Positions 1-47,161 of a DNA stretch of 47,161 bases are shown here, in pieces (the stretch's first letter is position 1; each line of letters opens with the position of its first letter). Under the pieces are notes generated by a model. The model saw only the letters and a list, made by a program, of their open reading frames with translations. It did no database searches and was not told where the DNA came from. Origin of the DNA: a virus. The position numbers were made by a program, and so were the translations under genes. The stretch is taken from the IMG/VR virus record IMGVR_UViG_3300025128_000076, positions 1 through 47,161 of that record, one strand, 5' to 3'.

Positions 1-3000
1 CTATTAGAGCCGTCGCTAAATCTTAACCAACCGTAAGAAGGTAATGTTGCCACTCTACTATCAGCAGCAGCAGTTATTGTGGCATCAGCAGTGGTTCCGT
101 TATGGTTAGTACCTGCCGATATCGCCAAATCAACCCAGCCATAGCGGTCTTGTCCATGGGCACTTTGCATAGAAGGCATGAACGTACCACCTATGGCCTT
201 TAGTGGGTCTGTGCCCGGATAGGTATTGATAGCAGCACTTAGTATCGTACCTAGTTCTTCTGCGTTCTGTACACGAGTAGCGTCAACTAATACAAAGTTG
301 TGATTTGCAGCCGCCCTTTCTGTAGCGGCGGCAGAACCACCTGTGAAATATGTAGAATAAGCCTTACCAAGTAGGCCACAAGGTCTGAAATGAGTCAGTG
401 CTTCATAAGGAGTGGCGAGTGTAGGTATATTAGTAGCGACTTCTGGTACATTAGGGTTCATAATTATATGATTATCAAGGAAATGGCCTCCGGGATGATA
501 CCCTCCATCCATCTGCCAAATGACTGCTGATTCTCTTGTTTTAGGCAGAGTAGCCGTACCGACAATAGGGGTACTACTGGCGACATTGCTTCGTATACCC
601 ACTGCATAAGGGTGAGCGTGGCGACTTAACGTGGAGTTACCTGCGTTGATGGTAGAACTTAACGCACTAAGTCCAGTAGGACCATCGTAGTGAGCAGCCT
701 TATTGAATGTATTATAGTAACCTCTGTTATCAGACTGGTCAGACTTATAGTTAGGGAATCCCTTAGTAGGCTCCCAGTTCATTAAGTAGTTATATCCACT
801 TACATTGTTCTTCTGATAAAAGTCAGTCTTAGGTAAATGTGCTGAAATTAAACTCGTAGCAGCCAATCCAGAATTACCCCTGTCGTTATTACCATTTGCT
901 ATTTCATTTGGCAAATAGGTGTATCCATTGGAACTACTACCTGCCGTTCTACTTGAAATCACACTATCATAGAATATAGGCACTCCGCTATACCCGTTAC
1001 CTAGTGTAATTGTATTAGACTGCTTACTTTCAGTAGATAAATTAGAATTATGTGGGAAAGATTGGCCCGGTCCAAATATCATATATGTAGTATGATTATC
1101 AGTACTACTAGTTGAAGAATATCTAGCGTGAGGGTGAGCGAATCTAAGAACTACTGGACTAGGTATGGTATTCTTGACTGTATTAGTGCCGTCTCCATAA
1201 GTGATACCTGTATCCTTTGTATTAGCACCCATAGCCATGTCGAATGGTAAGATAGTATCTTGATTGAAGAAAGGAGGGTGATTTTGACCTTTATGTTGGT
1301 CAAGATAAGGAGTTCCGGGGAACATTGCTAGTAGAGCATTGGTGTCAATCATAGCATGAGCGCCAGATATTTCGCCGACATTTTGGAACCCACAAGAACC
1401 AGTGGGCCCGACTGAATAAGGATGCTCATAGAAGTCCCCATAGTCGTTCTCTGTACCGTCATTAATGTCCATGACGTTTCCTGAGAAGCCGCCTCCGAAA
1501 TATAGCGGTACCCAGTGGTCAGGGCTATCTCTTGCTCCTCTAAAGTAGAGAAGCGGCTGAGAGCCAGCGCTACCCGCTCTTCTAACGCCATCTATTTTGC
1601 TGGCTTTGTGAGTGGGGCCGCCATTCTTGATGAAAACATCATTTTGTGAGAAGTAAGAATTACTGAAGTTACTCTGGTCGGCAAGGGTAAAGACTCCGCT
1701 GTTATGGAAATGGCTTATTTGGAATGTAAGTCCGTCATGCCTATGATACGAAAGTTTAGTTTCTGCATCGGTCCCACTGTTGTCCGACTCTGCTGTGATA
1801 TAATTAAAATCACCATACCAAAGTTCGACTTTTTCTCCCCAACTATCTGCCGTACTGTCGCTTCCGGGAGCCGCTACTAAATAGGTATAGAAGCCACTTG
1901 CTGTGCTAATAACAGAACTAGAAAGAGCGTCAATCTGAAGAGTAGGACTGTCTACTCTAGGTATAATCCTGTCACCTGCTACGTCCGTGAAATTAGTACC
2001 ATCAAGGTTATTTTTCCATACTTTAGTATCTATTGGGTTATTTTGGCTATCGACTACCAAAGGAGTAGCCGTATTAGCATTAGTACCTCTATACTTAGTA
2101 GTCAAGTGTAACACTGTTTTAGGAATATAACCTACGTCTAGCGTAGTATTTTTCTGCTCAGTAGTACTGAGTCCACCAGTATGGTGACCAGCGATTGCGG
2201 TAGCGCTCGCTGCACCCGCTTGTAGCCCCCAATCTTTAGTTACTTTAGAAGAAAACATTTTGCCCAATGGTATTAAGTTATCACCATTAGGTAACCTGAA
2301 CCTAATGGCGTCAGGCTTTACACCCCAGTCTCCAAGTGTACGTCCGTCAGGTGCGAACATCTTGGTACAATCGAATGAAGTAGCATCTTCATCATCTTGA
2401 GATACGTCTCCTATATTTATAGCATGATTAATTGCTGCTGCTATTACTTCGTCGGTGAGGAGACTTGTGAAATTAATACGGGGACTCATTAGCCAATCAC
2501 TTGCATCTGGTAAATCAGAAGAAAGGCCCCTTACACCATAGAAAACATGAGTTCCACTTTTGTCCAATTTAGTTCTACTCTCATAACTCACAGTTACTCC
2601 CTGTGTAGCATTACCAGCCTTAGAGAACTGAATTAGACCGCTATCTGGGAATCCTAAATATCCTAATATATCCGAATGAGAAAGTGTACTACCACTATCA
2701 TAAGGAGCGGCTAAAGTCACTGTTAACTTTAACGAACTGGTGTCCTTTGTAGTCTGTACCTTTATGCCTACGTTACGGCTAGGATAGTTATTCCACTTAT
2801 TACCCTTGAAAGTTTTGAGATTACTTGCAGTAGCAGCAGGAGGAAGTCTACCTGTAGACTCTCCTTTACCTAGCATATTCCTACCTATTGTAAATCCACC
2901 TTGACCTACGTCTCTGTCGTCAAAGTGAACAAGCATTTCTTGCTCCAAAGTAGGAGGTAATTTGGTATTGTCGTTACTAAAGAATTCACCGTACTTTCTA

Positions 3001-6000
3001 TAAACCATTCTTATTGTGTGACTACCTCCTTTATGGTCAACTAATCTTATACCATAAAGTGCCCTATTACCTACATTCGCCGACTTAGTATCATCTTCAG
3101 GAATATATCCTGTAGAAGTGCTAGACGTACTTGTACTTACAAGGTCACTCACTCTGGCTATGTTACTATAGATATGAGCAAACTTGGTGGTAGATACATT
3201 TGAACCATCACCGAATCCCCAAATACCTGCATCAGGAGCCCATCCCGGTATACCTGCTTGTGTTAATCCTCCGAAGTTAATACGTGCTTTGGCTTGTGTC
3301 CCTACCCTCAGGCCTTTGACTAAAGTATTACCCGGTGACTTTCTTTCCATAGATTCACTAGCCACTGTATTTTGGCTTCTACCTGACAAATGCTCTGCTT
3401 CGCTATCAGCATGAGTAGTACCTGTATTAGCAGTATCTTTTCCAAACGAATTACTATTCGATGCTTGGTCAGTAGCCATTTCGGGAGGTAAGTATTCATG
3501 TAGCGTCGTAATTGGAGCAAAAGGTCTGCCGAATCGATTGATTGGCATAGGGGCAGGGTGCATATTTTCCCCACTCATTTCGTCAGGTTGACAGAAATAA
3601 TTCCTAAATCGACCACCATGCCCTATAAGGAATTCAGGTTGATATTTAGCCTGAGCACGACTGGCGTCTAACCATGCGCAGAAGTTGCGTCCCTGTGCTC
3701 CCGGTACAGTAGAATGTATGACGATACTGAATCCTTCTTTACCGTTAGCATCAGTAACTACTCTGCCCAAATGCGCACGCATGTACCCCATATGGGTACC
3801 TCTGTCATGGGTAGAGAATGCAAGATTATTATTCCAAAATGGAGCGGGGTCGTGAGTAGAACCTGTAGTAGCAAAGTCAGCATGCATATGACTAGCACTT
3901 GGGTCAGTATCTGAACTATACCCTCCTCCTTTAGGACCCGGAGAACTCAAATCAAATCTTCTTGTTTCACCAAGATATTGGTCAGCCGGTCTTCTTGCAT
4001 GAGTTTTACCATTCTTTGCACCGGCTTGATTTATCATTCTTATGACTTCTTTTGCCGCAGCCAATATGTTAGTGCCTCCAATTTTAGCAGCCACTTCTCC
4101 TAAGTCTATGGTTAACCTGCGAGTAAAGTCCATATCGGTCCAATGTGGCATTTGTGAAAGAACGTAATCTATTCCTGTCGTACCGGCAGGAGAAATATCA
4201 TTACTTTTACTCCTTATACCCTTCAGGGCTAAGAAAGCAGGTATTGCCCTAGTTCCATCAGGCGTATCGAACATAGTTGACTTTTCTGGCTGTACATTTG
4301 TATCAACTGTAGTAATTTCAGCATGAATAGTAGCATCAGTGATTGAACTATCATTTGTACGAGGAAGACCTAGTCCACTAGCGATACTACCTATATCAGG
4401 AGTATGCTTGGTAATACCAGTTGATAAGTTAGCATTGTAGTCGGAATTATGGGCGTATGCCGACTCTATGAAATCTGATTCTTCAGTTGAATTTAGATAA
4501 GGGTCTTGTGAAGGGAAGCCTGCAGGTACATCTATTCTACTACCAGTAGCAGGCTTTGAGTTATCTACTACTCCGTCAAAAGGAGTATGCTTTGCTCCGA
4601 TGAGAGTTGCGTCAGGACTGGTCTGCACTTGCATCCAGATATCTTGGAAAGCGATGAACTCCCTATCTTGGTTTATATCATAAAGTAATACTCTAGTAAA
4701 TTCTTCAGTAGACTGATATGGGTCAATGAATGCAATGATAGGGGTCGTGAGAGTGTGGCAATTCATAGCCTTTTTATTTATTTCAATGGTCTTGTTAACA
4801 TGCTGAACAAAATTCTGAGCGGTCTCTATACAAGTATTGCCGATTAAGAAATTTTCCATAGCAGATGCGTCCCTAGGCGCTAATGAAGTTGCGGCCATTC
4901 CTCCGTTAAAATCAGTTAAAACCAGACCTTCGTTTAGCACTCCTCGGCTTTTACAGAACAAGCCTTCAATGGCATGTGGGTTGGTATAGTGCATATTCAT
5001 CCATACTGTATCACCGTGCCTTAATCCACCGGGGCAGTAAGGGTTCGCCCAAGTCTTATTGAGTACTACTTCATTATCTTGATTAGGATAAATCCTAGGT
5101 GCATTATTGTTGACAGCAGCAGGTCTATGTAAATCAATTAATGTAATCGTGTCTCCGACTGCAGGATTAAAACTATTATCGGCAACTCCAGCAAGTGTTT
5201 CTGGATTAGAAAGAGTAATTGAATTACCACTTATTGTGTCGTAATGAGAACAATACTTTGCCCCTGCTGCATTTTCCCACATAACTCTATAGCGGTATCC
5301 ATTAGCGTAGTATTTATTACGAATATCCGGGAATAAAGAAGCATCTTCTAAAACAAGGGCAGTGACTGGGCTTGAGCCTGTTACTGAACGAACTTTAGCA
5401 GTGGCACGTTTGTTTTTGACTCTAGGTAAATGTGGGTTACTTCTAGGACCCGACCTAAACTCTACAGCACTGACATATTGCCGTAATCCATAATCTACGT
5501 TGCCACCTTGCGTTTGTACATTTGCCCTATCGTAATAATAAGAGCGGCGTCCTTCGTAACCAGCACTATCGTAGTAAGGGTTATCTGACAACTCCTCGAT
5601 ATCTAGGCTAGGATAACCTGAGCCCACATTTATTGATACTCCCGGTTGAGCAGATTTCATAAATCCATTTGACATAAAGTAAGCAGGCAAAGTTTGCGCA
5701 GCGCCTGCCATTGTCAAGAAATGAGCACCAGCAGTACTAGTATCAATTGCAGTATACATCACCCACTCTCCATTAGCGAGGAAGGCCCTTCTGTAACGTA
5801 CACTACCGTCTATACCTGCTACTGGCTCGTGACTCGTAGTAGGCTTAGGGAATTGGGTACCATCTTCGACGTATATTTTACGGTTAGTAAAATCTACAGG
5901 TTGTATTATTACAGAGCCAGCCGTGTAGGTTTTTTCTCTAATCGAAGTTTGAAAATGACTCCTGACTTCAGTATCGATGGGTCCGATGGAATCAAATCTT

Positions 6001-9000
6001 CTGCCCACTGGGTTTGGATTCCAAGTATGTGCTGTATGAGTAGCGTCGAGATGTATTTTCATACTGTTATCAGGTCCGGGAAAAATACCATCTTTTACAT
6101 TTTCAAAGAAGAAATCATGGAATAAAGGTATTTCGACCATTGCTCTTGTTGAGGAATACTGACTACCTAATTGGTAATCGTGCTGAACATTACTCATAGA
6201 TTGGAACATTCTGTCATTAATCGTAGTTCCGTCTTCGCACATCGATTCCTCTGTAAATTTGTCATCGATGTATAGCAAGTCACCTTTGGCCAATCCAACT
6301 GCAGTAACCCAGTCGGCAAATGAACTGATGCCAATATCATCAGGTCCTGTTGAAAACCTATTGTCAGGTTCAGACTGTGCATTGGCGTCGAATTCAAACT
6401 TAGTACTGGTCTTGTATTGGTATTCGGCACTTGCACCTGATTCCAAATAGACCTTGCCTTGGCTAGGGAAACAGTATGTTCCCCATGACTGTAAATCATC
6501 AGCGCTATTTCTAAGAGGCTTAACCGTAATAGAATGGTTGGTTTTGCTACCTAGAGCAGCGTGTGCACTGCCTGTAGTAATATCTGTAATCTCAACAGCG
6601 CAGTCCCTTCTTGTATTCCACGGTAAGCGTGCCAAAGGACTTGGGTCCCAAGTTTCCTTTGTATTCACCGCACCTTGTCCGGGACCTCCGAGAGTAACTG
6701 TAACTACAGGAGAGCCCGGCATTATCTCCTTTACGATATTAGAGTCAGAGGAGGCTGCCCCTTTGACATTAACACTACTAGACGCTATATCATTAACTAG
6801 TCCATAGGCCAGCATATTGTAATTATTCTCAGCATCTTGGTCGAAAGACAAAACCTTGGCTTTAGTCGCTAAGTACTCAATGGTAAATTTATTAGGATTA
6901 ACTACATCTATACTTAACTTAGATAACTGTGTGAATTTTCTTCTATCAGAAGGTTGGATGATGAGGCTACCAGTGTTACCGTCAGTCGTATGCTCTATTA
7001 TATCGAACAATTCATTGACTATAGTAGATTGATTGGTACTACCTTTTCCTAAAATTTGAGGGCCGTTAAATATCTCTGCGTTATTAACGACTGCTACAGC
7101 AGTGCCTCCTCCGACTGTAAGAGCAGCAGATGCCACTGCAGTTAGTTCACCTATCTTAGCACCGTCTGCCCTATATATTACGTCGCCTACTTCAAAGTTT
7201 TCTGTAGCATCATTGCCGTCAACGACCATGGCGCTAGTTGTAGAAGCAGCATAACCATCAGGGGTACCGCTGGCTTGATTGATGAATACACCCGACCTTT
7301 CACGCTCCCCGTTGGTAGGCTTTCTACGACTAACTGTTCCGCTTTCTTCAAAGTCACCAGTAGTATCAGTAGTCTGTCTTATCATTATTTTATGAAATTC
7401 AGAAGGACGAGAGGTCAGTTCAGTCTGAACAACAGCGATTGGCTGAGGTGTCTTTTGAGGAGAATCTGTGCTAACCAAAGGTAGGTAATTTTCAGGACAA
7501 AGAGAAAGGTCCAACTGATTTTCTACAATAAGTCCTTCCGAATCTTGCCCTTCTAATTCCCCGTCTTTGTATGGGAATAACTGGGGCTTATCGAATTCAA
7601 TTCTACCTCCCGGAGAATAAATGTCAAAACTACCTACCTGTAGGCTGTCTTGGATTAAATCTATTATTCTAAAGGACCCTGTCAAAACAGTACTTACGTC
7701 AGGGAATGTTTTCTCTACCAAGATTTTAGGAGTATATGCACTTATACTAACGATTGCACCTTTGCTATCTAATGCTTGGAAAGCACCGGTGCTGGCAGAA
7801 GAAAAGGTCAAAGTCTTTGCAGAATGACTAACAGTAGCAGTGACACCTACGGTGGTACTGGCAGGAGTACCGTTAATTGAAACCACGTTAGCAGGTATTG
7901 TTTCATTGTCTTGCCCAAAGCACTTGATGCTTTCTAAAGACAAAACTGTAGAAGTACCGTCTTTAGTAAGCCTAGATGTAGCCTTTGTACTAAATAATTC
8001 TCCTCTTCTATCTACCGCATTATAGTGAATTTGAATAAATGGGGCATAGTTATATTTCTCAAGTTGAGGTACATTTAAGATGGCTATTCTACTTTCGGTG
8101 GAAGGTATAATTGCACTAATGTCGTCAGAAGAAGAGCCTGATAACGACTTTAATGAAAATAAATCTGCATCAAAACCGGGCCCTCCCATAGCCAAAATTT
8201 TACGCTGACTATCATCTATATCAGCCATCCCATTTTCTATAATATACCGTACTCTACTTTTGTTAACAAAGTTGTTAATTTTAATTAGACCTGTACTATC
8301 ATAGGAAGAAACAATTGAATTAGGAGGCGCTATGTTCCTAATATCAGCATGCATCGCTGGGAAGGTTGCTGAGACAACGTCGGCAGAAACATCCAGTTTC
8401 TTTTCAACCGTGTGTACACTAGGCTCTGGTAAAATTCCCATAAATGGATGACTAGCGACGTGGTTGTATATATGACGACCACTGTGACCTGATAAGTAAC
8501 CTTTACCGGGATTTGTAGAAGTTGCAGAAAAAGAGTTGAATTCATGAGTATCAATTGCCATACTTAGCGAAAACATTATTCCATGATTAGCGAAATCACT
8601 TTCATCAATACAGACTTGTCCTTGGCGTTGAGAAAACTGAGTACCAGCACCTTGTGGTTGAAATTCATTGTTATTACCTTGGTCAACTATACAATCACCT
8701 GTGATTGTAACTATTTCAGAGCCCGATGCATGTGTTACCAGAAGCCCTCTATTACCATTTGTATTAACGAAATCACGATGAATAGACTCGACTGATAACT
8801 GCCCATTGGCAGTATTAATGGATAATAACCTAACTCTTTCTGGAGCCTTGTTGGTAGGCTTCCCAGTCAAAGGGCTGTACCCTCTAGGGTTAATCAGTAA
8901 ATTAAAAGGAACTTTGCTCGTAGTAACAGTACTACTGCTAGTCGCTGAGTATTTCTTAAAAGAATAGTCACCTTGACTATAAGGACTAGTAGTAAAATCA

Positions 9001-9857
9001 ACAGTGCCTGATATAGAGTCATTACCTGTAAGTTCTTTAGCCAAGGCCAAGGCATCGGCTGTAGAAACAGTGATTACAGAAGCAGTGCCTGTAGAAGAAG
9101 TAGCGGTAGCGGTAGTTGTCACTACAGTAGATATAGGGTCAATCGGTTCTTCAAATCGCCAAAGCCCAAGCGTCTGGGTGCTTTTTACAGGACCATATTG
9201 TTTAGTGGAAGATGTCTTATTACCTCTCGACCAATGAACTGCTTCTATCGTACCTCTATATTCTCCACCTTTACCACCTATATACATGTGGTTTTGCTGA
9301 GGCATGAGTTCATAATCTTCATCGAAGGTCTGCTTTGCTACAAGGTCACCGTTAATATGCATAGTTAGTTCTCTTCGGTTAAACATAACTGAGAGGTTAA
9401 CTAATTCACGATGTCCTTCATTAAACGCAGTTATATCAGATTTTGATGAATCTGTACCTCGATAAGAATCATGCATACTTTCGGCAGGATGGGGTAATAG
9501 TATTCCATCCCAGTAAGCAATCATACCGTTTGCTCTATGTACAGGCTTTGCAGAAGATAAGGATACGATAGTGCTTCTTCCTGAAGCAGGATTCATTAGC
9601 CTAACATCAAATGTAGCAGGACCGGGTGCACTAGGTGTACCTGCACTTAATTTCATTACGTTATCTTGCTCTAATAATATTCCTCCACAATCAGGAGTAA
9701 ACCATGTTTCGATGGTAAATGCACCTAACGATGTAGGTAAGCGCTTCCTCTCTTCATTTGAAACACCGTGTATTGCGCTTTTGGAAACTGGTATGAGTAC
9801 ACTATCAGTAATACCGTTAAACTTTAACGCATATCCGGGATTAGTTATCAGACCCAT
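1..9857 (-). CDS. Giant tail-fibre/host-recognition-like protein, 3' truncated by window edge
   Basis: One uninterrupted frame runs from ATG at 9857 to the window edge, giving at least 3285 residues with no stop. The start is one base after the stop of the preceding gene and has AGGTG seven bases upstream. Residues about 45-235 look like a LamG/concanavalin-type jelly roll: an IETWF strand, an INGDLVAK strand, a YIGG turn and a closing GLWRFEEP strand. The rest is Ser/Thr/Gly/Asn-rich and beta-looking with no domain I can name. Last in the tail module, it follows two tail-tip-like proteins, where receptor-binding fibres normally lie. Host recognition is inferred from position, size and the LamG fold. 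No catalytic motif was seen. The C-terminus is outside the window. Confidence 0.85.
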   Translation of the reverse strand, partial: MGLITNPGYALKFNGITDSVLIPVSKSAIHGVSNEERKRLPTSLGAFTIETWFTPDCGGILLEQDNVMKLSAGTPSAPGPATFDVRLMNPASGRSTIVSLSSAKPVHRANGMIAYWDGILLPHPAESMHDSYRGTDSSKSDITAFNEGHRELVNLSVMFNRRELTMHINGDLVAKQTFDEDYELMPQQNHMYIGGKGGEYRGTIEAVHWSRGNKTSSTKQYGPVKSTQTLGLWRFEEPIDPISTVVTTTATATSSTGTASVITVSTADALALAKELTGNDSISGTVDFTTSPYSQGDYSFKKYSATSSSTVTTSKVPFNLLINPRGYSPLTGKPTNKAPERVRLLSINTANGQLSVESIHRDFVNTNGNRGLLVTHASGSEIVTITGDCIVDQGNNNEFQPQGAGTQFSQRQGQVCIDESDFANHGIMFSLSMAIDTHEFNSFSATSTNPGKGYLSGHSGRHIYNHVASHPFMGILPEPSVHTVEKKLDVSADVVSATFPAMHADIRNIAPPNSIVSSYDSTGLIKINNFVNKSRVRYIIENGMADIDDSQRKILAMGGPGFDADLFSLKSLSGSSSDDISAIIPSTESRIAILNVPQLEKYNYAPFIQIHYNAVDRRGELFSTKATSRLTKDGTSTVLSLESIKCFGQDNETIPANVVSINGTPASTTVGVTATVSHSAKTLTFSSASTGAFQALDSKGAIVSISAYTPKILVEKTFPDVSTVLTGSFRIIDLIQDSLQVGSFDIYSPGGRIEFDKPQLFPYKDGELEGQDSEGLIVENQLDLSLCPENYLPLVSTDSPQKTPQPIAVVQTELTSRPSEFHKIMIRQTTDTTGDFEESGTVSRRKPTNGERERSGVFINQASGTPDGYAASTTSAMVVDGNDATENFEVGDVIYRADGAKIGELTAVASAALTVGGGTAVAVVNNAEIFNGPQILGKGSTNQSTIVNELFDIIEHTTDGNTGSLIIQPSDRRKFTQLSKLSIDVVNPNKFTIEYLATKAKVLSFDQDAENNYNMLAYGLVNDIASSSVNVKGAASSDSNIVKEIMPGSPVVTVTLGGPGQGAVNTKETWDPSPLARLPWNTRRDCAVEITDITTGSAHAALGSKTNHSITVKPLRNSADDLQSWGTYCFPSQGKVYLESGASAEYQYKTSTKFEFDANAQSEPDNRFSTGPDDIGISSFADWVTAVGLAKGDLLYIDDKFTEESMCEDGTTINDRMFQSMSNVQHDYQLGSQYSSTRAMVEIPLFHDFFFENVKDGIFPGPDNSMKIHLDATHTAHTWNPNPVGRRFDSIGPIDTEVRSHFQTSIREKTYTAGSVIIQPVDFTNRKIYVEDGTQFPKPTTSHEPVAGIDGSVRYRRAFLANGEWVMYTAIDTSTAGAHFLTMAGAAQTLPAYFMSNGFMKSAQPGVSINVGSGYPSLDIEELSDNPYYDSAGYEGRRSYYYDRANVQTQGGNVDYGLRQYVSAVEFRSGPRSNPHLPRVKNKRATAKVRSVTGSSPVTALVLEDASLFPDIRNKYYANGYRYRVMWENAAGAKYCSHYDTISGNSITLSNPETLAGVADNSFNPAVGDTITLIDLHRPAAVNNNAPRIYPNQDNEVVLNKTWANPYCPGGLRHGDTVWMNMHYTNPHAIEGLFCKSRGVLNEGLVLTDFNGGMAATSLAPRDASAMENFLIGNTCIETAQNFVQHVNKTIEINKKAMNCHTLTTPIIAFIDPYQSTEEFTRVLLYDINQDREFIAFQDIWMQVQTSPDATLIGAKHTPFDGVVDNSKPATGSRIDVPAGFPSQDPYLNSTEESDFIESAYAHNSDYNANLSTGITKHTPDIGSIASGLGLPRTNDSSITDATIHAEITTVDTNVQPEKSTMFDTPDGTRAIPAFLALKGIRSKSNDISPAGTTGIDYVLSQMPHWTDMDFTRRLTIDLGEVAAKIGGTNILAAAKEVIRMINQAGAKNGKTHARRPADQYLGETRRFDLSSPGPKGGGYSSDTDPSASHMHADFATTGSTHDPAPFWNNNLAFSTHDRGTHMGYMRAHLGRVVTDANGKEGFSIVIHSTVPGAQGRNFCAWLDASRAQAKYQPEFLIGHGGRFRNYFCQPDEMSGENMHPAPMPINRFGRPFAPITTLHEYLPPEMATDQASNSNSFGKDTANTGTTHADSEAEHLSGRSQNTVASESMERKSPGNTLVKGLRVGTQAKARINFGGLTQAGIPGWAPDAGIWGFGDGSNVSTTKFAHIYSNIARVSDLVSTSTSSTSTGYIPEDDTKSANVGNRALYGIRLVDHKGGSHTIRMVYRKYGEFFSNDNTKLPPTLEQEMLVHFDDRDVGQGGFTIGRNMLGKGESTGRLPPAATASNLKTFKGNKWNNYPSRNVGIKVQTTKDTSSLKLTVTLAAPYDSGSTLSHSDILGYLGFPDSGLIQFSKAGNATQGVTVSYESRTKLDKSGTHVFYGVRGLSSDLPDASDWLMSPRINFTSLLTDEVIAAAINHAINIGDVSQDDEDATSFDCTKMFAPDGRTLGDWGVKPDAIRFRLPNGDNLIPLGKMFSSKVTKDWGLQAGAASATAIAGHHTGGLSTTEQKNTTLDVGYIPKTVLHLTTKYRGTNANTATPLVVDSQNNPIDTKVWKNNLDGTNFTDVAGDRIIPRVDSPTLQIDALSSSVISTASGFYTYLVAAPGSDSTADSWGEKVELWYGDFNYITAESDNSGTDAETKLSYHRHDGLTFQISHFHNSGVFTLADQSNFSNSYFSQNDVFIKNGGPTHKASKIDGVRRAGSAGSQPLLYFRGARDSPDHWVPLYFGGGFSGNVMDINDGTENDYGDFYEHPYSVGPTGSCGFQNVGEISGAHAMIDTNALLAMFPGTPYLDQHKGQNHPPFFNQDTILPFDMAMGANTKDTGITYGDGTNTVKNTIPSPVVLRFAHPHARYSSTSSTDNHTTYMIFGPGQSFPHNSNLSTESKQSNTITLGNGYSGVPIFYDSVISSRTAGSSSNGYTYLPNEIANGNNDRGNSGLAATSLISAHLPKTDFYQKNNVSGYNYLMNWEPTKGFPNYKSDQSDNRGYYNTFNKAAHYDGPTGLSALSSTINAGNSTLSRHAHPYAVGIRSNVASSTPIVGTATLPKTRESAVIWQMDGGYHPGGHFLDNHIIMNPNVPEVATNIPTLATPYEALTHFRPCGLLGKAYSTYFTGGSAAATERAAANHNFVLVDATRVQNAEELGTILSAAINTYPGTDPLKAIGGTFMPSMQSAHGQDRYGWVDLAISAGTNHNGTTADATITAAADSRVATLPSYGWLRFSDGSN

Positions 9858-9858
9858 A

Positions 9859-12246
9859 TTATGCACCTATTACAAAGTCGGACGCAATTAACTCCAAATT
9901 AAAGGCGTAGTATTTATTCCCAGCATCATACCGCACATGAAGTTTGTTAGGAATGACACGTATTCCGTTGACATTGGAATGAGGAGGACTATCTAATGTT
10001 ACCCATATAGTCTCGGCTGTTTCCTTTAACCAATTTAGAATTGTACCACTTACGCCCGGAAAGGACTCTACTATTTTATCAAGCCAAGTTTTCTCCTCAT
10101 CAGGTATCTGCCCACCTGCATTACTTAATCCTCCTACGTCCATAGGCATAGAAGAAGAGCGCTCATTACCAGAGGAAATTTTAGAATCTGCATCTACTTG
10201 ACCAAAAGTTAAGAAAAAGTTACGGGTAGTACCAGTAACATTAGGGCTGCTAATTAGGCTATCATAGGGTATCTGTATACCTCTTATTAAATCCACGTCT
10301 TTATGAGAATTAGAAACAATCCCTATCAAATTCTGAACTTTATCTCCTGCCGAATAAATACCACCAGAGCCTGTAAAGTTACTTGTTTGTAAATACTCTA
10401 CTCCTATCGATGCTAATCCTTTGCTCAAAGGGTTAGGTAAAGCAATGGCTTTCTTTGGAATATAGTCGTGCTCAATAACTATGTAATGTTGTAGCCCACC
10501 TATGCTCAATCTTTTTTCACGACTACTACTACCATTAGAGTCAAATGGCTTTTTACTTAACACAAAATGAGTAGTATCGGTTATGGATGAGATAGTAGTA
10601 CCGTCACGAATACCCTTTCCAAATACTTCTTGACCTTTCTTTAATTCAAATCCATTACTAATTGCACTGTGTGTTACTATATTACTTGTAGAACTATAAG
10701 TACAGCCTTCGACGACATTTATACCCGCAGTGATATCACAAACGTCCCTTAGGTCTTGCTGGGCCGAACTTCTATAAGGCTTAAAACTCTTTTTTGAGCC
10801 GCTAATAATATTAGTATTTTTGAATGTATCCCAAGCATCTACTATACACTGTATCAATTCATGAATAGGATTCTCAGCAGTATGTATAGCGTCAATAGGT
10901 ATGTTGATAATACACTCACCTGTATCATAATCGGAATCGCCGGGAGAGCCACGAACGCTAGTGATTCTTCTCCCTGTTCTACTTTGTGAAGGAAGGCTTG
11001 CAGAAGTTAAGTAATTACTAGGGTCTCCGTCCGTTATACCCTGTTGACCAGAATAGGTTTTATCGTCAGTGAATCTAAAATATACGCCTTGTACTCCTGA
11101 CCCTCTAGTCATAAAATCAGGTGACTGTATGTTACTACCAGCATAACTTCTAGTTATGTCTTCCAAAAAATAAGTAGGGGTTACTTTGAAAACTTGGCCA
11201 TGTAAACGGTCTGACATACTACCGACATGGTTTATGAATACAGGTGAGTCTTTTTCTATCGAATGTGCGTTTTTAGCCGTAAGTGTAATTGTCCATTCCT
11301 CATTAGCGTTATCCCAGTCAAATGAACTAATGAATCCCAAGGCCTTACCTCGATGGTTAAAAGCAGTCATTTGTTTATACAATTTGGTTTCGTCCACCAA
11401 AGCAGTAGCATTTACTGCTGTTAATACTATGTTGTTATCAGCGGCGGTATTAACAGTCCCATCATCGTTTAAACTATTACTAGCGGTCTTGACAGTTCCT
11501 ACAAAGGTACCGTCATCTGTAACTATCCTATCGCCTGCTTTAAAGACTTGAGTTGGAGTAACTCCCATTCGTGATTCAGACTCATTCACATCGTTCGTTT
11601 CAAATGAAGACTCTAACTCTATAGTGGCACTAGTTCCAGTACCATAGCCTCCTGATTTATTTACTTGATTACCAGTCCTTACCCAGCCATCTTGCCATTC
11701 GTCTTCATATTCTTGCGTCGGACTACCATAATAAAAGTTTATTTTTTTACACACAATGGTAGTAGAAGTGTTTTCAGGATGGAACTCGTTTGATATAAAT
11801 TCGCCTCTTGTAACAGTAGTCCCGAAGCCGTATACCTGATACTCAACATCTTCATATTTTGCGTCGCCTTCAGTAGTACACATCGTCGCTTCTGACTGTG
11901 TAAAGGTTCGGGTTTTGTACGCTCCATTTGTAATTCTCTCAATGTCGCCACCCACTTTGGATGCTATGTTTGCGAAATTGATGACTGTATATAGAGGCTT
12001 ACCGTGATTAGTTCTAGTGGCCGTTCCCATCGGGTCATCTGAGACATGCTCGTCATCAGCCAGTATTCCAGCAATATCAATCTTTATCTCTGGTGTATTT
12101 ACGTCTATACCCACACGACCCGCTGCTAAATTAGGAGTTGGGTACTGAGTGACTTTTCTATCAACATTCATAGTAATACTAGTCGCCGTCAAATCCATTT
12201 GGGCAAAGTTATTACCCAAAATTAACCTAATAGGAATCGCCATCAT
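9859..12246 (-). CDS. Tail-tip-like structural protein (paralog of the next gene upstream)
   Basis: A 795-residue protein. Two ATGs are adjacent (12246 and 12243), and GAGGTGAT lies directly upstream, fitting the second ATG best. Its N-terminus (IPIRL, a GIDVN stretch, GILADD) matches the upstream 863-residue protein (MPIRL, GIDLN, GVLADD). So does its C-terminal region: GDKVQ, GIQIPY, then RNFFLT, then a final beta strand block ending in ASDFVIGA. The ends are conserved while the middle differs, so these are paralogs with a shared frame and different central inserts. Position after the tail chaperones suggests a distal tail or baseplate-hub component. I cannot assign it to a named family. 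Confidence 0.8.
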   Translation of the reverse strand: MMAIPIRLILGNNFAQMDLTATSITMNVDRKVTQYPTPNLAAGRVGIDVNTPEIKIDIAGILADDEHVSDDPMGTATRTNHGKPLYTVINFANIASKVGGDIERITNGAYKTRTFTQSEATMCTTEGDAKYEDVEYQVYGFGTTVTRGEFISNEFHPENTSTTIVCKKINFYYGSPTQEYEDEWQDGWVRTGNQVNKSGGYGTGTSATIELESSFETNDVNESESRMGVTPTQVFKAGDRIVTDDGTFVGTVKTASNSLNDDGTVNTAADNNIVLTAVNATALVDETKLYKQMTAFNHRGKALGFISSFDWDNANEEWTITLTAKNAHSIEKDSPVFINHVGSMSDRLHGQVFKVTPTYFLEDITRSYAGSNIQSPDFMTRGSGVQGVYFRFTDDKTYSGQQGITDGDPSNYLTSASLPSQSRTGRRITSVRGSPGDSDYDTGECIINIPIDAIHTAENPIHELIQCIVDAWDTFKNTNIISGSKKSFKPYRSSAQQDLRDVCDITAGINVVEGCTYSSTSNIVTHSAISNGFELKKGQEVFGKGIRDGTTISSITDTTHFVLSKKPFDSNGSSSREKRLSIGGLQHYIVIEHDYIPKKAIALPNPLSKGLASIGVEYLQTSNFTGSGGIYSAGDKVQNLIGIVSNSHKDVDLIRGIQIPYDSLISSPNVTGTTRNFFLTFGQVDADSKISSGNERSSSMPMDVGGLSNAGGQIPDEEKTWLDKIVESFPGVSGTILNWLKETAETIWVTLDSPPHSNVNGIRVIPNKLHVRYDAGNKYYAFNLELIASDFVIGA

Positions 12247-12252
12247 ATCACC

Positions 12253-14844
12253 TCATAGTATTATGTCAGCCGCTACGAATTTCAAACTAAACTCATAGGC
12301 TTTCATTTCTGCATCTCTCTGTACATTAAAGTCCATTACCATACCCTTTATTCCATTCTTTAAGTGACCATCTACGTTACTAGAAAAGGCTCTATTAGCA
12401 TGCACAGAATTGATAGTTGCTAACTTACCTGCTACGTTTTCATCCGTAGTTAAGAAGAAATTACGCTGTGCTATATCTGTATCAAAGGTAGACTGTCCAA
12501 AGGTAGCCTTACTATTATACGGAATCTGTATACCTTCTATGTAATCACCTTTAGTTTCAGGAGTACCTCTATACATATGTTCTTGGAAAAAGCCTCCTCC
12601 TAACGCATGTGCTCTTTCAACAACCCCTCCTCTTTCTGGTAAACCGAAGTTGTTAGAATTTCCCAATATACCAAATATATCTTGGACTTTGTCTCCACCA
12701 CTCTTTACCTTTTTACCAGCCCTACCGCCAGTAAATCCATGTATTTCAGGCATAATTCCTTCTGGCATTGTATTTACAATAGTGTTTGATAGAGCACCTA
12801 GAGAAGTAGCGTACTGCTGAGTTATGTTCAATTTGGTCTGATTTCCATTCTTCCCAGTGGTAATTACTACATCAAATACCTTGTCCATACCAGTATTACC
12901 TGTTGTATTTACTGCTTCCATACCCTGTAAATATTCGGCAGTCATAGCACCTTTCATAAGGAAAGCAATGTATTCGTCGGTTCTTGTATGACTAGCGCCA
13001 TCTCTGGCACTACCGTTTTGATAATTACTAGTAAAATCTGGCCCTATCGCTTTATCTGGAAGTGCATCTTCATCAAAAGTATCTGCGTTTTTTATAGGAA
13101 TGACAACGACAGGTTTGGTGGTATTACTGAACATGCCTCCTTCGTCGTAGTTGAAAGGAACGATGTATATCTCGTCACTGTCTTGAGGCGGGTCGCTACT
13201 ACCAGTGATATTGTATTCAACTACAATTTCTGTAGCAGATACCGAAGTTACCTTTCCTTTAAGCATACTCCAAAAATTACCTCCTCTAAATTGGTCAGTA
13301 GTAGGATTATAAAACACGACATAGTAATCTCTACCAGTCTCTGTGACTTCAAACCAAGACTGGGGCTGTTCGGCTACTCCTTCTGCACCGTAGCCCGGAC
13401 TACCCTCTACTGTCAATGTACCTCCTGAAACTCCCCCTGATGCGATTACTAAGCCAGTACTGCGGTGCATATTGAAAAACCCATACGGCTCCTTTGCAGA
13501 CGCAATCATTTCCTTATCGAATACAAATCTAATATGCTTGTTAGCGTAACTATACCCACTGTCATACTTATGGTTACTAGGTAAAGCAATGTTATATTTT
13601 CTTGAAAGGTAACCTTCTATCTTTTCCACTTCGTCAAAAGTTAGTTGCCTATTGTAGATTAATATCTCATAAATATTACCGTTTAGGTAATTTGTAACTC
13701 CGCCTTGGGTTACTCTACCGATGTCAAGAGCACCACTAGTATTCTTTGAATAAGTCTTACTACCTGTAGATGGAAGTTTAGGCTCTCCATTGATTCTTAA
13801 TTTTATAGTATCCCAAAGTGTATCGCCGTCACCGGTGTCGGTAGTTCTAACGGTAAGTACGTTAGGATAAGTTAGTGTTAATCCACTCCCAACTGAATTA
13901 GCACCAGTATTGCTCACGCCTGCAGAGCCCGAAGCATTGTGGCTTAAAATATCAATACTGTCACTACTACTGTTGTATCTAATAGCATAACCATCGTTAC
14001 CATTACGTGACATCAAAACCCCTCCAGCAGCATCACTGTTTCTTGATGAAACTACAAATATAGTGAGTTCATCAGGATTTAAGAATGGACTATTACTGGA
14101 GTCATAAGCATAAGATAAATAATGGGTCAAAGGAGATTTAAAATTAACATAAGAATGACCATTAGCACCCTCTTTAAAAAAGGTAGGCTGATAGTTAGAA
14201 TTACTCTGTAAAACATGCCTAGCATTACCGCTAGTATCGCCCCAACTTGCAACGCTGTCTCCATGTACAAGTGTGTCATCTAAAATATTAGCGTTAAGCC
14301 ACATCTGAAGACCAGTCTTAACAGGGTGGTCTAATTCGGCAGCCCTTTCTGTCCAATAAGCCACAGGTAAATCAATTGATTTTCCACTCCATTTATCCAG
14401 TATCTTATTACCTAGCGTAGGCATAACGACAACTGTAGGAGCACTGCCTATACCGCTGCTCCCACCACTACTACCTATTCCACCAATAGCACCTTGTCCT
14501 GCTGCAACAGAAGAATTTTGAGTTGTTCCAATAGAGGCAAAACCACTGGTGATGAGGCCGGGATTTCCCCCTCCACCTATTAATTGCGGACCAGTATTAA
14601 GCGCCTGAGGTTGGTCAAGGTCTATGGAAGCAGTCGCTTTAGCACTGGCTTCCTGACCAACATCATCGGCAAGTACTCCTTGTATTTCAAAAGCAACAGC
14701 GGCTTGATTTAAATCTATACCTATCTTTTTAGCGTCAAAGAAAGGTATTCCGAAATTACTCTGAGAGCGCTCAACAACAATATCTACGCTAGTAGCATCG
14801 AGAGAAATAGTGTCTCCATTCTCCTTAACAAGGCGAATAGGCAT
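12253..14844 (-). CDS. Tail-tip-like protein with inserted LamG (concanavalin-like) domain
   Basis: 863 residues from ATG 14844, which has GGAG six bases upstream; an in-frame GTG at 14889 would add 15 residues but lacks a good ribosome site, and the paralog also begins at the matching IPIRL. The N-terminal frame (GIDLN, GVLADD) and the C-terminal block (GDKVQ, GIQIPY, RNFFLT, FVAADIIL) match the 795-residue neighbour. Between them, roughly residues 185-425, lies a recognisable LamG-3-like domain: a VASWGDTSGN motif, a YVNFKS strand, TIFVVSS, and the closing NGNIYEILIYNRQLT and GYLSRKYNI. LamG domains usually bind glycans or proteins, so a tail-tip adhesin role is a reasonable inference. Confidence 0.82.
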   Translation of the reverse strand: MPIRLVKENGDTISLDATSVDIVVERSQSNFGIPFFDAKKIGIDLNQAAVAFEIQGVLADDVGQEASAKATASIDLDQPQALNTGPQLIGGGGNPGLITSGFASIGTTQNSSVAAGQGAIGGIGSSGGSSGIGSAPTVVVMPTLGNKILDKWSGKSIDLPVAYWTERAAELDHPVKTGLQMWLNANILDDTLVHGDSVASWGDTSGNARHVLQSNSNYQPTFFKEGANGHSYVNFKSPLTHYLSYAYDSSNSPFLNPDELTIFVVSSRNSDAAGGVLMSRNGNDGYAIRYNSSSDSIDILSHNASGSAGVSNTGANSVGSGLTLTYPNVLTVRTTDTGDGDTLWDTIKLRINGEPKLPSTGSKTYSKNTSGALDIGRVTQGGVTNYLNGNIYEILIYNRQLTFDEVEKIEGYLSRKYNIALPSNHKYDSGYSYANKHIRFVFDKEMIASAKEPYGFFNMHRSTGLVIASGGVSGGTLTVEGSPGYGAEGVAEQPQSWFEVTETGRDYYVVFYNPTTDQFRGGNFWSMLKGKVTSVSATEIVVEYNITGSSDPPQDSDEIYIVPFNYDEGGMFSNTTKPVVVIPIKNADTFDEDALPDKAIGPDFTSNYQNGSARDGASHTRTDEYIAFLMKGAMTAEYLQGMEAVNTTGNTGMDKVFDVVITTGKNGNQTKLNITQQYATSLGALSNTIVNTMPEGIMPEIHGFTGGRAGKKVKSGGDKVQDIFGILGNSNNFGLPERGGVVERAHALGGGFFQEHMYRGTPETKGDYIEGIQIPYNSKATFGQSTFDTDIAQRNFFLTTDENVAGKLATINSVHANRAFSSNVDGHLKNGIKGMVMDFNVQRDAEMKAYEFSLKFVAADIIL

Positions 14845-14866
14845 CCTTTCTCCGATGTCTACCAAA

Positions 14867-15349
14867 CTAACCACTCCTACTAAATCCACTTTGACTGAGC
14901 GAGCCGCCTAATTTGGACCTTACTTCTTTAGTGACCATTTCGCTAATCTGCTTAGCAAGTGCACGTTTATCACTTCTATCACTAACTCCACTGACGTCTA
15001 TACGAAGATTGACAGTGACGTTGGAGGCTTCTGGATTAGCATTGGTCATACCAGTAGGCTCCGTCCCTCTTTTGAGAGGAGAGCCGTCAGTTCTAGGATT
15101 GAGTGTTTTCTCAAGACCAGACTGGACTTCTTTGATTGAATCTTCCATTTGCTTGAAAGGTTCTGCACCTGTCATCTGCCTGAGAGATTCTCTCAAGTCA
15201 GTCGAATGAACCTTTGTCATAGCCATAGAATTAGTGAACTTATCCATCTGCTGCTGAAGACTCTTCATACTCTGATTGGATTCCTCAGCGTATCGCTTAA
15301 AATTCTCCATAGCCTCTACAGATTTTGGTTCTATATTTCCTTCCACCAT
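14867..15349 (-). CDS. Short coiled-coil tail protein, tape-measure-like C-terminus
   Basis: About 160 residues. ATG at 15349 has GGGGTGA five bases upstream; an in-frame GTG at 15358 overlaps the previous stop and would add three residues. The N-terminal half is charged and helical (Gln/Met/Lys-rich, probable coiled coil). A linker rich in Pro, Thr and Asn leads to a C-terminal segment with alternating hydrophobics (VTVNLRIDV) and an amphipathic helix (LAKQISEMVTKEV), a pattern I associate with the C-terminal end of tape-measure proteins. It sits after the tail-assembly chaperones, where a tape measure is expected, but is far shorter than the usual 600 or more residues. Function is inferred from position. 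Confidence 0.7.
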   Translation of the reverse strand: MVEGNIEPKSVEAMENFKRYAEESNQSMKSLQQQMDKFTNSMAMTKVHSTDLRESLRQMTGAEPFKQMEDSIKEVQSGLEKTLNPRTDGSPLKRGTEPTGMTNANPEASNVTVNLRIDVSGVSDRSDKRALAKQISEMVTKEVRSKLGGSLSQSGFSRSG

Positions 15350-15354
15350 TTTTT

Positions 15355-15549
15355 TCACCCCATCATCGCTTCAAGTATACTGAACTTAGAATCTTGCTTG
15401 AATAGCATTGTATATCCACAATCATTACAACTAACTGCGTTGTATTTTTTATTTGAATAATTGAATAAACGACTCCATTTACCTTGCATGATTACAACAT
15501 CATTATCCATATCTCGGCTATTACAAACCAAACATACTAAATTATTCAT
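15355..15549 (-). CDS. Small zinc-ribbon protein
   Basis: 64 residues from ATG 15549, chosen because GGAGTGA lies six bases upstream and the preceding gene stops at 15555. A longer frame to 15639 would overlap that gene by 85 bases. Two CxxC knuckles are visible: CLVC near the N-terminus and CNDCGYTMLF near residue 50, a typical zinc-ribbon with a terminal aromatic strand. Such proteins usually bind nucleic acid or protein; no specific role can be given. It lies between the tail chaperones and the tape-measure-like gene. Confidence 0.7.
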   Translation of the reverse strand: MNNLVCLVCNSRDMDNDVVIMQGKWSRLFNYSNKKYNAVSCNDCGYTMLFKQDSKFSILEAMMG

Positions 15550-15554
15550 TTTAT

Positions 15555-15818
15555 TCACTCCATCGACGGTACTTTGTCGTATCCGAGATACACTGCCCCT
15601 TCTGGTACTTGCTCCTGCCCTTGCATAGCCTGTGCCCAATAAAGTAATTGCTTAGCATCTTTTGTATTCAAGTCTCTCACATCCTTCAGATTCATATTAT
15701 AGTGTGTCATTATTAAATATTCCATACCCTGTTGTTGATAGCGAAGTCGGTCCTCTACTGGTCTCCCATGGATGAAGTGTCGGATGTTACCAACTTCGCC
15801 TCCCGAAAAACCAACCAA
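15555..15818 (-). CDS. Tail-assembly chaperone, downstream part (probable -1 frameshift product)
   Basis: The frame overlaps the upstream chaperone by 64 bases and sits in its -1 frame. Its only early start candidate is TTG at 15818, inside the upstream coding sequence. The part after the overlap is helical (YLIMTHYN, DLNTKDAKQLLYWAQAM), resembling the second domain of gpG/gpGT-type tail chaperones. If ribosomes slip at the T5 run (15806-15810), the fused product would have about 95 residues of the first protein plus 83 of this one, roughly 178 in total. A separate TTG-initiated protein is the alternative. Tail chaperones in siphoviruses commonly use this arrangement to recruit the tape measure to the tube. 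Confidence 0.65.
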   Translation of the reverse strand: MVGFSGGEVGNIRHFIHGRPVEDRLRYQQQGMEYLIMTHYNMNLKDVRDLNTKDAKQLLYWAQAMQGQEQVPEGAVYLGYDKVPSME

Positions 15819-16090
15819 TCCATGACTTGACTTGGTTCAGGTAAAAGAGAAGTCAATTTAGCCCCATCATCAGGGGATATATTGTTTATGTCGATATCTA
15901 TAGCATGGCCTTCTAAGTCACTATAACTAAGCCAGTTAGCAAAAGCATATCGCCAGTATTCAGAAAAGTCTAGGGTACCGTGCATCATTAATGGTGCGAC
16001 TGACTGTATATTGTAAAAAGTCAGCCTTCTTTTATTAACTTCTACCGGTTCGCCATTTATTATAATTTTACTCTTCTTCTCCTGCGACAT
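15755..16090 (-). CDS. Tail-assembly chaperone, upstream part (gpG-like)
   Basis: 111 residues. Opens with a basic strand (KIIINGEPVEV), then a conserved-looking helical core (LTFYNIQSVAPLMM, YWRYAFANWLSY) and a PEPSQVMDWLVF segment before the frameshift region. It lies directly after the tail tube gene (with one small acidic gene between) and before the tape-measure-like gene, the usual place for tail-assembly chaperones. It overlaps the preceding acidic gene by 23 bases and the following frame by 64 bases. Assignment rests on position, size and the overlapping -1 frame rather than on a family motif. Confidence 0.65.
   Translation of the reverse strand: MSQEKKSKIIINGEPVEVNKRRLTFYNIQSVAPLMMHGTLDFSEYWRYAFANWLSYSDLEGHAIDIDINNISPDDGAKLTSLLPEPSQVMDWLVFREAKLVTSDTSSMGDQ
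15806..15812 (-). other. Putative -1 ribosomal frameshift site in tail-chaperone overlap
   Basis: Minus-strand heptamer GGTTTTT, read G GTT TTT in the frame of the upstream chaperone, lies inside its 64-base overlap with the -1 frame. The A-site TTT can re-pair perfectly after slipping; the P-site GTT can do so only partly. Position at codon 95 of 111 matches the usual placing of chaperone frameshifts near the end of the first frame. Confidence 0.5.
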
Positions 16091-16307
16091 ACTTACTCAC
16101 TTCTTCATCATTCGATGCAGCCGAATTATCGGGGGCATCTCCCTCATTGAGGTGGGCGAACGGGTCATCGCTGGCCTTACCTGCTTCGGGGTCGAAAAGG
16201 TATTCTCCTCCCTCTTCTTCTTCTTCTTTCAAATCTTCTTCTGACAGAAAGCCTTTGTGAAAATATTTAATTGTGGAGGTAAGACTATTCCATGCTTTCA
16301 TTGGCAT
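16068..16307 (-). CDS. Small acidic protein between tail tube and chaperones
   Basis: 79 residues, strongly acidic, with a run of Glu near residues 25-34. ATG 16307 has GAGGA about seven bases upstream. The gene begins ten bases after the tube protein and its end overlaps the chaperone start by 23 bases, implying translational coupling. The N-terminus (WNSLTSTIKYFHKGF) could form an amphipathic helix. No family is recognised. It may be a further chaperone or a regulatory partner in tail assembly, but nothing in the sequence proves it. Confidence 0.6.
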   Translation of the reverse strand: MPMKAWNSLTSTIKYFHKGFLSEEDLKEEEEEGGEYLFDPEAGKASDDPFAHLNEGDAPDNSAASNDEEVSKYVAGEEE

Positions 16308-16316
16308 AATAATTCC

Positions 16317-18566
16317 TCAACAGTGATATAGTGCGTCTTTACTTATGACTTTGACATTCTGCGGCATAAGTTTAATTTTAGTATGCAGAAGTCCCTTGTC
16401 GTCAGGTACTGGGATGGGGCACTCTGTAATATAGTATTCATCGATAATGACGTTTAGAGTAGGAGTAGCGTAAGTACCACCAGTAGTACCGGTCACCGGT
16501 TTAGTAAATTTCATTTGTATATATCCGTCAGCACTACCAATAGTTCCTGACTGTAAGGTATGAGTTCTTAACTGATGATAAAGAGTGGCATCTTGTAAAG
16601 CAATGTCTATCTCCATTTCAAACTCTTCACGGCCTTCACGGATAATAGATGCATTTCTTGTACCTCCATAAGGTACTTGCTTGAGACTAATTCCTGTACC
16701 GCTGTCTACTGATTCTGCTATAGGGTTACCTTGGATAGTATGGAATAACTCTACCCCAGTCTTACCTCTTAATTCAAATGCACTGACAAATCCAAGAGAT
16801 TGGCCAAACGCCTTTATTTCACCATTATAGAACATAAATGGTTTTTCTGTTCCATCTGCTATGCCGGATATTTTCCTACTCTTACCAGCATTAAGTGCGC
16901 TACTAGCGTCACCTGCTGTATTCTGGAACATACGATGAGCAGTATATCTATCGCCCTTGTTAGTTGCTTCTAACCTACCAGTGTCCGTATAGCAGGAAAG
17001 CGCATCAAAAACGCAGCGGTATTTTAATTCGGCATCTACTGTAGATGACAATTCCCATTCAACTACCTTACATCCTCTAAAGATACGTGTAAGTTGCTGA
17101 GAGTCACCAGTGCCACCAACTGTACTAGTAGAGTATTCTCCACTGGCATTTGCTGAACCTGCGTCTCTATTCCTGACACTATGCTCTACACAGAAAGAAG
17201 GAATTGTTTCTCCCGAAAATAATAACCTATGTACGTGATTTCTAATTTCACCTGTTGTATGAACATGTGGACTAGCGTTAGTAGTGTTAGAGGCGTTGTC
17301 ATTAGGGTGACTCGCATCTCCTCCATACCTCCTGAGTCTTAGAGTATCGGCTGCATTAAAGACAGCGCTATCAACAGAATCTATAGGGCTAATTGCAGAA
17401 TGGCTAAATTGAAGAGGGTCATCCAAATAAAGCCTGAAAATATAACGATGGTTACCTGACCCTATGTCATGGATAGGCTCTATGGCAACTATTCTCCTAC
17501 ATTCAGAAGACTCTGCCCATTCAAAGTTTTCATCACCACTATCTAAAGTACTCCCAGACGCTTCTGGTGGCCAGAAATAAGCATCGGTAGTACCGAATAT
17601 ACCTATATCAGGTGCCTTGTAACTTATAGTAGGGACTCTAGTTGTATCGTTAATTAAAATATAATCGCCTATGGCGGCATTACCATAGGTACCAAAACGA
17701 ACAGTTAGTTGCTGTGAACTAGCCACATCGATATACGTAGCGCCCGGAGCGACATCTGCAAAGAGTCTTGCTACGTTAGTAGTGTCTTTAGTAGGACTAC
17801 TATGCCAGTCGTCTGCACACGAATCTTTGCTCACCACTTCTCTTCCAAGTGAGTAGTAAAGCCACTTAGGGTCATGTAAAGGCATCTCAACAGAGCCGCC
17901 CATATGATGGACCTTGCCCGTTTGCTGAACTGCTACTTGCCTACCCTTACCGACTACGTGGTATCTATGCAAGTCAACAGTAGTATCAGGAAGTGACATG
18001 AAAGAAGCAAGTCCAATGAACTGGTCAATGCTACTGGTTTCTTTAGAAGCAGAAGCATTGTTATGAATAGAAAAGTCAGCATTAGCAGTACGTACAGTCG
18101 GAAGACCGAGTGAATGAATATACATCGCATCATAAGCACTACTGGTAATTGCTGCTTCATTATTCAGCGCAGGTACTATTTTTAATTCAGTAGCACTGGT
18201 CGAGTTATTGTAAGTATGGTCAACAATCGAGTAGACTCTTGTATTCAGACTAGTATACTGATAACTAGCGAAATTACTCGTACCTGTACCCCCACCTAAC
18301 GTAGCGGCGTGAAAAGTCAATTTAAGTCCTATGAGCATACCTATTGGGACTTTGAGTATCTTATTGTAGAATAAACCCCCATCGGTAGTACTGCTACCTG
18401 CAGAGAACTTAATCAAAGTGTAATCGTGAGTAGCAGCAGCATCGGTTCCTTGACTTATAGCAGCCTGAAAAGTAGCAGGCTTAGTCCCCTGAATGTAAAG
18501 TCCTGTCTCATGACCCATGGTAACTTCAGAGACATCTCCCTTGTAATGACCGCCAAAACCACTCAT
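16317..18566 (-). CDS. Probable major tail tube protein (749 residues, enlarged)
   Basis: Follows the tail-completion-like gene with a 4-base ATGA overlap and precedes the tail chaperones, the canonical slot of a siphovirus tube protein. The sequence is beta-rich and Thr/Ser/Gly-rich throughout, consistent with a tube fold plus decoration domains. The last 110 residues contain EEFEMEIDIALQD, a LNVIIDEYYITEC strand and a LHTKIKLMPQNVKV strand, resembling the terminal beta hairpins of tube proteins. At 749 residues it is several times longer than common tube proteins (150-350), so surface domains are likely. A sheath or other tail protein is a less likely alternative. Confidence 0.6.
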   Translation of the reverse strand: MSGFGGHYKGDVSEVTMGHETGLYIQGTKPATFQAAISQGTDAAATHDYTLIKFSAGSSTTDGGLFYNKILKVPIGMLIGLKLTFHAATLGGGTGTSNFASYQYTSLNTRVYSIVDHTYNNSTSATELKIVPALNNEAAITSSAYDAMYIHSLGLPTVRTANADFSIHNNASASKETSSIDQFIGLASFMSLPDTTVDLHRYHVVGKGRQVAVQQTGKVHHMGGSVEMPLHDPKWLYYSLGREVVSKDSCADDWHSSPTKDTTNVARLFADVAPGATYIDVASSQQLTVRFGTYGNAAIGDYILINDTTRVPTISYKAPDIGIFGTTDAYFWPPEASGSTLDSGDENFEWAESSECRRIVAIEPIHDIGSGNHRYIFRLYLDDPLQFSHSAISPIDSVDSAVFNAADTLRLRRYGGDASHPNDNASNTTNASPHVHTTGEIRNHVHRLLFSGETIPSFCVEHSVRNRDAGSANASGEYSTSTVGGTGDSQQLTRIFRGCKVVEWELSSTVDAELKYRCVFDALSCYTDTGRLEATNKGDRYTAHRMFQNTAGDASSALNAGKSRKISGIADGTEKPFMFYNGEIKAFGQSLGFVSAFELRGKTGVELFHTIQGNPIAESVDSGTGISLKQVPYGGTRNASIIREGREEFEMEIDIALQDATLYHQLRTHTLQSGTIGSADGYIQMKFTKPVTGTTGGTYATPTLNVIIDEYYITECPIPVPDDKGLLHTKIKLMPQNVKVISKDALYHC

Positions 18567-19036
18567 GGTATCAACTCCGCTAGAGTAACTACTTCTACTT
18601 GGAAAGTGTGCCTAAATAACTTCTTAGTTCTATCACTTAGGTCAGTACGGGTCTTCAGAACCATACGGTCAAAGTTAACTCCGTCTCCTTTACGGCTGTT
18701 ATGGATAACTCTCCTCATCTCGTTTTCCATCTTACGAAGACGAGAGCGACCTTTCGCAGTCCTCATATCGACGGTAATATTAGTACGAGTAGTTACGTAA
18801 TTGTACAAAAGGTCATGAGCCTCTTCGTTCAAAGCCGTCTCGTAACATAGAATGTAATCGCTACGCTGTAAATCTAAACGCTTACCACGCTCAGGACCTT
18901 CGTCAGCGATGTCAAGAATGATTGGCCTGACGTTATCTGTATTTGCCCTATTCCATGAACCAGTATCACTGGCAGAGTAGTTCGATTTGAGTATATCAAT
19001 AACTGCATCGAGAGGCTCTTTCCATGTTGCTGTCAT
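18563..19036 (-). CDS. Neck/tail-completion-like protein
   Basis: 157 residues, starting within an ATGA overlap of the preceding connector gene and ending in the same kind of overlap with the tube gene. It mixes helices (PLDAVIDILKSNY, NEEAHDLLYNYV) with a basic middle (RSRLRKMENEMRR) and a final strand (HTFQVEVVTLAELIP). Size and position match the neck or tail-terminator proteins that join connector and tube in siphoviruses. No specific family motif is seen, so the role rests on gene order. Confidence 0.6.
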   Translation of the reverse strand: MTATWKEPLDAVIDILKSNYSASDTGSWNRANTDNVRPIILDIADEGPERGKRLDLQRSDYILCYETALNEEAHDLLYNYVTTRTNITVDMRTAKGRSRLRKMENEMRRVIHNSRKGDGVNFDRMVLKTRTDLSDRTKKLFRHTFQVEVVTLAELIP

Positions 19037-21183
19037 GCAAACACCACCATCTCCTTATAGCGCTTGAGTATCTCTTCGGCTTCTTTACGGTACAGTTGAA
19101 TCTTGGCACCGAGGTCTACATTTTGAGAGCCTTCAGGAACAAGTACAGAGCGGTCATCTGACATAAGTAAGTCAGCGGCTACTAACTTAGTAGCAGCCTC
19201 TTCTATAGCCTTCTCTACATAGCGCTCGCCGTAAATGTAAGAGCACTTAACTGCATTCCACTCAAAGAATGGATAAGAGTTGTTGAAGTAAATAATTCCC
19301 ATTTCGTGGTCAAGCCACCAGTCTTTGAGTCGTGCTTGGTCTCCGCCAGCATCTGAATATTGACCTATGTCACTGGTTAACCTATGCTGTGTTATTGTCA
19401 CTACCTCGCCTCCATATGAAGGAGGTAAGTTATCATATAGTGAAAATAAACCACTTATGCTTATAGCAGACGCAATGCTAACATTATTGACTGCTACTAT
19501 AGGGCTAAATCCTGAACCAGATAGTCTCATTACTCCACTAGTTAATGCAGAAGGAGGACTACTAGCCACTCCATTCTCGTCAGTGAAGAATAAACTATCA
19601 GAAGCAGAGACAGCAGTGACAGTTGCTGTAAATCCACCACTGCCAAAAGTCAATACATCGCCTACAGCGTGAGAATTACCTGCAGTGTGTACAGCAGTTA
19701 TGCCATTTACAGTAGTACTTCCATCAAGTGCCGTTGCTACTGTGATGGTAAGTGTTGCACTACCACTACCGGTACTTGCAGTACTCGCCACATTACCTGC
19801 ACTATAACTTCCGCCACCTGCATCGTTAGTTATGGTTGCCGAAATCAAAGGTCCTTTAAATTTACAATAGCCAGTTACTGTTTCGACATCAGAGATATTT
19901 TCATTAGTTCCAGAATTAGTTATGACTGTATGAAGACCGCCGCCCTTAGTCTGACGCATACTAGTTAAGTGTAATATACCGTTTCCATAATCAGAATTTG
20001 CTACAGCCATAAACTCATCTTTTAGAGTAACATTTGAAGAAGAGCCGGGTAATGTAAATCTTGGAGCAAAAGGTATAGCAACTTTATTTGCCCTATCTTC
20101 TTGATTTATAGTATCTGCAAGTTCTTGGTGAGTATGAACCGTATCTTGGAATTCCGTACTCCATTCGGCATTAATGTTATTAGTAGGAACATATATTCTA
20201 AACTTAGCATTGGTACCACCAGTCGGTATAGTAAGAGTGTCTCCTGAAACATAGCCTGAACCAGCACTAGTGACAGTGACCGAAGTAACTGCTCCGCCAG
20301 TTGCGCTGATAGTTATTACCATACCTGTACCACTTCCGCCACCAGCACTAAGTCCACTGGCATTACTATAACCAGTACCCGCTGCAGTTACTGTAGTCCA
20401 AGTTAAGGTATCTTGTCCCGAAGGATGTATACAAGAGACGGAGCCGTTTGGTAAACCAAAGTAAAGATTATTATCCTTTGGCCCACCTTGGTCTTGGTGA
20501 ATTTTAATAGTAGCATTAGTGCCAGCCAACTCTCTGTACTTCTCGCCTTGCCAGACTTCTAACTTTATGATTTGCTGAACATTCCTAAACAATAGGGGGG
20601 TAGTACCTACATAATCTGTATAATATCTTCTTCGATAAGGCTTGTATGTATCAAAATTGATATATTCTGATGAAACCAAATAAGGTCTCCAAGCATTATG
20701 ACTGGCACTATCAATGCGGTCTTGAACTTCTTTGATACGCTCTTCTACTGTACTGCGCTTCATTCCACGAGTTTTGCCGTTGGTGAATGATGCTGTGTTT
20801 TGAATGTAAGTATTGTCTGCTACTGCCACGTCTGTCAAGTCAACATGAGTAGCAATAGTAGCGCTACCAGAAGAATTTATATCTTTCAAATTGAGTTTTA
20901 CTCCGTTGTTGCCTCCACTGACAATAGTGTCAATCTCTGCTGTAAAGCCAATAGGATATGCATCACTGTAAACTAGAATACTATCTCCTACTGAAAATCC
21001 GTGATTTCTATAATCTGCACCAGTTACAAACACAGCGTTGGCAACGGTGTCAGCACTAGCCAACACCGCTTCACCCGGCCCGATACCGAGTAAGTCTGCA
21101 ACCTTCTGAGCAGTCGTATATACAATTGCTTCAGGATTAAGAGGTCTTGTCTCAGGCTCTCCGGGTGAAAAAATTACTGGCAT
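19033..21183 (-). CDS. Probable head-tail connector with inserted beta/GSGY repeat domains
   Basis: 716 residues with GGGAGATGA just upstream of the ATG. The N-terminal helix (TTAQKVADLLGI) and the C-terminal helical part (VEKAIEEAATKLVAADLLMS, then KIQLYRKEAEEILKRYKEM) look like the split helical bundle of gp6/gp15-type head-tail connectors. The segment near residues 150-230 (EVQDRIDSASHNAW, RRRYYTDYV, IIKLEVWQGEKY) fits a connector core. Between them are two beta-rich inserts with GSGY/GD-type repeats: about residues 260-335 (AAGTGYS, SAGSGYVSGDTLTI) and about 445-525 (GGGSYSAG, HAVGDVLTFGSGG). Such inserts are usually surface-exposed collar or decoration domains. Position between capsid and tail genes supports a connector; the family call is by fold impression. 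Confidence 0.6.
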   Translation of the reverse strand: MPVIFSPGEPETRPLNPEAIVYTTAQKVADLLGIGPGEAVLASADTVANAVFVTGADYRNHGFSVGDSILVYSDAYPIGFTAEIDTIVSGGNNGVKLNLKDINSSGSATIATHVDLTDVAVADNTYIQNTASFTNGKTRGMKRSTVEERIKEVQDRIDSASHNAWRPYLVSSEYINFDTYKPYRRRYYTDYVGTTPLLFRNVQQIIKLEVWQGEKYRELAGTNATIKIHQDQGGPKDNNLYFGLPNGSVSCIHPSGQDTLTWTTVTAAGTGYSNASGLSAGGGSGTGMVITISATGGAVTSVTVTSAGSGYVSGDTLTIPTGGTNAKFRIYVPTNNINAEWSTEFQDTVHTHQELADTINQEDRANKVAIPFAPRFTLPGSSSNVTLKDEFMAVANSDYGNGILHLTSMRQTKGGGLHTVITNSGTNENISDVETVTGYCKFKGPLISATITNDAGGGSYSAGNVASTASTGSGSATLTITVATALDGSTTVNGITAVHTAGNSHAVGDVLTFGSGGFTATVTAVSASDSLFFTDENGVASSPPSALTSGVMRLSGSGFSPIVAVNNVSIASAISISGLFSLYDNLPPSYGGEVVTITQHRLTSDIGQYSDAGGDQARLKDWWLDHEMGIIYFNNSYPFFEWNAVKCSYIYGERYVEKAIEEAATKLVAADLLMSDDRSVLVPEGSQNVDLGAKIQLYRKEAEEILKRYKEMVVFA

Positions 21184-21228
21184 ATTTCATCTCCCTCACC
21201 AATGCCATCAAGTGCCACATCATTAAAT

Positions 21229-21513
21229 CTACTGTTCCTTCTTACCAAGGTTGAAATCGACTTCTTTACCGCAAGTTCTACAAGAATCTACCCAACAAAA
21301 ATAAAGCATACCACAGTGCTTGCATCTAGTACCACTACCAATGTTCAAAACATCGCCCGCATTCTTATTGCGGTTTCTCTGTTTCATCGTAAATCCAGCA
21401 AGTGGATTATCTTCATCAGTCCTTACAGACGCTCCGTAAGACTCGTTAAGTCGAATCCCACGTTTTTGTAAACGCTCTATTTCCTTAAGGCCAAGGCTAC
21501 CGAATGCTTCCAT
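21229..21513 (-). CDS. Zinc-ribbon protein
   Basis: 94 residues with GAGGCTGATTGA upstream of the ATG. The N-terminal half is charged and helical (GLKEIERLQKRGIRL). The C-terminal third holds four cysteines in two CxxC pairs, C64/C67 (CKHCG) and C78/C81 (CRTCG), the standard zinc-ribbon layout. It lies between the small paralog array and the connector gene, so a minor head or neck component or assembly factor is possible. No precise function is visible. Confidence 0.7.
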   Translation of the reverse strand: MEAFGSLGLKEIERLQKRGIRLNESYGASVRTDEDNPLAGFTMKQRNRNKNAGDVLNIGSGTRCKHCGMLYFCWVDSCRTCGKEVDFNLGKKEQ

Positions 21514-21523
21514 TCAATCAGCC

Positions 21524-21727
21524 TCAGGATGCCTTATAGAATACAACAACATAGGCATTGCCTAATACATTGAGCATTTCGACTCCAACAATTGTATCTG
21601 CTGTAGCCGCATCGGTTACGCCGTTGAATCCAGTATTGATGGCTGTTTCAATGGCAGTAGCACCCGAAAATTCCTTTGGAGTTAACGGGCCAATTACTTT
21701 TGCTTGTAGATTTGCTAAGTTCGCCAT
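21524..21727 (-). CDS. Small hypothetical virion-module protein
   Basis: 67 residues, ATG preceded by GAAGTGATTAA. Contains TAIETAINTGF and ends in a hydrophobic strand (NAYVVVFYKAS). It follows the four paralogous small proteins but lacks their N-terminal TFD and terminal glycine/arginine motif. No family is recognised. Tight spacing on both sides supports it being a real translated gene of the head accessory group. Confidence 0.6.
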   Translation of the reverse strand: MANLANLQAKVIGPLTPKEFSGATAIETAINTGFNGVTDAATADTIVGVEMLNVLGNAYVVVFYKAS

Positions 21728-21731
21728 TTAA

Positions 21732-22061
21732 TCACTTCCTTCCAATTACTACGAATACGCCGGGAACAACTGTATTTTGCCTTGTACCTAATTCTGGAGA
21801 GGCCTGCTGAAAAAATCTAAAAGTTGTATCTGATAATATTTCTACCAATATTGCCGAACTCATCATAAACGCATCATTATCAGCCGCATTTCTAGTTATC
21901 ATAGGAGCCCCTTGGTCTTGTTCGTTAACAATAACTTGTTCGATTACATTCATGTAAGGGGACATATCCATAATGCTAGATGAACCTATGGTCAATTGAC
22001 CAGACACCATAATTTTGTTACCTACTACGGTTACTCCATTTTCATCTATTGTTTCGGTCAC
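21732..22061 (-). CDS. Small beta-rich virion-accessory protein, paralog 4 of tandem array
   Basis: 109 residues from a GTG start overlapping the previous stop (GTGA), with GGAGGAGAGG upstream. It shares the layout of the three genes before it: a short N-terminal strand, a VGNKIMVSGQL segment matching the GDxxxVTGxY element, a beta-looking middle and the terminal GVFVVIGRK matching the array's FMxxGRR signature. It is the most diverged of the four, having lost the TFD motif. Likely exposed on the head (decoration or fibre), by location just after the capsid gene; not shown by any known family. Confidence 0.65.
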   Translation of the reverse strand: MTETIDENGVTVVGNKIMVSGQLTIGSSSIMDMSPYMNVIEQVIVNEQDQGAPMITRNAADNDAFMMSSAILVEILSDTTFRFFQQASPELGTRQNTVVPGVFVVIGRK

Positions 22062-22387
22062 AAGCCTCTCCTCCCGATTGCCATAAAGTTACCCGGTTCT
22101 TGAGAGCCTCCTGCAGCAGTTCCTCCATAAAGAGTTACTATACAAGTAGCATCGACTAATTGAAAAGTGTCTGGGTAAGTCGCTGTTACTGCCGTTGGAG
22201 TTTCTTCAATACTCAGTTCTACTGTAGTCGTCGCAAGTGTGGCTGTAGGCGTTATTGAAAAGAACTCTACTGAGTTAGGTCCAAAGAAACCACTTAAGTC
22301 GATAGTAGTATCATTAGCCTCATATTTGCCGGTGACCATAATCATATCACCAATTGCTGTCGGCCTAGTGTCGAAAGTAACTGCCAT
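22058..22387 (-). CDS. Small beta-rich virion-accessory protein, paralog 3 of tandem array
   Basis: 109 residues from ATG 22387, coupled to the previous stop by a TGATG overlap; a TTG one codon upstream is also possible. Begins VTFDTRPTAIGDMIMVTGKY and ends NFMAIGRRGL, both signatures of the array. The middle is a series of predicted strands rich in Thr and Val without charge clusters. Together with its neighbours it forms a four-gene tandem duplication directly after the capsid genes. Confidence 0.68.
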   Translation of the reverse strand: MAVTFDTRPTAIGDMIMVTGKYEANDTTIDLSGFFGPNSVEFFSITPTATLATTTVELSIEETPTAVTATYPDTFQLVDATCIVTLYGGTAAGGSQEPGNFMAIGRRGL

Positions 22388-22704
22388 CAACTTTGCCCCC
22401 TTCTTCCTATTACCATAAATTTACCGCCACCGTTAGCCACTCCATCGGCTGGTGCAGCGATTGTTATGTTAATATTACCGGGTGAATCAGTAGATACTCT
22501 AATTATATTAGGTAAACAAATATTACCTGCTGTCTTCACATTGATATTAGTCTTAGAGTCACCCATATGTGCCACTGCATTTATCTGTACAAATCCTAAC
22601 TGGCCAAGGTCAATTGCCTGATTTACATCTCCTGATGCATAACTACCAATTAACAGAGTTCTGTCACCGAATGCTATCGGTTTTGTGTCAAAAGTTATTG
22701 CCAT
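22387..22704 (-). CDS. Small beta-rich virion-accessory protein, paralog 2 of tandem array
   Basis: 105 residues, ATG preceded by GCGGTGACTTAG. Begins ITFDTKPIAFGDRTLLIGSY and ends KFMVIGRRGQS, matching paralogs 1 and 3 at both ends while the centre differs. The centre is beta-looking (VQINAVAHMG, NINITIAAP). Overlaps the next gene through TGATG, so the two are translated together. Function is unknown; a head decoration or vertex protein is the simplest reading of its place. Confidence 0.68.
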   Translation of the reverse strand: MAITFDTKPIAFGDRTLLIGSYASGDVNQAIDLGQLGFVQINAVAHMGDSKTNINVKTAGNICLPNIIRVSTDSPGNINITIAAPADGVANGGGKFMVIGRRGQS

Positions 22705-22719
22705 CTAAGTCACCGCCTA

Positions 22720-22986
22720 TCAACGGTGACCCATAGCCATAAAGATACCGCTTTTATCATTAGCCGCTGCTTTAATGTTAGCAGTGGTGTCACCGACATC
22801 AGTTAACCAAGCGTGCATTTGGGTGTTATCAGTACCGTTTACTGTAATGGAATATATTGTACCAAGATGGTCGCTCAAGTCTAATACTTCTGCACTAGAT
22901 GTACCGCTGATAGTAAAACTACCAGTCACTACATGCATGTTACCAAAAGTACTAACTCTTTCATCAAATGTTACTGCTATTGCCAT
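22720..22986 (-). CDS. Small beta-rich virion-accessory protein, paralog 1 of tandem array
   Basis: 88 residues, the shortest of the four paralogs. Starts VTFDERVSTFGNMHVVTGSF and ends GIFMAMGHR, so both array signatures are present. The ATG overlaps the stop of the SAP/HeH-like gene (TAATG). The middle carries a clear beta pattern (IYSITVNGTD). The order and orientation shared with three related genes show local duplication and divergence. Confidence 0.68.
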   Translation of the reverse strand: MAIAVTFDERVSTFGNMHVVTGSFTISGTSSAEVLDLSDHLGTIYSITVNGTDNTQMHAWLTDVGDTTANIKAAANDKSGIFMAMGHR

Positions 22987-23423
22987 TATTCTTCAACTCC
23001 TAATGTTTCATCCACTGGGTCTTCAACTATAGTATCTTCTATTACTTCTTCGACTACTTCAGGTTCAGGAGCCACCTCCTCAACCACTTCTGGCTCTGGA
23101 GCCGGAGGGTTGAGGATGGTGTCTACCATGTCCAAGAGTTTCTTCTTAGTGTTGTAACCTGTGGTTTCTCCACCATTCTCTTTAATCCATGTAGTGATGT
23201 CCTTCTTAGTCCATCCACTGTCTGGTATACCGTCGCTTCCAAAATCTACAGTTTCTCCTGCATCGCCTTCTATTTTGTAATATCTAGGGTTGCTGACACG
23301 GGAGCGCCATTGATTCAGCCATTCTTGACTGACTTCAACGGCAACTCCTCTGTGCCACATTCCGCCCTTTTTATCAAGCCGTCTTCTTGTCGGAAACGGC
23401 CCCATAAAGGTTACCGTAGGCAA
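22986..23423 (-). CDS. Head-module protein with HeH/SAP-like helix and acidic repeat tail
   Basis: 145 residues from a TTG start that has GAGGTGG upstream; ATG at 23405 is the alternative. The N-terminus is basic (TRRRLDKKGG) with a short strand-helix unit. Residues about 75-105 (SGWTKKDITTWIKENG, then NTKKKLLDMVDTI) look like a HeH/SAP/LEM-type two-helix motif, often found near phage capsid genes and linked to nucleic-acid or protein binding. The C-terminal tail is acidic and proline-rich with a direct repeat of EPEVVEEV. The charged tail could interact with capsid or connector; this is inference. Confidence 0.65.
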   Translation of the reverse strand: MPTVTFMGPFPTRRRLDKKGGMWHRGVAVEVSQEWLNQWRSRVSNPRYYKIEGDAGETVDFGSDGIPDSGWTKKDITTWIKENGGETTGYNTKKKLLDMVDTILNPPAPEPEVVEEVAPEPEVVEEVIEDTIVEDPVDETLGVEE

Positions 23424-23434
23424 ACTTAACCACC

Positions 23435-23899
23435 TCAGTTGAGTAGCATTACTGTTACAGTAAAGACAGCCGCTGATTCACCGTGAGCCACAATTGCTGG
23501 TAGTGCTCCACCAGTCTTAGCGAAAGCGGCTGTACCTGTATTAGTAAAGGTCAATGTTATTGCATCATCAATCCCTTCATAGGTGTAACCAATGATTGAT
23601 ACAATCTTTGAAGCGCCTGCTGTCAAAACCATTGTTTGCTCTAAAGCGTCTGCTAAGGTAGCCTTAATGGTTACCATTCGCATACTACCTCCTGCGTTTC
23701 CGTCAGCGTTTTGTGCGCTAAAGCCAGTTAGTGAACCCGGATAAGAGCCGCCACTGTTTCCATTTAACCACGCAGTTTCGTCTACTGGTGTTCCTGTTCG
23801 CATGTCAAGGTCCAAAAGGACCGAGACAGTACCGTTAGTAAAATCGCCATCATCATAACTAATTGTCATGCCTTTGTGTTCTGCTGTTCGTGTTGTCAT
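23435..23899 (-). CDS. Probable head accessory (decoration-like) protein
   Basis: 154 residues immediately after the major capsid gene. It begins with TAEHKGMTISY, has a Gly/Asn/Ser-rich loop (NGNSGGSYPG) and ends in predicted Ig-like strands (AITLTFTNTGTAAF, AAVFTVTVMLLN). Its 5' leader closely resembles that of the capsid gene (see regulatory entries), which suggests similarly strong translation and a high-copy virion protein. No named family is recognised; decoration protein is inferred from position, leader and beta content. Confidence 0.6.
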   Translation of the reverse strand: MTTRTAEHKGMTISYDDGDFTNGTVSVLLDLDMRTGTPVDETAWLNGNSGGSYPGSLTGFSAQNADGNAGGSMRMVTIKATLADALEQTMVLTAGASKIVSIIGYTYEGIDDAITLTFTNTGTAAFAKTGGALPAIVAHGESAAVFTVTVMLLN

Positions 23900-23939
23900 A
23901 TTTTTTCATCTCCTTATTTTATTTTAATCTCCATAGTCC
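23900..23939 (-). promoter_or_regulatory. Strong translation leader of the gene after the capsid gene
   Basis: 40-base gap read on the minus strand as ATGGAGATTAAAATAAAATA followed by AGGAGATGA and an A run before the ATG. It is A-rich with a long Shine-Dalgarno. It also encodes a six-codon mini-frame (ATG to TAA) ending at the ribosome site. It closely resembles the leader of the capsid gene. Confidence 0.55.
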
Positions 23940-25082
23940 TCACTTGATGTCACGGATAGAACCTTGACCTCCAAAGAAAGTAGTCCAAACTTCACCCATT
24001 GTACGGTAAAGTCCTTCCTGTCCTAGTCTGTTGATTGCGAACGGGTCGCCAGTCTCAATTCCAGACTCGAAGTATTGTGTTGGTTTTGCTGTACTGTAGT
24101 ACAAGTAATCAGTATCTAGCATGTAAATTCTACCGATACCGCTTGTTTCTTGCACCACGTCCTTAGATGGAATAATTGGTACACCGTTGTAAGTTGCGAC
24201 AATAAATCCTGCCTCAACACCCGGTACACCCTTAACACCGTTGTAAGTTGGTACAACTCTCTTCTCTTCCATGAATCTCTGTTGAGATTGTAGAAGTTGC
24301 TGAATTCTCATCAATGTATCATAGTGGGTTAAGATAACCTTAGGGTTACCACCACGGACCCAGATTTTCTGGAATAAGTCATCAATGTGGTCTAGGCTCA
24401 ATACACGGTCAGTTGCGCTAGTATGTGCGTTACCTTCTGCATATGACCACGAGTTAGCGGTTTCTCCTCTGTCGATGGAGTAGATGTCCTCGTCTCCAGC
24501 GGTGTAGTGAGTTCCAGCAGTCATTTGAGTAGTGTCAGCGACAGTAACTCTGTCAAGTGACTCAATGTCATTTCCTGCAGGTGTGTCTACATCTCCAGTT
24601 AACATTTGGTTGATGTGCTCTGCGTGGTGCTTACCCATCTCTTCTTTCAAGACTGAGCGGATGTCACCTAGACCGTCATCCTTATCGTTAAGGAAAATTG
24701 CTGTCTCAGACATATCGAATGAGTGAGCAACGGTCTTTGGCTTTGCAGCAACATGCTGGAAAGTAGGCTTGGTTGTGTCTGGTAGAGTTCCGTTCTCTGC
24801 AATACCGCCACCGACTGCTGTCGAAGGCTTTGCAGTAACAACTCTCCATCCAGAGCGGTCCCAAGGTTTCTTAGGTAGTATACTGAATGCGTTAAATTCT
24901 TGGTTTAGTTGTGACCACACTTTGCGGCCATAGATTGCTTGGTAAGTACCAGCGGTTGTGCTCAACAATGGTGCGTCTGCTTTCAAAAGTTCTGAACCAG
25001 TGTAGGAATATCCCATACTTTGTCCAGCACCATAGTAATAGCGCTCCATGTCGTTAACTGTTCTCATATAATTTCTTGCCAT
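23940..25082 (-). CDS. Major capsid protein, HK97 fold
   Basis: 380 residues between the prohead protease and head accessory genes, the canonical slot. The N-terminal third is followed by features typical of HK97-like capsid proteins: VWSQLNQEFNAFSILPKKPW, then a GGGIAENGTLPDT loop, an SFDMSETAIFL strand (start of the spine-helix/P-domain region), and a long helix HHAEHINQML. Later come GGNPKVILTHYDTLMRIQQLL and PIIPSKDVV, A-domain-like elements. The ATG is preceded by AGGAGATGATATT, one of the best ribosome sites in the window. No obvious crosslinking Lys/Asn pair can be assigned by eye. Confidence 0.85.
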   Translation of the reverse strand: MARNYMRTVNDMERYYYGAGQSMGYSYTGSELLKADAPLLSTTAGTYQAIYGRKVWSQLNQEFNAFSILPKKPWDRSGWRVVTAKPSTAVGGGIAENGTLPDTTKPTFQHVAAKPKTVAHSFDMSETAIFLNDKDDGLGDIRSVLKEEMGKHHAEHINQMLTGDVDTPAGNDIESLDRVTVADTTQMTAGTHYTAGDEDIYSIDRGETANSWSYAEGNAHTSATDRVLSLDHIDDLFQKIWVRGGNPKVILTHYDTLMRIQQLLQSQQRFMEEKRVVPTYNGVKGVPGVEAGFIVATYNGVPIIPSKDVVQETSGIGRIYMLDTDYLYYSTAKPTQYFESGIETGDPFAINRLGQEGLYRTMGEVWTTFFGGQGSIRDIK

Positions 25083-25112
25083 AATATCATCTCCTATTTT
25101 TTAAGTCTCCAT
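25083..25112 (-). promoter_or_regulatory. Strong translation leader of the major capsid gene
   Basis: Minus-strand leader ATGGAGACTTAAAAAATA followed by AGGAGATGATATT and the capsid ATG. It shares the ATGGAGA...TTAAAA...GGAGATGA layout with the leader of the next gene and likewise contains a tiny frame (ATG GAG ACT TAA). The long Shine-Dalgarno fits high expression of the capsid protein. Confidence 0.55.
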
Positions 25113-26468
25113 TTATTGCCATACACTTCCTGCTAAGGCGTGTACTTCATCCCATCCCATGCTTCCAAGTTCCTCTGTTGAAGGAATCTCGATGGTGGAA
25201 TTGTCAGTTGCTTTGCGAATTTCTGTTCCTGCAACCGGTGCAACACTAATGTTGTCAATACGGTCACTTAGGTCAGCGATTGCTTTCTCAATGTTAGTTA
25301 GCGGTGCACGAGCATCGAACTGTGCTGCTGCACGAGCCTCTGCTTCATGGTTAAGTTCCTTTGCAAGTCTGTCTGAAAAGACATTTTCCAAAGAGCCTTT
25401 GAATCGCTCTTCCATAGCAGCGGCCTTGTATACTTCATAGGCTGCTTCTACGTCAGCGGAACTAACGTCTGCTGGGTTCAAGTAACCTTTGGATACTTTT
25501 CCGACAGCGCCTGTTGAAGGTGAGCCTGCTTCAGTCGCTCGTCCCTTAACTTGTCCGTTCATTTGTTCTTCCGGGAATTGTTCCGGTGTGCTACCAAGGT
25601 TTGCTTTTGCAACATCATCAAAGTGAGTACGTGCTTCTGAAATGTTAACACCCTGAGATTTCAGTGTGTTTTCCATCCAGTTCAGGTATTCGCTTGTGAT
25701 AACATCAGAATAAGGCTCGCCCTTCTCTACTTCTTTATCATCTGTTTTATCAGCCATTTTTTCATCGTCCTTTTTTTCTTTTTTTGGTGAATCATCTTTT
25801 TCTTCAGGGGCGTCATCGTCTTTCTTATCTTCCATGAATGGAGGCAAGTCTGCCTTTTCCATAGCGTCTAATCTTCCGTTCAAACGGCCTAGAACTGTAG
25901 ATAGTTCTGCCATAGTATCAGTTTCTGTCATATCTGTGTCCTCCTTCAATATACGGAATGTCGCCTCCGGGTTTATACCTTTTTCACAAATTGTTACCTC
26001 ATGTAGTTCTAACTTAGAGATTTCTGTATAGTCTCCATGTTTATCATCGGCTTTCTTCATTCTCTTGAATGCTTGTCCACCAATGCTGAACCCCCTGAGG
26101 GCACCTTTGCGAATATCATTAGCCACTTCACGGGCCTTTTCTATGTCATCTCTTAGTTTGATGACAACGAACATACCAGCGTCATCGACGCCAGATTTCC
26201 AAACTCTTCCATCAGAGTCTGTATATTCAGGTATAACACTTCCAACCTGAATATTTGAATGGGCTAGTTGAACATTACGGAAGTCTTCTGCTTTCATAAA
26301 GTCACCAAAAGCATTCTTCAATGCTCCTCTTGTAATAAGGTCACCTTGTTTATCGACCATTTCAACCGATGCGTATCCTGCTATTACAAGGTCATTTGCA
26401 CCCTTGACAATACTAATGCTACCCTCGTGACGAACGGGGGAAGTTCTTAGTGACGCCATGGCTGCCAT
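25113..26468 (-). CDS. S78-family prohead protease fused to scaffold domain
   Basis: 451 residues. Residues 15-175 form an HK97-type serine protease: IAGYASVEMVDKQGD, the histidine in LAHSNIQVG (H70), the nucleophile in LRGFSIGG (S128) and the acidic partner region LHEVTIC (about 155-161). The remainder is highly charged, with a Lys/Asp/Glu-rich linker (about 190-250) and helical segments typical of a scaffold or delta domain. The last 15 residues (MGWDEVHALAGSVWQ) share a motif with the 125-residue protein at 32313-32690. Protease fused to scaffold upstream of the capsid gene is a common design. Start at M1 or M4; neither has a clear ribosome site. Confidence 0.85.
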   Translation of the reverse strand: MAAMASLRTSPVRHEGSISIVKGANDLVIAGYASVEMVDKQGDLITRGALKNAFGDFMKAEDFRNVQLAHSNIQVGSVIPEYTDSDGRVWKSGVDDAGMFVVIKLRDDIEKAREVANDIRKGALRGFSIGGQAFKRMKKADDKHGDYTEISKLELHEVTICEKGINPEATFRILKEDTDMTETDTMAELSTVLGRLNGRLDAMEKADLPPFMEDKKDDDAPEEKDDSPKKEKKDDEKMADKTDDKEVEKGEPYSDVITSEYLNWMENTLKSQGVNISEARTHFDDVAKANLGSTPEQFPEEQMNGQVKGRATEAGSPSTGAVGKVSKGYLNPADVSSADVEAAYEVYKAAAMEERFKGSLENVFSDRLAKELNHEAEARAAAQFDARAPLTNIEKAIADLSDRIDNISVAPVAGTEIRKATDNSTIEIPSTEELGSMGWDEVHALAGSVWQ

Positions 26469-26496
26469 TAGTTCTATAGAGAATGTTCATACTATA

Positions 26497-29400
26497 TCAA
26501 TAAGTACGGAGGGTAGCAGAGTCGTTAGTAAGTTCCAACTTACCTTCTTCTACTGGAATAGTAATGTGCTTAACAGGCTTTTCGTCTTGCGTTCCCGGCT
26601 CTATAGAAGAGTCTTCTCCGGGGCGTTTTTTGTTATCATAGTCAGGCATTGTCTTAGAATCGTGTAGGTTAGTCGGGCCAGTAGGCGACTCTATAGGAGT
26701 AGCATAATCTATACCTAGTCCCATAGTACCTGTACTAGACTGACCAACAGAGCCTACTCCACTTTTCATCATTCTTTCTAACAGTAAAAGACCCTTGACC
26801 AATACTTTACCTTTGTCTTCCTCTTTCCACCAATCAGTATCTTTGACTTTCTTAGGTTTAATGAAAGGCTTAGTAGGACCGGGTTCATAACTGTCATCAT
26901 GAACTTCTTCCTTTTCTGTAATTTCAAGACCAGCCTTTAGCATTGTACCTGCTACTGGCCCCCAGTAAGGTCTCTGTGTTTCAGACAAACGTATGAGATA
27001 CGAGTTATTAGCCAATGGACTATGTAATGACCAATTACCACCGGACTCTGTCGCTTTGTAAACCACATCACCTTGTGGCATGACTATACGAATTCCAGAA
27101 GGTACGCTTGTAACTTCGCATAGCCACTGTTTAATTTCAGATTTAGCAAGTAGGCCCAGTGTCTCTTGACTAACTAGTCCTTCACTTTCTGCCTCTCCTT
27201 GTATTTCAGAGCCTGTAACTGTATACAACTTGTGCCCTTCGCTAAATTCAGACTCACCTACGTTATCGACGTTTACCTTAACATGGTCACCTTCGTTGAA
27301 TTTCTCTTTACTATCGAAAACTGCACCTACATCCATGTAGGTTTCCTTATTGAGTTCTACAGCCCTATCACCTAGACTTTCATCTTGTGTAATTGGACCT
27401 GTACCTAAGCGGTAAGTGTAAGGACCGCTTCCTCTTCTTTCCAATACAATCAAAACTACATCCTTGCCTTCTGACAATAGAACCCACTTTGGTTGACGAA
27501 GTTCACCTACCATGTAGGTAGACTTAGCATCTCTGAGTAATAACCTATCATTATCTTTCTTCAAATCTTCCACAGTAGACTCTAGTCCACCATCATCGGT
27601 TAACCTAGTATCACTAGCACTAGGTATGTGTATGTTCTCTACTCCTTCCATACCGCCTCTTAATATTTTGATACGGGCATCGAGTAAAGTATCGTGTACT
27701 TCTTTGCCATCAAACTTGATAACGTCAAATACATAGTAGCCTTCTTCAGTTTTAATGACATCAACATGATAATCGTCATCAGCAACTTTCTTAAAATTCT
27801 CTTTGTCTTCATCTGATAACTTAAAGGAAGGAGAGGTAACCTTGTCGTCTTCTTTAACTACAAAGCCCCTTTCACCTTCAGGCATAACTGAAACTATCCA
27901 GTCTCCTGTAAATCCACGCAGATGCTCTAAGTCCTCAAGTTTGAATATACGGTGCATAGGCTGAAGTAAAGGTATGTCTTTACCCAAATCCTTCCTAATG
28001 ATATCAGGATTAGTTAAGTCGGCAAGTCCTATTTTAGATTTCAAAGCCGAAGTCCCATCGACATTATGCAAGTAAACCCTTCCTCTTTCACTTGGCTGAA
28101 ACTGAGGAGGCTGCCTTCCTATTGCACTTAATGCACTGATTGCATTCGGGTTACCTACTAAGTGATTTAGATGAGGAAACGCTTCTCTTATACTCCTACT
28201 CAAAGGCCTAACTATATTACTAGGAATTCCTTCAGCAACAGGTGAGTATTCGACTTCATGTGTATCGGGATTTATGTGCCAATCAAAGGTAGGATGCATA
28301 TGTCTTCTCAAACCATCATCGTGATGCTGGTCTCCCATTTCAAAATTATATCCTGCAGAATTATAGTAAGAGCCGACACTATCCGTATGAGGACCATATG
28401 CGTCTATGTTAACGTCACCCATACCAAACTGTTGTCCCATAATAGATTCCAAATCCTTAGGTTCAACTGTAGGGTCACTTATCAAAATACTGTTTAAGTC
28501 TTGGAGAGCACGGAATCTTCTTGCTGTATTTTGAGCAGTACTACCTTGCTTTTTACCAGCAGTAGTAGGGTCAGTTGATAATTTACTACTAGGGTCAGGA
28601 TTATGGGCAATGTGGTAATCAAGTCCTAACTCTGACTTTTTCTCCTCCGTGCCAGTCTTAACAGTCCTTGCCTTACCTTCTCTTGAAGAAAGGTCTCTCC
28701 TAACTCTATTAATTGTATTAACAGTCCCTTTATTCTTATTGTAAGTCTTCTTGTCATGTATGCGGTTTACCATGTCCGATAAGCCTGAGCCCAAATCTCC
28801 ATAATGGTTGGTAGAAGAAAGCATTTGTTCAACTGTCATAACAGGGAAGCGAAGTGAAGTATCACCTGTATCTGCAATCCTACTATGTAACTTTTCTAAT
28901 AAAGAATCAACTGTAGCCCTATTTCGCTCATCGTTATAATCAAGGTTTAGCATTTCAGCAACTTCTTCTCCGGTACTACCTGCCCCAACTGTGTTCTCAC
29001 TATTATGCACACTTTGCTTTACTGCAGGTGCTTGTCCTACATCACCTCCTTGTTGGTGATAACCTGTACTTCTAGTCTGTAAACCGTGCATTTCATGAGG
29101 GGCTTGTTGAAGGTACGTGTTGCCTAATCGGAAAAGTTGTCTGATATTAGCGTCTAATGTCTCAACGGGCAAATGCTCTCCGAACAAATTATTCCATAAT
29201 TCAGGGTCACTTGCTTGTAGCCGTTGACTAAGCATACCAGTCATCTTAGCGATAGCACTTTCATCAGCGTTTATCTTTTCTAACTCAGCCGGACCATGAG
29301 TTCTCATAGCAGTCCCACCTATTTCAGCACCTATGCCTTCAGGAGGTTCAGCATTCAATTCGTCAAATTCATCTTCCAATTCGTTTAACTGATGCATAAG

Positions 29401-31860
29401 GTGCTCTTTGTGCTTTTCCGTAAGTCCTCCTTCACCTAGTTTATCTTCAATGTTCCTCATTCTTTCAAATAAGCGATTCATCTCATCTTGCTTTTCAGCA
29501 ACTTCTCTTTCTTCTGGCGGAGTACCTGTCACTTTACCCATACCTATTTCTCTTTCACGAGTTAAAGCGTCGATAGCCTGAGTAGTTGGTTGGGTTGCTC
29601 CCTGTCTACCCAGTTCCAATATACCATTATCATTAGTAAAAGGAGCACCATTCTTATGCCTCATTGTTCCTACTCTATGCCATAAATGAGCAAGTCTTCT
29701 TTTAGAGCGTTCATTATTAAGTGCACCTTCTTGTGTCCCTAAGAATGGATTAAATCCTGCCATAGCGCCGCTAAACTTACCACTGAGTTTATCCTTTATT
29801 CCTTGCCAACCGGGTTTACCGTAATTAACATGCAATTCCTTAGCATGTATATTATCGGACTTGGCATTTAAACTACCATGATGCCTCATCCAATTTCTAC
29901 GCCTAGTACCTAGTTTAGAAGTAAACCATTTATTTTCTGGATTATGAATAGACTGGCTGTCATCGGCTATACCTCCACTTACTTTGTACTTCTTTCCACC
30001 TTCGTCTGCTTCAGTAATTTCTGCTTCAGGACTACCCCAAGGCCCCATTGCACCTAGCATACCGCTGTGTAATTTTTCACCCGTTGAATCTTTGTAATGC
30101 CTTATACCAATAGTATTAGTTAGTTCATTTTTATCAAATAGTAAACTACGCATAGCCCTCTGAGGACTCATAGTTTGCTGTTGACTTTCTGGCAAGTCTT
30201 CTTTTTCTTTATCAGCGAAGAACTGTCCATAACCATATTCGTCAACCTTTTCCTGCTCTTCGCCGATTCCAATACTACCTTCGGGTGACATTTTATCAGC
30301 ACCATACAAAGGAGTCATGGCGTGTAATAAGTTCTTGAGTTCATTAGGTAATTTACCGAAGCCCCCTCCTAAAAAGGGCTTATTCCAATGAGAAGCAAGT
30401 GTAGTGTTTTCGCCTCCAGTAATGTCTTCGGGATAATGATTGGGGTCGACATGGTGACCATAATGCCACATTCCGAAATTTTCTCCCATTACACCATAAT
30501 CATCACTAGTATTAGCATCACTAAGGTGTTGAAAGACATTATCTACATCAACTTGGCTAAATGGACTATCAGACTTTTTCCAATCTTCATAGTCAGGATG
30601 CTCTCCGTCACTATACAGTTCTCCTGTAGAAGGATTTACGTTAAGTAACCTAAGTAATTCTGCTCTCCTTAATCCTCCTTTCTTATGAGCGCCTTTAGAA
30701 CCAAACTGTAAATTTCCATCTCCATCAATGTAAACCTTGTCACTACTAATGCCGACCCCTTGTCTATCAGCGTGCCACTGAACAGCCTTTGAAAGTGCAT
30801 CTCCTCCTAATGATAACAAAGCATCACGATTTAATTCAGGCCTTATCTTAGGCTTACCGATTGGTTGAGGTATAAATTCTACTGGTTGTCCGGGACTCAT
30901 AGGGTCTCTAGTCCAATGGTCAGCCATACCAGTAAATCTTTGCTGAAAGTTTCTAACTAACCTACCTACATCAGTATGATTATCAGCACCTATAGACCTA
31001 CGGTCTCTGTCATTTGTTCCCCATTGTGACATGTGTCTGTAAACTTCATCTCTTTGCTTAGGAGACTTCCATTCTAATCCGAATAGATAATCGAATAAAC
31101 CTAAACGATGTGGAATACCATTTTCATCAGTTGTATCTGACATCCAGCGTTCTTTGGCTTCACCCATGTGCATTTTTCTTAACTCATGCTCTGCTTCCAA
31201 ATCACTAAATCCTTGTTCTTTCAAAGCAAGTTCTTCGTTAACCTTGTCTTTCTTCCAATCACCGAAGTGCGTTTCATATTCGTCATGGTTACTGTATTTC
31301 AAATCTCCATAATGATGGTGACCGAATAAAAATGAATAATTTTCATCAGAAGAATATTCTCCTTCAATGTCCTTTTCTTTCTCTGCATCGACATAACTTA
31401 CAGAATCTGCCCCTGCTTGGGACGGTAAGTAAAAGTTAGCAACAGAATTTACCTTACCACTAAATCCTTGTGTATCTACTCGATACAAAGGATTGAATCT
31501 ATAATCGAATGGATTATGGTTTTGGTATTGGTCACCAACTTCTCCTTGTGTTAATTCAGGGATGTAGCCTGCTATACTCTGTCCCGGCTGAACTCCTAAA
31601 ACACGATTACTGTCAATCGAGTTTTCATAAACTTCTTGACCAGAATAACCTAGACCTGAGTCTTCTTCAGCCTTAATGACCGAATGGAACATTTTAATCA
31701 AAGCATTATCGTCATCAGACAAAATATAACCTTGTCTTTTGGCACTAACCGTAGATAAGAAAAAATCAGCACCTGCGTCAGCCTTGCCGATACTATCTCC
31801 GAGCGAATGTAAAAAAGTACTCCTGTTCCTATCAAGGATGTCAAGATGGCCTTCTCGCAT
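26497..31860 (-). CDS. 1787-residue head-module protein with degenerate DNA-ligase-like domain
   Basis: Lies between small head proteins and the prohead protease, where minor head or ejection proteins are usual. ATG 31860 has GGGTGATTT upstream. Residues 1-1280 are hydrophilic, His/Gly/Asn-rich, with a helical stretch around 780-850, and match nothing I know. Residues about 1295-1560 follow the order of an ATP-dependent DNA ligase: LQPMHRIFKLEDLEHL entry, MPEGER (1326-1331) where KxDGxR should be, FDVIKFDGKEVHDTLLDARIK (motif III region), RLLLRDAKSTYMVGE (motif IV region), KWVLL (motif V), VVLIVLERRGSG, then an OB-fold-like VGAVFDS...EGDHVKV. The catalytic lysine is Met and motif V lysines are absent, so ligation or adenylation activity is unlikely. 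A structural or DNA-binding role is inferred. Confidence 0.75.
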   Translation of the reverse strand: MREGHLDILDRNRSTFLHSLGDSIGKADAGADFFLSTVSAKRQGYILSDDDNALIKMFHSVIKAEEDSGLGYSGQEVYENSIDSNRVLGVQPGQSIAGYIPELTQGEVGDQYQNHNPFDYRFNPLYRVDTQGFSGKVNSVANFYLPSQAGADSVSYVDAEKEKDIEGEYSSDENYSFLFGHHHYGDLKYSNHDEYETHFGDWKKDKVNEELALKEQGFSDLEAEHELRKMHMGEAKERWMSDTTDENGIPHRLGLFDYLFGLEWKSPKQRDEVYRHMSQWGTNDRDRRSIGADNHTDVGRLVRNFQQRFTGMADHWTRDPMSPGQPVEFIPQPIGKPKIRPELNRDALLSLGGDALSKAVQWHADRQGVGISSDKVYIDGDGNLQFGSKGAHKKGGLRRAELLRLLNVNPSTGELYSDGEHPDYEDWKKSDSPFSQVDVDNVFQHLSDANTSDDYGVMGENFGMWHYGHHVDPNHYPEDITGGENTTLASHWNKPFLGGGFGKLPNELKNLLHAMTPLYGADKMSPEGSIGIGEEQEKVDEYGYGQFFADKEKEDLPESQQQTMSPQRAMRSLLFDKNELTNTIGIRHYKDSTGEKLHSGMLGAMGPWGSPEAEITEADEGGKKYKVSGGIADDSQSIHNPENKWFTSKLGTRRRNWMRHHGSLNAKSDNIHAKELHVNYGKPGWQGIKDKLSGKFSGAMAGFNPFLGTQEGALNNERSKRRLAHLWHRVGTMRHKNGAPFTNDNGILELGRQGATQPTTQAIDALTREREIGMGKVTGTPPEEREVAEKQDEMNRLFERMRNIEDKLGEGGLTEKHKEHLMHQLNELEDEFDELNAEPPEGIGAEIGGTAMRTHGPAELEKINADESAIAKMTGMLSQRLQASDPELWNNLFGEHLPVETLDANIRQLFRLGNTYLQQAPHEMHGLQTRSTGYHQQGGDVGQAPAVKQSVHNSENTVGAGSTGEEVAEMLNLDYNDERNRATVDSLLEKLHSRIADTGDTSLRFPVMTVEQMLSSTNHYGDLGSGLSDMVNRIHDKKTYNKNKGTVNTINRVRRDLSSREGKARTVKTGTEEKKSELGLDYHIAHNPDPSSKLSTDPTTAGKKQGSTAQNTARRFRALQDLNSILISDPTVEPKDLESIMGQQFGMGDVNIDAYGPHTDSVGSYYNSAGYNFEMGDQHHDDGLRRHMHPTFDWHINPDTHEVEYSPVAEGIPSNIVRPLSRSIREAFPHLNHLVGNPNAISALSAIGRQPPQFQPSERGRVYLHNVDGTSALKSKIGLADLTNPDIIRKDLGKDIPLLQPMHRIFKLEDLEHLRGFTGDWIVSVMPEGERGFVVKEDDKVTSPSFKLSDEDKENFKKVADDDYHVDVIKTEEGYYVFDVIKFDGKEVHDTLLDARIKILRGGMEGVENIHIPSASDTRLTDDGGLESTVEDLKKDNDRLLLRDAKSTYMVGELRQPKWVLLSEGKDVVLIVLERRGSGPYTYRLGTGPITQDESLGDRAVELNKETYMDVGAVFDSKEKFNEGDHVKVNVDNVGESEFSEGHKLYTVTGSEIQGEAESEGLVSQETLGLLAKSEIKQWLCEVTSVPSGIRIVMPQGDVVYKATESGGNWSLHSPLANNSYLIRLSETQRPYWGPVAGTMLKAGLEITEKEEVHDDSYEPGPTKPFIKPKKVKDTDWWKEEDKGKVLVKGLLLLERMMKSGVGSVGQSSTGTMGLGIDYATPIESPTGPTNLHDSKTMPDYDNKKRPGEDSSIEPGTQDEKPVKHITIPVEEGKLELTNDSATLRTY

Positions 31861-31876
31861 TCAAATCACCCGCCGT

Positions 31877-32308
31877 TTAGTTCAAACGGCGAGCCAAAAG
31901 GTCTACTGACTTTCGTAATTCCTGTACAGCCATGCGTTCTACATCGCCGCCGAGAGATTTCATAACTGGTCCTTCTCCACCTTTTTCGTTTATTCGATAA
32001 GCGGTGTGAGTTTCAAACGCAGTAGGATACTGAGTTGGCTTATCAAGCACACTGCTGTTTTCAGAAATTGCGCCTTTGTTTGCAACGTCTTTGACATCGA
32101 TTAAATGATTGTTAGTAGAAAAGCCTTGATTTCTTACGTTGTCTTTACCTGCAGATTGAGTCATAAACTCATAGCCTTGCTCTGAACCTTCTTTTGCAGA
32201 ATATTCAGGTTGACTACTTCTTGATTTAACTAGTCTATTTTCCAAATCTTTTGCCTCTTTCAAAAGATTAGTTAATTCTTCGCTTTGTTCCTCATATCGT
32301 GGCTTCAT
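31877..32308 (-). CDS. Small coiled-coil head-module protein
   Basis: 143 residues. The first 35 residues show a heptad-like helix (ELTNLLKEAKDLENRLVKS) and the last 30 another helix (VERMAVQELRKSVDLLARRLN). The centre is polar and probably disordered. It sits four bases after the 125-residue gene and before the giant head protein. Scaffold, minor head or chaperone roles are possible by position; no family is recognised. Confidence 0.6.
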   Translation of the reverse strand: MKPRYEEQSEELTNLLKEAKDLENRLVKSRSSQPEYSAKEGSEQGYEFMTQSAGKDNVRNQGFSTNNHLIDVKDVANKGAISENSSVLDKPTQYPTAFETHTAYRINEKGGEGPVMKSLGGDVERMAVQELRKSVDLLARRLN

Positions 32309-32312
32309 TATA

Positions 32313-32690
32313 TCACTCCATACCTATTTGATTTCCGATTGCTCCTGATGACTTAGCCTTATCAGCAAGTGCGTGAATATCTGCCCATTCCATATTATGG
32401 AAATCGGCATTCGATTCAGGAAGGCTTATGTTCTCACCGTCCATTCCCTTTGTGAACAAATCGTCATTACTGTTATTTCTAAACTCATCAGGTAATATTC
32501 CTTCTGGGACACTGTTGTTAGCACGCACGAAACCTGCTTTTCTTAACAATGCACTTGGGTTATTAACTGCATTACGAAGCATGGCATTCTCTTGCTTTAG
32601 TATAAGCAAGTCGCTGTCCATACTTTCCATTTTTGAAATAAGAACTCCCATTAATTTCTCTGCTGTATTAGCCTCTCCCTCATTAGACAC
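32313..32690 (-). CDS. Small head-module protein with C-terminal MxWxxxHALA motif
   Basis: 125 residues from a GTG start with GAGGTGAT six bases upstream. The N-terminal half is a predicted coiled coil (KLMGVLISKMESMDSDLLIL). Near the C-terminus is MEWADIHALADKA, which closely resembles the extreme C-terminus of the prohead protease/scaffold (MGWDEVHALAGSV). Both are preceded by a similar Pro/Glu-rich lead. A shared capsid- or portal-binding tail would explain this, so an auxiliary scaffold is a reasonable guess. Confidence 0.65.
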   Translation of the reverse strand: MSNEGEANTAEKLMGVLISKMESMDSDLLILKQENAMLRNAVNNPSALLRKAGFVRANNSVPEGILPDEFRNNSNDDLFTKGMDGENISLPESNADFHNMEWADIHALADKAKSSGAIGNQIGME

Positions 32691-32701
32691 AACACATCAC
32701 C

Positions 32702-33043
32702 TCATTGAAGACTACGATTACTTTGTGGTCTCATAAGTTTACCATAGCGACTTGTACGGATTGTTCCGGCCAAGACATCATTACTATGCTCATGTACTTT
32801 CTCAACAGAGTTAAGTTTCCTAACGGGTGCTCCTCCTGCGTAGATATCATTGATACCTGTAGGAGAATAGTCAGACTTTGCTATAATTGTATTTACGTCC
32901 TTAGACATGTACTCTGCAAACTTTAGTATCTCATTAATATGATTGCCAGCATTATAACTGTCATTATCTTCTATTGCTTTGTAGAATCCATCTACATGGA
33001 CACGCATTTTACGAGCCATTGGGTCTAATTTCCTTAAGTCCAT
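32702..33043 (-). CDS. Small helical head-module protein
   Basis: 113 residues from ATG 33043, which has GGGTG five bases upstream; a GTG at 33055 would add four residues. Helical and charged (PMARKMRVHVDGFYKAIED, HINEILKFAEYMSKDVNTII) with a Ser/Arg-rich end. It follows the portal gene by 36 bases. No family is recognised; a portal-associated or early head assembly protein is suggested only by position. Confidence 0.58.
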   Translation of the reverse strand: MDLRKLDPMARKMRVHVDGFYKAIEDNDSYNAGNHINEILKFAEYMSKDVNTIIAKSDYSPTGINDIYAGGAPVRKLNSVEKVHEHSNDVLAGTIRTSRYGKLMRPQSNRSLQ

Positions 33044-33079
33044 GTCGACACCCACTACTACACTTAACTTTAACCTTAC

Positions 33080-34870
33080 TCATGCCCCTTTGAAATTACG
33101 AGCATCTAATATATTTTGAGAAGCCTGTTGAACTCCGCCCATCGGCATACCTCTTTGTTGTACGCTAGAAACAGGTGACCCCGCTCCCATAGAGGTTCTA
33201 TTCTGAGGACTGGCTGGGCTTCTTGGGGTACGAATTCCTTGTCCTTCTCCTCCCGGTTGGCCCATTTGTGATTGCCTTGCCATCTGCGCAGCGCCCTGTG
33301 GACTAATGTTACGGCTAGGTAAAGCACCCGGCGTACCCATACCTCCGCCCATTTGCATACCGGGCATTCCACCGCCCGGAGGCATACCGCCCGGAGGCAT
33401 ACCGCCACCCGGAGGCATACCGCCCGGAGGCATTGGAGGTTGCTCTGCAGGGTCTGGTTGCTTGTAAACGAAACGTATGTCTCTGTTAGCATCTTCTGCA
33501 AGTTCAGGTTTGTAACCAAGCATCATCATACGTTGTGCGATATTAACTTCCATCTCGTCACGGCGTAAGCGAGTAACTTCGTCCTCTTCTTCGTTAGGAT
33601 AAAGTGTGAGTTTCCAATCACTGATGTCCATCTCTTCCATAAGTCGTGGGAATAAATGGTCAGTGTATACCTTGTGGCCGAATTCAACTGCCCTATTAGT
33701 AACTAGAATCTGCATACCTTCGTTATTAAGGCCTCCAGATTTACCAGTGTCCATCATAAATACATTAGATACGCCATAGAAAGAAGCAATCCTCTGCCTC
33801 ATTTCGTCACGAGCAGGGATATATTGCATCTCTTCAAGCGTATCCATGAACTTAACCCAATTGACTCCGCCTTTACCTGTACTGGATTCTATACCAATCT
33901 TAGGAATGTAATGTGGGTCACGCTCTAACTTTTCATCCATACTCTTGAAGAAAGACTTCATTGATTCTAAGTTATCTGTAGTTACTGAAATCAAACCTTT
34001 TGGCATCCTTCTCTTACTATAAGACGTATACATGTAATTATCCATAGCAGTAAGAGTCATTGCTTGTCTCCAAAGTGTAGAGACAGGGCTTCTTCCATAC
34101 AACTTGCCCGGTTGATACTTACTCAAATGTATTACTTCTCCCTTGAGATAGTACTGTGTTTTACCACTTCCTGCAGTATTGACGTGATGTACATCTTCTA
34201 ACTCATGTCCGCAAATATCGCAAGACTTTTCTTCTTCACTGTAAGACTTAACATTGTCACGATGAACGGGACAGACACGATACCTACCACCTCTAACTCC
34301 ACGCTTATCTGCAATGATACGCATAAATATAGGGTCTCCTCTTACTACTTCTTTGATGCGATAAAACTGAACTTTGTTTGTCTCTTCGTCAATATAGTAC
34401 TCTTTAATTAGAATTAAGAAAGCATCGTCTGTGATGTTTAAGTCATACTCTATCTCTCTGAGTACATCCATAAAGGTCTGCTCCATAGAGTTCCTTTGGT
34501 CTAATAACCACTTAGCATATACTATTTGATTCGGGTCAGGAGAAACTAATTCGTTACTCCCGCACTGCTCGCATGTATCCATATCATGCTGATACTCCTT
34601 TTCACAAGCGGTGCATTTCTTTTGGAAGGACTTATCCCAATAGTATCCTCTACGGAATATTTCTTGCTGAAGAGTAGTCAAGACAGTACGGAGGATTAAG
34701 TTTTCACTAGCAACTGAGTAAAGAGCAGGTATGGTAATACCCTGTACTAAAACGGGCTCCTGAATACCAGTAGTCCACAGAGGCATCTGAGGCTCAGGAG
34801 TTCTACGACGACGAAATGGATTACCAATCGATTCTACTAATCTAGCAATTCTTCCCTTTTTCTCAGCCAT
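33080..34870 (-). CDS. Portal protein with two inserted zinc ribbons and PPGG repeats
   Basis: 596 residues directly after terminase and the LAGLIDADG gene. Portal-like features are the SVASENLILRTVLTTL helix, VIHLSKYQPGKLYGRSPVSTLWRQA (clip/wing region), a MKSFFKSM helix, and RQRIASFYGVSNVFMMDTGKSGGLNNEGMQ, typical of portal wing/stem regions. Two zinc-ribbon-like inserts are present: C86/C89/C100/C103 and C200/H203/C217/C220. The C-terminal 120 residues are low complexity, with MPPGG repeats and Gln/Met/Gly-rich sequence. It forms the DNA entry ring at one capsid vertex. The zinc ribbons are unusual for portals and may be extra interaction sites. Confidence 0.85.
   Translation of the reverse strand: MAEKKGRIARLVESIGNPFRRRRTPEPQMPLWTTGIQEPVLVQGITIPALYSVASENLILRTVLTTLQQEIFRRGYYWDKSFQKKCTACEKEYQHDMDTCEQCGSNELVSPDPNQIVYAKWLLDQRNSMEQTFMDVLREIEYDLNITDDAFLILIKEYYIDEETNKVQFYRIKEVVRGDPIFMRIIADKRGVRGGRYRVCPVHRDNVKSYSEEEKSCDICGHELEDVHHVNTAGSGKTQYYLKGEVIHLSKYQPGKLYGRSPVSTLWRQAMTLTAMDNYMYTSYSKRRMPKGLISVTTDNLESMKSFFKSMDEKLERDPHYIPKIGIESSTGKGGVNWVKFMDTLEEMQYIPARDEMRQRIASFYGVSNVFMMDTGKSGGLNNEGMQILVTNRAVEFGHKVYTDHLFPRLMEEMDISDWKLTLYPNEEEDEVTRLRRDEMEVNIAQRMMMLGYKPELAEDANRDIRFVYKQPDPAEQPPMPPGGMPPGGGMPPGGMPPGGGMPGMQMGGGMGTPGALPSRNISPQGAAQMARQSQMGQPGGEGQGIRTPRSPASPQNRTSMGAGSPVSSVQQRGMPMGGVQQASQNILDARNFKGA
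33371..33433 (-). repeat. 15-bp tandem repeat encoding MPPGG in the portal C-terminus
   Basis: Four near-identical units on the plus strand: accgcccggaggcat at 33371-33385 and 33386-33400, an 18-base variant at 33401-33418, and a final copy at 33419-33433. In-frame repeats encode a flexible Pro/Gly tail and could vary in number by slippage. Confidence 0.85.
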
Positions 34871-34872
34871 AT

Positions 34873-36180
34873 CTATACCTCAGGTGCCCAACTCATTACT
34901 GTATCTCGGTCTACTCCCCACTCTTTAAGTGATTCCTCACCTTTTTGAGTACCTTCACGATTTGAAAATTGAACAAATCTCTTTATTTCATCCTTGCGTA
35001 TAGGGTCTGCTTCCATAAGATAAGCCGATACAGCCTTGGCTTGTCTATCTTTCATACGAAGATGGGGAGTGATGCCTGCTAATAATTTAGTCAAGTCATC
35101 TTTTGAATAAAAACTAACACGGTGTTGACTTCTTTGTCCGTCTTTGTACACCTTTTGGTCTAATTGTAATTTACCAGCACCTATATTTTTGTACAATTCT
35201 TCACAATGAGTGCGTCCTCGGTCACCTGTAGCAATGAATCCTGCACGAGGCTCGCCTCTTTCAGTGATAGTAATATAACCATCTGCATCAAGGAAGCCCG
35301 CTGCATAAGCCCAAGGGTCTTTGATAATCAGTCCCTCTTTACCTATGCACATATACTCACCCTTTCTATGGGCTTTGATGATATTAATTTCTTCACCGTA
35401 TAATTTCAATAAACTAGACAGCCTATTTGAATTAATTCTAGTAACGCCCTTTTCGATAAGATTACCAGTGATGGTCCTAGCATTCATAGAGCCATGCTTT
35501 TCAATTTCCGCTTTGGCTAAGTTTAGCCACTTTTGCTGTTCTTTATTTAGATTATCAAACTGATGTAAAGCAGTCTTCCACATCTTACGAGCATCTTTCT
35601 TAAGTTGCATAGCATTAACCCAACTTAACCTTTCTTCTTCCCCCCATACGTCTTGGAATTCATCAAGTTGCTTTAGTGTAGATTCTGCATTATCCCAAGC
35701 ATTACATGCTCTCATCAAACTACTTTCTCTACTATTACCAAAAAGGCGCAAGGACTTGAGTGACTTATCACTTAACCCCAATTGACGCATAGTGTCGTGA
35801 TGAGAAACTGCCCAGTCTATTTTACTAAGAGTAGCGTCTACTTCCATACTCTTTAGTTTAATGACGTTAGAAATAATACCATCTATTTCTTCTTTAAATT
35901 CCTTGTGTACTCTTCTGGCCTTTCTCAATTCTTTAACTAATTCAGTAGCACTCTTACCAACTTTGTCTTCAAACCAACCCTCTCCAGTTATAGGGAATGG
36001 TACATAATCAGGACTAGGTAGTTCTTCTTCTTTCAAGATTATAGTTTCGGAAGCGATTGATTTAGCAATCGTCTCATTTACCAACGGGTGAGTGACTAAA
36101 GTAGATGCTATAAGAGAATGAATAGGGCTATCCATATCTAAATTATGACTAGACTGACCAACCGATAATGAACCCCACAT
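34873..36180 (-). CDS. Single-motif LAGLIDADG protein with long helical N-terminus
   Basis: 435 residues between large terminase and portal; ATG has GGGGAGAAGTAT upstream. Residues 293-301 read AAGFLDADG followed by YITITERG, a classic LAGLIDADG helix and first strand. RVSFYSKDDLTKLLAGITPHL and KDRQAKAVSAYL complete one domain, so it would act as a dimer. The first 280 residues are mostly charged helix (VKELRKARRVHKEFKEEIDGI and others) with a possible winged-helix near 225-260. Neighbouring terminase and portal are intact, so it is freestanding and not an intein. The large helical domain suggests either a specialised homing endonuclease or a domesticated packaging cofactor. Confidence 0.8.
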   Translation of the reverse strand: MWGSLSVGQSSHNLDMDSPIHSLIASTLVTHPLVNETIAKSIASETIILKEEELPSPDYVPFPITGEGWFEDKVGKSATELVKELRKARRVHKEFKEEIDGIISNVIKLKSMEVDATLSKIDWAVSHHDTMRQLGLSDKSLKSLRLFGNSRESSLMRACNAWDNAESTLKQLDEFQDVWGEEERLSWVNAMQLKKDARKMWKTALHQFDNLNKEQQKWLNLAKAEIEKHGSMNARTITGNLIEKGVTRINSNRLSSLLKLYGEEINIIKAHRKGEYMCIGKEGLIIKDPWAYAAGFLDADGYITITERGEPRAGFIATGDRGRTHCEELYKNIGAGKLQLDQKVYKDGQRSQHRVSFYSKDDLTKLLAGITPHLRMKDRQAKAVSAYLMEADPIRKDEIKRFVQFSNREGTQKGEESLKEWGVDRDTVMSWAPEV

Positions 36181-36218
36181 ATACTTCTCCCCTTTTTGGT
36201 ATCATAAAACACTTGCTG

Positions 36219-37697
36219 TCAAGCGACGAACCAAGCCCCCGCTATGCTACTTTGCCCAGAGTCTCCGAATATACTGTCAAAGCCGGGCATATAGTCATCC
36301 AGTGATACAATCGAGCCTCTGAATTCTTTCGTAGCCCAATTAGACAATGCCAAACTCATGGCCAAGTCGTCGTGAGAGCCAACAGATTCAAGTCTTCCGT
36401 TTTTCTGCATTCCAAATCGACTTAACTGGGTCTCTAACTCACGAGTAAATTCTTTACTCTTTTCATTGCCCCAAGGAGTCTTAATTTTACCCTGCTCAAA
36501 TGCCATAAGTAATGACATAAACATGCTTTCTTTGCGCTGCTTGGTTGTCATAAATGTCTTGATTGGAATGTCATCCCTCATTTCTTGTAACTCTGCTGCA
36601 AACATTCGTTGAAAATTGTTACCTTCAAGTTCAATTAAATCAGGTTGGAATCTATTATTGAGTAAAATTATCTGACGTTTCTGTGCAGCACCACCAAGTC
36701 CCTTTTCATTCAATACATATACCAATTGCTTTTCTTCAGTGTCAGGAAGTACCCTAAGTACACTCATTGCAGTATAGTCTGCGTTGGAATCAGAAGCAAT
36801 TGCTGGGTCCCAGCCAATGAAATGTTGTCCGAATACACCTGCAACCTCGCCTTCTTCATCAAATTCTTGTTCCGCTCTATCAAGTAATATCAATTCTTTA
36901 TCCCTTGCTTTTTCTAACAAGGACATAGGGAACATACTAGATAAGTCGTGAATAGGTTCGCAGAGATATTCACGGGCGAATCTAATCGCAGGCATAGATT
37001 CTTCACGAACCTTTAGCGCATCTAACGGCCATCGATTTGGCCAAAGCGGTTCGCCATTAGGTAAGATAGCCGGATAAGTTTCGACTTGGAATGCATCTTT
37101 GTCTTCCAATTCTGCGTACAGGTCATTGTATGAAAAAGGTGTACCGACCATCATGAGGCGACCCGTGTGGTGCAAAACCGGAAGTAAAACAGTATAGAAC
37201 CAATCGGCTGCTCTTTGTAATTCAGAAGCAGTGGTTCCCCAAAGAATATCGTCGCATACTACTACATCGGGGTGGAAACCACGAGTAGCACCACCAACCG
37301 ACTTAGCCATAATACGACTACCATTAGTGAATTCAAAATAAGATTTAGCCCAAGGCTTACCAGTTGGCTTGAGATGACTTAGAATCTCATTACTTTCTAT
37401 ATTATTGCGGATGAAACGCATATGTTCCAAGGTCTGCTCTAGGCTGTGACTGAATACCATGACGTGAGTCTTAGGATTAAATGCTGCAATCCAAAGAGCA
37501 TAACTCATGAAGAATACAGATTTACCGTGGTCACGAGACGCCTTAACACAATAGTAGCGATTTTCATTCAGTCCTTTTTGCCACTTTTTGTGGTGGTCTG
37601 AGAAGTCGAATCCCAAGATATCTGTGAAGAAATACTTGAATGACTTAGAGCACATCTGTAAATCAATGTCCCTGACGAGTTCATCCACCCCTGCCAC
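36219..37697 (-). CDS. terL: Terminase large subunit (ATPase-nuclease)
   Basis: 492 residues. ATPase: Walker A-like ASRDHGKS (53-60), Walker B VVVCDD (145-150), and coupling motif MVGTP (183-187) before FSYNDLY. Nuclease: FIGWDPAIASD (D297), LIELEGN (E356/E358) and SHDDLAMSLALS (D443/D444), the usual RNase-H-like acidic set. All expected motifs are present, so it is probably active. It translocates DNA into the prohead through the portal and cuts the concatemer. A putative small terminase lies four genes upstream in the same operon and the portal lies two genes downstream. Confidence 0.93.
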   Translation of the reverse strand: MAGVDELVRDIDLQMCSKSFKYFFTDILGFDFSDHHKKWQKGLNENRYYCVKASRDHGKSVFFMSYALWIAAFNPKTHVMVFSHSLEQTLEHMRFIRNNIESNEILSHLKPTGKPWAKSYFEFTNGSRIMAKSVGGATRGFHPDVVVCDDILWGTTASELQRAADWFYTVLLPVLHHTGRLMMVGTPFSYNDLYAELEDKDAFQVETYPAILPNGEPLWPNRWPLDALKVREESMPAIRFAREYLCEPIHDLSSMFPMSLLEKARDKELILLDRAEQEFDEEGEVAGVFGQHFIGWDPAIASDSNADYTAMSVLRVLPDTEEKQLVYVLNEKGLGGAAQKRQIILLNNRFQPDLIELEGNNFQRMFAAELQEMRDDIPIKTFMTTKQRKESMFMSLLMAFEQGKIKTPWGNEKSKEFTRELETQLSRFGMQKNGRLESVGSHDDLAMSLALSNWATKEFRGSIVSLDDYMPGFDSIFGDSGQSSIAGAWFVA

Positions 37698-37703
37698 ATT
37701 TCA

Positions 37704-38873
37704 TCACTCCACTTTTACCATTTTACCAAAAGGCAGAGACTGTTGTTTAAAGCCAGTCTCTTTTCGTTGTTGTTCTGCTTCATCCAAACGCTTTTGCTCT
37801 TCTCGCTTTCCTTGATTAGCAATAGCCGCTTGTTGTTCTTCGGAACTTCCTAACTTAGATTGTTCACCCTTAGGAGGCTCCATGGCACTCGTACTTGGTG
37901 TATTTCTACTTTCATCCATACCGGTGTTTACCTGTTCGCTATTTGCTGCCGAATCATCCTTTGCATCTTCAGCCGCAAACCCGTTTGGTGAAGGAGTTTT
38001 AGGAGCGACCTGCGGAGCAACGCTTGCTAAAGTAGTATTTGGTACAGCACTACCATCAGCAGTTTTCACTGGTGTATTTCCCCAGTTTACACCTACGCTT
38101 TCCCAGCCACCTTGTTGTTCAACACTAAGTGCCGGGTCTCCTAACGAACTACCAACTTTTACTTTAGTACCGGGTTCTCTTTGTCCCGGCTCAATTTTTT
38201 CAGAAGCATCAATCACTTTCATTGCAGCCTTCGCTTCTTTTGGAGTTATGCCCATAGGACTAGTTGGAGCAGCAGTAACGTCTTTGTCACCAGTAACCTT
38301 AACGTTTGACCCCCTCATACCAACATAAGGGTCTTCGACTTCCTCTTCAGAACGACCTTGAACTTTGACCTGAGTCGAAGAAGAATCTGCTTTAGGACCA
38401 CTACTTTGTACTTTAACCGGGCCTTCGCCACCAAGTCGCTTAGGTAAAGGAATACCTAATTTCTTATGAGCCGCTATGTCTGCTTTATCTTGTGCCTGTT
38501 GTTCCTTCAGATTAGCGACTGCTCGCCCTTTTCTTCCAGATAAAAACCTTCCAAGTTGGCCACCAAGCGCTGCACCTTGATACCCTGCTCCTATGCCGCC
38601 TGAGAGTGCTGAGCCTAGGCTTCTATGCTGCGCACCACCTGCTCCCATAAATCCACCAAGTGCACTCACTGCACCTCCGAATCTACCAAGTACCTTTTCT
38701 GCACCAGTTTTGCCTCGACCTGCTCCGCCACCTTGTCCCATAACAAAGACCGGCTTACCAGATACATCATAGTCAACGCCTATACCGGCACCCTTTCCAC
38801 CACCAGTAGTCATAGTAGGAGCCTTAACTAAAATCTTCTTAGGTGAATTACCTTTAATCAGAACCTTACTCAT
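37704..38873 (-). CDS. Gly-rich unrecognised protein upstream of terminase
   Basis: 389 residues beginning in an 8-base overlap with the gene before it and ending six bases from terminase. Basic N-terminus (VLIKGNSPKKILVK), then a Gly/Ala-rich stretch around residues 50-115 (FGGAVSALGGFMGAGGAQ, GGIGAGYQGAALGGQLG) resembling glycine-zipper membrane-active segments, and a long polar, Pro/Ser/Glu-rich tail that is probably disordered. Glycine-zipper-like segments occur in DNA-ejection and membrane-interacting virion proteins; that is only a hint. No family is recognised. Confidence 0.65.
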   Translation of the reverse strand: MSKVLIKGNSPKKILVKAPTMTTGGGKGAGIGVDYDVSGKPVFVMGQGGGAGRGKTGAEKVLGRFGGAVSALGGFMGAGGAQHRSLGSALSGGIGAGYQGAALGGQLGRFLSGRKGRAVANLKEQQAQDKADIAAHKKLGIPLPKRLGGEGPVKVQSSGPKADSSSTQVKVQGRSEEEVEDPYVGMRGSNVKVTGDKDVTAAPTSPMGITPKEAKAAMKVIDASEKIEPGQREPGTKVKVGSSLGDPALSVEQQGGWESVGVNWGNTPVKTADGSAVPNTTLASVAPQVAPKTPSPNGFAAEDAKDDSAANSEQVNTGMDESRNTPSTSAMEPPKGEQSKLGSSEEQQAAIANQGKREEQKRLDEAEQQRKETGFKQQSLPFGKMVKVE

Positions 38874-40824
38874 CTTGATACCCCCTTAAGAAGCCATCAA
38901 AGTAACCCATCTTTTTACGAATATCATCGAGTCCAGAAGCAACATCAAAAGAACGCTGAACAAGTCCACCAGTTCCTATATCGAAAAACGTCTGGTCAGA
39001 GGGCTGTCCTCTCATCTGTTGCCAAGCCTGTTCCATAGGAGTTGCTCCTCTCATCTGAGGAACAGGTATCACTTGTGGAGCAGCAGGTGCAGGTGCAGGT
39101 GCAGCCATTGGTGCAACAGGTGCAGGTGCAGCCATTGGTGGAGCAGCAGGTGCTACAGGAGGACGAACTTGAGGAGGAGGAGGAGGAGTAGGCATAGTAG
39201 CCCTTGTGTTACGTGGAGGTGCTAAGTCACTAGTACCTACTATTCTCTTTTGCCAATGCTCAGGAGTCTCCGTAAGTCTTTCTCCATAACCGTGAGGTAG
39301 GTATCTTTCAGGAAGGTTTTCTTCAGGTAACTTCGACATAGAATAAGACTCATGTCCACTAGAGCCCAGTAACTGACCTATGAAATGCTCAGTTTTATCA
39401 CGCAGACCTTCTTTTTCTTCATGAGTTCCTTTCTTTCTAAACCAAGCAGGGTGCTCTCTCATTTCTTGTGCTATCTGCTGAATAGCAGTTTCCGAATCCA
39501 TACCTTGGTCTCTTCTTTTGATAGCAGCATTACTCATGTTTGCAACTATTTCTCTTGCTCTTTTTCTAGCAGTACCGTGATAACCAGCACCAGCAGTTGA
39601 TTTATCACCTGCAGTGACGTGTTGCAAAGCCATCGCATAGGTGTCGTCAGTATGATGAGTACCTATGTCTTGGTAAACTTGTTCTAGTATACCTTTACTT
39701 GCACCTCCTCCTTTCCCATGCTGTGAATTAGTACGATTAAGAAGCATTTCCATCATAGGAGTATTAGCGATATCTCTTAAGTCCTCTTCAGAATAATGAC
39801 TCAGGTCTACATTAGCGCCCTTTATGGCCTCGTTCAACTTATCGAGCATCCCTTGTCCGGTAAATTCTACAGGATTACCTTCTGCATCTCTTCTACGAGG
39901 CCCGCCTCCCTTTCCCTTTCTACGAGCAAACATAGCGTCTGGCATAAGTGCAGCAACTTGATGAGGATGTATTTCACCGTGTGCACTTGCATCTATTCTC
40001 TGTTGCCTAGAGACAGGGTGCATAGCACGTTCAGGTGGCAAACCACTTCTACCCGCTGCAGCGGCATCTGATTTATTCCAACTTACCACTAGGTTATCTG
40101 TAAGGTATTCTGGCTTTAGACTAGAGTACTGTACATAAGGTAAGTTTTGATAATCAGAACGGGGTATACCTTGTGAAGCCATCTCTTCACCAAGTTCTTT
40201 GTGGAAATGCACATGCCCTGAATCAATCCATGTACCTTGGTCAGCGCCGGGTAAATCTATGTTACCTCTATTAAGAGCATAAGTCAAAAGAGGCCTAGGT
40301 CCTCCTTCGTAAAGAGGAGTATCGCCACGAATTTGTCTATCTTCTGTTTTCATTTCCCTGTCGATATAATCTCCTGCGAAGACTTTTCTCCACTCCGGGC
40401 TATCGAATCCGGGAAGTAAATGATGACTATCTTCTGCATGCTTCTTATTGTACCTATCAATTGCATTATCAATCATACCACGAGCAGCATCAGGTCCATA
40501 TTTTTCAGACAGGTCCTTATGAATATAATCAATTGGATGATGACCAAAAGCAGTTCCATCTGGCTTCATTATTAAGTTCCCTGTAGTAGGGTTATGACTC
40601 CAAGGCGGATGGTCAGGCTCTTCTGGGTCTTCACTAAGCCCATGCTCAGGAGCCCAACTATGAATAAAGCCTGCATTATTATCTCCCCCTACTCTATAGT
40701 GAAGGAGGGCACTTTTGTTAATAAGTTGGGAAATAAAGTATGCTTTTAAGAAAACATCAGAGCCATAATAAGTCGCCTCTTTTGACTTAGCATAACTGAT
40801 AGAAGGGAGATGTACTCTGAACAT
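38866..40824 (-). CDS. 652-residue unrecognised virion-module protein with Ala/Pro linker
   Basis: Begins in a TGATG overlap with the preceding gene. The first 420 residues are His/Gly/Asp-rich (GHHPIDYIHKDL, DSGHVHFHKEL, RKGKGGGPRRRD) with helical segments. Near residues 550-600 is an Ala/Pro-rich linker (APPMAAPAPVAPMAAPAPAP), followed by a short C-terminal region (FFDIGTGGLVQRSFDVA). The composition resembles that of the 1787-residue head protein, hinting at a related origin or use. No domain can be named. It sits in the packaging module between small and large terminase. Confidence 0.65.
   Translation of the reverse strand: MFRVHLPSISYAKSKEATYYGSDVFLKAYFISQLINKSALLHYRVGGDNNAGFIHSWAPEHGLSEDPEEPDHPPWSHNPTTGNLIMKPDGTAFGHHPIDYIHKDLSEKYGPDAARGMIDNAIDRYNKKHAEDSHHLLPGFDSPEWRKVFAGDYIDREMKTEDRQIRGDTPLYEGGPRPLLTYALNRGNIDLPGADQGTWIDSGHVHFHKELGEEMASQGIPRSDYQNLPYVQYSSLKPEYLTDNLVVSWNKSDAAAAGRSGLPPERAMHPVSRQQRIDASAHGEIHPHQVAALMPDAMFARRKGKGGGPRRRDAEGNPVEFTGQGMLDKLNEAIKGANVDLSHYSEEDLRDIANTPMMEMLLNRTNSQHGKGGGASKGILEQVYQDIGTHHTDDTYAMALQHVTAGDKSTAGAGYHGTARKRAREIVANMSNAAIKRRDQGMDSETAIQQIAQEMREHPAWFRKKGTHEEKEGLRDKTEHFIGQLLGSSGHESYSMSKLPEENLPERYLPHGYGERLTETPEHWQKRIVGTSDLAPPRNTRATMPTPPPPPQVRPPVAPAAPPMAAPAPVAPMAAPAPAPAAPQVIPVPQMRGATPMEQAWQQMRGQPSDQTFFDIGTGGLVQRSFDVASGLDDIRKKMGYFDGFLRGYQDE
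39078..39170 (-). repeat. Ala/Pro-coding low-complexity tandem repeat
   Basis: The plus strand shows repeated gcaggtgcaggtgcag and gcagccattggtg units. In the minus-strand gene these encode alternating Ala-Pro and APMAAPAP, a flexible linker. Hexamer slippage could change its length. Confidence 0.7.
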
Positions 40825-42227
40825 CAGCCCACTCTCCCGCTACCCGGTGCCACGAACAACCTACCTGTAGCACCCCAATTCTTAGGGTCATCTTCCGAAT
40901 TAAGATTTTCAGTAGCGCCTTCTGGACTGGTCGTACCGTCTTGGCCTTCTCTATGACCTGCTTCGTTAATTTCTCCAACACCCGAAGATGCCTTAAGCCT
41001 GCGCTCTTGCCTTTCGGTAGCGTCTTTGAGGCGACGTAAAAGTCTCCTTATTTGAGCGAAATGCATGTAATCCATTTTCTTTTTAACAGCCTCTATGTCT
41101 TTCTTAATGGCTTCAAGATTATCGGACTTAGCAAACGAAGACCCTGTCATTTTTGGTGCACGAGGCTCTTTTATTTTCAGACCTTCTCCACTAGCAACAC
41201 TAGGTGCCTTAGGAGAATAAGTCGTTTCAGGTCCCATTGCGTGACCAGCAGCGACTGTAGGAATATTACCTTGCCACTTCCTTCGTCCCATACTACCCAT
41301 TTGCTGGCCATACTTACTTGGGAATAACTTCAGAGGCTGTTTGGTAGCAACACCAAGGTGAGACATGTGAACAGAAAGAGGGCTTCTCATCAATCCACGT
41401 TTCTTAGTAGGTTGCAAGAACCTAGAATGTAACTTAGAGCGACGAGAAGTAGCGGTACTAATATCAGCACCTCCGGGCTGGATTTCAAACTTAGACTGTT
41501 GCCAAGGTTGAACAGAATCTCCGCCCTTTACTTTATCGAGTCTGTCTATGGTTTTCATCAAAGTCGACCAAGCGTCGTTAATTGGCTCACCAGTAGTAAA
41601 GTAAGTGTCTTCGTTAGGAGGGGCATTGAATTCGCCGCCGGTCTCTCTCATTTCGGCAACATTACCACCACCTAATACTTGTGCTCTGTCTCTGTAAGCC
41701 TGCACCATTTCTTCAGGAGTTAGTTTGAACTTTTTTCTTGGGTCAGGAACTGCATCATCTTCTTCCTCTTCTTCGCCTTCTTCTTTCAAAAGACTCGACC
41801 AAGCATCATCCATTGGCTCGCTCATGTTCACAAGTTGACCACCTGCATCAGGCTTTGTACCTGTAGCATTACCTATACTCAAATTGCCCATGTCAGGCAT
41901 TCCTGTCATTGCGCTGAGTTGATTACCTTCTTGGTATTGGTCAGCCATTGGATTTGCTTCTTCCTCTTCTTCATCGTCCATCATAGGTGGCATTTCAGGA
42001 GAAGGGGATGGTTCAGGATTAGGACTTTCTATAGTCAAATGAGGGAGTTCAGAAACTGTACCTTCTGATTCTTTTTCCTTCATTTTCTTGTCACGCATAC
42101 GTTCCATTGTTTCAGGGTCGCCAATTCCGTGACGATAATCATCATCGTCTTTAGACCAACCTAGCATAGATTCGGAGCGAGGCGCATACATCCTTGTATC
42201 AGAGCCTGTCCCCATACTACTTGGCAT
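40824..42227 (-). CDS. 467-residue acidic protein with internal EPxxDAWSxLxK repeat
   Basis: ATG preceded by GAGGTGAATAAAT. The protein is acidic and Met/Pro/Glu-rich in its first 180 residues. It carries two copies of a short motif, SEPMDDAWSSLLKEE near residue 137 and GEPINDAWSTLMKTI near residue 212, conserved also at DNA level. The C-terminal part is basic and helical (AIKKDIEAVKKKMDYMHFAQIRRLLRRLKDATERQERRLK). No family is recognised. It follows the putative small terminase by 11 bases, so a packaging or internal head role is possible. Confidence 0.65.
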   Translation of the reverse strand: MPSSMGTGSDTRMYAPRSESMLGWSKDDDDYRHGIGDPETMERMRDKKMKEKESEGTVSELPHLTIESPNPEPSPSPEMPPMMDDEEEEEANPMADQYQEGNQLSAMTGMPDMGNLSIGNATGTKPDAGGQLVNMSEPMDDAWSSLLKEEGEEEEEDDAVPDPRKKFKLTPEEMVQAYRDRAQVLGGGNVAEMRETGGEFNAPPNEDTYFTTGEPINDAWSTLMKTIDRLDKVKGGDSVQPWQQSKFEIQPGGADISTATSRRSKLHSRFLQPTKKRGLMRSPLSVHMSHLGVATKQPLKLFPSKYGQQMGSMGRRKWQGNIPTVAAGHAMGPETTYSPKAPSVASGEGLKIKEPRAPKMTGSSFAKSDNLEAIKKDIEAVKKKMDYMHFAQIRRLLRRLKDATERQERRLKASSGVGEINEAGHREGQDGTTSPEGATENLNSEDDPKNWGATGRLFVAPGSGRVG

Positions 42228-42238
42228 ATTTATTCACC

Positions 42239-42940
42239 TCACAAAATATCAAGAATCTCTTCATCTAATTGACCATCAGCAGTCGAAAGGAGTTTTGCCT
42301 TGAGTCTTTTCCAAGTCTCTGGACTTTCCTTACCAAGTTCCACTTTAAGCACATTGATAGTATTATTGGCGACATTGGCCGTTGGCTCTGCCCATTTCTC
42401 TTGATACTGTGACAAGTCCTTGAGAGTTTCACGTACTTCTTTGTGTAACTTTACCATATCAGTAATCACACCATCATCATGTATGCTAGTTTCTGTCATA
42501 AACTGAGCAAGTTTTCCATTAAGGCCTTCTACATTGTTACGCAGTATATCTATTTCGTGTCCTACTTTAACTGATACAATTGCTGTAGCACTCCGCTTAA
42601 CAAGTGGTTGGAAATGGTGCTTCATATGACGGAAAACTAATTGCTCTCCGCAATCAAGTTCGGCAGCAATATCTTCGGTAGTCCTATCTCCTTCAAAATA
42701 AGCCACTTCCAAAGCCCTTCTGTCGTCACTAGTACAAACTACACAGGAATGATTAGCATCTTTATGATAATCTCCTGCATGGTTATTCATATGACGCTCT
42801 GCAGTATTCGCTCTCCAGCCCATATCTTTGTCTAAAGTTTTGACATCTGCAATGCCATCAATTATGTTTTGCTCTAGGTCGTCACGGTCTTCGTGCTGGC
42901 AAAAAGGGCAAGAACGCTTACTCTGACGCTCACCGCTCAT
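42239..42940 (-). CDS. Putative terminase small subunit with two zinc-finger/HTH repeats
   Basis: 233 residues. The first 110 contain two copies of one unit 55 residues apart: C11/C14...H50/H54 and C66/C69...H105/H109. Each has a helix-turn-helix-like core (NIIDGIADVKTLDKDMG; AYFEGDRTTEDIAAELDCG) before an RHM..H ending. Such CxxC-HTH-HxxxH DNA-binding units occur in phage small terminase-like proteins. The C-terminal half is helical (MVKLHKEVRETLKDLSQYQEKW) and ends acidic, fitting oligomerisation. It is the first gene of the long minus-strand block and lacks a Shine-Dalgarno, so it may be leaderless. A transcription factor is the alternative. Confidence 0.65.
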   Translation of the reverse strand: MSGERQSKRSCPFCQHEDRDDLEQNIIDGIADVKTLDKDMGWRANTAERHMNNHAGDYHKDANHSCVVCTSDDRRALEVAYFEGDRTTEDIAAELDCGEQLVFRHMKHHFQPLVKRSATAIVSVKVGHEIDILRNNVEGLNGKLAQFMTETSIHDDGVITDMVKLHKEVRETLKDLSQYQEKWAEPTANVANNTINVLKVELGKESPETWKRLKAKLLSTADGQLDEEILDIL

Positions 42941-43000
42941 ATTGGTCCCATAACATACCTATGGATAATGCTTTTGAATGATGGAATCCCGCATTAGTGT
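42941..43000. promoter_or_regulatory. Divergent intergenic region, probable promoter pair
   Basis: Sixty bases separate the minus-strand small terminase start (42940) from the plus-strand gene (43001). Neither start has a Shine-Dalgarno, unlike most genes inside the block, which suggests leaderless transcripts and thus promoters inside this gap. It is AT-richer in the middle (GGATAATGCTTTTGAATG on plus). No clear TATA box can be defined by eye. Confidence 0.45.
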
Positions 43001-43312
43001 ATGAAACTACCCCGTGCTCAGACCAAAATACTAGGGGTTCCCGTGTCTATAGAGACTGCCAAAAGCCTTGGTAGGGCAAGTCGAGACATATTCATGAGAA
43101 GATTTGTACCTGAAGACGTAAAGGAAATTAGAATGGACATCTGTAAGACCTGCCCTAGTTGGGATAAACGATTCAACCGATGTACAGAATGTGGTTGTCA
43201 AATGAGAGTAAAGGTTGCACTAACGTCTAGCGAATGCCCATTAAGAAAATGGGGTAGGCACTTACCGTCAGATGCTGGAGATTCTACTGTAGATTCCGCC
43301 GAGCATGAATAA
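43001..43312 (+). CDS. Six-Cys zinc-ribbon phage protein (only plus-strand gene)
   Basis: 103 residues. Cysteines form CKTC (C48/C51), CTECGC (C61/C64/C66) and a final SECPLRKW (C79), the arrangement of a small zinc-binding protein family common in tailed phages (CxxC...CxxCGC...CPxxKW). The basic N-terminus includes SLGRASRDIFMRRF. Its real-gene status rests on this motif, since all other plus-strand frames are shadows. Its last 45 bases overlap the end of the convergent two-TM gene. Function is unknown in the family; an early or regulatory role is possible given its opposite orientation. Confidence 0.8.
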   Translation: MKLPRAQTKILGVPVSIETAKSLGRASRDIFMRRFVPEDVKEIRMDICKTCPSWDKRFNRCTECGCQMRVKVALTSSECPLRKWGRHLPSDAGDSTVDSAEHE

Positions 43313-43510
43313 TGCTCCGAATATACCTGCTACTAGGTAAGCGATAGTATCACTGGCTAAACTTTCTGAGCCAGTAATCATAATCATACCGAGTGTCACA
43401 ATAATAGAGATAAGTTGTACCATGACCATATCAACAATAAAGTTCTTCCTTGGATTAAAAATAGCCATAGTTCCGTAAGCAAGTCCTGAAAAAGGCCTAT
43501 CTCCTAACAT
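43268..43510 (-). CDS. Two-transmembrane small protein
   Basis: 80 residues with two hydrophobic segments, about 25-46 (FIVDMVMVQLISIIVTLGMIMI) and 55-75 (TIAYLVAGIFGALFMLGGIY), joined by a short polar loop (TGSESLAS). Starts three bases after the Gln/Met-rich gene stops and ends in a convergent overlap with the plus-strand zinc-ribbon gene. Last gene of the GTPase/membrane cassette. A holin-like or virion-membrane role is possible; the sequence alone does not decide. Confidence 0.7.
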   Translation of the reverse strand: MLGDRPFSGLAYGTMAIFNPRKNFIVDMVMVQLISIIVTLGMIMITGSESLASDTIAYLVAGIFGALFMLGGIYSRISSI

Positions 43511-43512
43511 AA

Positions 43513-44145
43513 TTATCGTACTCCCATCATTCTGCCCATGAAATTACCAGCAGCGCCACCTGCTTTGTTCATGAAGCCTTCATCTTGCATTGCAGCACTA
43601 AGTGCTCCGCCCATCATCGACTGCTGAGCGAAGGCTGTAATCTGTTGCTGCTGCATTTCTGCTTGCTGAATGTTCTGTTGACTTGCCATTTGTAAAGAAT
43701 TAAACTGACCGGTTACATTTTCAGCACTCATGGTCTGTAAATTCTGAGGTAAAGAAGCAACATCCATCTGCATAGTCCCTGCATCTTCATCTATAGTGAA
43801 CTTAGCGTTCTTAAGAATCTCTAATACTGAAAAACTCACAAGGTCATTGACCATCTGTACAAGTGTCATCATCTGTGCGCCCATAATAAATCTGTCAATT
43901 GGCGCAAGAGTGCGCATTAGTGCCATCTGTATCTCCATTTCAGAAGGTGGTTGCATAGGTTGACCCATCATCTGTTGGTTCATACCCATCCCTCCAGCCA
44001 TACCGCCCATGAAAGGGTTTTGGGATGTCTGTTGCATCATACCATTTTGCGTAGCGAATGGATTCTGAGACTGTTGCCCCATACCATTATTGGCTCCTAA
44101 ATTCAAAGTTCCTGTTGGTTGCTGGTTATTTCCAAATAGTCCCAT
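43513..44145 (-). CDS. Gln/Met/Gly-rich protein with NPF motifs
   Basis: 210 residues, ATG preceded by GAGAGGTGAAATATT. Residues 1-70 and 150-210 are low complexity, rich in Gln, Met, Asn and Gly, with NPF at 28-30 and 43-45. The middle (EMEIQMALMRTLAPIDRFIMGAQ, VQMVNDLVSFSVLEILKNAKF) is helical and amphipathic. It follows the Cys/His protein of the GTPase cassette, so a partner role is likely. No family is recognised. Confidence 0.65.
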   Translation of the reverse strand: MGLFGNNQQPTGTLNLGANNGMGQQSQNPFATQNGMMQQTSQNPFMGGMAGGMGMNQQMMGQPMQPPSEMEIQMALMRTLAPIDRFIMGAQMMTLVQMVNDLVSFSVLEILKNAKFTIDEDAGTMQMDVASLPQNLQTMSAENVTGQFNSLQMASQQNIQQAEMQQQQITAFAQQSMMGGALSAAMQDEGFMNKAGGAAGNFMGRMMGVR

Positions 44146-44159
44146 AATATTTCACCTCT

Positions 44160-45206
44160 CTACTGTGGTAACTCCATCTGCTCCGGTTGACCGACGAGGT
44201 TATTGTTCATAGTAGCATTGGTCAGTCCCAAATCTTGCGCAGAAGCCATTTGCTGTTGCTTCTGTGCCATTGCTACAGAGGCCTGTGTTGGACTTTGATT
44301 AATACCTATATTGGATATTGCGTCAGATATAGTAAAGTTCTGACCGGTCATTTCTTGTTGGAACAACCTTAGGTCGAATACTATCATCGTAACATCATTA
44401 ATGCCTGTTTCTGGATTCTTATAGTGCAATATACTGATACCATTCTGTACTTTAGAGTCTTTCTGTAACTCTTCAAAGAAAGGCTCGTACTTTGTTAGAT
44501 ACTTAGGTGTGTTATCCTTTTTCTTAACAATAGCAATAGGCACTGCGATAGTACTAACACCCTTCTTTACTAATTCTTTCATTCCAATTTTTGTTTTACT
44601 GTGGTCTTTATCAGCCTCTGCTTCCCATTTACAAAGTAGATGGTATAGATGGAGGTGCTCTGGACAATATGTACCTTTCATCAAGCGACCATTAGTAACT
44701 TGTTCTCTGGCGATAAATGCTTCAGGAGCCTGAGTAACTGGGTTTTTCCAATAAGTTTCCCAAAGACTCTTTCCAGTTTCTTCGTCACATATCTTGGCAT
44801 ATAGATTATCATACTTGATTAACTCTTCACAATCACAGCCGTCGATTACACATAAACTGGTCTGACGATTGTATCTGTATTTTCTGCCCCATATCCATCT
44901 AAGGGGATTAAAGAAACCACGCTTAGTCGGTGTGAGTAAGCGACGGGCTTGCTTAATGTCCTGCTTACGTGCTTTACGTGGGTCAGGGTGTCTACTAGGA
45001 TAAAAGTTCACTTTAGGAACTTCTATATTTTCTTTATGTGACATCTGTTGCATTTGCTGTTGCGCAGCCTGCATCTCTAATAACTGCGCATGACTAGTGT
45101 TACCTTGTTGCCCTAATGCCATTAAATGAGCATCGCTCATATTTGCTAAATTAGCATCTGACCTAGGTACACGTCCATAGCCTCCGAAGCCTAAATTTCC
45201 TACCAT
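44160..45206 (-). CDS. Cys/His-containing protein of the GTPase cassette
   Basis: 348 residues. Ends are Gln/Met-rich and probably disordered. A basic patch (ARKQDIKQARRLLTPTKRGFF) precedes a central domain with CVIDGCDCEEL, YCPEHLHLYHLLC and a beta-helix segment (GISILHYKNPETGINDVTMIVFDLRLF), suggesting a zinc-bound fold. The Gln/Met-rich ends resemble the following 210-residue protein, so the two may co-assemble. It lies 13 bases after the small GTPase gene and might be an effector or partner. No known family. Confidence 0.65.
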   Translation of the reverse strand: MVGNLGFGGYGRVPRSDANLANMSDAHLMALGQQGNTSHAQLLEMQAAQQQMQQMSHKENIEVPKVNFYPSRHPDPRKARKQDIKQARRLLTPTKRGFFNPLRWIWGRKYRYNRQTSLCVIDGCDCEELIKYDNLYAKICDEETGKSLWETYWKNPVTQAPEAFIAREQVTNGRLMKGTYCPEHLHLYHLLCKWEAEADKDHSKTKIGMKELVKKGVSTIAVPIAIVKKKDNTPKYLTKYEPFFEELQKDSKVQNGISILHYKNPETGINDVTMIVFDLRLFQQEMTGQNFTISDAISNIGINQSPTQASVAMAQKQQQMASAQDLGLTNATMNNNLVGQPEQMELPQ

Positions 45207-45219
45207 ATCTTATCTCTCC

Positions 45220-45942
45220 TTATATCGCTAGTATATCAATCATAGTGTTTTCTACATTCCAACCTATTTTTGTAGCCATCATTCCTCTTTTAGTAGGAAT
45301 ACCTGCCTTTTGTAAGCGAATCAAATCATCTCTAAACGGGTCAAACATCTTATGCTCACCCAACCTTTGTTGTTGCCAAAGAACATTGGCCTGCTCATCC
45401 CACCATTGGTCTGCCTTATTGGCGACCAACATAATTACCTTAGGAACATATCGCTTACCTTTGACCCAAGCCCTAAAATTACGGTAACGATATTGCCTAT
45501 GCAGCAATGCATCCACTAAATACTTGAAGCCGCCGACTGCTTGTATAGCATCGTCTCCTCCTTTAGTGGTCCTGTGGTCAAACATAAAAATAACTGCTTC
45601 AACACGGCGGTTCACCATGTCATCAATCCAAAGATTCCAAAAGCGCTCATCACCACCAATGTCCGAAGAATAAACCACTCTCTTTTCTCCTTTCCAACTC
45701 ACACGCTTGCGTGTAGGTCGAGGAAGTAAAAATCGATTCATACCGGGAATCCTAAAATGCTTAGTACGGTCATCTTCGGATATTTCTTCCATCTCACCGG
45801 GAGTAGTCATGTACCTGTCGAGAGTAGTCTTGCCACTCAAAGGAGGACCATAGATACCTACTCTTCTTGGAATAAAATAATGCCATAGTTCACGGGCGAA
45901 TACCATACCGCCTACTAGTGCAGAGCCTCCCATCATAGACAT
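45220..45942 (-). CDS. Arf/Ras-like small GTPase
   Basis: 240 residues with a full set of GTPase boxes in order: G1 GPPLSGKT (32-39), G3 SDIGGDERFWNLW (DIGG 94-97, similar to Arf-type DxGG followed by W), G4 VANKADQW (NKAD 175-178) and a G5-like ATKIGWNV (223-230). A short hydrophobic or amphipathic N-terminus (VGGMVFARELWHYFI) precedes G1, as in membrane-attached GTPases. It lies nine bases after a single-TM protein gene and before two Gln/Met-rich proteins. It should bind and hydrolyse GTP; its process in the virus is unknown, though membrane association is suggested by its neighbours. Confidence 0.82.
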   Translation of the reverse strand: MSMMGGSALVGGMVFARELWHYFIPRRVGIYGPPLSGKTTLDRYMTTPGEMEEISEDDRTKHFRIPGMNRFLLPRPTRKRVSWKGEKRVVYSSDIGGDERFWNLWIDDMVNRRVEAVIFMFDHRTTKGGDDAIQAVGGFKYLVDALLHRQYRYRNFRAWVKGKRYVPKVIMLVANKADQWWDEQANVLWQQQRLGEHKMFDPFRDDLIRLQKAGIPTKRGMMATKIGWNVENTMIDILAI

Positions 45943-45951
45943 AATATCACT

Positions 45952-46200
45952 TCAGTCAAATATAGAGTCGGACCAACTAGCCAACTTATCTTTTAACCAG
46001 TTACCAGTATTTTCCCAAAGGTTCCAGTCAGAATAATATTCTATTGCACTTATTACAAAGGCAGTCGTTATAGAAAAGAAAGCGACCTTTAACCAACCCA
46101 CTGCCCTTTCGTAAGCCACGTCTACCATGTTAGCAGTATGCATCATCCTTAGTGTTTCCTCGACGGTATCGTCGGAAGGAGTCTTAAAGATGCGACCCAA
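45952..46200 (-). CDS. Single-transmembrane small protein
   Basis: 82 residues from TTG 46200, with GAGTGAT upstream and the previous stop seven bases away. A hydrophobic stretch at about 36-56 (GWLKVAFFSITTAFVISAIEYY) is preceded by a polar N-terminus and followed by a Trp-rich amphipathic tail (NLWENTGNWLKDKLASWSDSIF). It is directly upstream of the GTPase and may anchor or present it at a membrane. No family recognised. Confidence 0.65.
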   Translation of the reverse strand: MGRIFKTPSDDTVEETLRMMHTANMVDVAYERAVGWLKVAFFSITTAFVISAIEYYSDWNLWENTGNWLKDKLASWSDSIFD

Positions 46201-46206
46201 ATGACA

Positions 46207-46779
46207 TCACTCTACCTTCTTTTGATATCGCTTATCAGGCGTACCGTCTTTTTTGAGGCGGGTAACTTCGTCGTCACCGAAACTCAAACCTAGGCTTAAA
46301 GGAGAGGCGTCTTTATGTTCGGTTTCTGGGACAAAATCATAACTACTCATAGAAGGCTCTGTCATTCTTTGTTGAATCCAAGGAGGGGTTTTACCGGGAT
46401 TTTCCTCCATCCATTTCAATTCGGCTTCAAGTTGCGCCTCTTGCATACGCATCTCCATATCTTGGCGACGACTATCAAATGTAAATTCCATAGAACGGTA
46501 GCGGTTTCTCCTCTGTCGCTCTTGTGTCGCCATTCTTGCCTTCTCATCCATTCCTTGTTGAAAGAACATCTTAAAAAAATAGTAAGCGAGTCCCTGTACA
46601 GCGAATGCTGCCATAGCATAGGTCACTCCATTGACTGTCGGGTCATCTAACTTTAACCAAAATCCTGCATCAAATACTGCCACTGCGATACCAATCGATA
46701 CTGCTTGTGTAAGTATTAATCCCATTAAGCGAATTTCCGCTTGGTCGCTTTCTCTATTAAGTTCATAATCAGGTTGCAC
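46207..46779 (-). CDS. Two-transmembrane protein with charged cytoplasmic helix
   Basis: 190 residues from GTG 46779, which has GAGAGGGG six bases upstream. Two hydrophobic segments (about 20-44, LMGLILTQAVSIGIAVAVFDAG; about 55-75, VTYAMAAFAVQGLAYYFFKMF) are followed by a long charged helix (EKARMATQERQRRNRYRSMEF, DMEMRMQEAQLEAELKWM) and a polar tail. It opens the GTPase cassette downstream of the non-coding stem-loop region. A membrane scaffold or receptor for the GTPase is an inference. Confidence 0.7.
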   Translation of the reverse strand: MQPDYELNRESDQAEIRLMGLILTQAVSIGIAVAVFDAGFWLKLDDPTVNGVTYAMAAFAVQGLAYYFFKMFFQQGMDEKARMATQERQRRNRYRSMEFTFDSRRQDMEMRMQEAQLEAELKWMEENPGKTPPWIQQRMTEPSMSSYDFVPETEHKDASPLSLGLSFGDDEVTRLKKDGTPDKRYQKKVE

Positions 46780-46930
46780 TTATACCCCTCTCAAGCCTAC
46801 CCGACGATACTATTGCACTTAAAGTGTTACCATCCATACTTAAGTATCACTAAATAAGGCGGGTCGGAGGTTGCGAGAGGGATTGCCCTCTCCGACCCAT
46901 ACGGTCTGAGGAGGCAATAGGTCTTGAAAC
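46780..46930. promoter_or_regulatory. Longest non-coding gap: palindromes and leader of the GTPase cassette
   Basis: 151 bases without a gene. Besides the stem-loop listed separately it holds a 12-base perfect palindrome ATACTTAAGTAT (46836-46847) and an 11-base inverted repeat CACTTAAAGTG (46816-46826), spaced about 20 bases centre to centre. On the minus strand the CTTTAAGTG element lies about 40 bases before the GTG start, compatible with an archaeal TATA/operator region, though this is not proven. Confidence 0.45.
46861..46898 (-). terminator. Compound stem-loop, possible terminator or RNA switch
   Basis: On the minus strand GGGTCGG pairs with CCGACCC (7 bp outer stem), enclosing AGAGGG paired to CCCTCT around a CAAT loop, with an eight-base bulge on the 3' side. 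Alternative pairings extend the outer stem to 9 bp at the cost of the inner one. A short T-rich stretch (TTATTT) follows. It sits 32 bases after the zinc-ribbon gene stop, so termination of that transcript is the simplest reading. Confidence 0.5.
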
Positions 46931-47146
46931 TCACTCATCTTTCTTATCTTTTTCAGAGTCGAGTTTTTCACGCTTGCCATCTTTCGATGGACCGGGGCCA
47001 GCCTTACTACCGATGACAATAACCATACCATGTGCTGGTTTCTTTTTATCATCGGCCTTATTCATACCGCCGCAACCCATTTTCATGCATCCCATTTTTC
47101 CTACCTTTTCCCCACAATTAGGGCAGCAGTCATCATCTTTGTACAT
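46931..47146 (-). CDS. Small zinc-ribbon protein, possibly the C-terminal part of a longer one
   Basis: 71 residues from ATG 47146. The frame stays open for the five codons to the window edge and no clear Shine-Dalgarno precedes the ATG, so the true start may be outside. Cys-rich N-terminus CCPNCGEKVGKMGCMKMGCGG carries C7/C8/C11 and C20/C25, a compact zinc-binding knuckle. The remainder is highly charged and probably disordered, ending in a Lys/Asp/Glu tail. Function is unknown. Confidence 0.55.
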   Translation of the reverse strand: MYKDDDCCPNCGEKVGKMGCMKMGCGGMNKADDKKKPAHGMVIVIGSKAGPGPSKDGKREKLDSEKDKKDE

Positions 47147-47161
47147 TTTTTCTTGCGCTTC

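Follow-up and report, generated by a model that had tools for sequence, protein, structure and literature searches.

The window analysed here, i.e. the whole stretch of DNA of 47,161 bases, is a single viral record, and almost all of its long open reading frames are encoded on the minus strand. Along this strand, the genes encoding the large terminase, an HNH-like protein and the portal, three small ORFs, the gene of a giant protein of 1787 amino acids and the genes encoding the prohead protease and the major capsid protein follow one another (Table 1). An earlier reading of this DNA, made from the sequence only, had assigned the giant protein to the head module, and the gene order shows this label to be correct. 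The reading frame of the giant protein is open and real according to the ORF list of the window. Within the portal, residues 80-105 form a weak zinc-ribbon-like stretch scoring below the cut-off. On the tail side, an open frame of 3288 amino acids (3-9866, minus strand) leaves the left end of the window and has no Pfam match at E 0.001. An ORF of 878 amino acids (12253-14889, minus strand) contains a laminin-G/concanavalin-like domain (E 9.9e-6, just below the cut-off) and perhaps encodes a receptor-binding protein.

Table 1. Genes of the head module and segments of the giant protein in the window.
Feature	Coordinates	Strand	Remarks
Large terminase	36219-37697	-	Head module
435-aa ORF between terminase and portal	34873-36180	-	HNH endonuclease family phrog_5046, E 4.8e-7
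Portal	33080-34870	-	Head module
Giant head-module protein, 1787 aa	26497-31860	-	Between portal/small ORFs and prohead protease
N-terminal region, residues 1-1271	28048-31860	-	Rapidly evolving region without Pfam domain; net charge of -54
Putative pseudo-nucleotidyltransferase domain, residues 1290-1463	27472-27993	-	PF01068, model, Foldseek, VIA-align, mean identity 53%
Motif I equivalent MPEGER, residues 1326-1331	27868-27885	-	Met replaces adenylated Lys of ligases
Motif III equivalent, residues 1367-1369	27754-27762	-	DVI replaces DGE
Motif IV equivalent, residues 1438-1444	27529-27549	-	DRLLLRD replaces EGxxxKD
Motif V equivalent, residues 1457-1463	27472-27492	-	PKWVLLS replaces xxWxKxK
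Predicted OB-fold domain, residues about 1464-1577	27130-27471	-	Model and superposition; missing in L111/L114/L117 clade
Predicted extra beta module and two helices, residues about 1578-1645	26926-27129	-	Model; outside ligase-matched part
Conserved C-terminal motif SPxGPT...MPDxD, residues about 1725-1742	26635-26688	-	Invariant or near-invariant columns
Prohead protease (S78), next gene after giant ORF	25113-26468	-	PF04586, 7.1e-11
Major capsid protein	23940-25082	-	Head module

Five scans of viral contigs yielded 194 loci with relatives of the giant protein, several of which are repeat fetches of one contig. Two of these scans kept the best 80 of 146 and the best 80 of 226 matches, a choice biased to the closest relatives. 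In all 194 loci a homolog of the prohead protease lies directly downstream of the giant ORF; its frame opens somewhere from 67 bases ahead of the giant ORF's stop-codon end to 63 bases beyond it. The capsid gene follows downstream in 179 of the 194 loci (128 of 128 where there is room for it), and the portal gene is found upstream in 143 of the 144 loci with room. The reverse search, starting from the capsid protein, detected the domain in each of the 69 loci having at least 3.5 kb of upstream sequence. The 80 nearest among at least 568 matches supplied these loci, some of which are shared with the earlier set. The gene of the giant protein is a fixed part of the head module. A homolog of the 435-aa HNH-like ORF was detected by a permissive search in 146 of the 194 loci.

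The closest named relatives of the major capsid protein are those of haloviruses of the Druskaviridae such as HCTV-1 (32-33% identical). Furthermore, a family B DNA polymerase is encoded in all 23 long relatives of 73-109 kb. Magroviruses are characterised by a halovirus-related capsid protein, a family B polymerase, genomes of 90-110 kb and a host belonging to the Poseidoniales. The capsid relatives, the polymerase and the sizes of the records fit this group, to which the virus would most likely belong. Magroviruses are tailed viruses of Poseidoniales (PMC12999244, PMC10768690) and, according to a passage in PMC7318539, widespread in surface seawater. An HMM of the full-length giant protein gave no match in the region between portal and capsid gene of HCTV-1 and vir519, indicating that other proteins occupy this gap there. 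In the Druskaviridae, the gap contains a protein of 1211 amino acids (HCTV-1, positions 7744-11376), annotated as zeta-toxin domain and gpF-like protein. It is another case of a nucleotide-enzyme-like domain in a large head-module protein.

The giant protein itself has no match in PHROGs, and its N-terminal region gave no Pfam hit above the cut-off in the five members searched. Residues 1290-1577, by contrast, constitute a homolog of the catalytic core found in ATP-dependent DNA ligases. The sequence-only reading had pointed to this part of the 1787-aa ORF by the motif MPEGER (residues 1326-1331), the strings FDVIKFDGKEVHDTLLDARIK and LLLRDAKSTYMVGE and the motif KWVLL, all of which are present. 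Pfam PF01068 and PF04679 and TIGR00574 served as the reference ligase families. When the window record was searched in six frames, PF01068 matched the domain at E 4.3e-6 (21.2 bits); the alignment is confined to profile positions 95-200 of 204, the C-terminal half. The scores obtained for the protein of the window (21.2, 16.9, 19.4 and 20.5 bits) missed the Pfam cut-off of 26.2 bits every time. Taken alone this match is weak; it becomes firm once the relatives are added. PF01068 matches all 17 close orthologs and all 72 diverse relatives (33-81% identical to the window) searched as single proteins, with a best E-value of 7.7e-8 among the latter. TIGR00574 also matches 17 of 17 close orthologs. 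The PF01068 cut-off is passed by nine of the 23 related long records; in G022, also one of the 23, the domain scores only 12.5 bits.

A search of the PDB with a profile of the 72 relatives found the ligase of Thermococcus sibiricus (4eq5, E 1.8e-4), human LIG3 (7.2e-4) and another Thermococcus ligase (0.0066). These alignments place position 1326 opposite the catalytic lysine. The same register was obtained by profile-profile comparison with seven known ligases (probability 72%, E 3.3e-5); with other hhalign settings the probability was 40% (E 3e-4) and the register differed around motif I. The hhalign controls reached at most 2.3% for ten column-shuffled profiles and 0.2% for the capsid protein. 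Hence the hit to ligase profiles, the A_M family included, which had been named as a check of the earlier claim, was obtained with PF01068 in each diverse relative, with ligases of the PDB by profile and by profile-profile comparison. The search of the PDB with the single sequence of the window protein gave a chance match only. A tblastn search of 50,697 phage records with the domain yielded no matches, and of 100 stretches found by the diverse profile in genome contigs none was confirmed. PF04679, the ligase OB domain, had no sequence match in any of the 23 long records, and no N-terminal ligase DNA-binding domain was detected by Pfam.

An AlphaFold model of residues 1290-1645, based on the alignment of 72 diverse sequences, reached a pLDDT of 84 and a pTM of 0.72. 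The model calculated with the 17 close orthologs and including the tail was unusable (pLDDT 32.7). A Foldseek search of the PDB with the good model gave DNA ligases or complexes containing a ligase in all 50 matches listed (best E 3.3e-10). VIA-align matched it to human LIG1 with a Z-score of 17.7 (265 residues, rmsd 7.8) and to the ligase of T. gammatolerans with 16.6 (262 residues, rmsd 4.5 Å). Superposition on 9df9 covered model residues 1-287 with an rmsd of 4.5 Å across 262 residues, and the ligase superpositions span only this part, i.e. the nucleotidyltransferase and the OB domain. A ligase core fold composed of these two domains is thereby confidently predicted for residues 1290-1577. 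The comparison of the predicted structure with ligases, likewise named beforehand as a check, came out in favour of the claim. By predicted fold and motif order the domain would belong to the covalent nucleotidyltransferase superfamily, though as a member without activity.

The residues responsible for catalysis were compared in 140 unique sequences, counting the window and after removal of identical ones and of the truncated loci L112 and L119. Position 1326, corresponding to the lysine of motif I, is occupied by Met (52), Trp (33), Tyr (22), Phe (19), Leu (9), Gln (3) or His (2) and never by Lys. The earlier statement that the adenylation motif reads MPEGER, with Met for the catalytic Lys, therefore holds for the window, and its relatives have no Lys at this site either. 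The Glu of motif III (position 1369; Ile in the window) is replaced by Ile, Val, Phe, Thr, Ala or Leu and never present. The Lys of motif IV (1443) is Arg and the first Lys of motif V (1461) is Leu, Met, Val or Ile in all 140 sequences. The Glu of motif IV (1438) is retained in 39 and the second Lys of motif V (1463; Ser in the window) in 26 of them. On the other hand, the Arg of KxDGxR (R1331), the Asp of DGE (D1367) and the RD following motif IV are found in 140 of 140, and the run SxYxxGExRHPKW is almost invariant. In the seven real ligases used as positive control, the motif I Lys, the Glu of DGE and the lysines of motifs IV and V were all intact. A Lys one residue early (position 1325) occurs in 30 sequences. 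As a shifted catalytic lysine it was rejected, being one residue out of register, and also because the motif III, motif IV and first motif V residues are gone in all 140.

Judged by these replacements the domain is a pseudo-ligase and should be catalytically dead. This bears on a published view of these viruses. In the two ICTV profiles, the replication proteins named for magroviruses include an ATP-dependent DNA ligase (PMC12999244, PMC10768690), and PMC10160649 credits nearly every group of magroviruses with a gene for a DNA ligase. Together with the nine of 23 relatives scoring above the PF01068 cut-off, this would speak for a working ATP-dependent ligase of the viral replisome. Such an enzyme is highly improbable here, given the absence of the nucleophilic Lys and the replacement of three further catalytic positions in every sequence, the lack of an N-terminal ligase DNA-binding domain detectable by Pfam and the location of the gene in the head module. 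An active ligase was dropped as an explanation, since the replaced catalytic positions already contradict it. A dead ligase core built into a large head-module protein, as proposed by the sequence-only reading, is supported by both the sequences and the predicted structure.

That reading had also called the domain degenerate. This is right in so far as the catalytic residues are lost, but the domain is not decaying: no other part of the protein is conserved as well, and it has invariant residues of its own. In 1500 sampled pairs, the mean pairwise identity was 53% for the nucleotidyltransferase, 52% for the OB domain and 44% for the following module, compared to 23% for residues 1-1271. Conservation being highest in the ligase-like domain, random decay was dropped as an explanation. 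Strictly invariant columns number 23; the family-specific residues were assessed from sequence alone. In a ranking of 159 windows by low entropy, the block from motif IV to motif V comes 14th. The blocks at motif I (89th of 164) and motif III (126th of 166) show average conservation, indicating that selection is not focused on the whole of the old cleft. By these sequence measures the cleft appears to be strongly kept in part only.

One clade (L111, L114 and L117) lacks the OB domain; the deletion itself was seen in L111, and a short domain length in all three. The pseudo-nucleotidyltransferase, the following beta module with its two helices and the C-terminal motif (in L111) are retained even there. 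The nucleotidyltransferase part thus suffices alone in this clade.

Taking homology, predicted fold, lost catalytic residues, conservation and the fixed place between portal and prohead protease into account, we regard the domain as a captured core of an ATP-dependent ligase which no longer catalyses and has been retained as a binding module of the head-module protein, and assign to this reading a probability of roughly 0.78. The giant protein would be made together with the head, and the ligase shape without adenylation would hold something in or on the procapsid. First choice for the ligand would be the viral DNA, bound while it is packaged or ejected, be it at an end, at a nick or as a duplex on its way through the portal. 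Ligase cores grip nicked or broken duplexes between their domains and, even without adenylation, would be suited to hold the ends of DNA or DNA that moves through the portal. To DNA as ligand of the pseudo-ligase domain we give somewhat less than even odds. A simple clamp of the ligase type is hard to reconcile with the clade that lacks the OB domain. The net charge of the domain is acidic, but the same holds for the majority of the seven real ligases used for comparison (nucleotidyltransferase -15 to +2), and net charge was therefore dropped as an argument for or against DNA binding.

Alternatively, the fold might have been retained to serve the head in a structural or protein-binding role alone, for example by docking the giant protein to portal, protease or capsid, without contact to DNA. 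This differs from the binding module described above in the ligand only, and a docking role is nearly as likely as one in holding DNA. A docking part would leave unexplained why the OB domain is retained in nearly all clades. Furthermore, the Arg of KxDGxR, which is invariant here, contacts DNA or adenylate in ligases. What argues for docking is the fixed position between portal and protease, the dispensability of the OB domain in one clade and a surface at motifs IV and V that is conserved with family-specific residues, e.g. RHPKW. It is also consistent with a precedent in phage T4, whose ligase-fold protein gp63 acts in assembly apart from catalysis according to a section of PMC3004832.

Another possible ligand is a nucleotide or a cap-like molecule. 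Snurportin-1, a eukaryotic nuclear import adaptor, has a related fold without catalysis and binds the m3G cap. Its cap-binding domain (PF21974) was matched by 11 of the 72 members (best E 0.0035), and snurportin-1 appeared in the PDB search with the 72-member profile at E 0.07. All these matches are below the cut-off and weaker than those to ligases (17.0 bits for PF21974 compared to 27). Moreover, bulky hydrophobic side chains mostly occupy the site of the catalytic Lys. Among the remaining charged residues of the pocket that were tested, just two are retained, each in a minority of sequences, namely the second Lys of motif V and the Glu of motif IV. This makes a nucleotide in the old pocket less likely, and we consider a ligand of this kind quite improbable.

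A section of PMC7318539 describes a magrovirus genome, contig_156409, in which one read of 678 bp spans part of the ligase gene and of the prohead protease gene. This adjacency matches that seen in all 194 loci, so that the "ligase" of this genome is most likely the giant pseudo-ligase protein. In each of the 23 long relatives (73-109 kb), which were selected for holding the domain, PF01068 matched only once and always in the giant ORF; TIGR00574 was found in 18 of the 23, in giant ORFs only. None of them had a match for NAD-dependent ligase, the ligase OB family or RNA ligase. No second ligase besides the domain of the giant ORF was found in these 23 records, most of which are possibly incomplete. 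The ends were checked in ten of them, and one (G022, 107,632 bp) has a terminal repeat of 75 bp suggesting completeness. As no other ligase was detected in the long relatives, the viruses probably depend on the ligase of the host. The same observation is compatible with an idea in which the protein is ejected with the genome and serves as a decoy on nicks or for partners of the host ligase, protecting or steering the incoming DNA. The position among head genes would fit an ejected protein, too; on the whole we judge this idea improbable.

The little need of magroviruses for host factors in replication has been credited partly to their own DNA ligase (PMC10768690). If the published ligase gene is the one described here, magroviruses depend on the host ligase, and profile annotation has made a replication enzyme of a head-module protein. 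It is probable that the pseudo-ligase was misread in this way in the literature. More far-reaching, and in our view rather unlikely, would be that magroviruses as a group have no ligase of their own and that the enzyme credited to them is a dead domain of a giant virion protein, kept for gripping the ends or nicks of the genome at the portal as the DNA is packaged and ejected. The surprise is therefore twofold, a pseudo-ligase fixed in the head-module protein of a tailed virus and the probable misannotation as a replication enzyme. Pseudo-enzymes are known in general; our literature searches turned up no description of a ligase core fixed in the head-module protein of a tailed virus.

Compared to the ATP-dependent DNA ligases of archaea and eukaryotes (Thermococcus 6wbo, 9df9 and 4eq5; human LIG1, LIG3 and LIG4), the pseudo-ligase shares the order and the predicted fold of nucleotidyltransferase and OB domain as well as the Arg of KxDGxR, the Asp of DGE, the Asp after motif IV and the Trp of motif V. 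It differs from them in the replaced lysines of motif I, motif IV and motif V (first position) and the replaced Glu of motif III, in its fusion to a region of 1271 residues, in its placement in the head module and in having no N-terminal DNA-binding domain that we could find. The m3G-cap-binding domain of snurportin-1 is a binding domain as well, with a weak sequence similarity to the pseudo-ligase below the cut-off. T4 gp63, RNA ligase 1 and tail fibre attachment protein, is described in a part of PMC3004832 as an active RNA ligase that acts on the tail fibres and, in contrast to fibritin, does not become a component of the particle; its attachment role is separable from ligase activity. As far as this source goes, gp63 is catalytically active, whereas the pseudo-ligase has no catalytic residues and is a domain of a head-module protein. 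The "ligase" of the magrovirus literature (contig_156409, Aoguangviridae, Apasviridae) shows, in contig_156409, the same adjacency to the protease as our loci. There it is reported as a ligase, whereas here it appears as a dead domain ending a giant head-module protein.

Follow-up and report, generated by a model that had tools for sequence, protein, structure and literature searches.

A divergent Arf-like small GTPase predicted in a conserved membrane-gene block of magrovirus-like archaeal viruses

Introduction

Switches of the Ras superfamily are a hallmark of membrane traffic and polarity in cells. The Rup group 1 small GTPases lack the catalytic Gln, which may be supplied by a partner, and MglA is an exception in having no conserved G3 Asp (PMC4316618). 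The magroviruses (Magrovirales), for which the magrovirus literature gives the Poseidoniales as host, have genomes of 90-118 kb with PolB, RFC, a chaperonin, nucleases, and opposed gene clusters (PMC12999244, PMC10768690). The open-access accounts of archaeal tailed viruses and magroviruses consulted here mention no GTPase, and those on magroviruses gave no mechanism of lysis or egress. Likewise, our search of the open-access literature found nothing pairing a GTPase with a magrovirus, nor anything that brings together Poseidoniales, a virus, a terminase, and a GTPase; an earlier passing annotation may exist elsewhere, for example in the first magrovirus description. Here, we analyze a 47-kb virus record (the window, meaning the whole stretch of 47,161 nucleotides), in which a predicted switch of this superfamily appears as a core gene in abundant ocean archaeal viruses. 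The results bear on the spread of archaeal small GTPases.

Results

Identity of the Virus

Across 99% of its length, the capsid protein of the window virus matched haloviruses of the Druskaviridae, with E-values down to 3e-53; compared with HCTV-5, the identity of the major capsid protein was 33% over 99% (E=5e-45). Its matches came from archaeal viruses and one unassigned phage, and those of the portal protein came from archaeal viruses only. The relatives are 100-118 kb long and carry PolB, RFC, and chaperonin genes. For example, a relative of 115,554 bases (G004) codes for PolB, an RFC-like AAA protein, a chaperonin, and nucleases of the PD-(D/E)XK and ERCC4 types, its genes being arranged in two opposed clusters. 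The capsid and portal matches and the gene content of G004 agree with what has been published on magroviruses (PMC12999244, PMC10768690), and we assign the window virus to the archaeal tailed viruses as a magrovirus-like member. The analysis turned up no host genome link. The terminase gene is as follows:

36219..37697 (-): terminase large subunit (TerL), phrog_38 E=9e-62, Terminase_6C

The best annotated matches of TerL were Bacteroides phage terminases, at about 28% identity, and no profile match was found between TerL and HVTV-1. The capsid and portal proteins track with the Druskaviridae but TerL does not, so the terminase may have been replaced in this lineage. In addition, a 1787-aa protein with weak similarity to ATP-dependent DNA ligase (26497-31860, -; E=0.0053) is encoded directly before the prohead protease gene, and a 435-aa protein between TerL and the portal (34873-36180, -) contains a domain at its C-terminus that resembles endonucleases (phrog_5046, E=5e-7).

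The GTPase Gene and Its G Boxes

45220..45942 (-): GTPase gene ("GTP" of the module), 240 aa, ATG start, Arf/Ras-type small GTPase by prediction

Relatives of this gene were confirmed in 145 IMG/VR stretches in one scan and in 209 by profile scan, and scans begun from distant members gave 118 and 140 stretches. The lowest identity seen between the window protein and its homologs was about 56%. The differences from close relatives were strongly biased towards the third codon position (e.g., 28/11/123), and the NG86 estimates against relatives were about 0.08-0.14 for dN and about 1.4 or saturated for dS. The third-position bias and the low dN versus dS indicate a genuine reading frame on which strong purifying selection acts. 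No homologs of the GTPase or of its neighbor p348 were found in annotated phages. In cellular records, homologs were found only on two contigs of 8 kb (L082 and L083), which belong to MAGs labelled as Maricaulis and as an Asgard archaeon. They were rejected as cellular homologs, as the same viral block is present on both contigs, which are likely viral contigs misbinned into these MAGs.

The first-pass annotation had placed G1, G3, G4, and G5 in the right order in this ORF. The order was confirmed, and with a candidate G2 all five G boxes are ordered within the 240 aa. Their conservation was scored over 96 distinct homologs:

45826..45849 (-): G1 (P-loop) GPPLSGKT, residues 32-39; GKTT invariant in the 96 homologs less one truncated sequence
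45763..45768 (-): candidate G2, Arg59-Thr60, invariant in 96/96 homologs
45649..45663 (-): G3 DIGGD, residues 94-98; D94 and G97 invariant in 96/96
45409..45420 (-): G4 NKAD, residues 175-178, in 96/96 homologs
45268..45276 (-): G5 ATK, residues 223-225; A223 and T224 in 96/96, AT in Arf style

Residues K38, T39, T40, T60, D94, G97, N175, K176, D178, A223, and T224 were invariant, one of the homologs being truncated at G1. The R59-T60 pair, absent from the earlier list of boxes, lies 22 residues past the P-loop Lys, and T60 is a candidate G2 threonine assigned by position only. G5 reads AT[RK] across the family, and G3 has both Gly (D-x-G-G) in 87/96 homologs. Residue 98 corresponds to Q61 of Ras and Q71 of Arf; at this position the homologs have Q (44), E (38), D (12), or H (2), and the window protein has D in place of the catalytic Gln after DxxG. 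This hints at slow or GAP-dependent hydrolysis.

Two other regions of the protein are distinctive, one of which is a conserved basic insertion, R.YRYR..GKKY.P, between alpha-3 and beta-5. The other is at the N-terminus:

45874..45933 (-): N-terminal hydrophobic helix, residues 4-23, directly before beta-1; possible membrane-association element

This helix is a low-confidence prediction with a modest moment, and its moderate hydrophobicity in most cases falls short of what a confident TM assignment would need. The hydrophobic stretch contains a conserved GSALVG; a conserved Gly2 is absent.

Predicted Fold and Family Assignment

An AlphaFold2 model built with 40 relatives (pLDDT 74.7, pTM 0.74) had Ras-type topology, with strands and helices in G-domain order. 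The G boxes fell in the loops where they would be expected: G1 follows beta-1, G3 lies where beta-3 ends, and G4 and G5 follow beta-5 and beta-6, respectively. The P-loop and helix 1 were poorly modelled, with pLDDT below 50 at residues 36-50. Foldseek searches against the PDB gave 864 matches at E<=0.001, the best being Rab/Rho/Ras proteins (E 2.4e-7, prob 1.00); the best 50 of the 864 were Rab, Rho, Ras, and similar proteins, and included one tubulin-cofactor complex entry. The TM-scores between the model and known GTPases were only 0.4-0.6. Among predicted viral proteins (BFVD), close fold matches were found only in giant eukaryotic viruses, the top ones being their Rab/Ras proteins.

Single-sequence searches (Pfam, PDB, PHROG) failed to recognize the GTPase, and family-level searches were needed. 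The window protein alone had no Pfam match at E<=1, nor at E<=5. Its relatives weakly matched Roc, Arf, MMR_HSR1, Rag, and Ras in Pfam, and 33 of 40 members weakly matched small_GTP (TIGR00231), to which the window protein had E=0.02, below the cut-off. In the HMM search that the first-pass annotation had proposed as a check, the weak family matches were mainly to small GTPases and no curated Pfam or NCBIfam cut-off was passed, suggesting that the GTPase represents a divergent new family.

As a cellular reference only, and not as evidence of origin, we used Asgard proteins from a profile search of 195 genomes belonging to the phylum of an Asgard MAG. The best matches were Arf-class by best Pfam domain, with E-values to about 3e-6 per genome. 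In profile-profile alignment, hhalign gave a probability of 98.4% for Arf-like proteins that have an N-terminal extension, against 95.5% for a Ras-like set and 90.9% for classical Arf-like proteins, and G1 to G4 aligned with Arf- and Ras-type GTPases in the profile comparisons. An AAA ATPase control reached 93.3%, but over just 24 columns at the P-loop, indicating that the alignment span, not the probability, discriminates. The MglA family, suggested by the P-loop wording YGPxLSGKTT, was set aside on two grounds: the G3 Asp is invariant in the viral GTPase, and L270, an Asgard P-loop protein whose G1 is similar, aligned over 15 columns only. Two Arf-class Asgard GTPases of 212-213 aa (L273 and L274) align with most of the viral GTPase length and have in common with the viral family a W..W..(M/L) stretch after G3; they are a possible cellular sister family.

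The single-sequence PDB search had only RecA P-loop similarity near the top, which would suit a P-loop ATPase or nucleotide kinase that merely resembles a GTPase. We regard this as very improbable: NKAD and the AT of G5 are invariant, G3 has the DxxG form, the fold matches small GTPases, and the profile alignments run through G4, whereas the AAA control is confined to the P-loop region. The G boxes, the small-GTPase fold predicted by AlphaFold2 and Foldseek, and the profile alignments support the earlier reading of an Arf/Ras-like small GTPase. On these sequence and model data, the gene product is a divergent, Arf-like member of the Ras superfamily of small GTPases, predicted to bind and hydrolyze GTP.

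The Conserved Gene Block

The GTPase gene lies in a block of seven genes, m190(TM)-m82(TM)-GTPase-p348-p210-m80(2TM)-TerS-like, which was complete in 126/126 distinct loci with enough flank. Besides the GTPase, the region contains:

46207..46779 (-): m190, membrane protein with a hydrophobic N-terminal part and a long charged helix, in 126/126 full blocks
45952..46200 (-): m82, small protein whose single TM-like segment is weak
44160..45206 (-): p348, conserved cytosolic protein with a Cys/His (zinc-like) core and a C-terminal alpha/beta element
43513..44145 (-): p210, Q/G/M-rich protein
43268..43510 (-): m80, two-TM protein
43001..43312 (+): zinc-finger ORF between m80 and the TerS-like gene, opposite in strand to both, DUF6171-like (E=0.0021)
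42239..42940 (-): TerS-like HTH protein, named from weak PHROG DNA-binding matches and position, last gene of the invariant block

Among the 44 TerL loci with at least 9 kb upstream, 43 hold the GTPase and the remaining one is cut inside the block. The apparent absence of the gene at seven loci was a gene-caller artefact. As the first-pass annotation had suggested checking, the gene is at the same locus with the same neighbors in every related viral contig that is long enough. A search by way of the capsid protein led to 13 contigs with the GTPase, and the other marine contigs that it found stop before the expected position of the gene. The capsid relatives without the block are HVTV-1, other halovirus/Druskaviridae records, and one peat-type virus whose TerL is divergent; on the late strand of HVTV-1 only two ORFs lie between the RadA-like gene and TerL, leaving no room for it. 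Within the sampled magrovirus-like lineage, to which the claim is limited and which may or may not include magrovirus groups B-E and X, the GTPase is a core gene.

The first-pass annotation correctly described how tightly the gene is linked with membrane proteins, upstream of the packaging genes. Its wording "just upstream" holds with the qualification that in the window the zinc-finger ORF (43001-43312, +) parts the module from the terminase genes. The small Cys-rich ORF was present in 104/146 loci and missing as a group from some clades. The assignment to a "structural block" needs revision, since the virion genes proper start after the module and the GTPase belongs to a distinct membrane/GTPase block beside them. 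At the other end, the site before m190 holds a small zinc-ribbon ORF in the window clade, and in one clade (L372:2-9106) a 2000-3000-aa protein with many Cys motifs is encoded directly before m190.

Discussion

The role in virion or host-membrane processes that the first-pass annotation suggested is an inference, and the genome position of the block fits release, assembly, ejection, or host manipulation alike. As a whole explanation we lean slightly towards a membrane-associated GTP switch that runs a virus-encoded membrane complex late in infection. From family knowledge and the conserved boxes, the GTPase would bind GTP/GDP and act as a switch, and its N-terminal helix and three membrane-protein neighbors would place it at the host cell membrane. 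The GTP-bound form may recruit or assemble a complex of m190, m82, m80, p348, and p210 late in infection, and hydrolysis, slow or partner-aided in members without the catalytic Gln, may reset or time this complex. The most likely output would be either virion release, by membrane remodelling or lysis, or head building and packaging at the membrane, neither of which is favored.

The conservation data bear on a narrower possibility, namely that the module serves only as a platform on which the portal/prohead or the packaging site is built on the host membrane. Proheads of T4 start at the membrane. The block always abuts the TerS-like gene, with TerL a few genes on, and the GTPase is almost as conserved as TerL, its identity to the window protein being second only to that of TerL in nearly all compared relatives. 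However, haloviruses with homologous capsid and portal proteins manage without the block, and an opposite-strand gene divides it from the packaging genes in about 70% of loci. We regard a platform function alone as less likely than the late membrane switch.

The partner proteins point in several directions. The m190 tail (46207-46260, -) is basic, reading KKDGTPDKRY in the window and RGADGKFKKK in relatives, and possibly binds nucleic acid. No match to m190 was found in annotated phages, and one homolog of 38 weakly matched the T7 internal virion protein gp14 (E=0.0075). Together with the place of the module among the late genes and the Q/G-rich, probably disordered tails of p348 and p210, the gp14 match would be consistent with a virion component or ejection apparatus, in which packaged module proteins form a membrane channel at entry. 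This is unlikely, as the match is weak and isolated and a GTPase switch would be unusual in an ejection protein. In addition, m190 weakly matched SLATT_4 (E=0.006) and a PADLOC 2TM effector model (E=0.018). Ras-type switches often act in membrane traffic or polarity, and the GTPase might instead mimic or divert a host small GTPase or block a host membrane defense, with m190 resembling a 2TM SLATT effector. A host-directed effector is quite unlikely: universal presence at one locus beside packaging genes is unlike variable anti-defense genes, and the m190 matches probably arise from generic 2TM/coiled-coil composition. The SLATT/defense reading of m190 was rejected, since these weak matches were present in few members.

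A role of p348 as a roadblock/longin-type GAP was considered and rejected, as its fold search gave nothing significant and no known fold. No GAP, GEF, or effector fold was recognized in p348, which leaves a switch circuit unsupported. A bolder version, in which archaeal tailed viruses run their own Arf-type G-protein membrane machine, a GTPase switch with dedicated membrane partners that builds an assembly or release site, is speculative and less likely than not. If true, it would parallel, in viruses of prokaryotes, the Arf/SR-beta membrane systems of eukaryotes, and such switches might have moved along this route between archaea and their viruses. The seven-gene block with its fixed membrane partners is a defined target for studies of archaeal-virus assembly or exit.

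Comparison with Known Systems

Among the Asgard reference proteins, the viral GTPase is closest to Arf-class GTPases; G1-G4 align with the Arf type, and the D-x-G-G form of G3 and the A-T of G5 are in its style. In Arf and SR-beta, a hydrophobic N-terminal helix stands ahead of the G domain, as is predicted with low confidence for the viral protein. The viral protein differs from the Arf type in falling below Pfam cut-offs, in having the catalytic Gln in less than half of its members, in its length of 240 aa with a longer switch I region and the basic alpha-3/beta-5 insertion, and in being virus-encoded. Rab/Ras/Rho proteins (PF00071) gave the best Foldseek matches and have the same overall topology; however, sequence similarity to them is weaker than to the best Arf-like set, the viral G5 is AT[RK] rather than SAK, and a C-terminal prenylation motif is absent. 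The MglA family is similar as a small G domain in prokaryotic systems, whereas the viral G3 Asp is invariant and no MglB/roadblock gene was recognized nearby. The Ras/Rab-like GTPases of giant eukaryotic viruses are also virus-encoded and gave the best BFVD matches, but the resemblance is one of fold alone, at 10-17% identity, and the eukaryotic viruses that encode them are unrelated. Among viruses, the window lineage shares with magroviruses and Druskaviridae homologous capsid and portal proteins, PolB, an RFC-like AAA protein, a PD-(D/E)XK nuclease, genomes of about 100-118 kb, and two opposed gene clusters. Unlike the Druskaviridae records, the window lineage carries the GTPase block.
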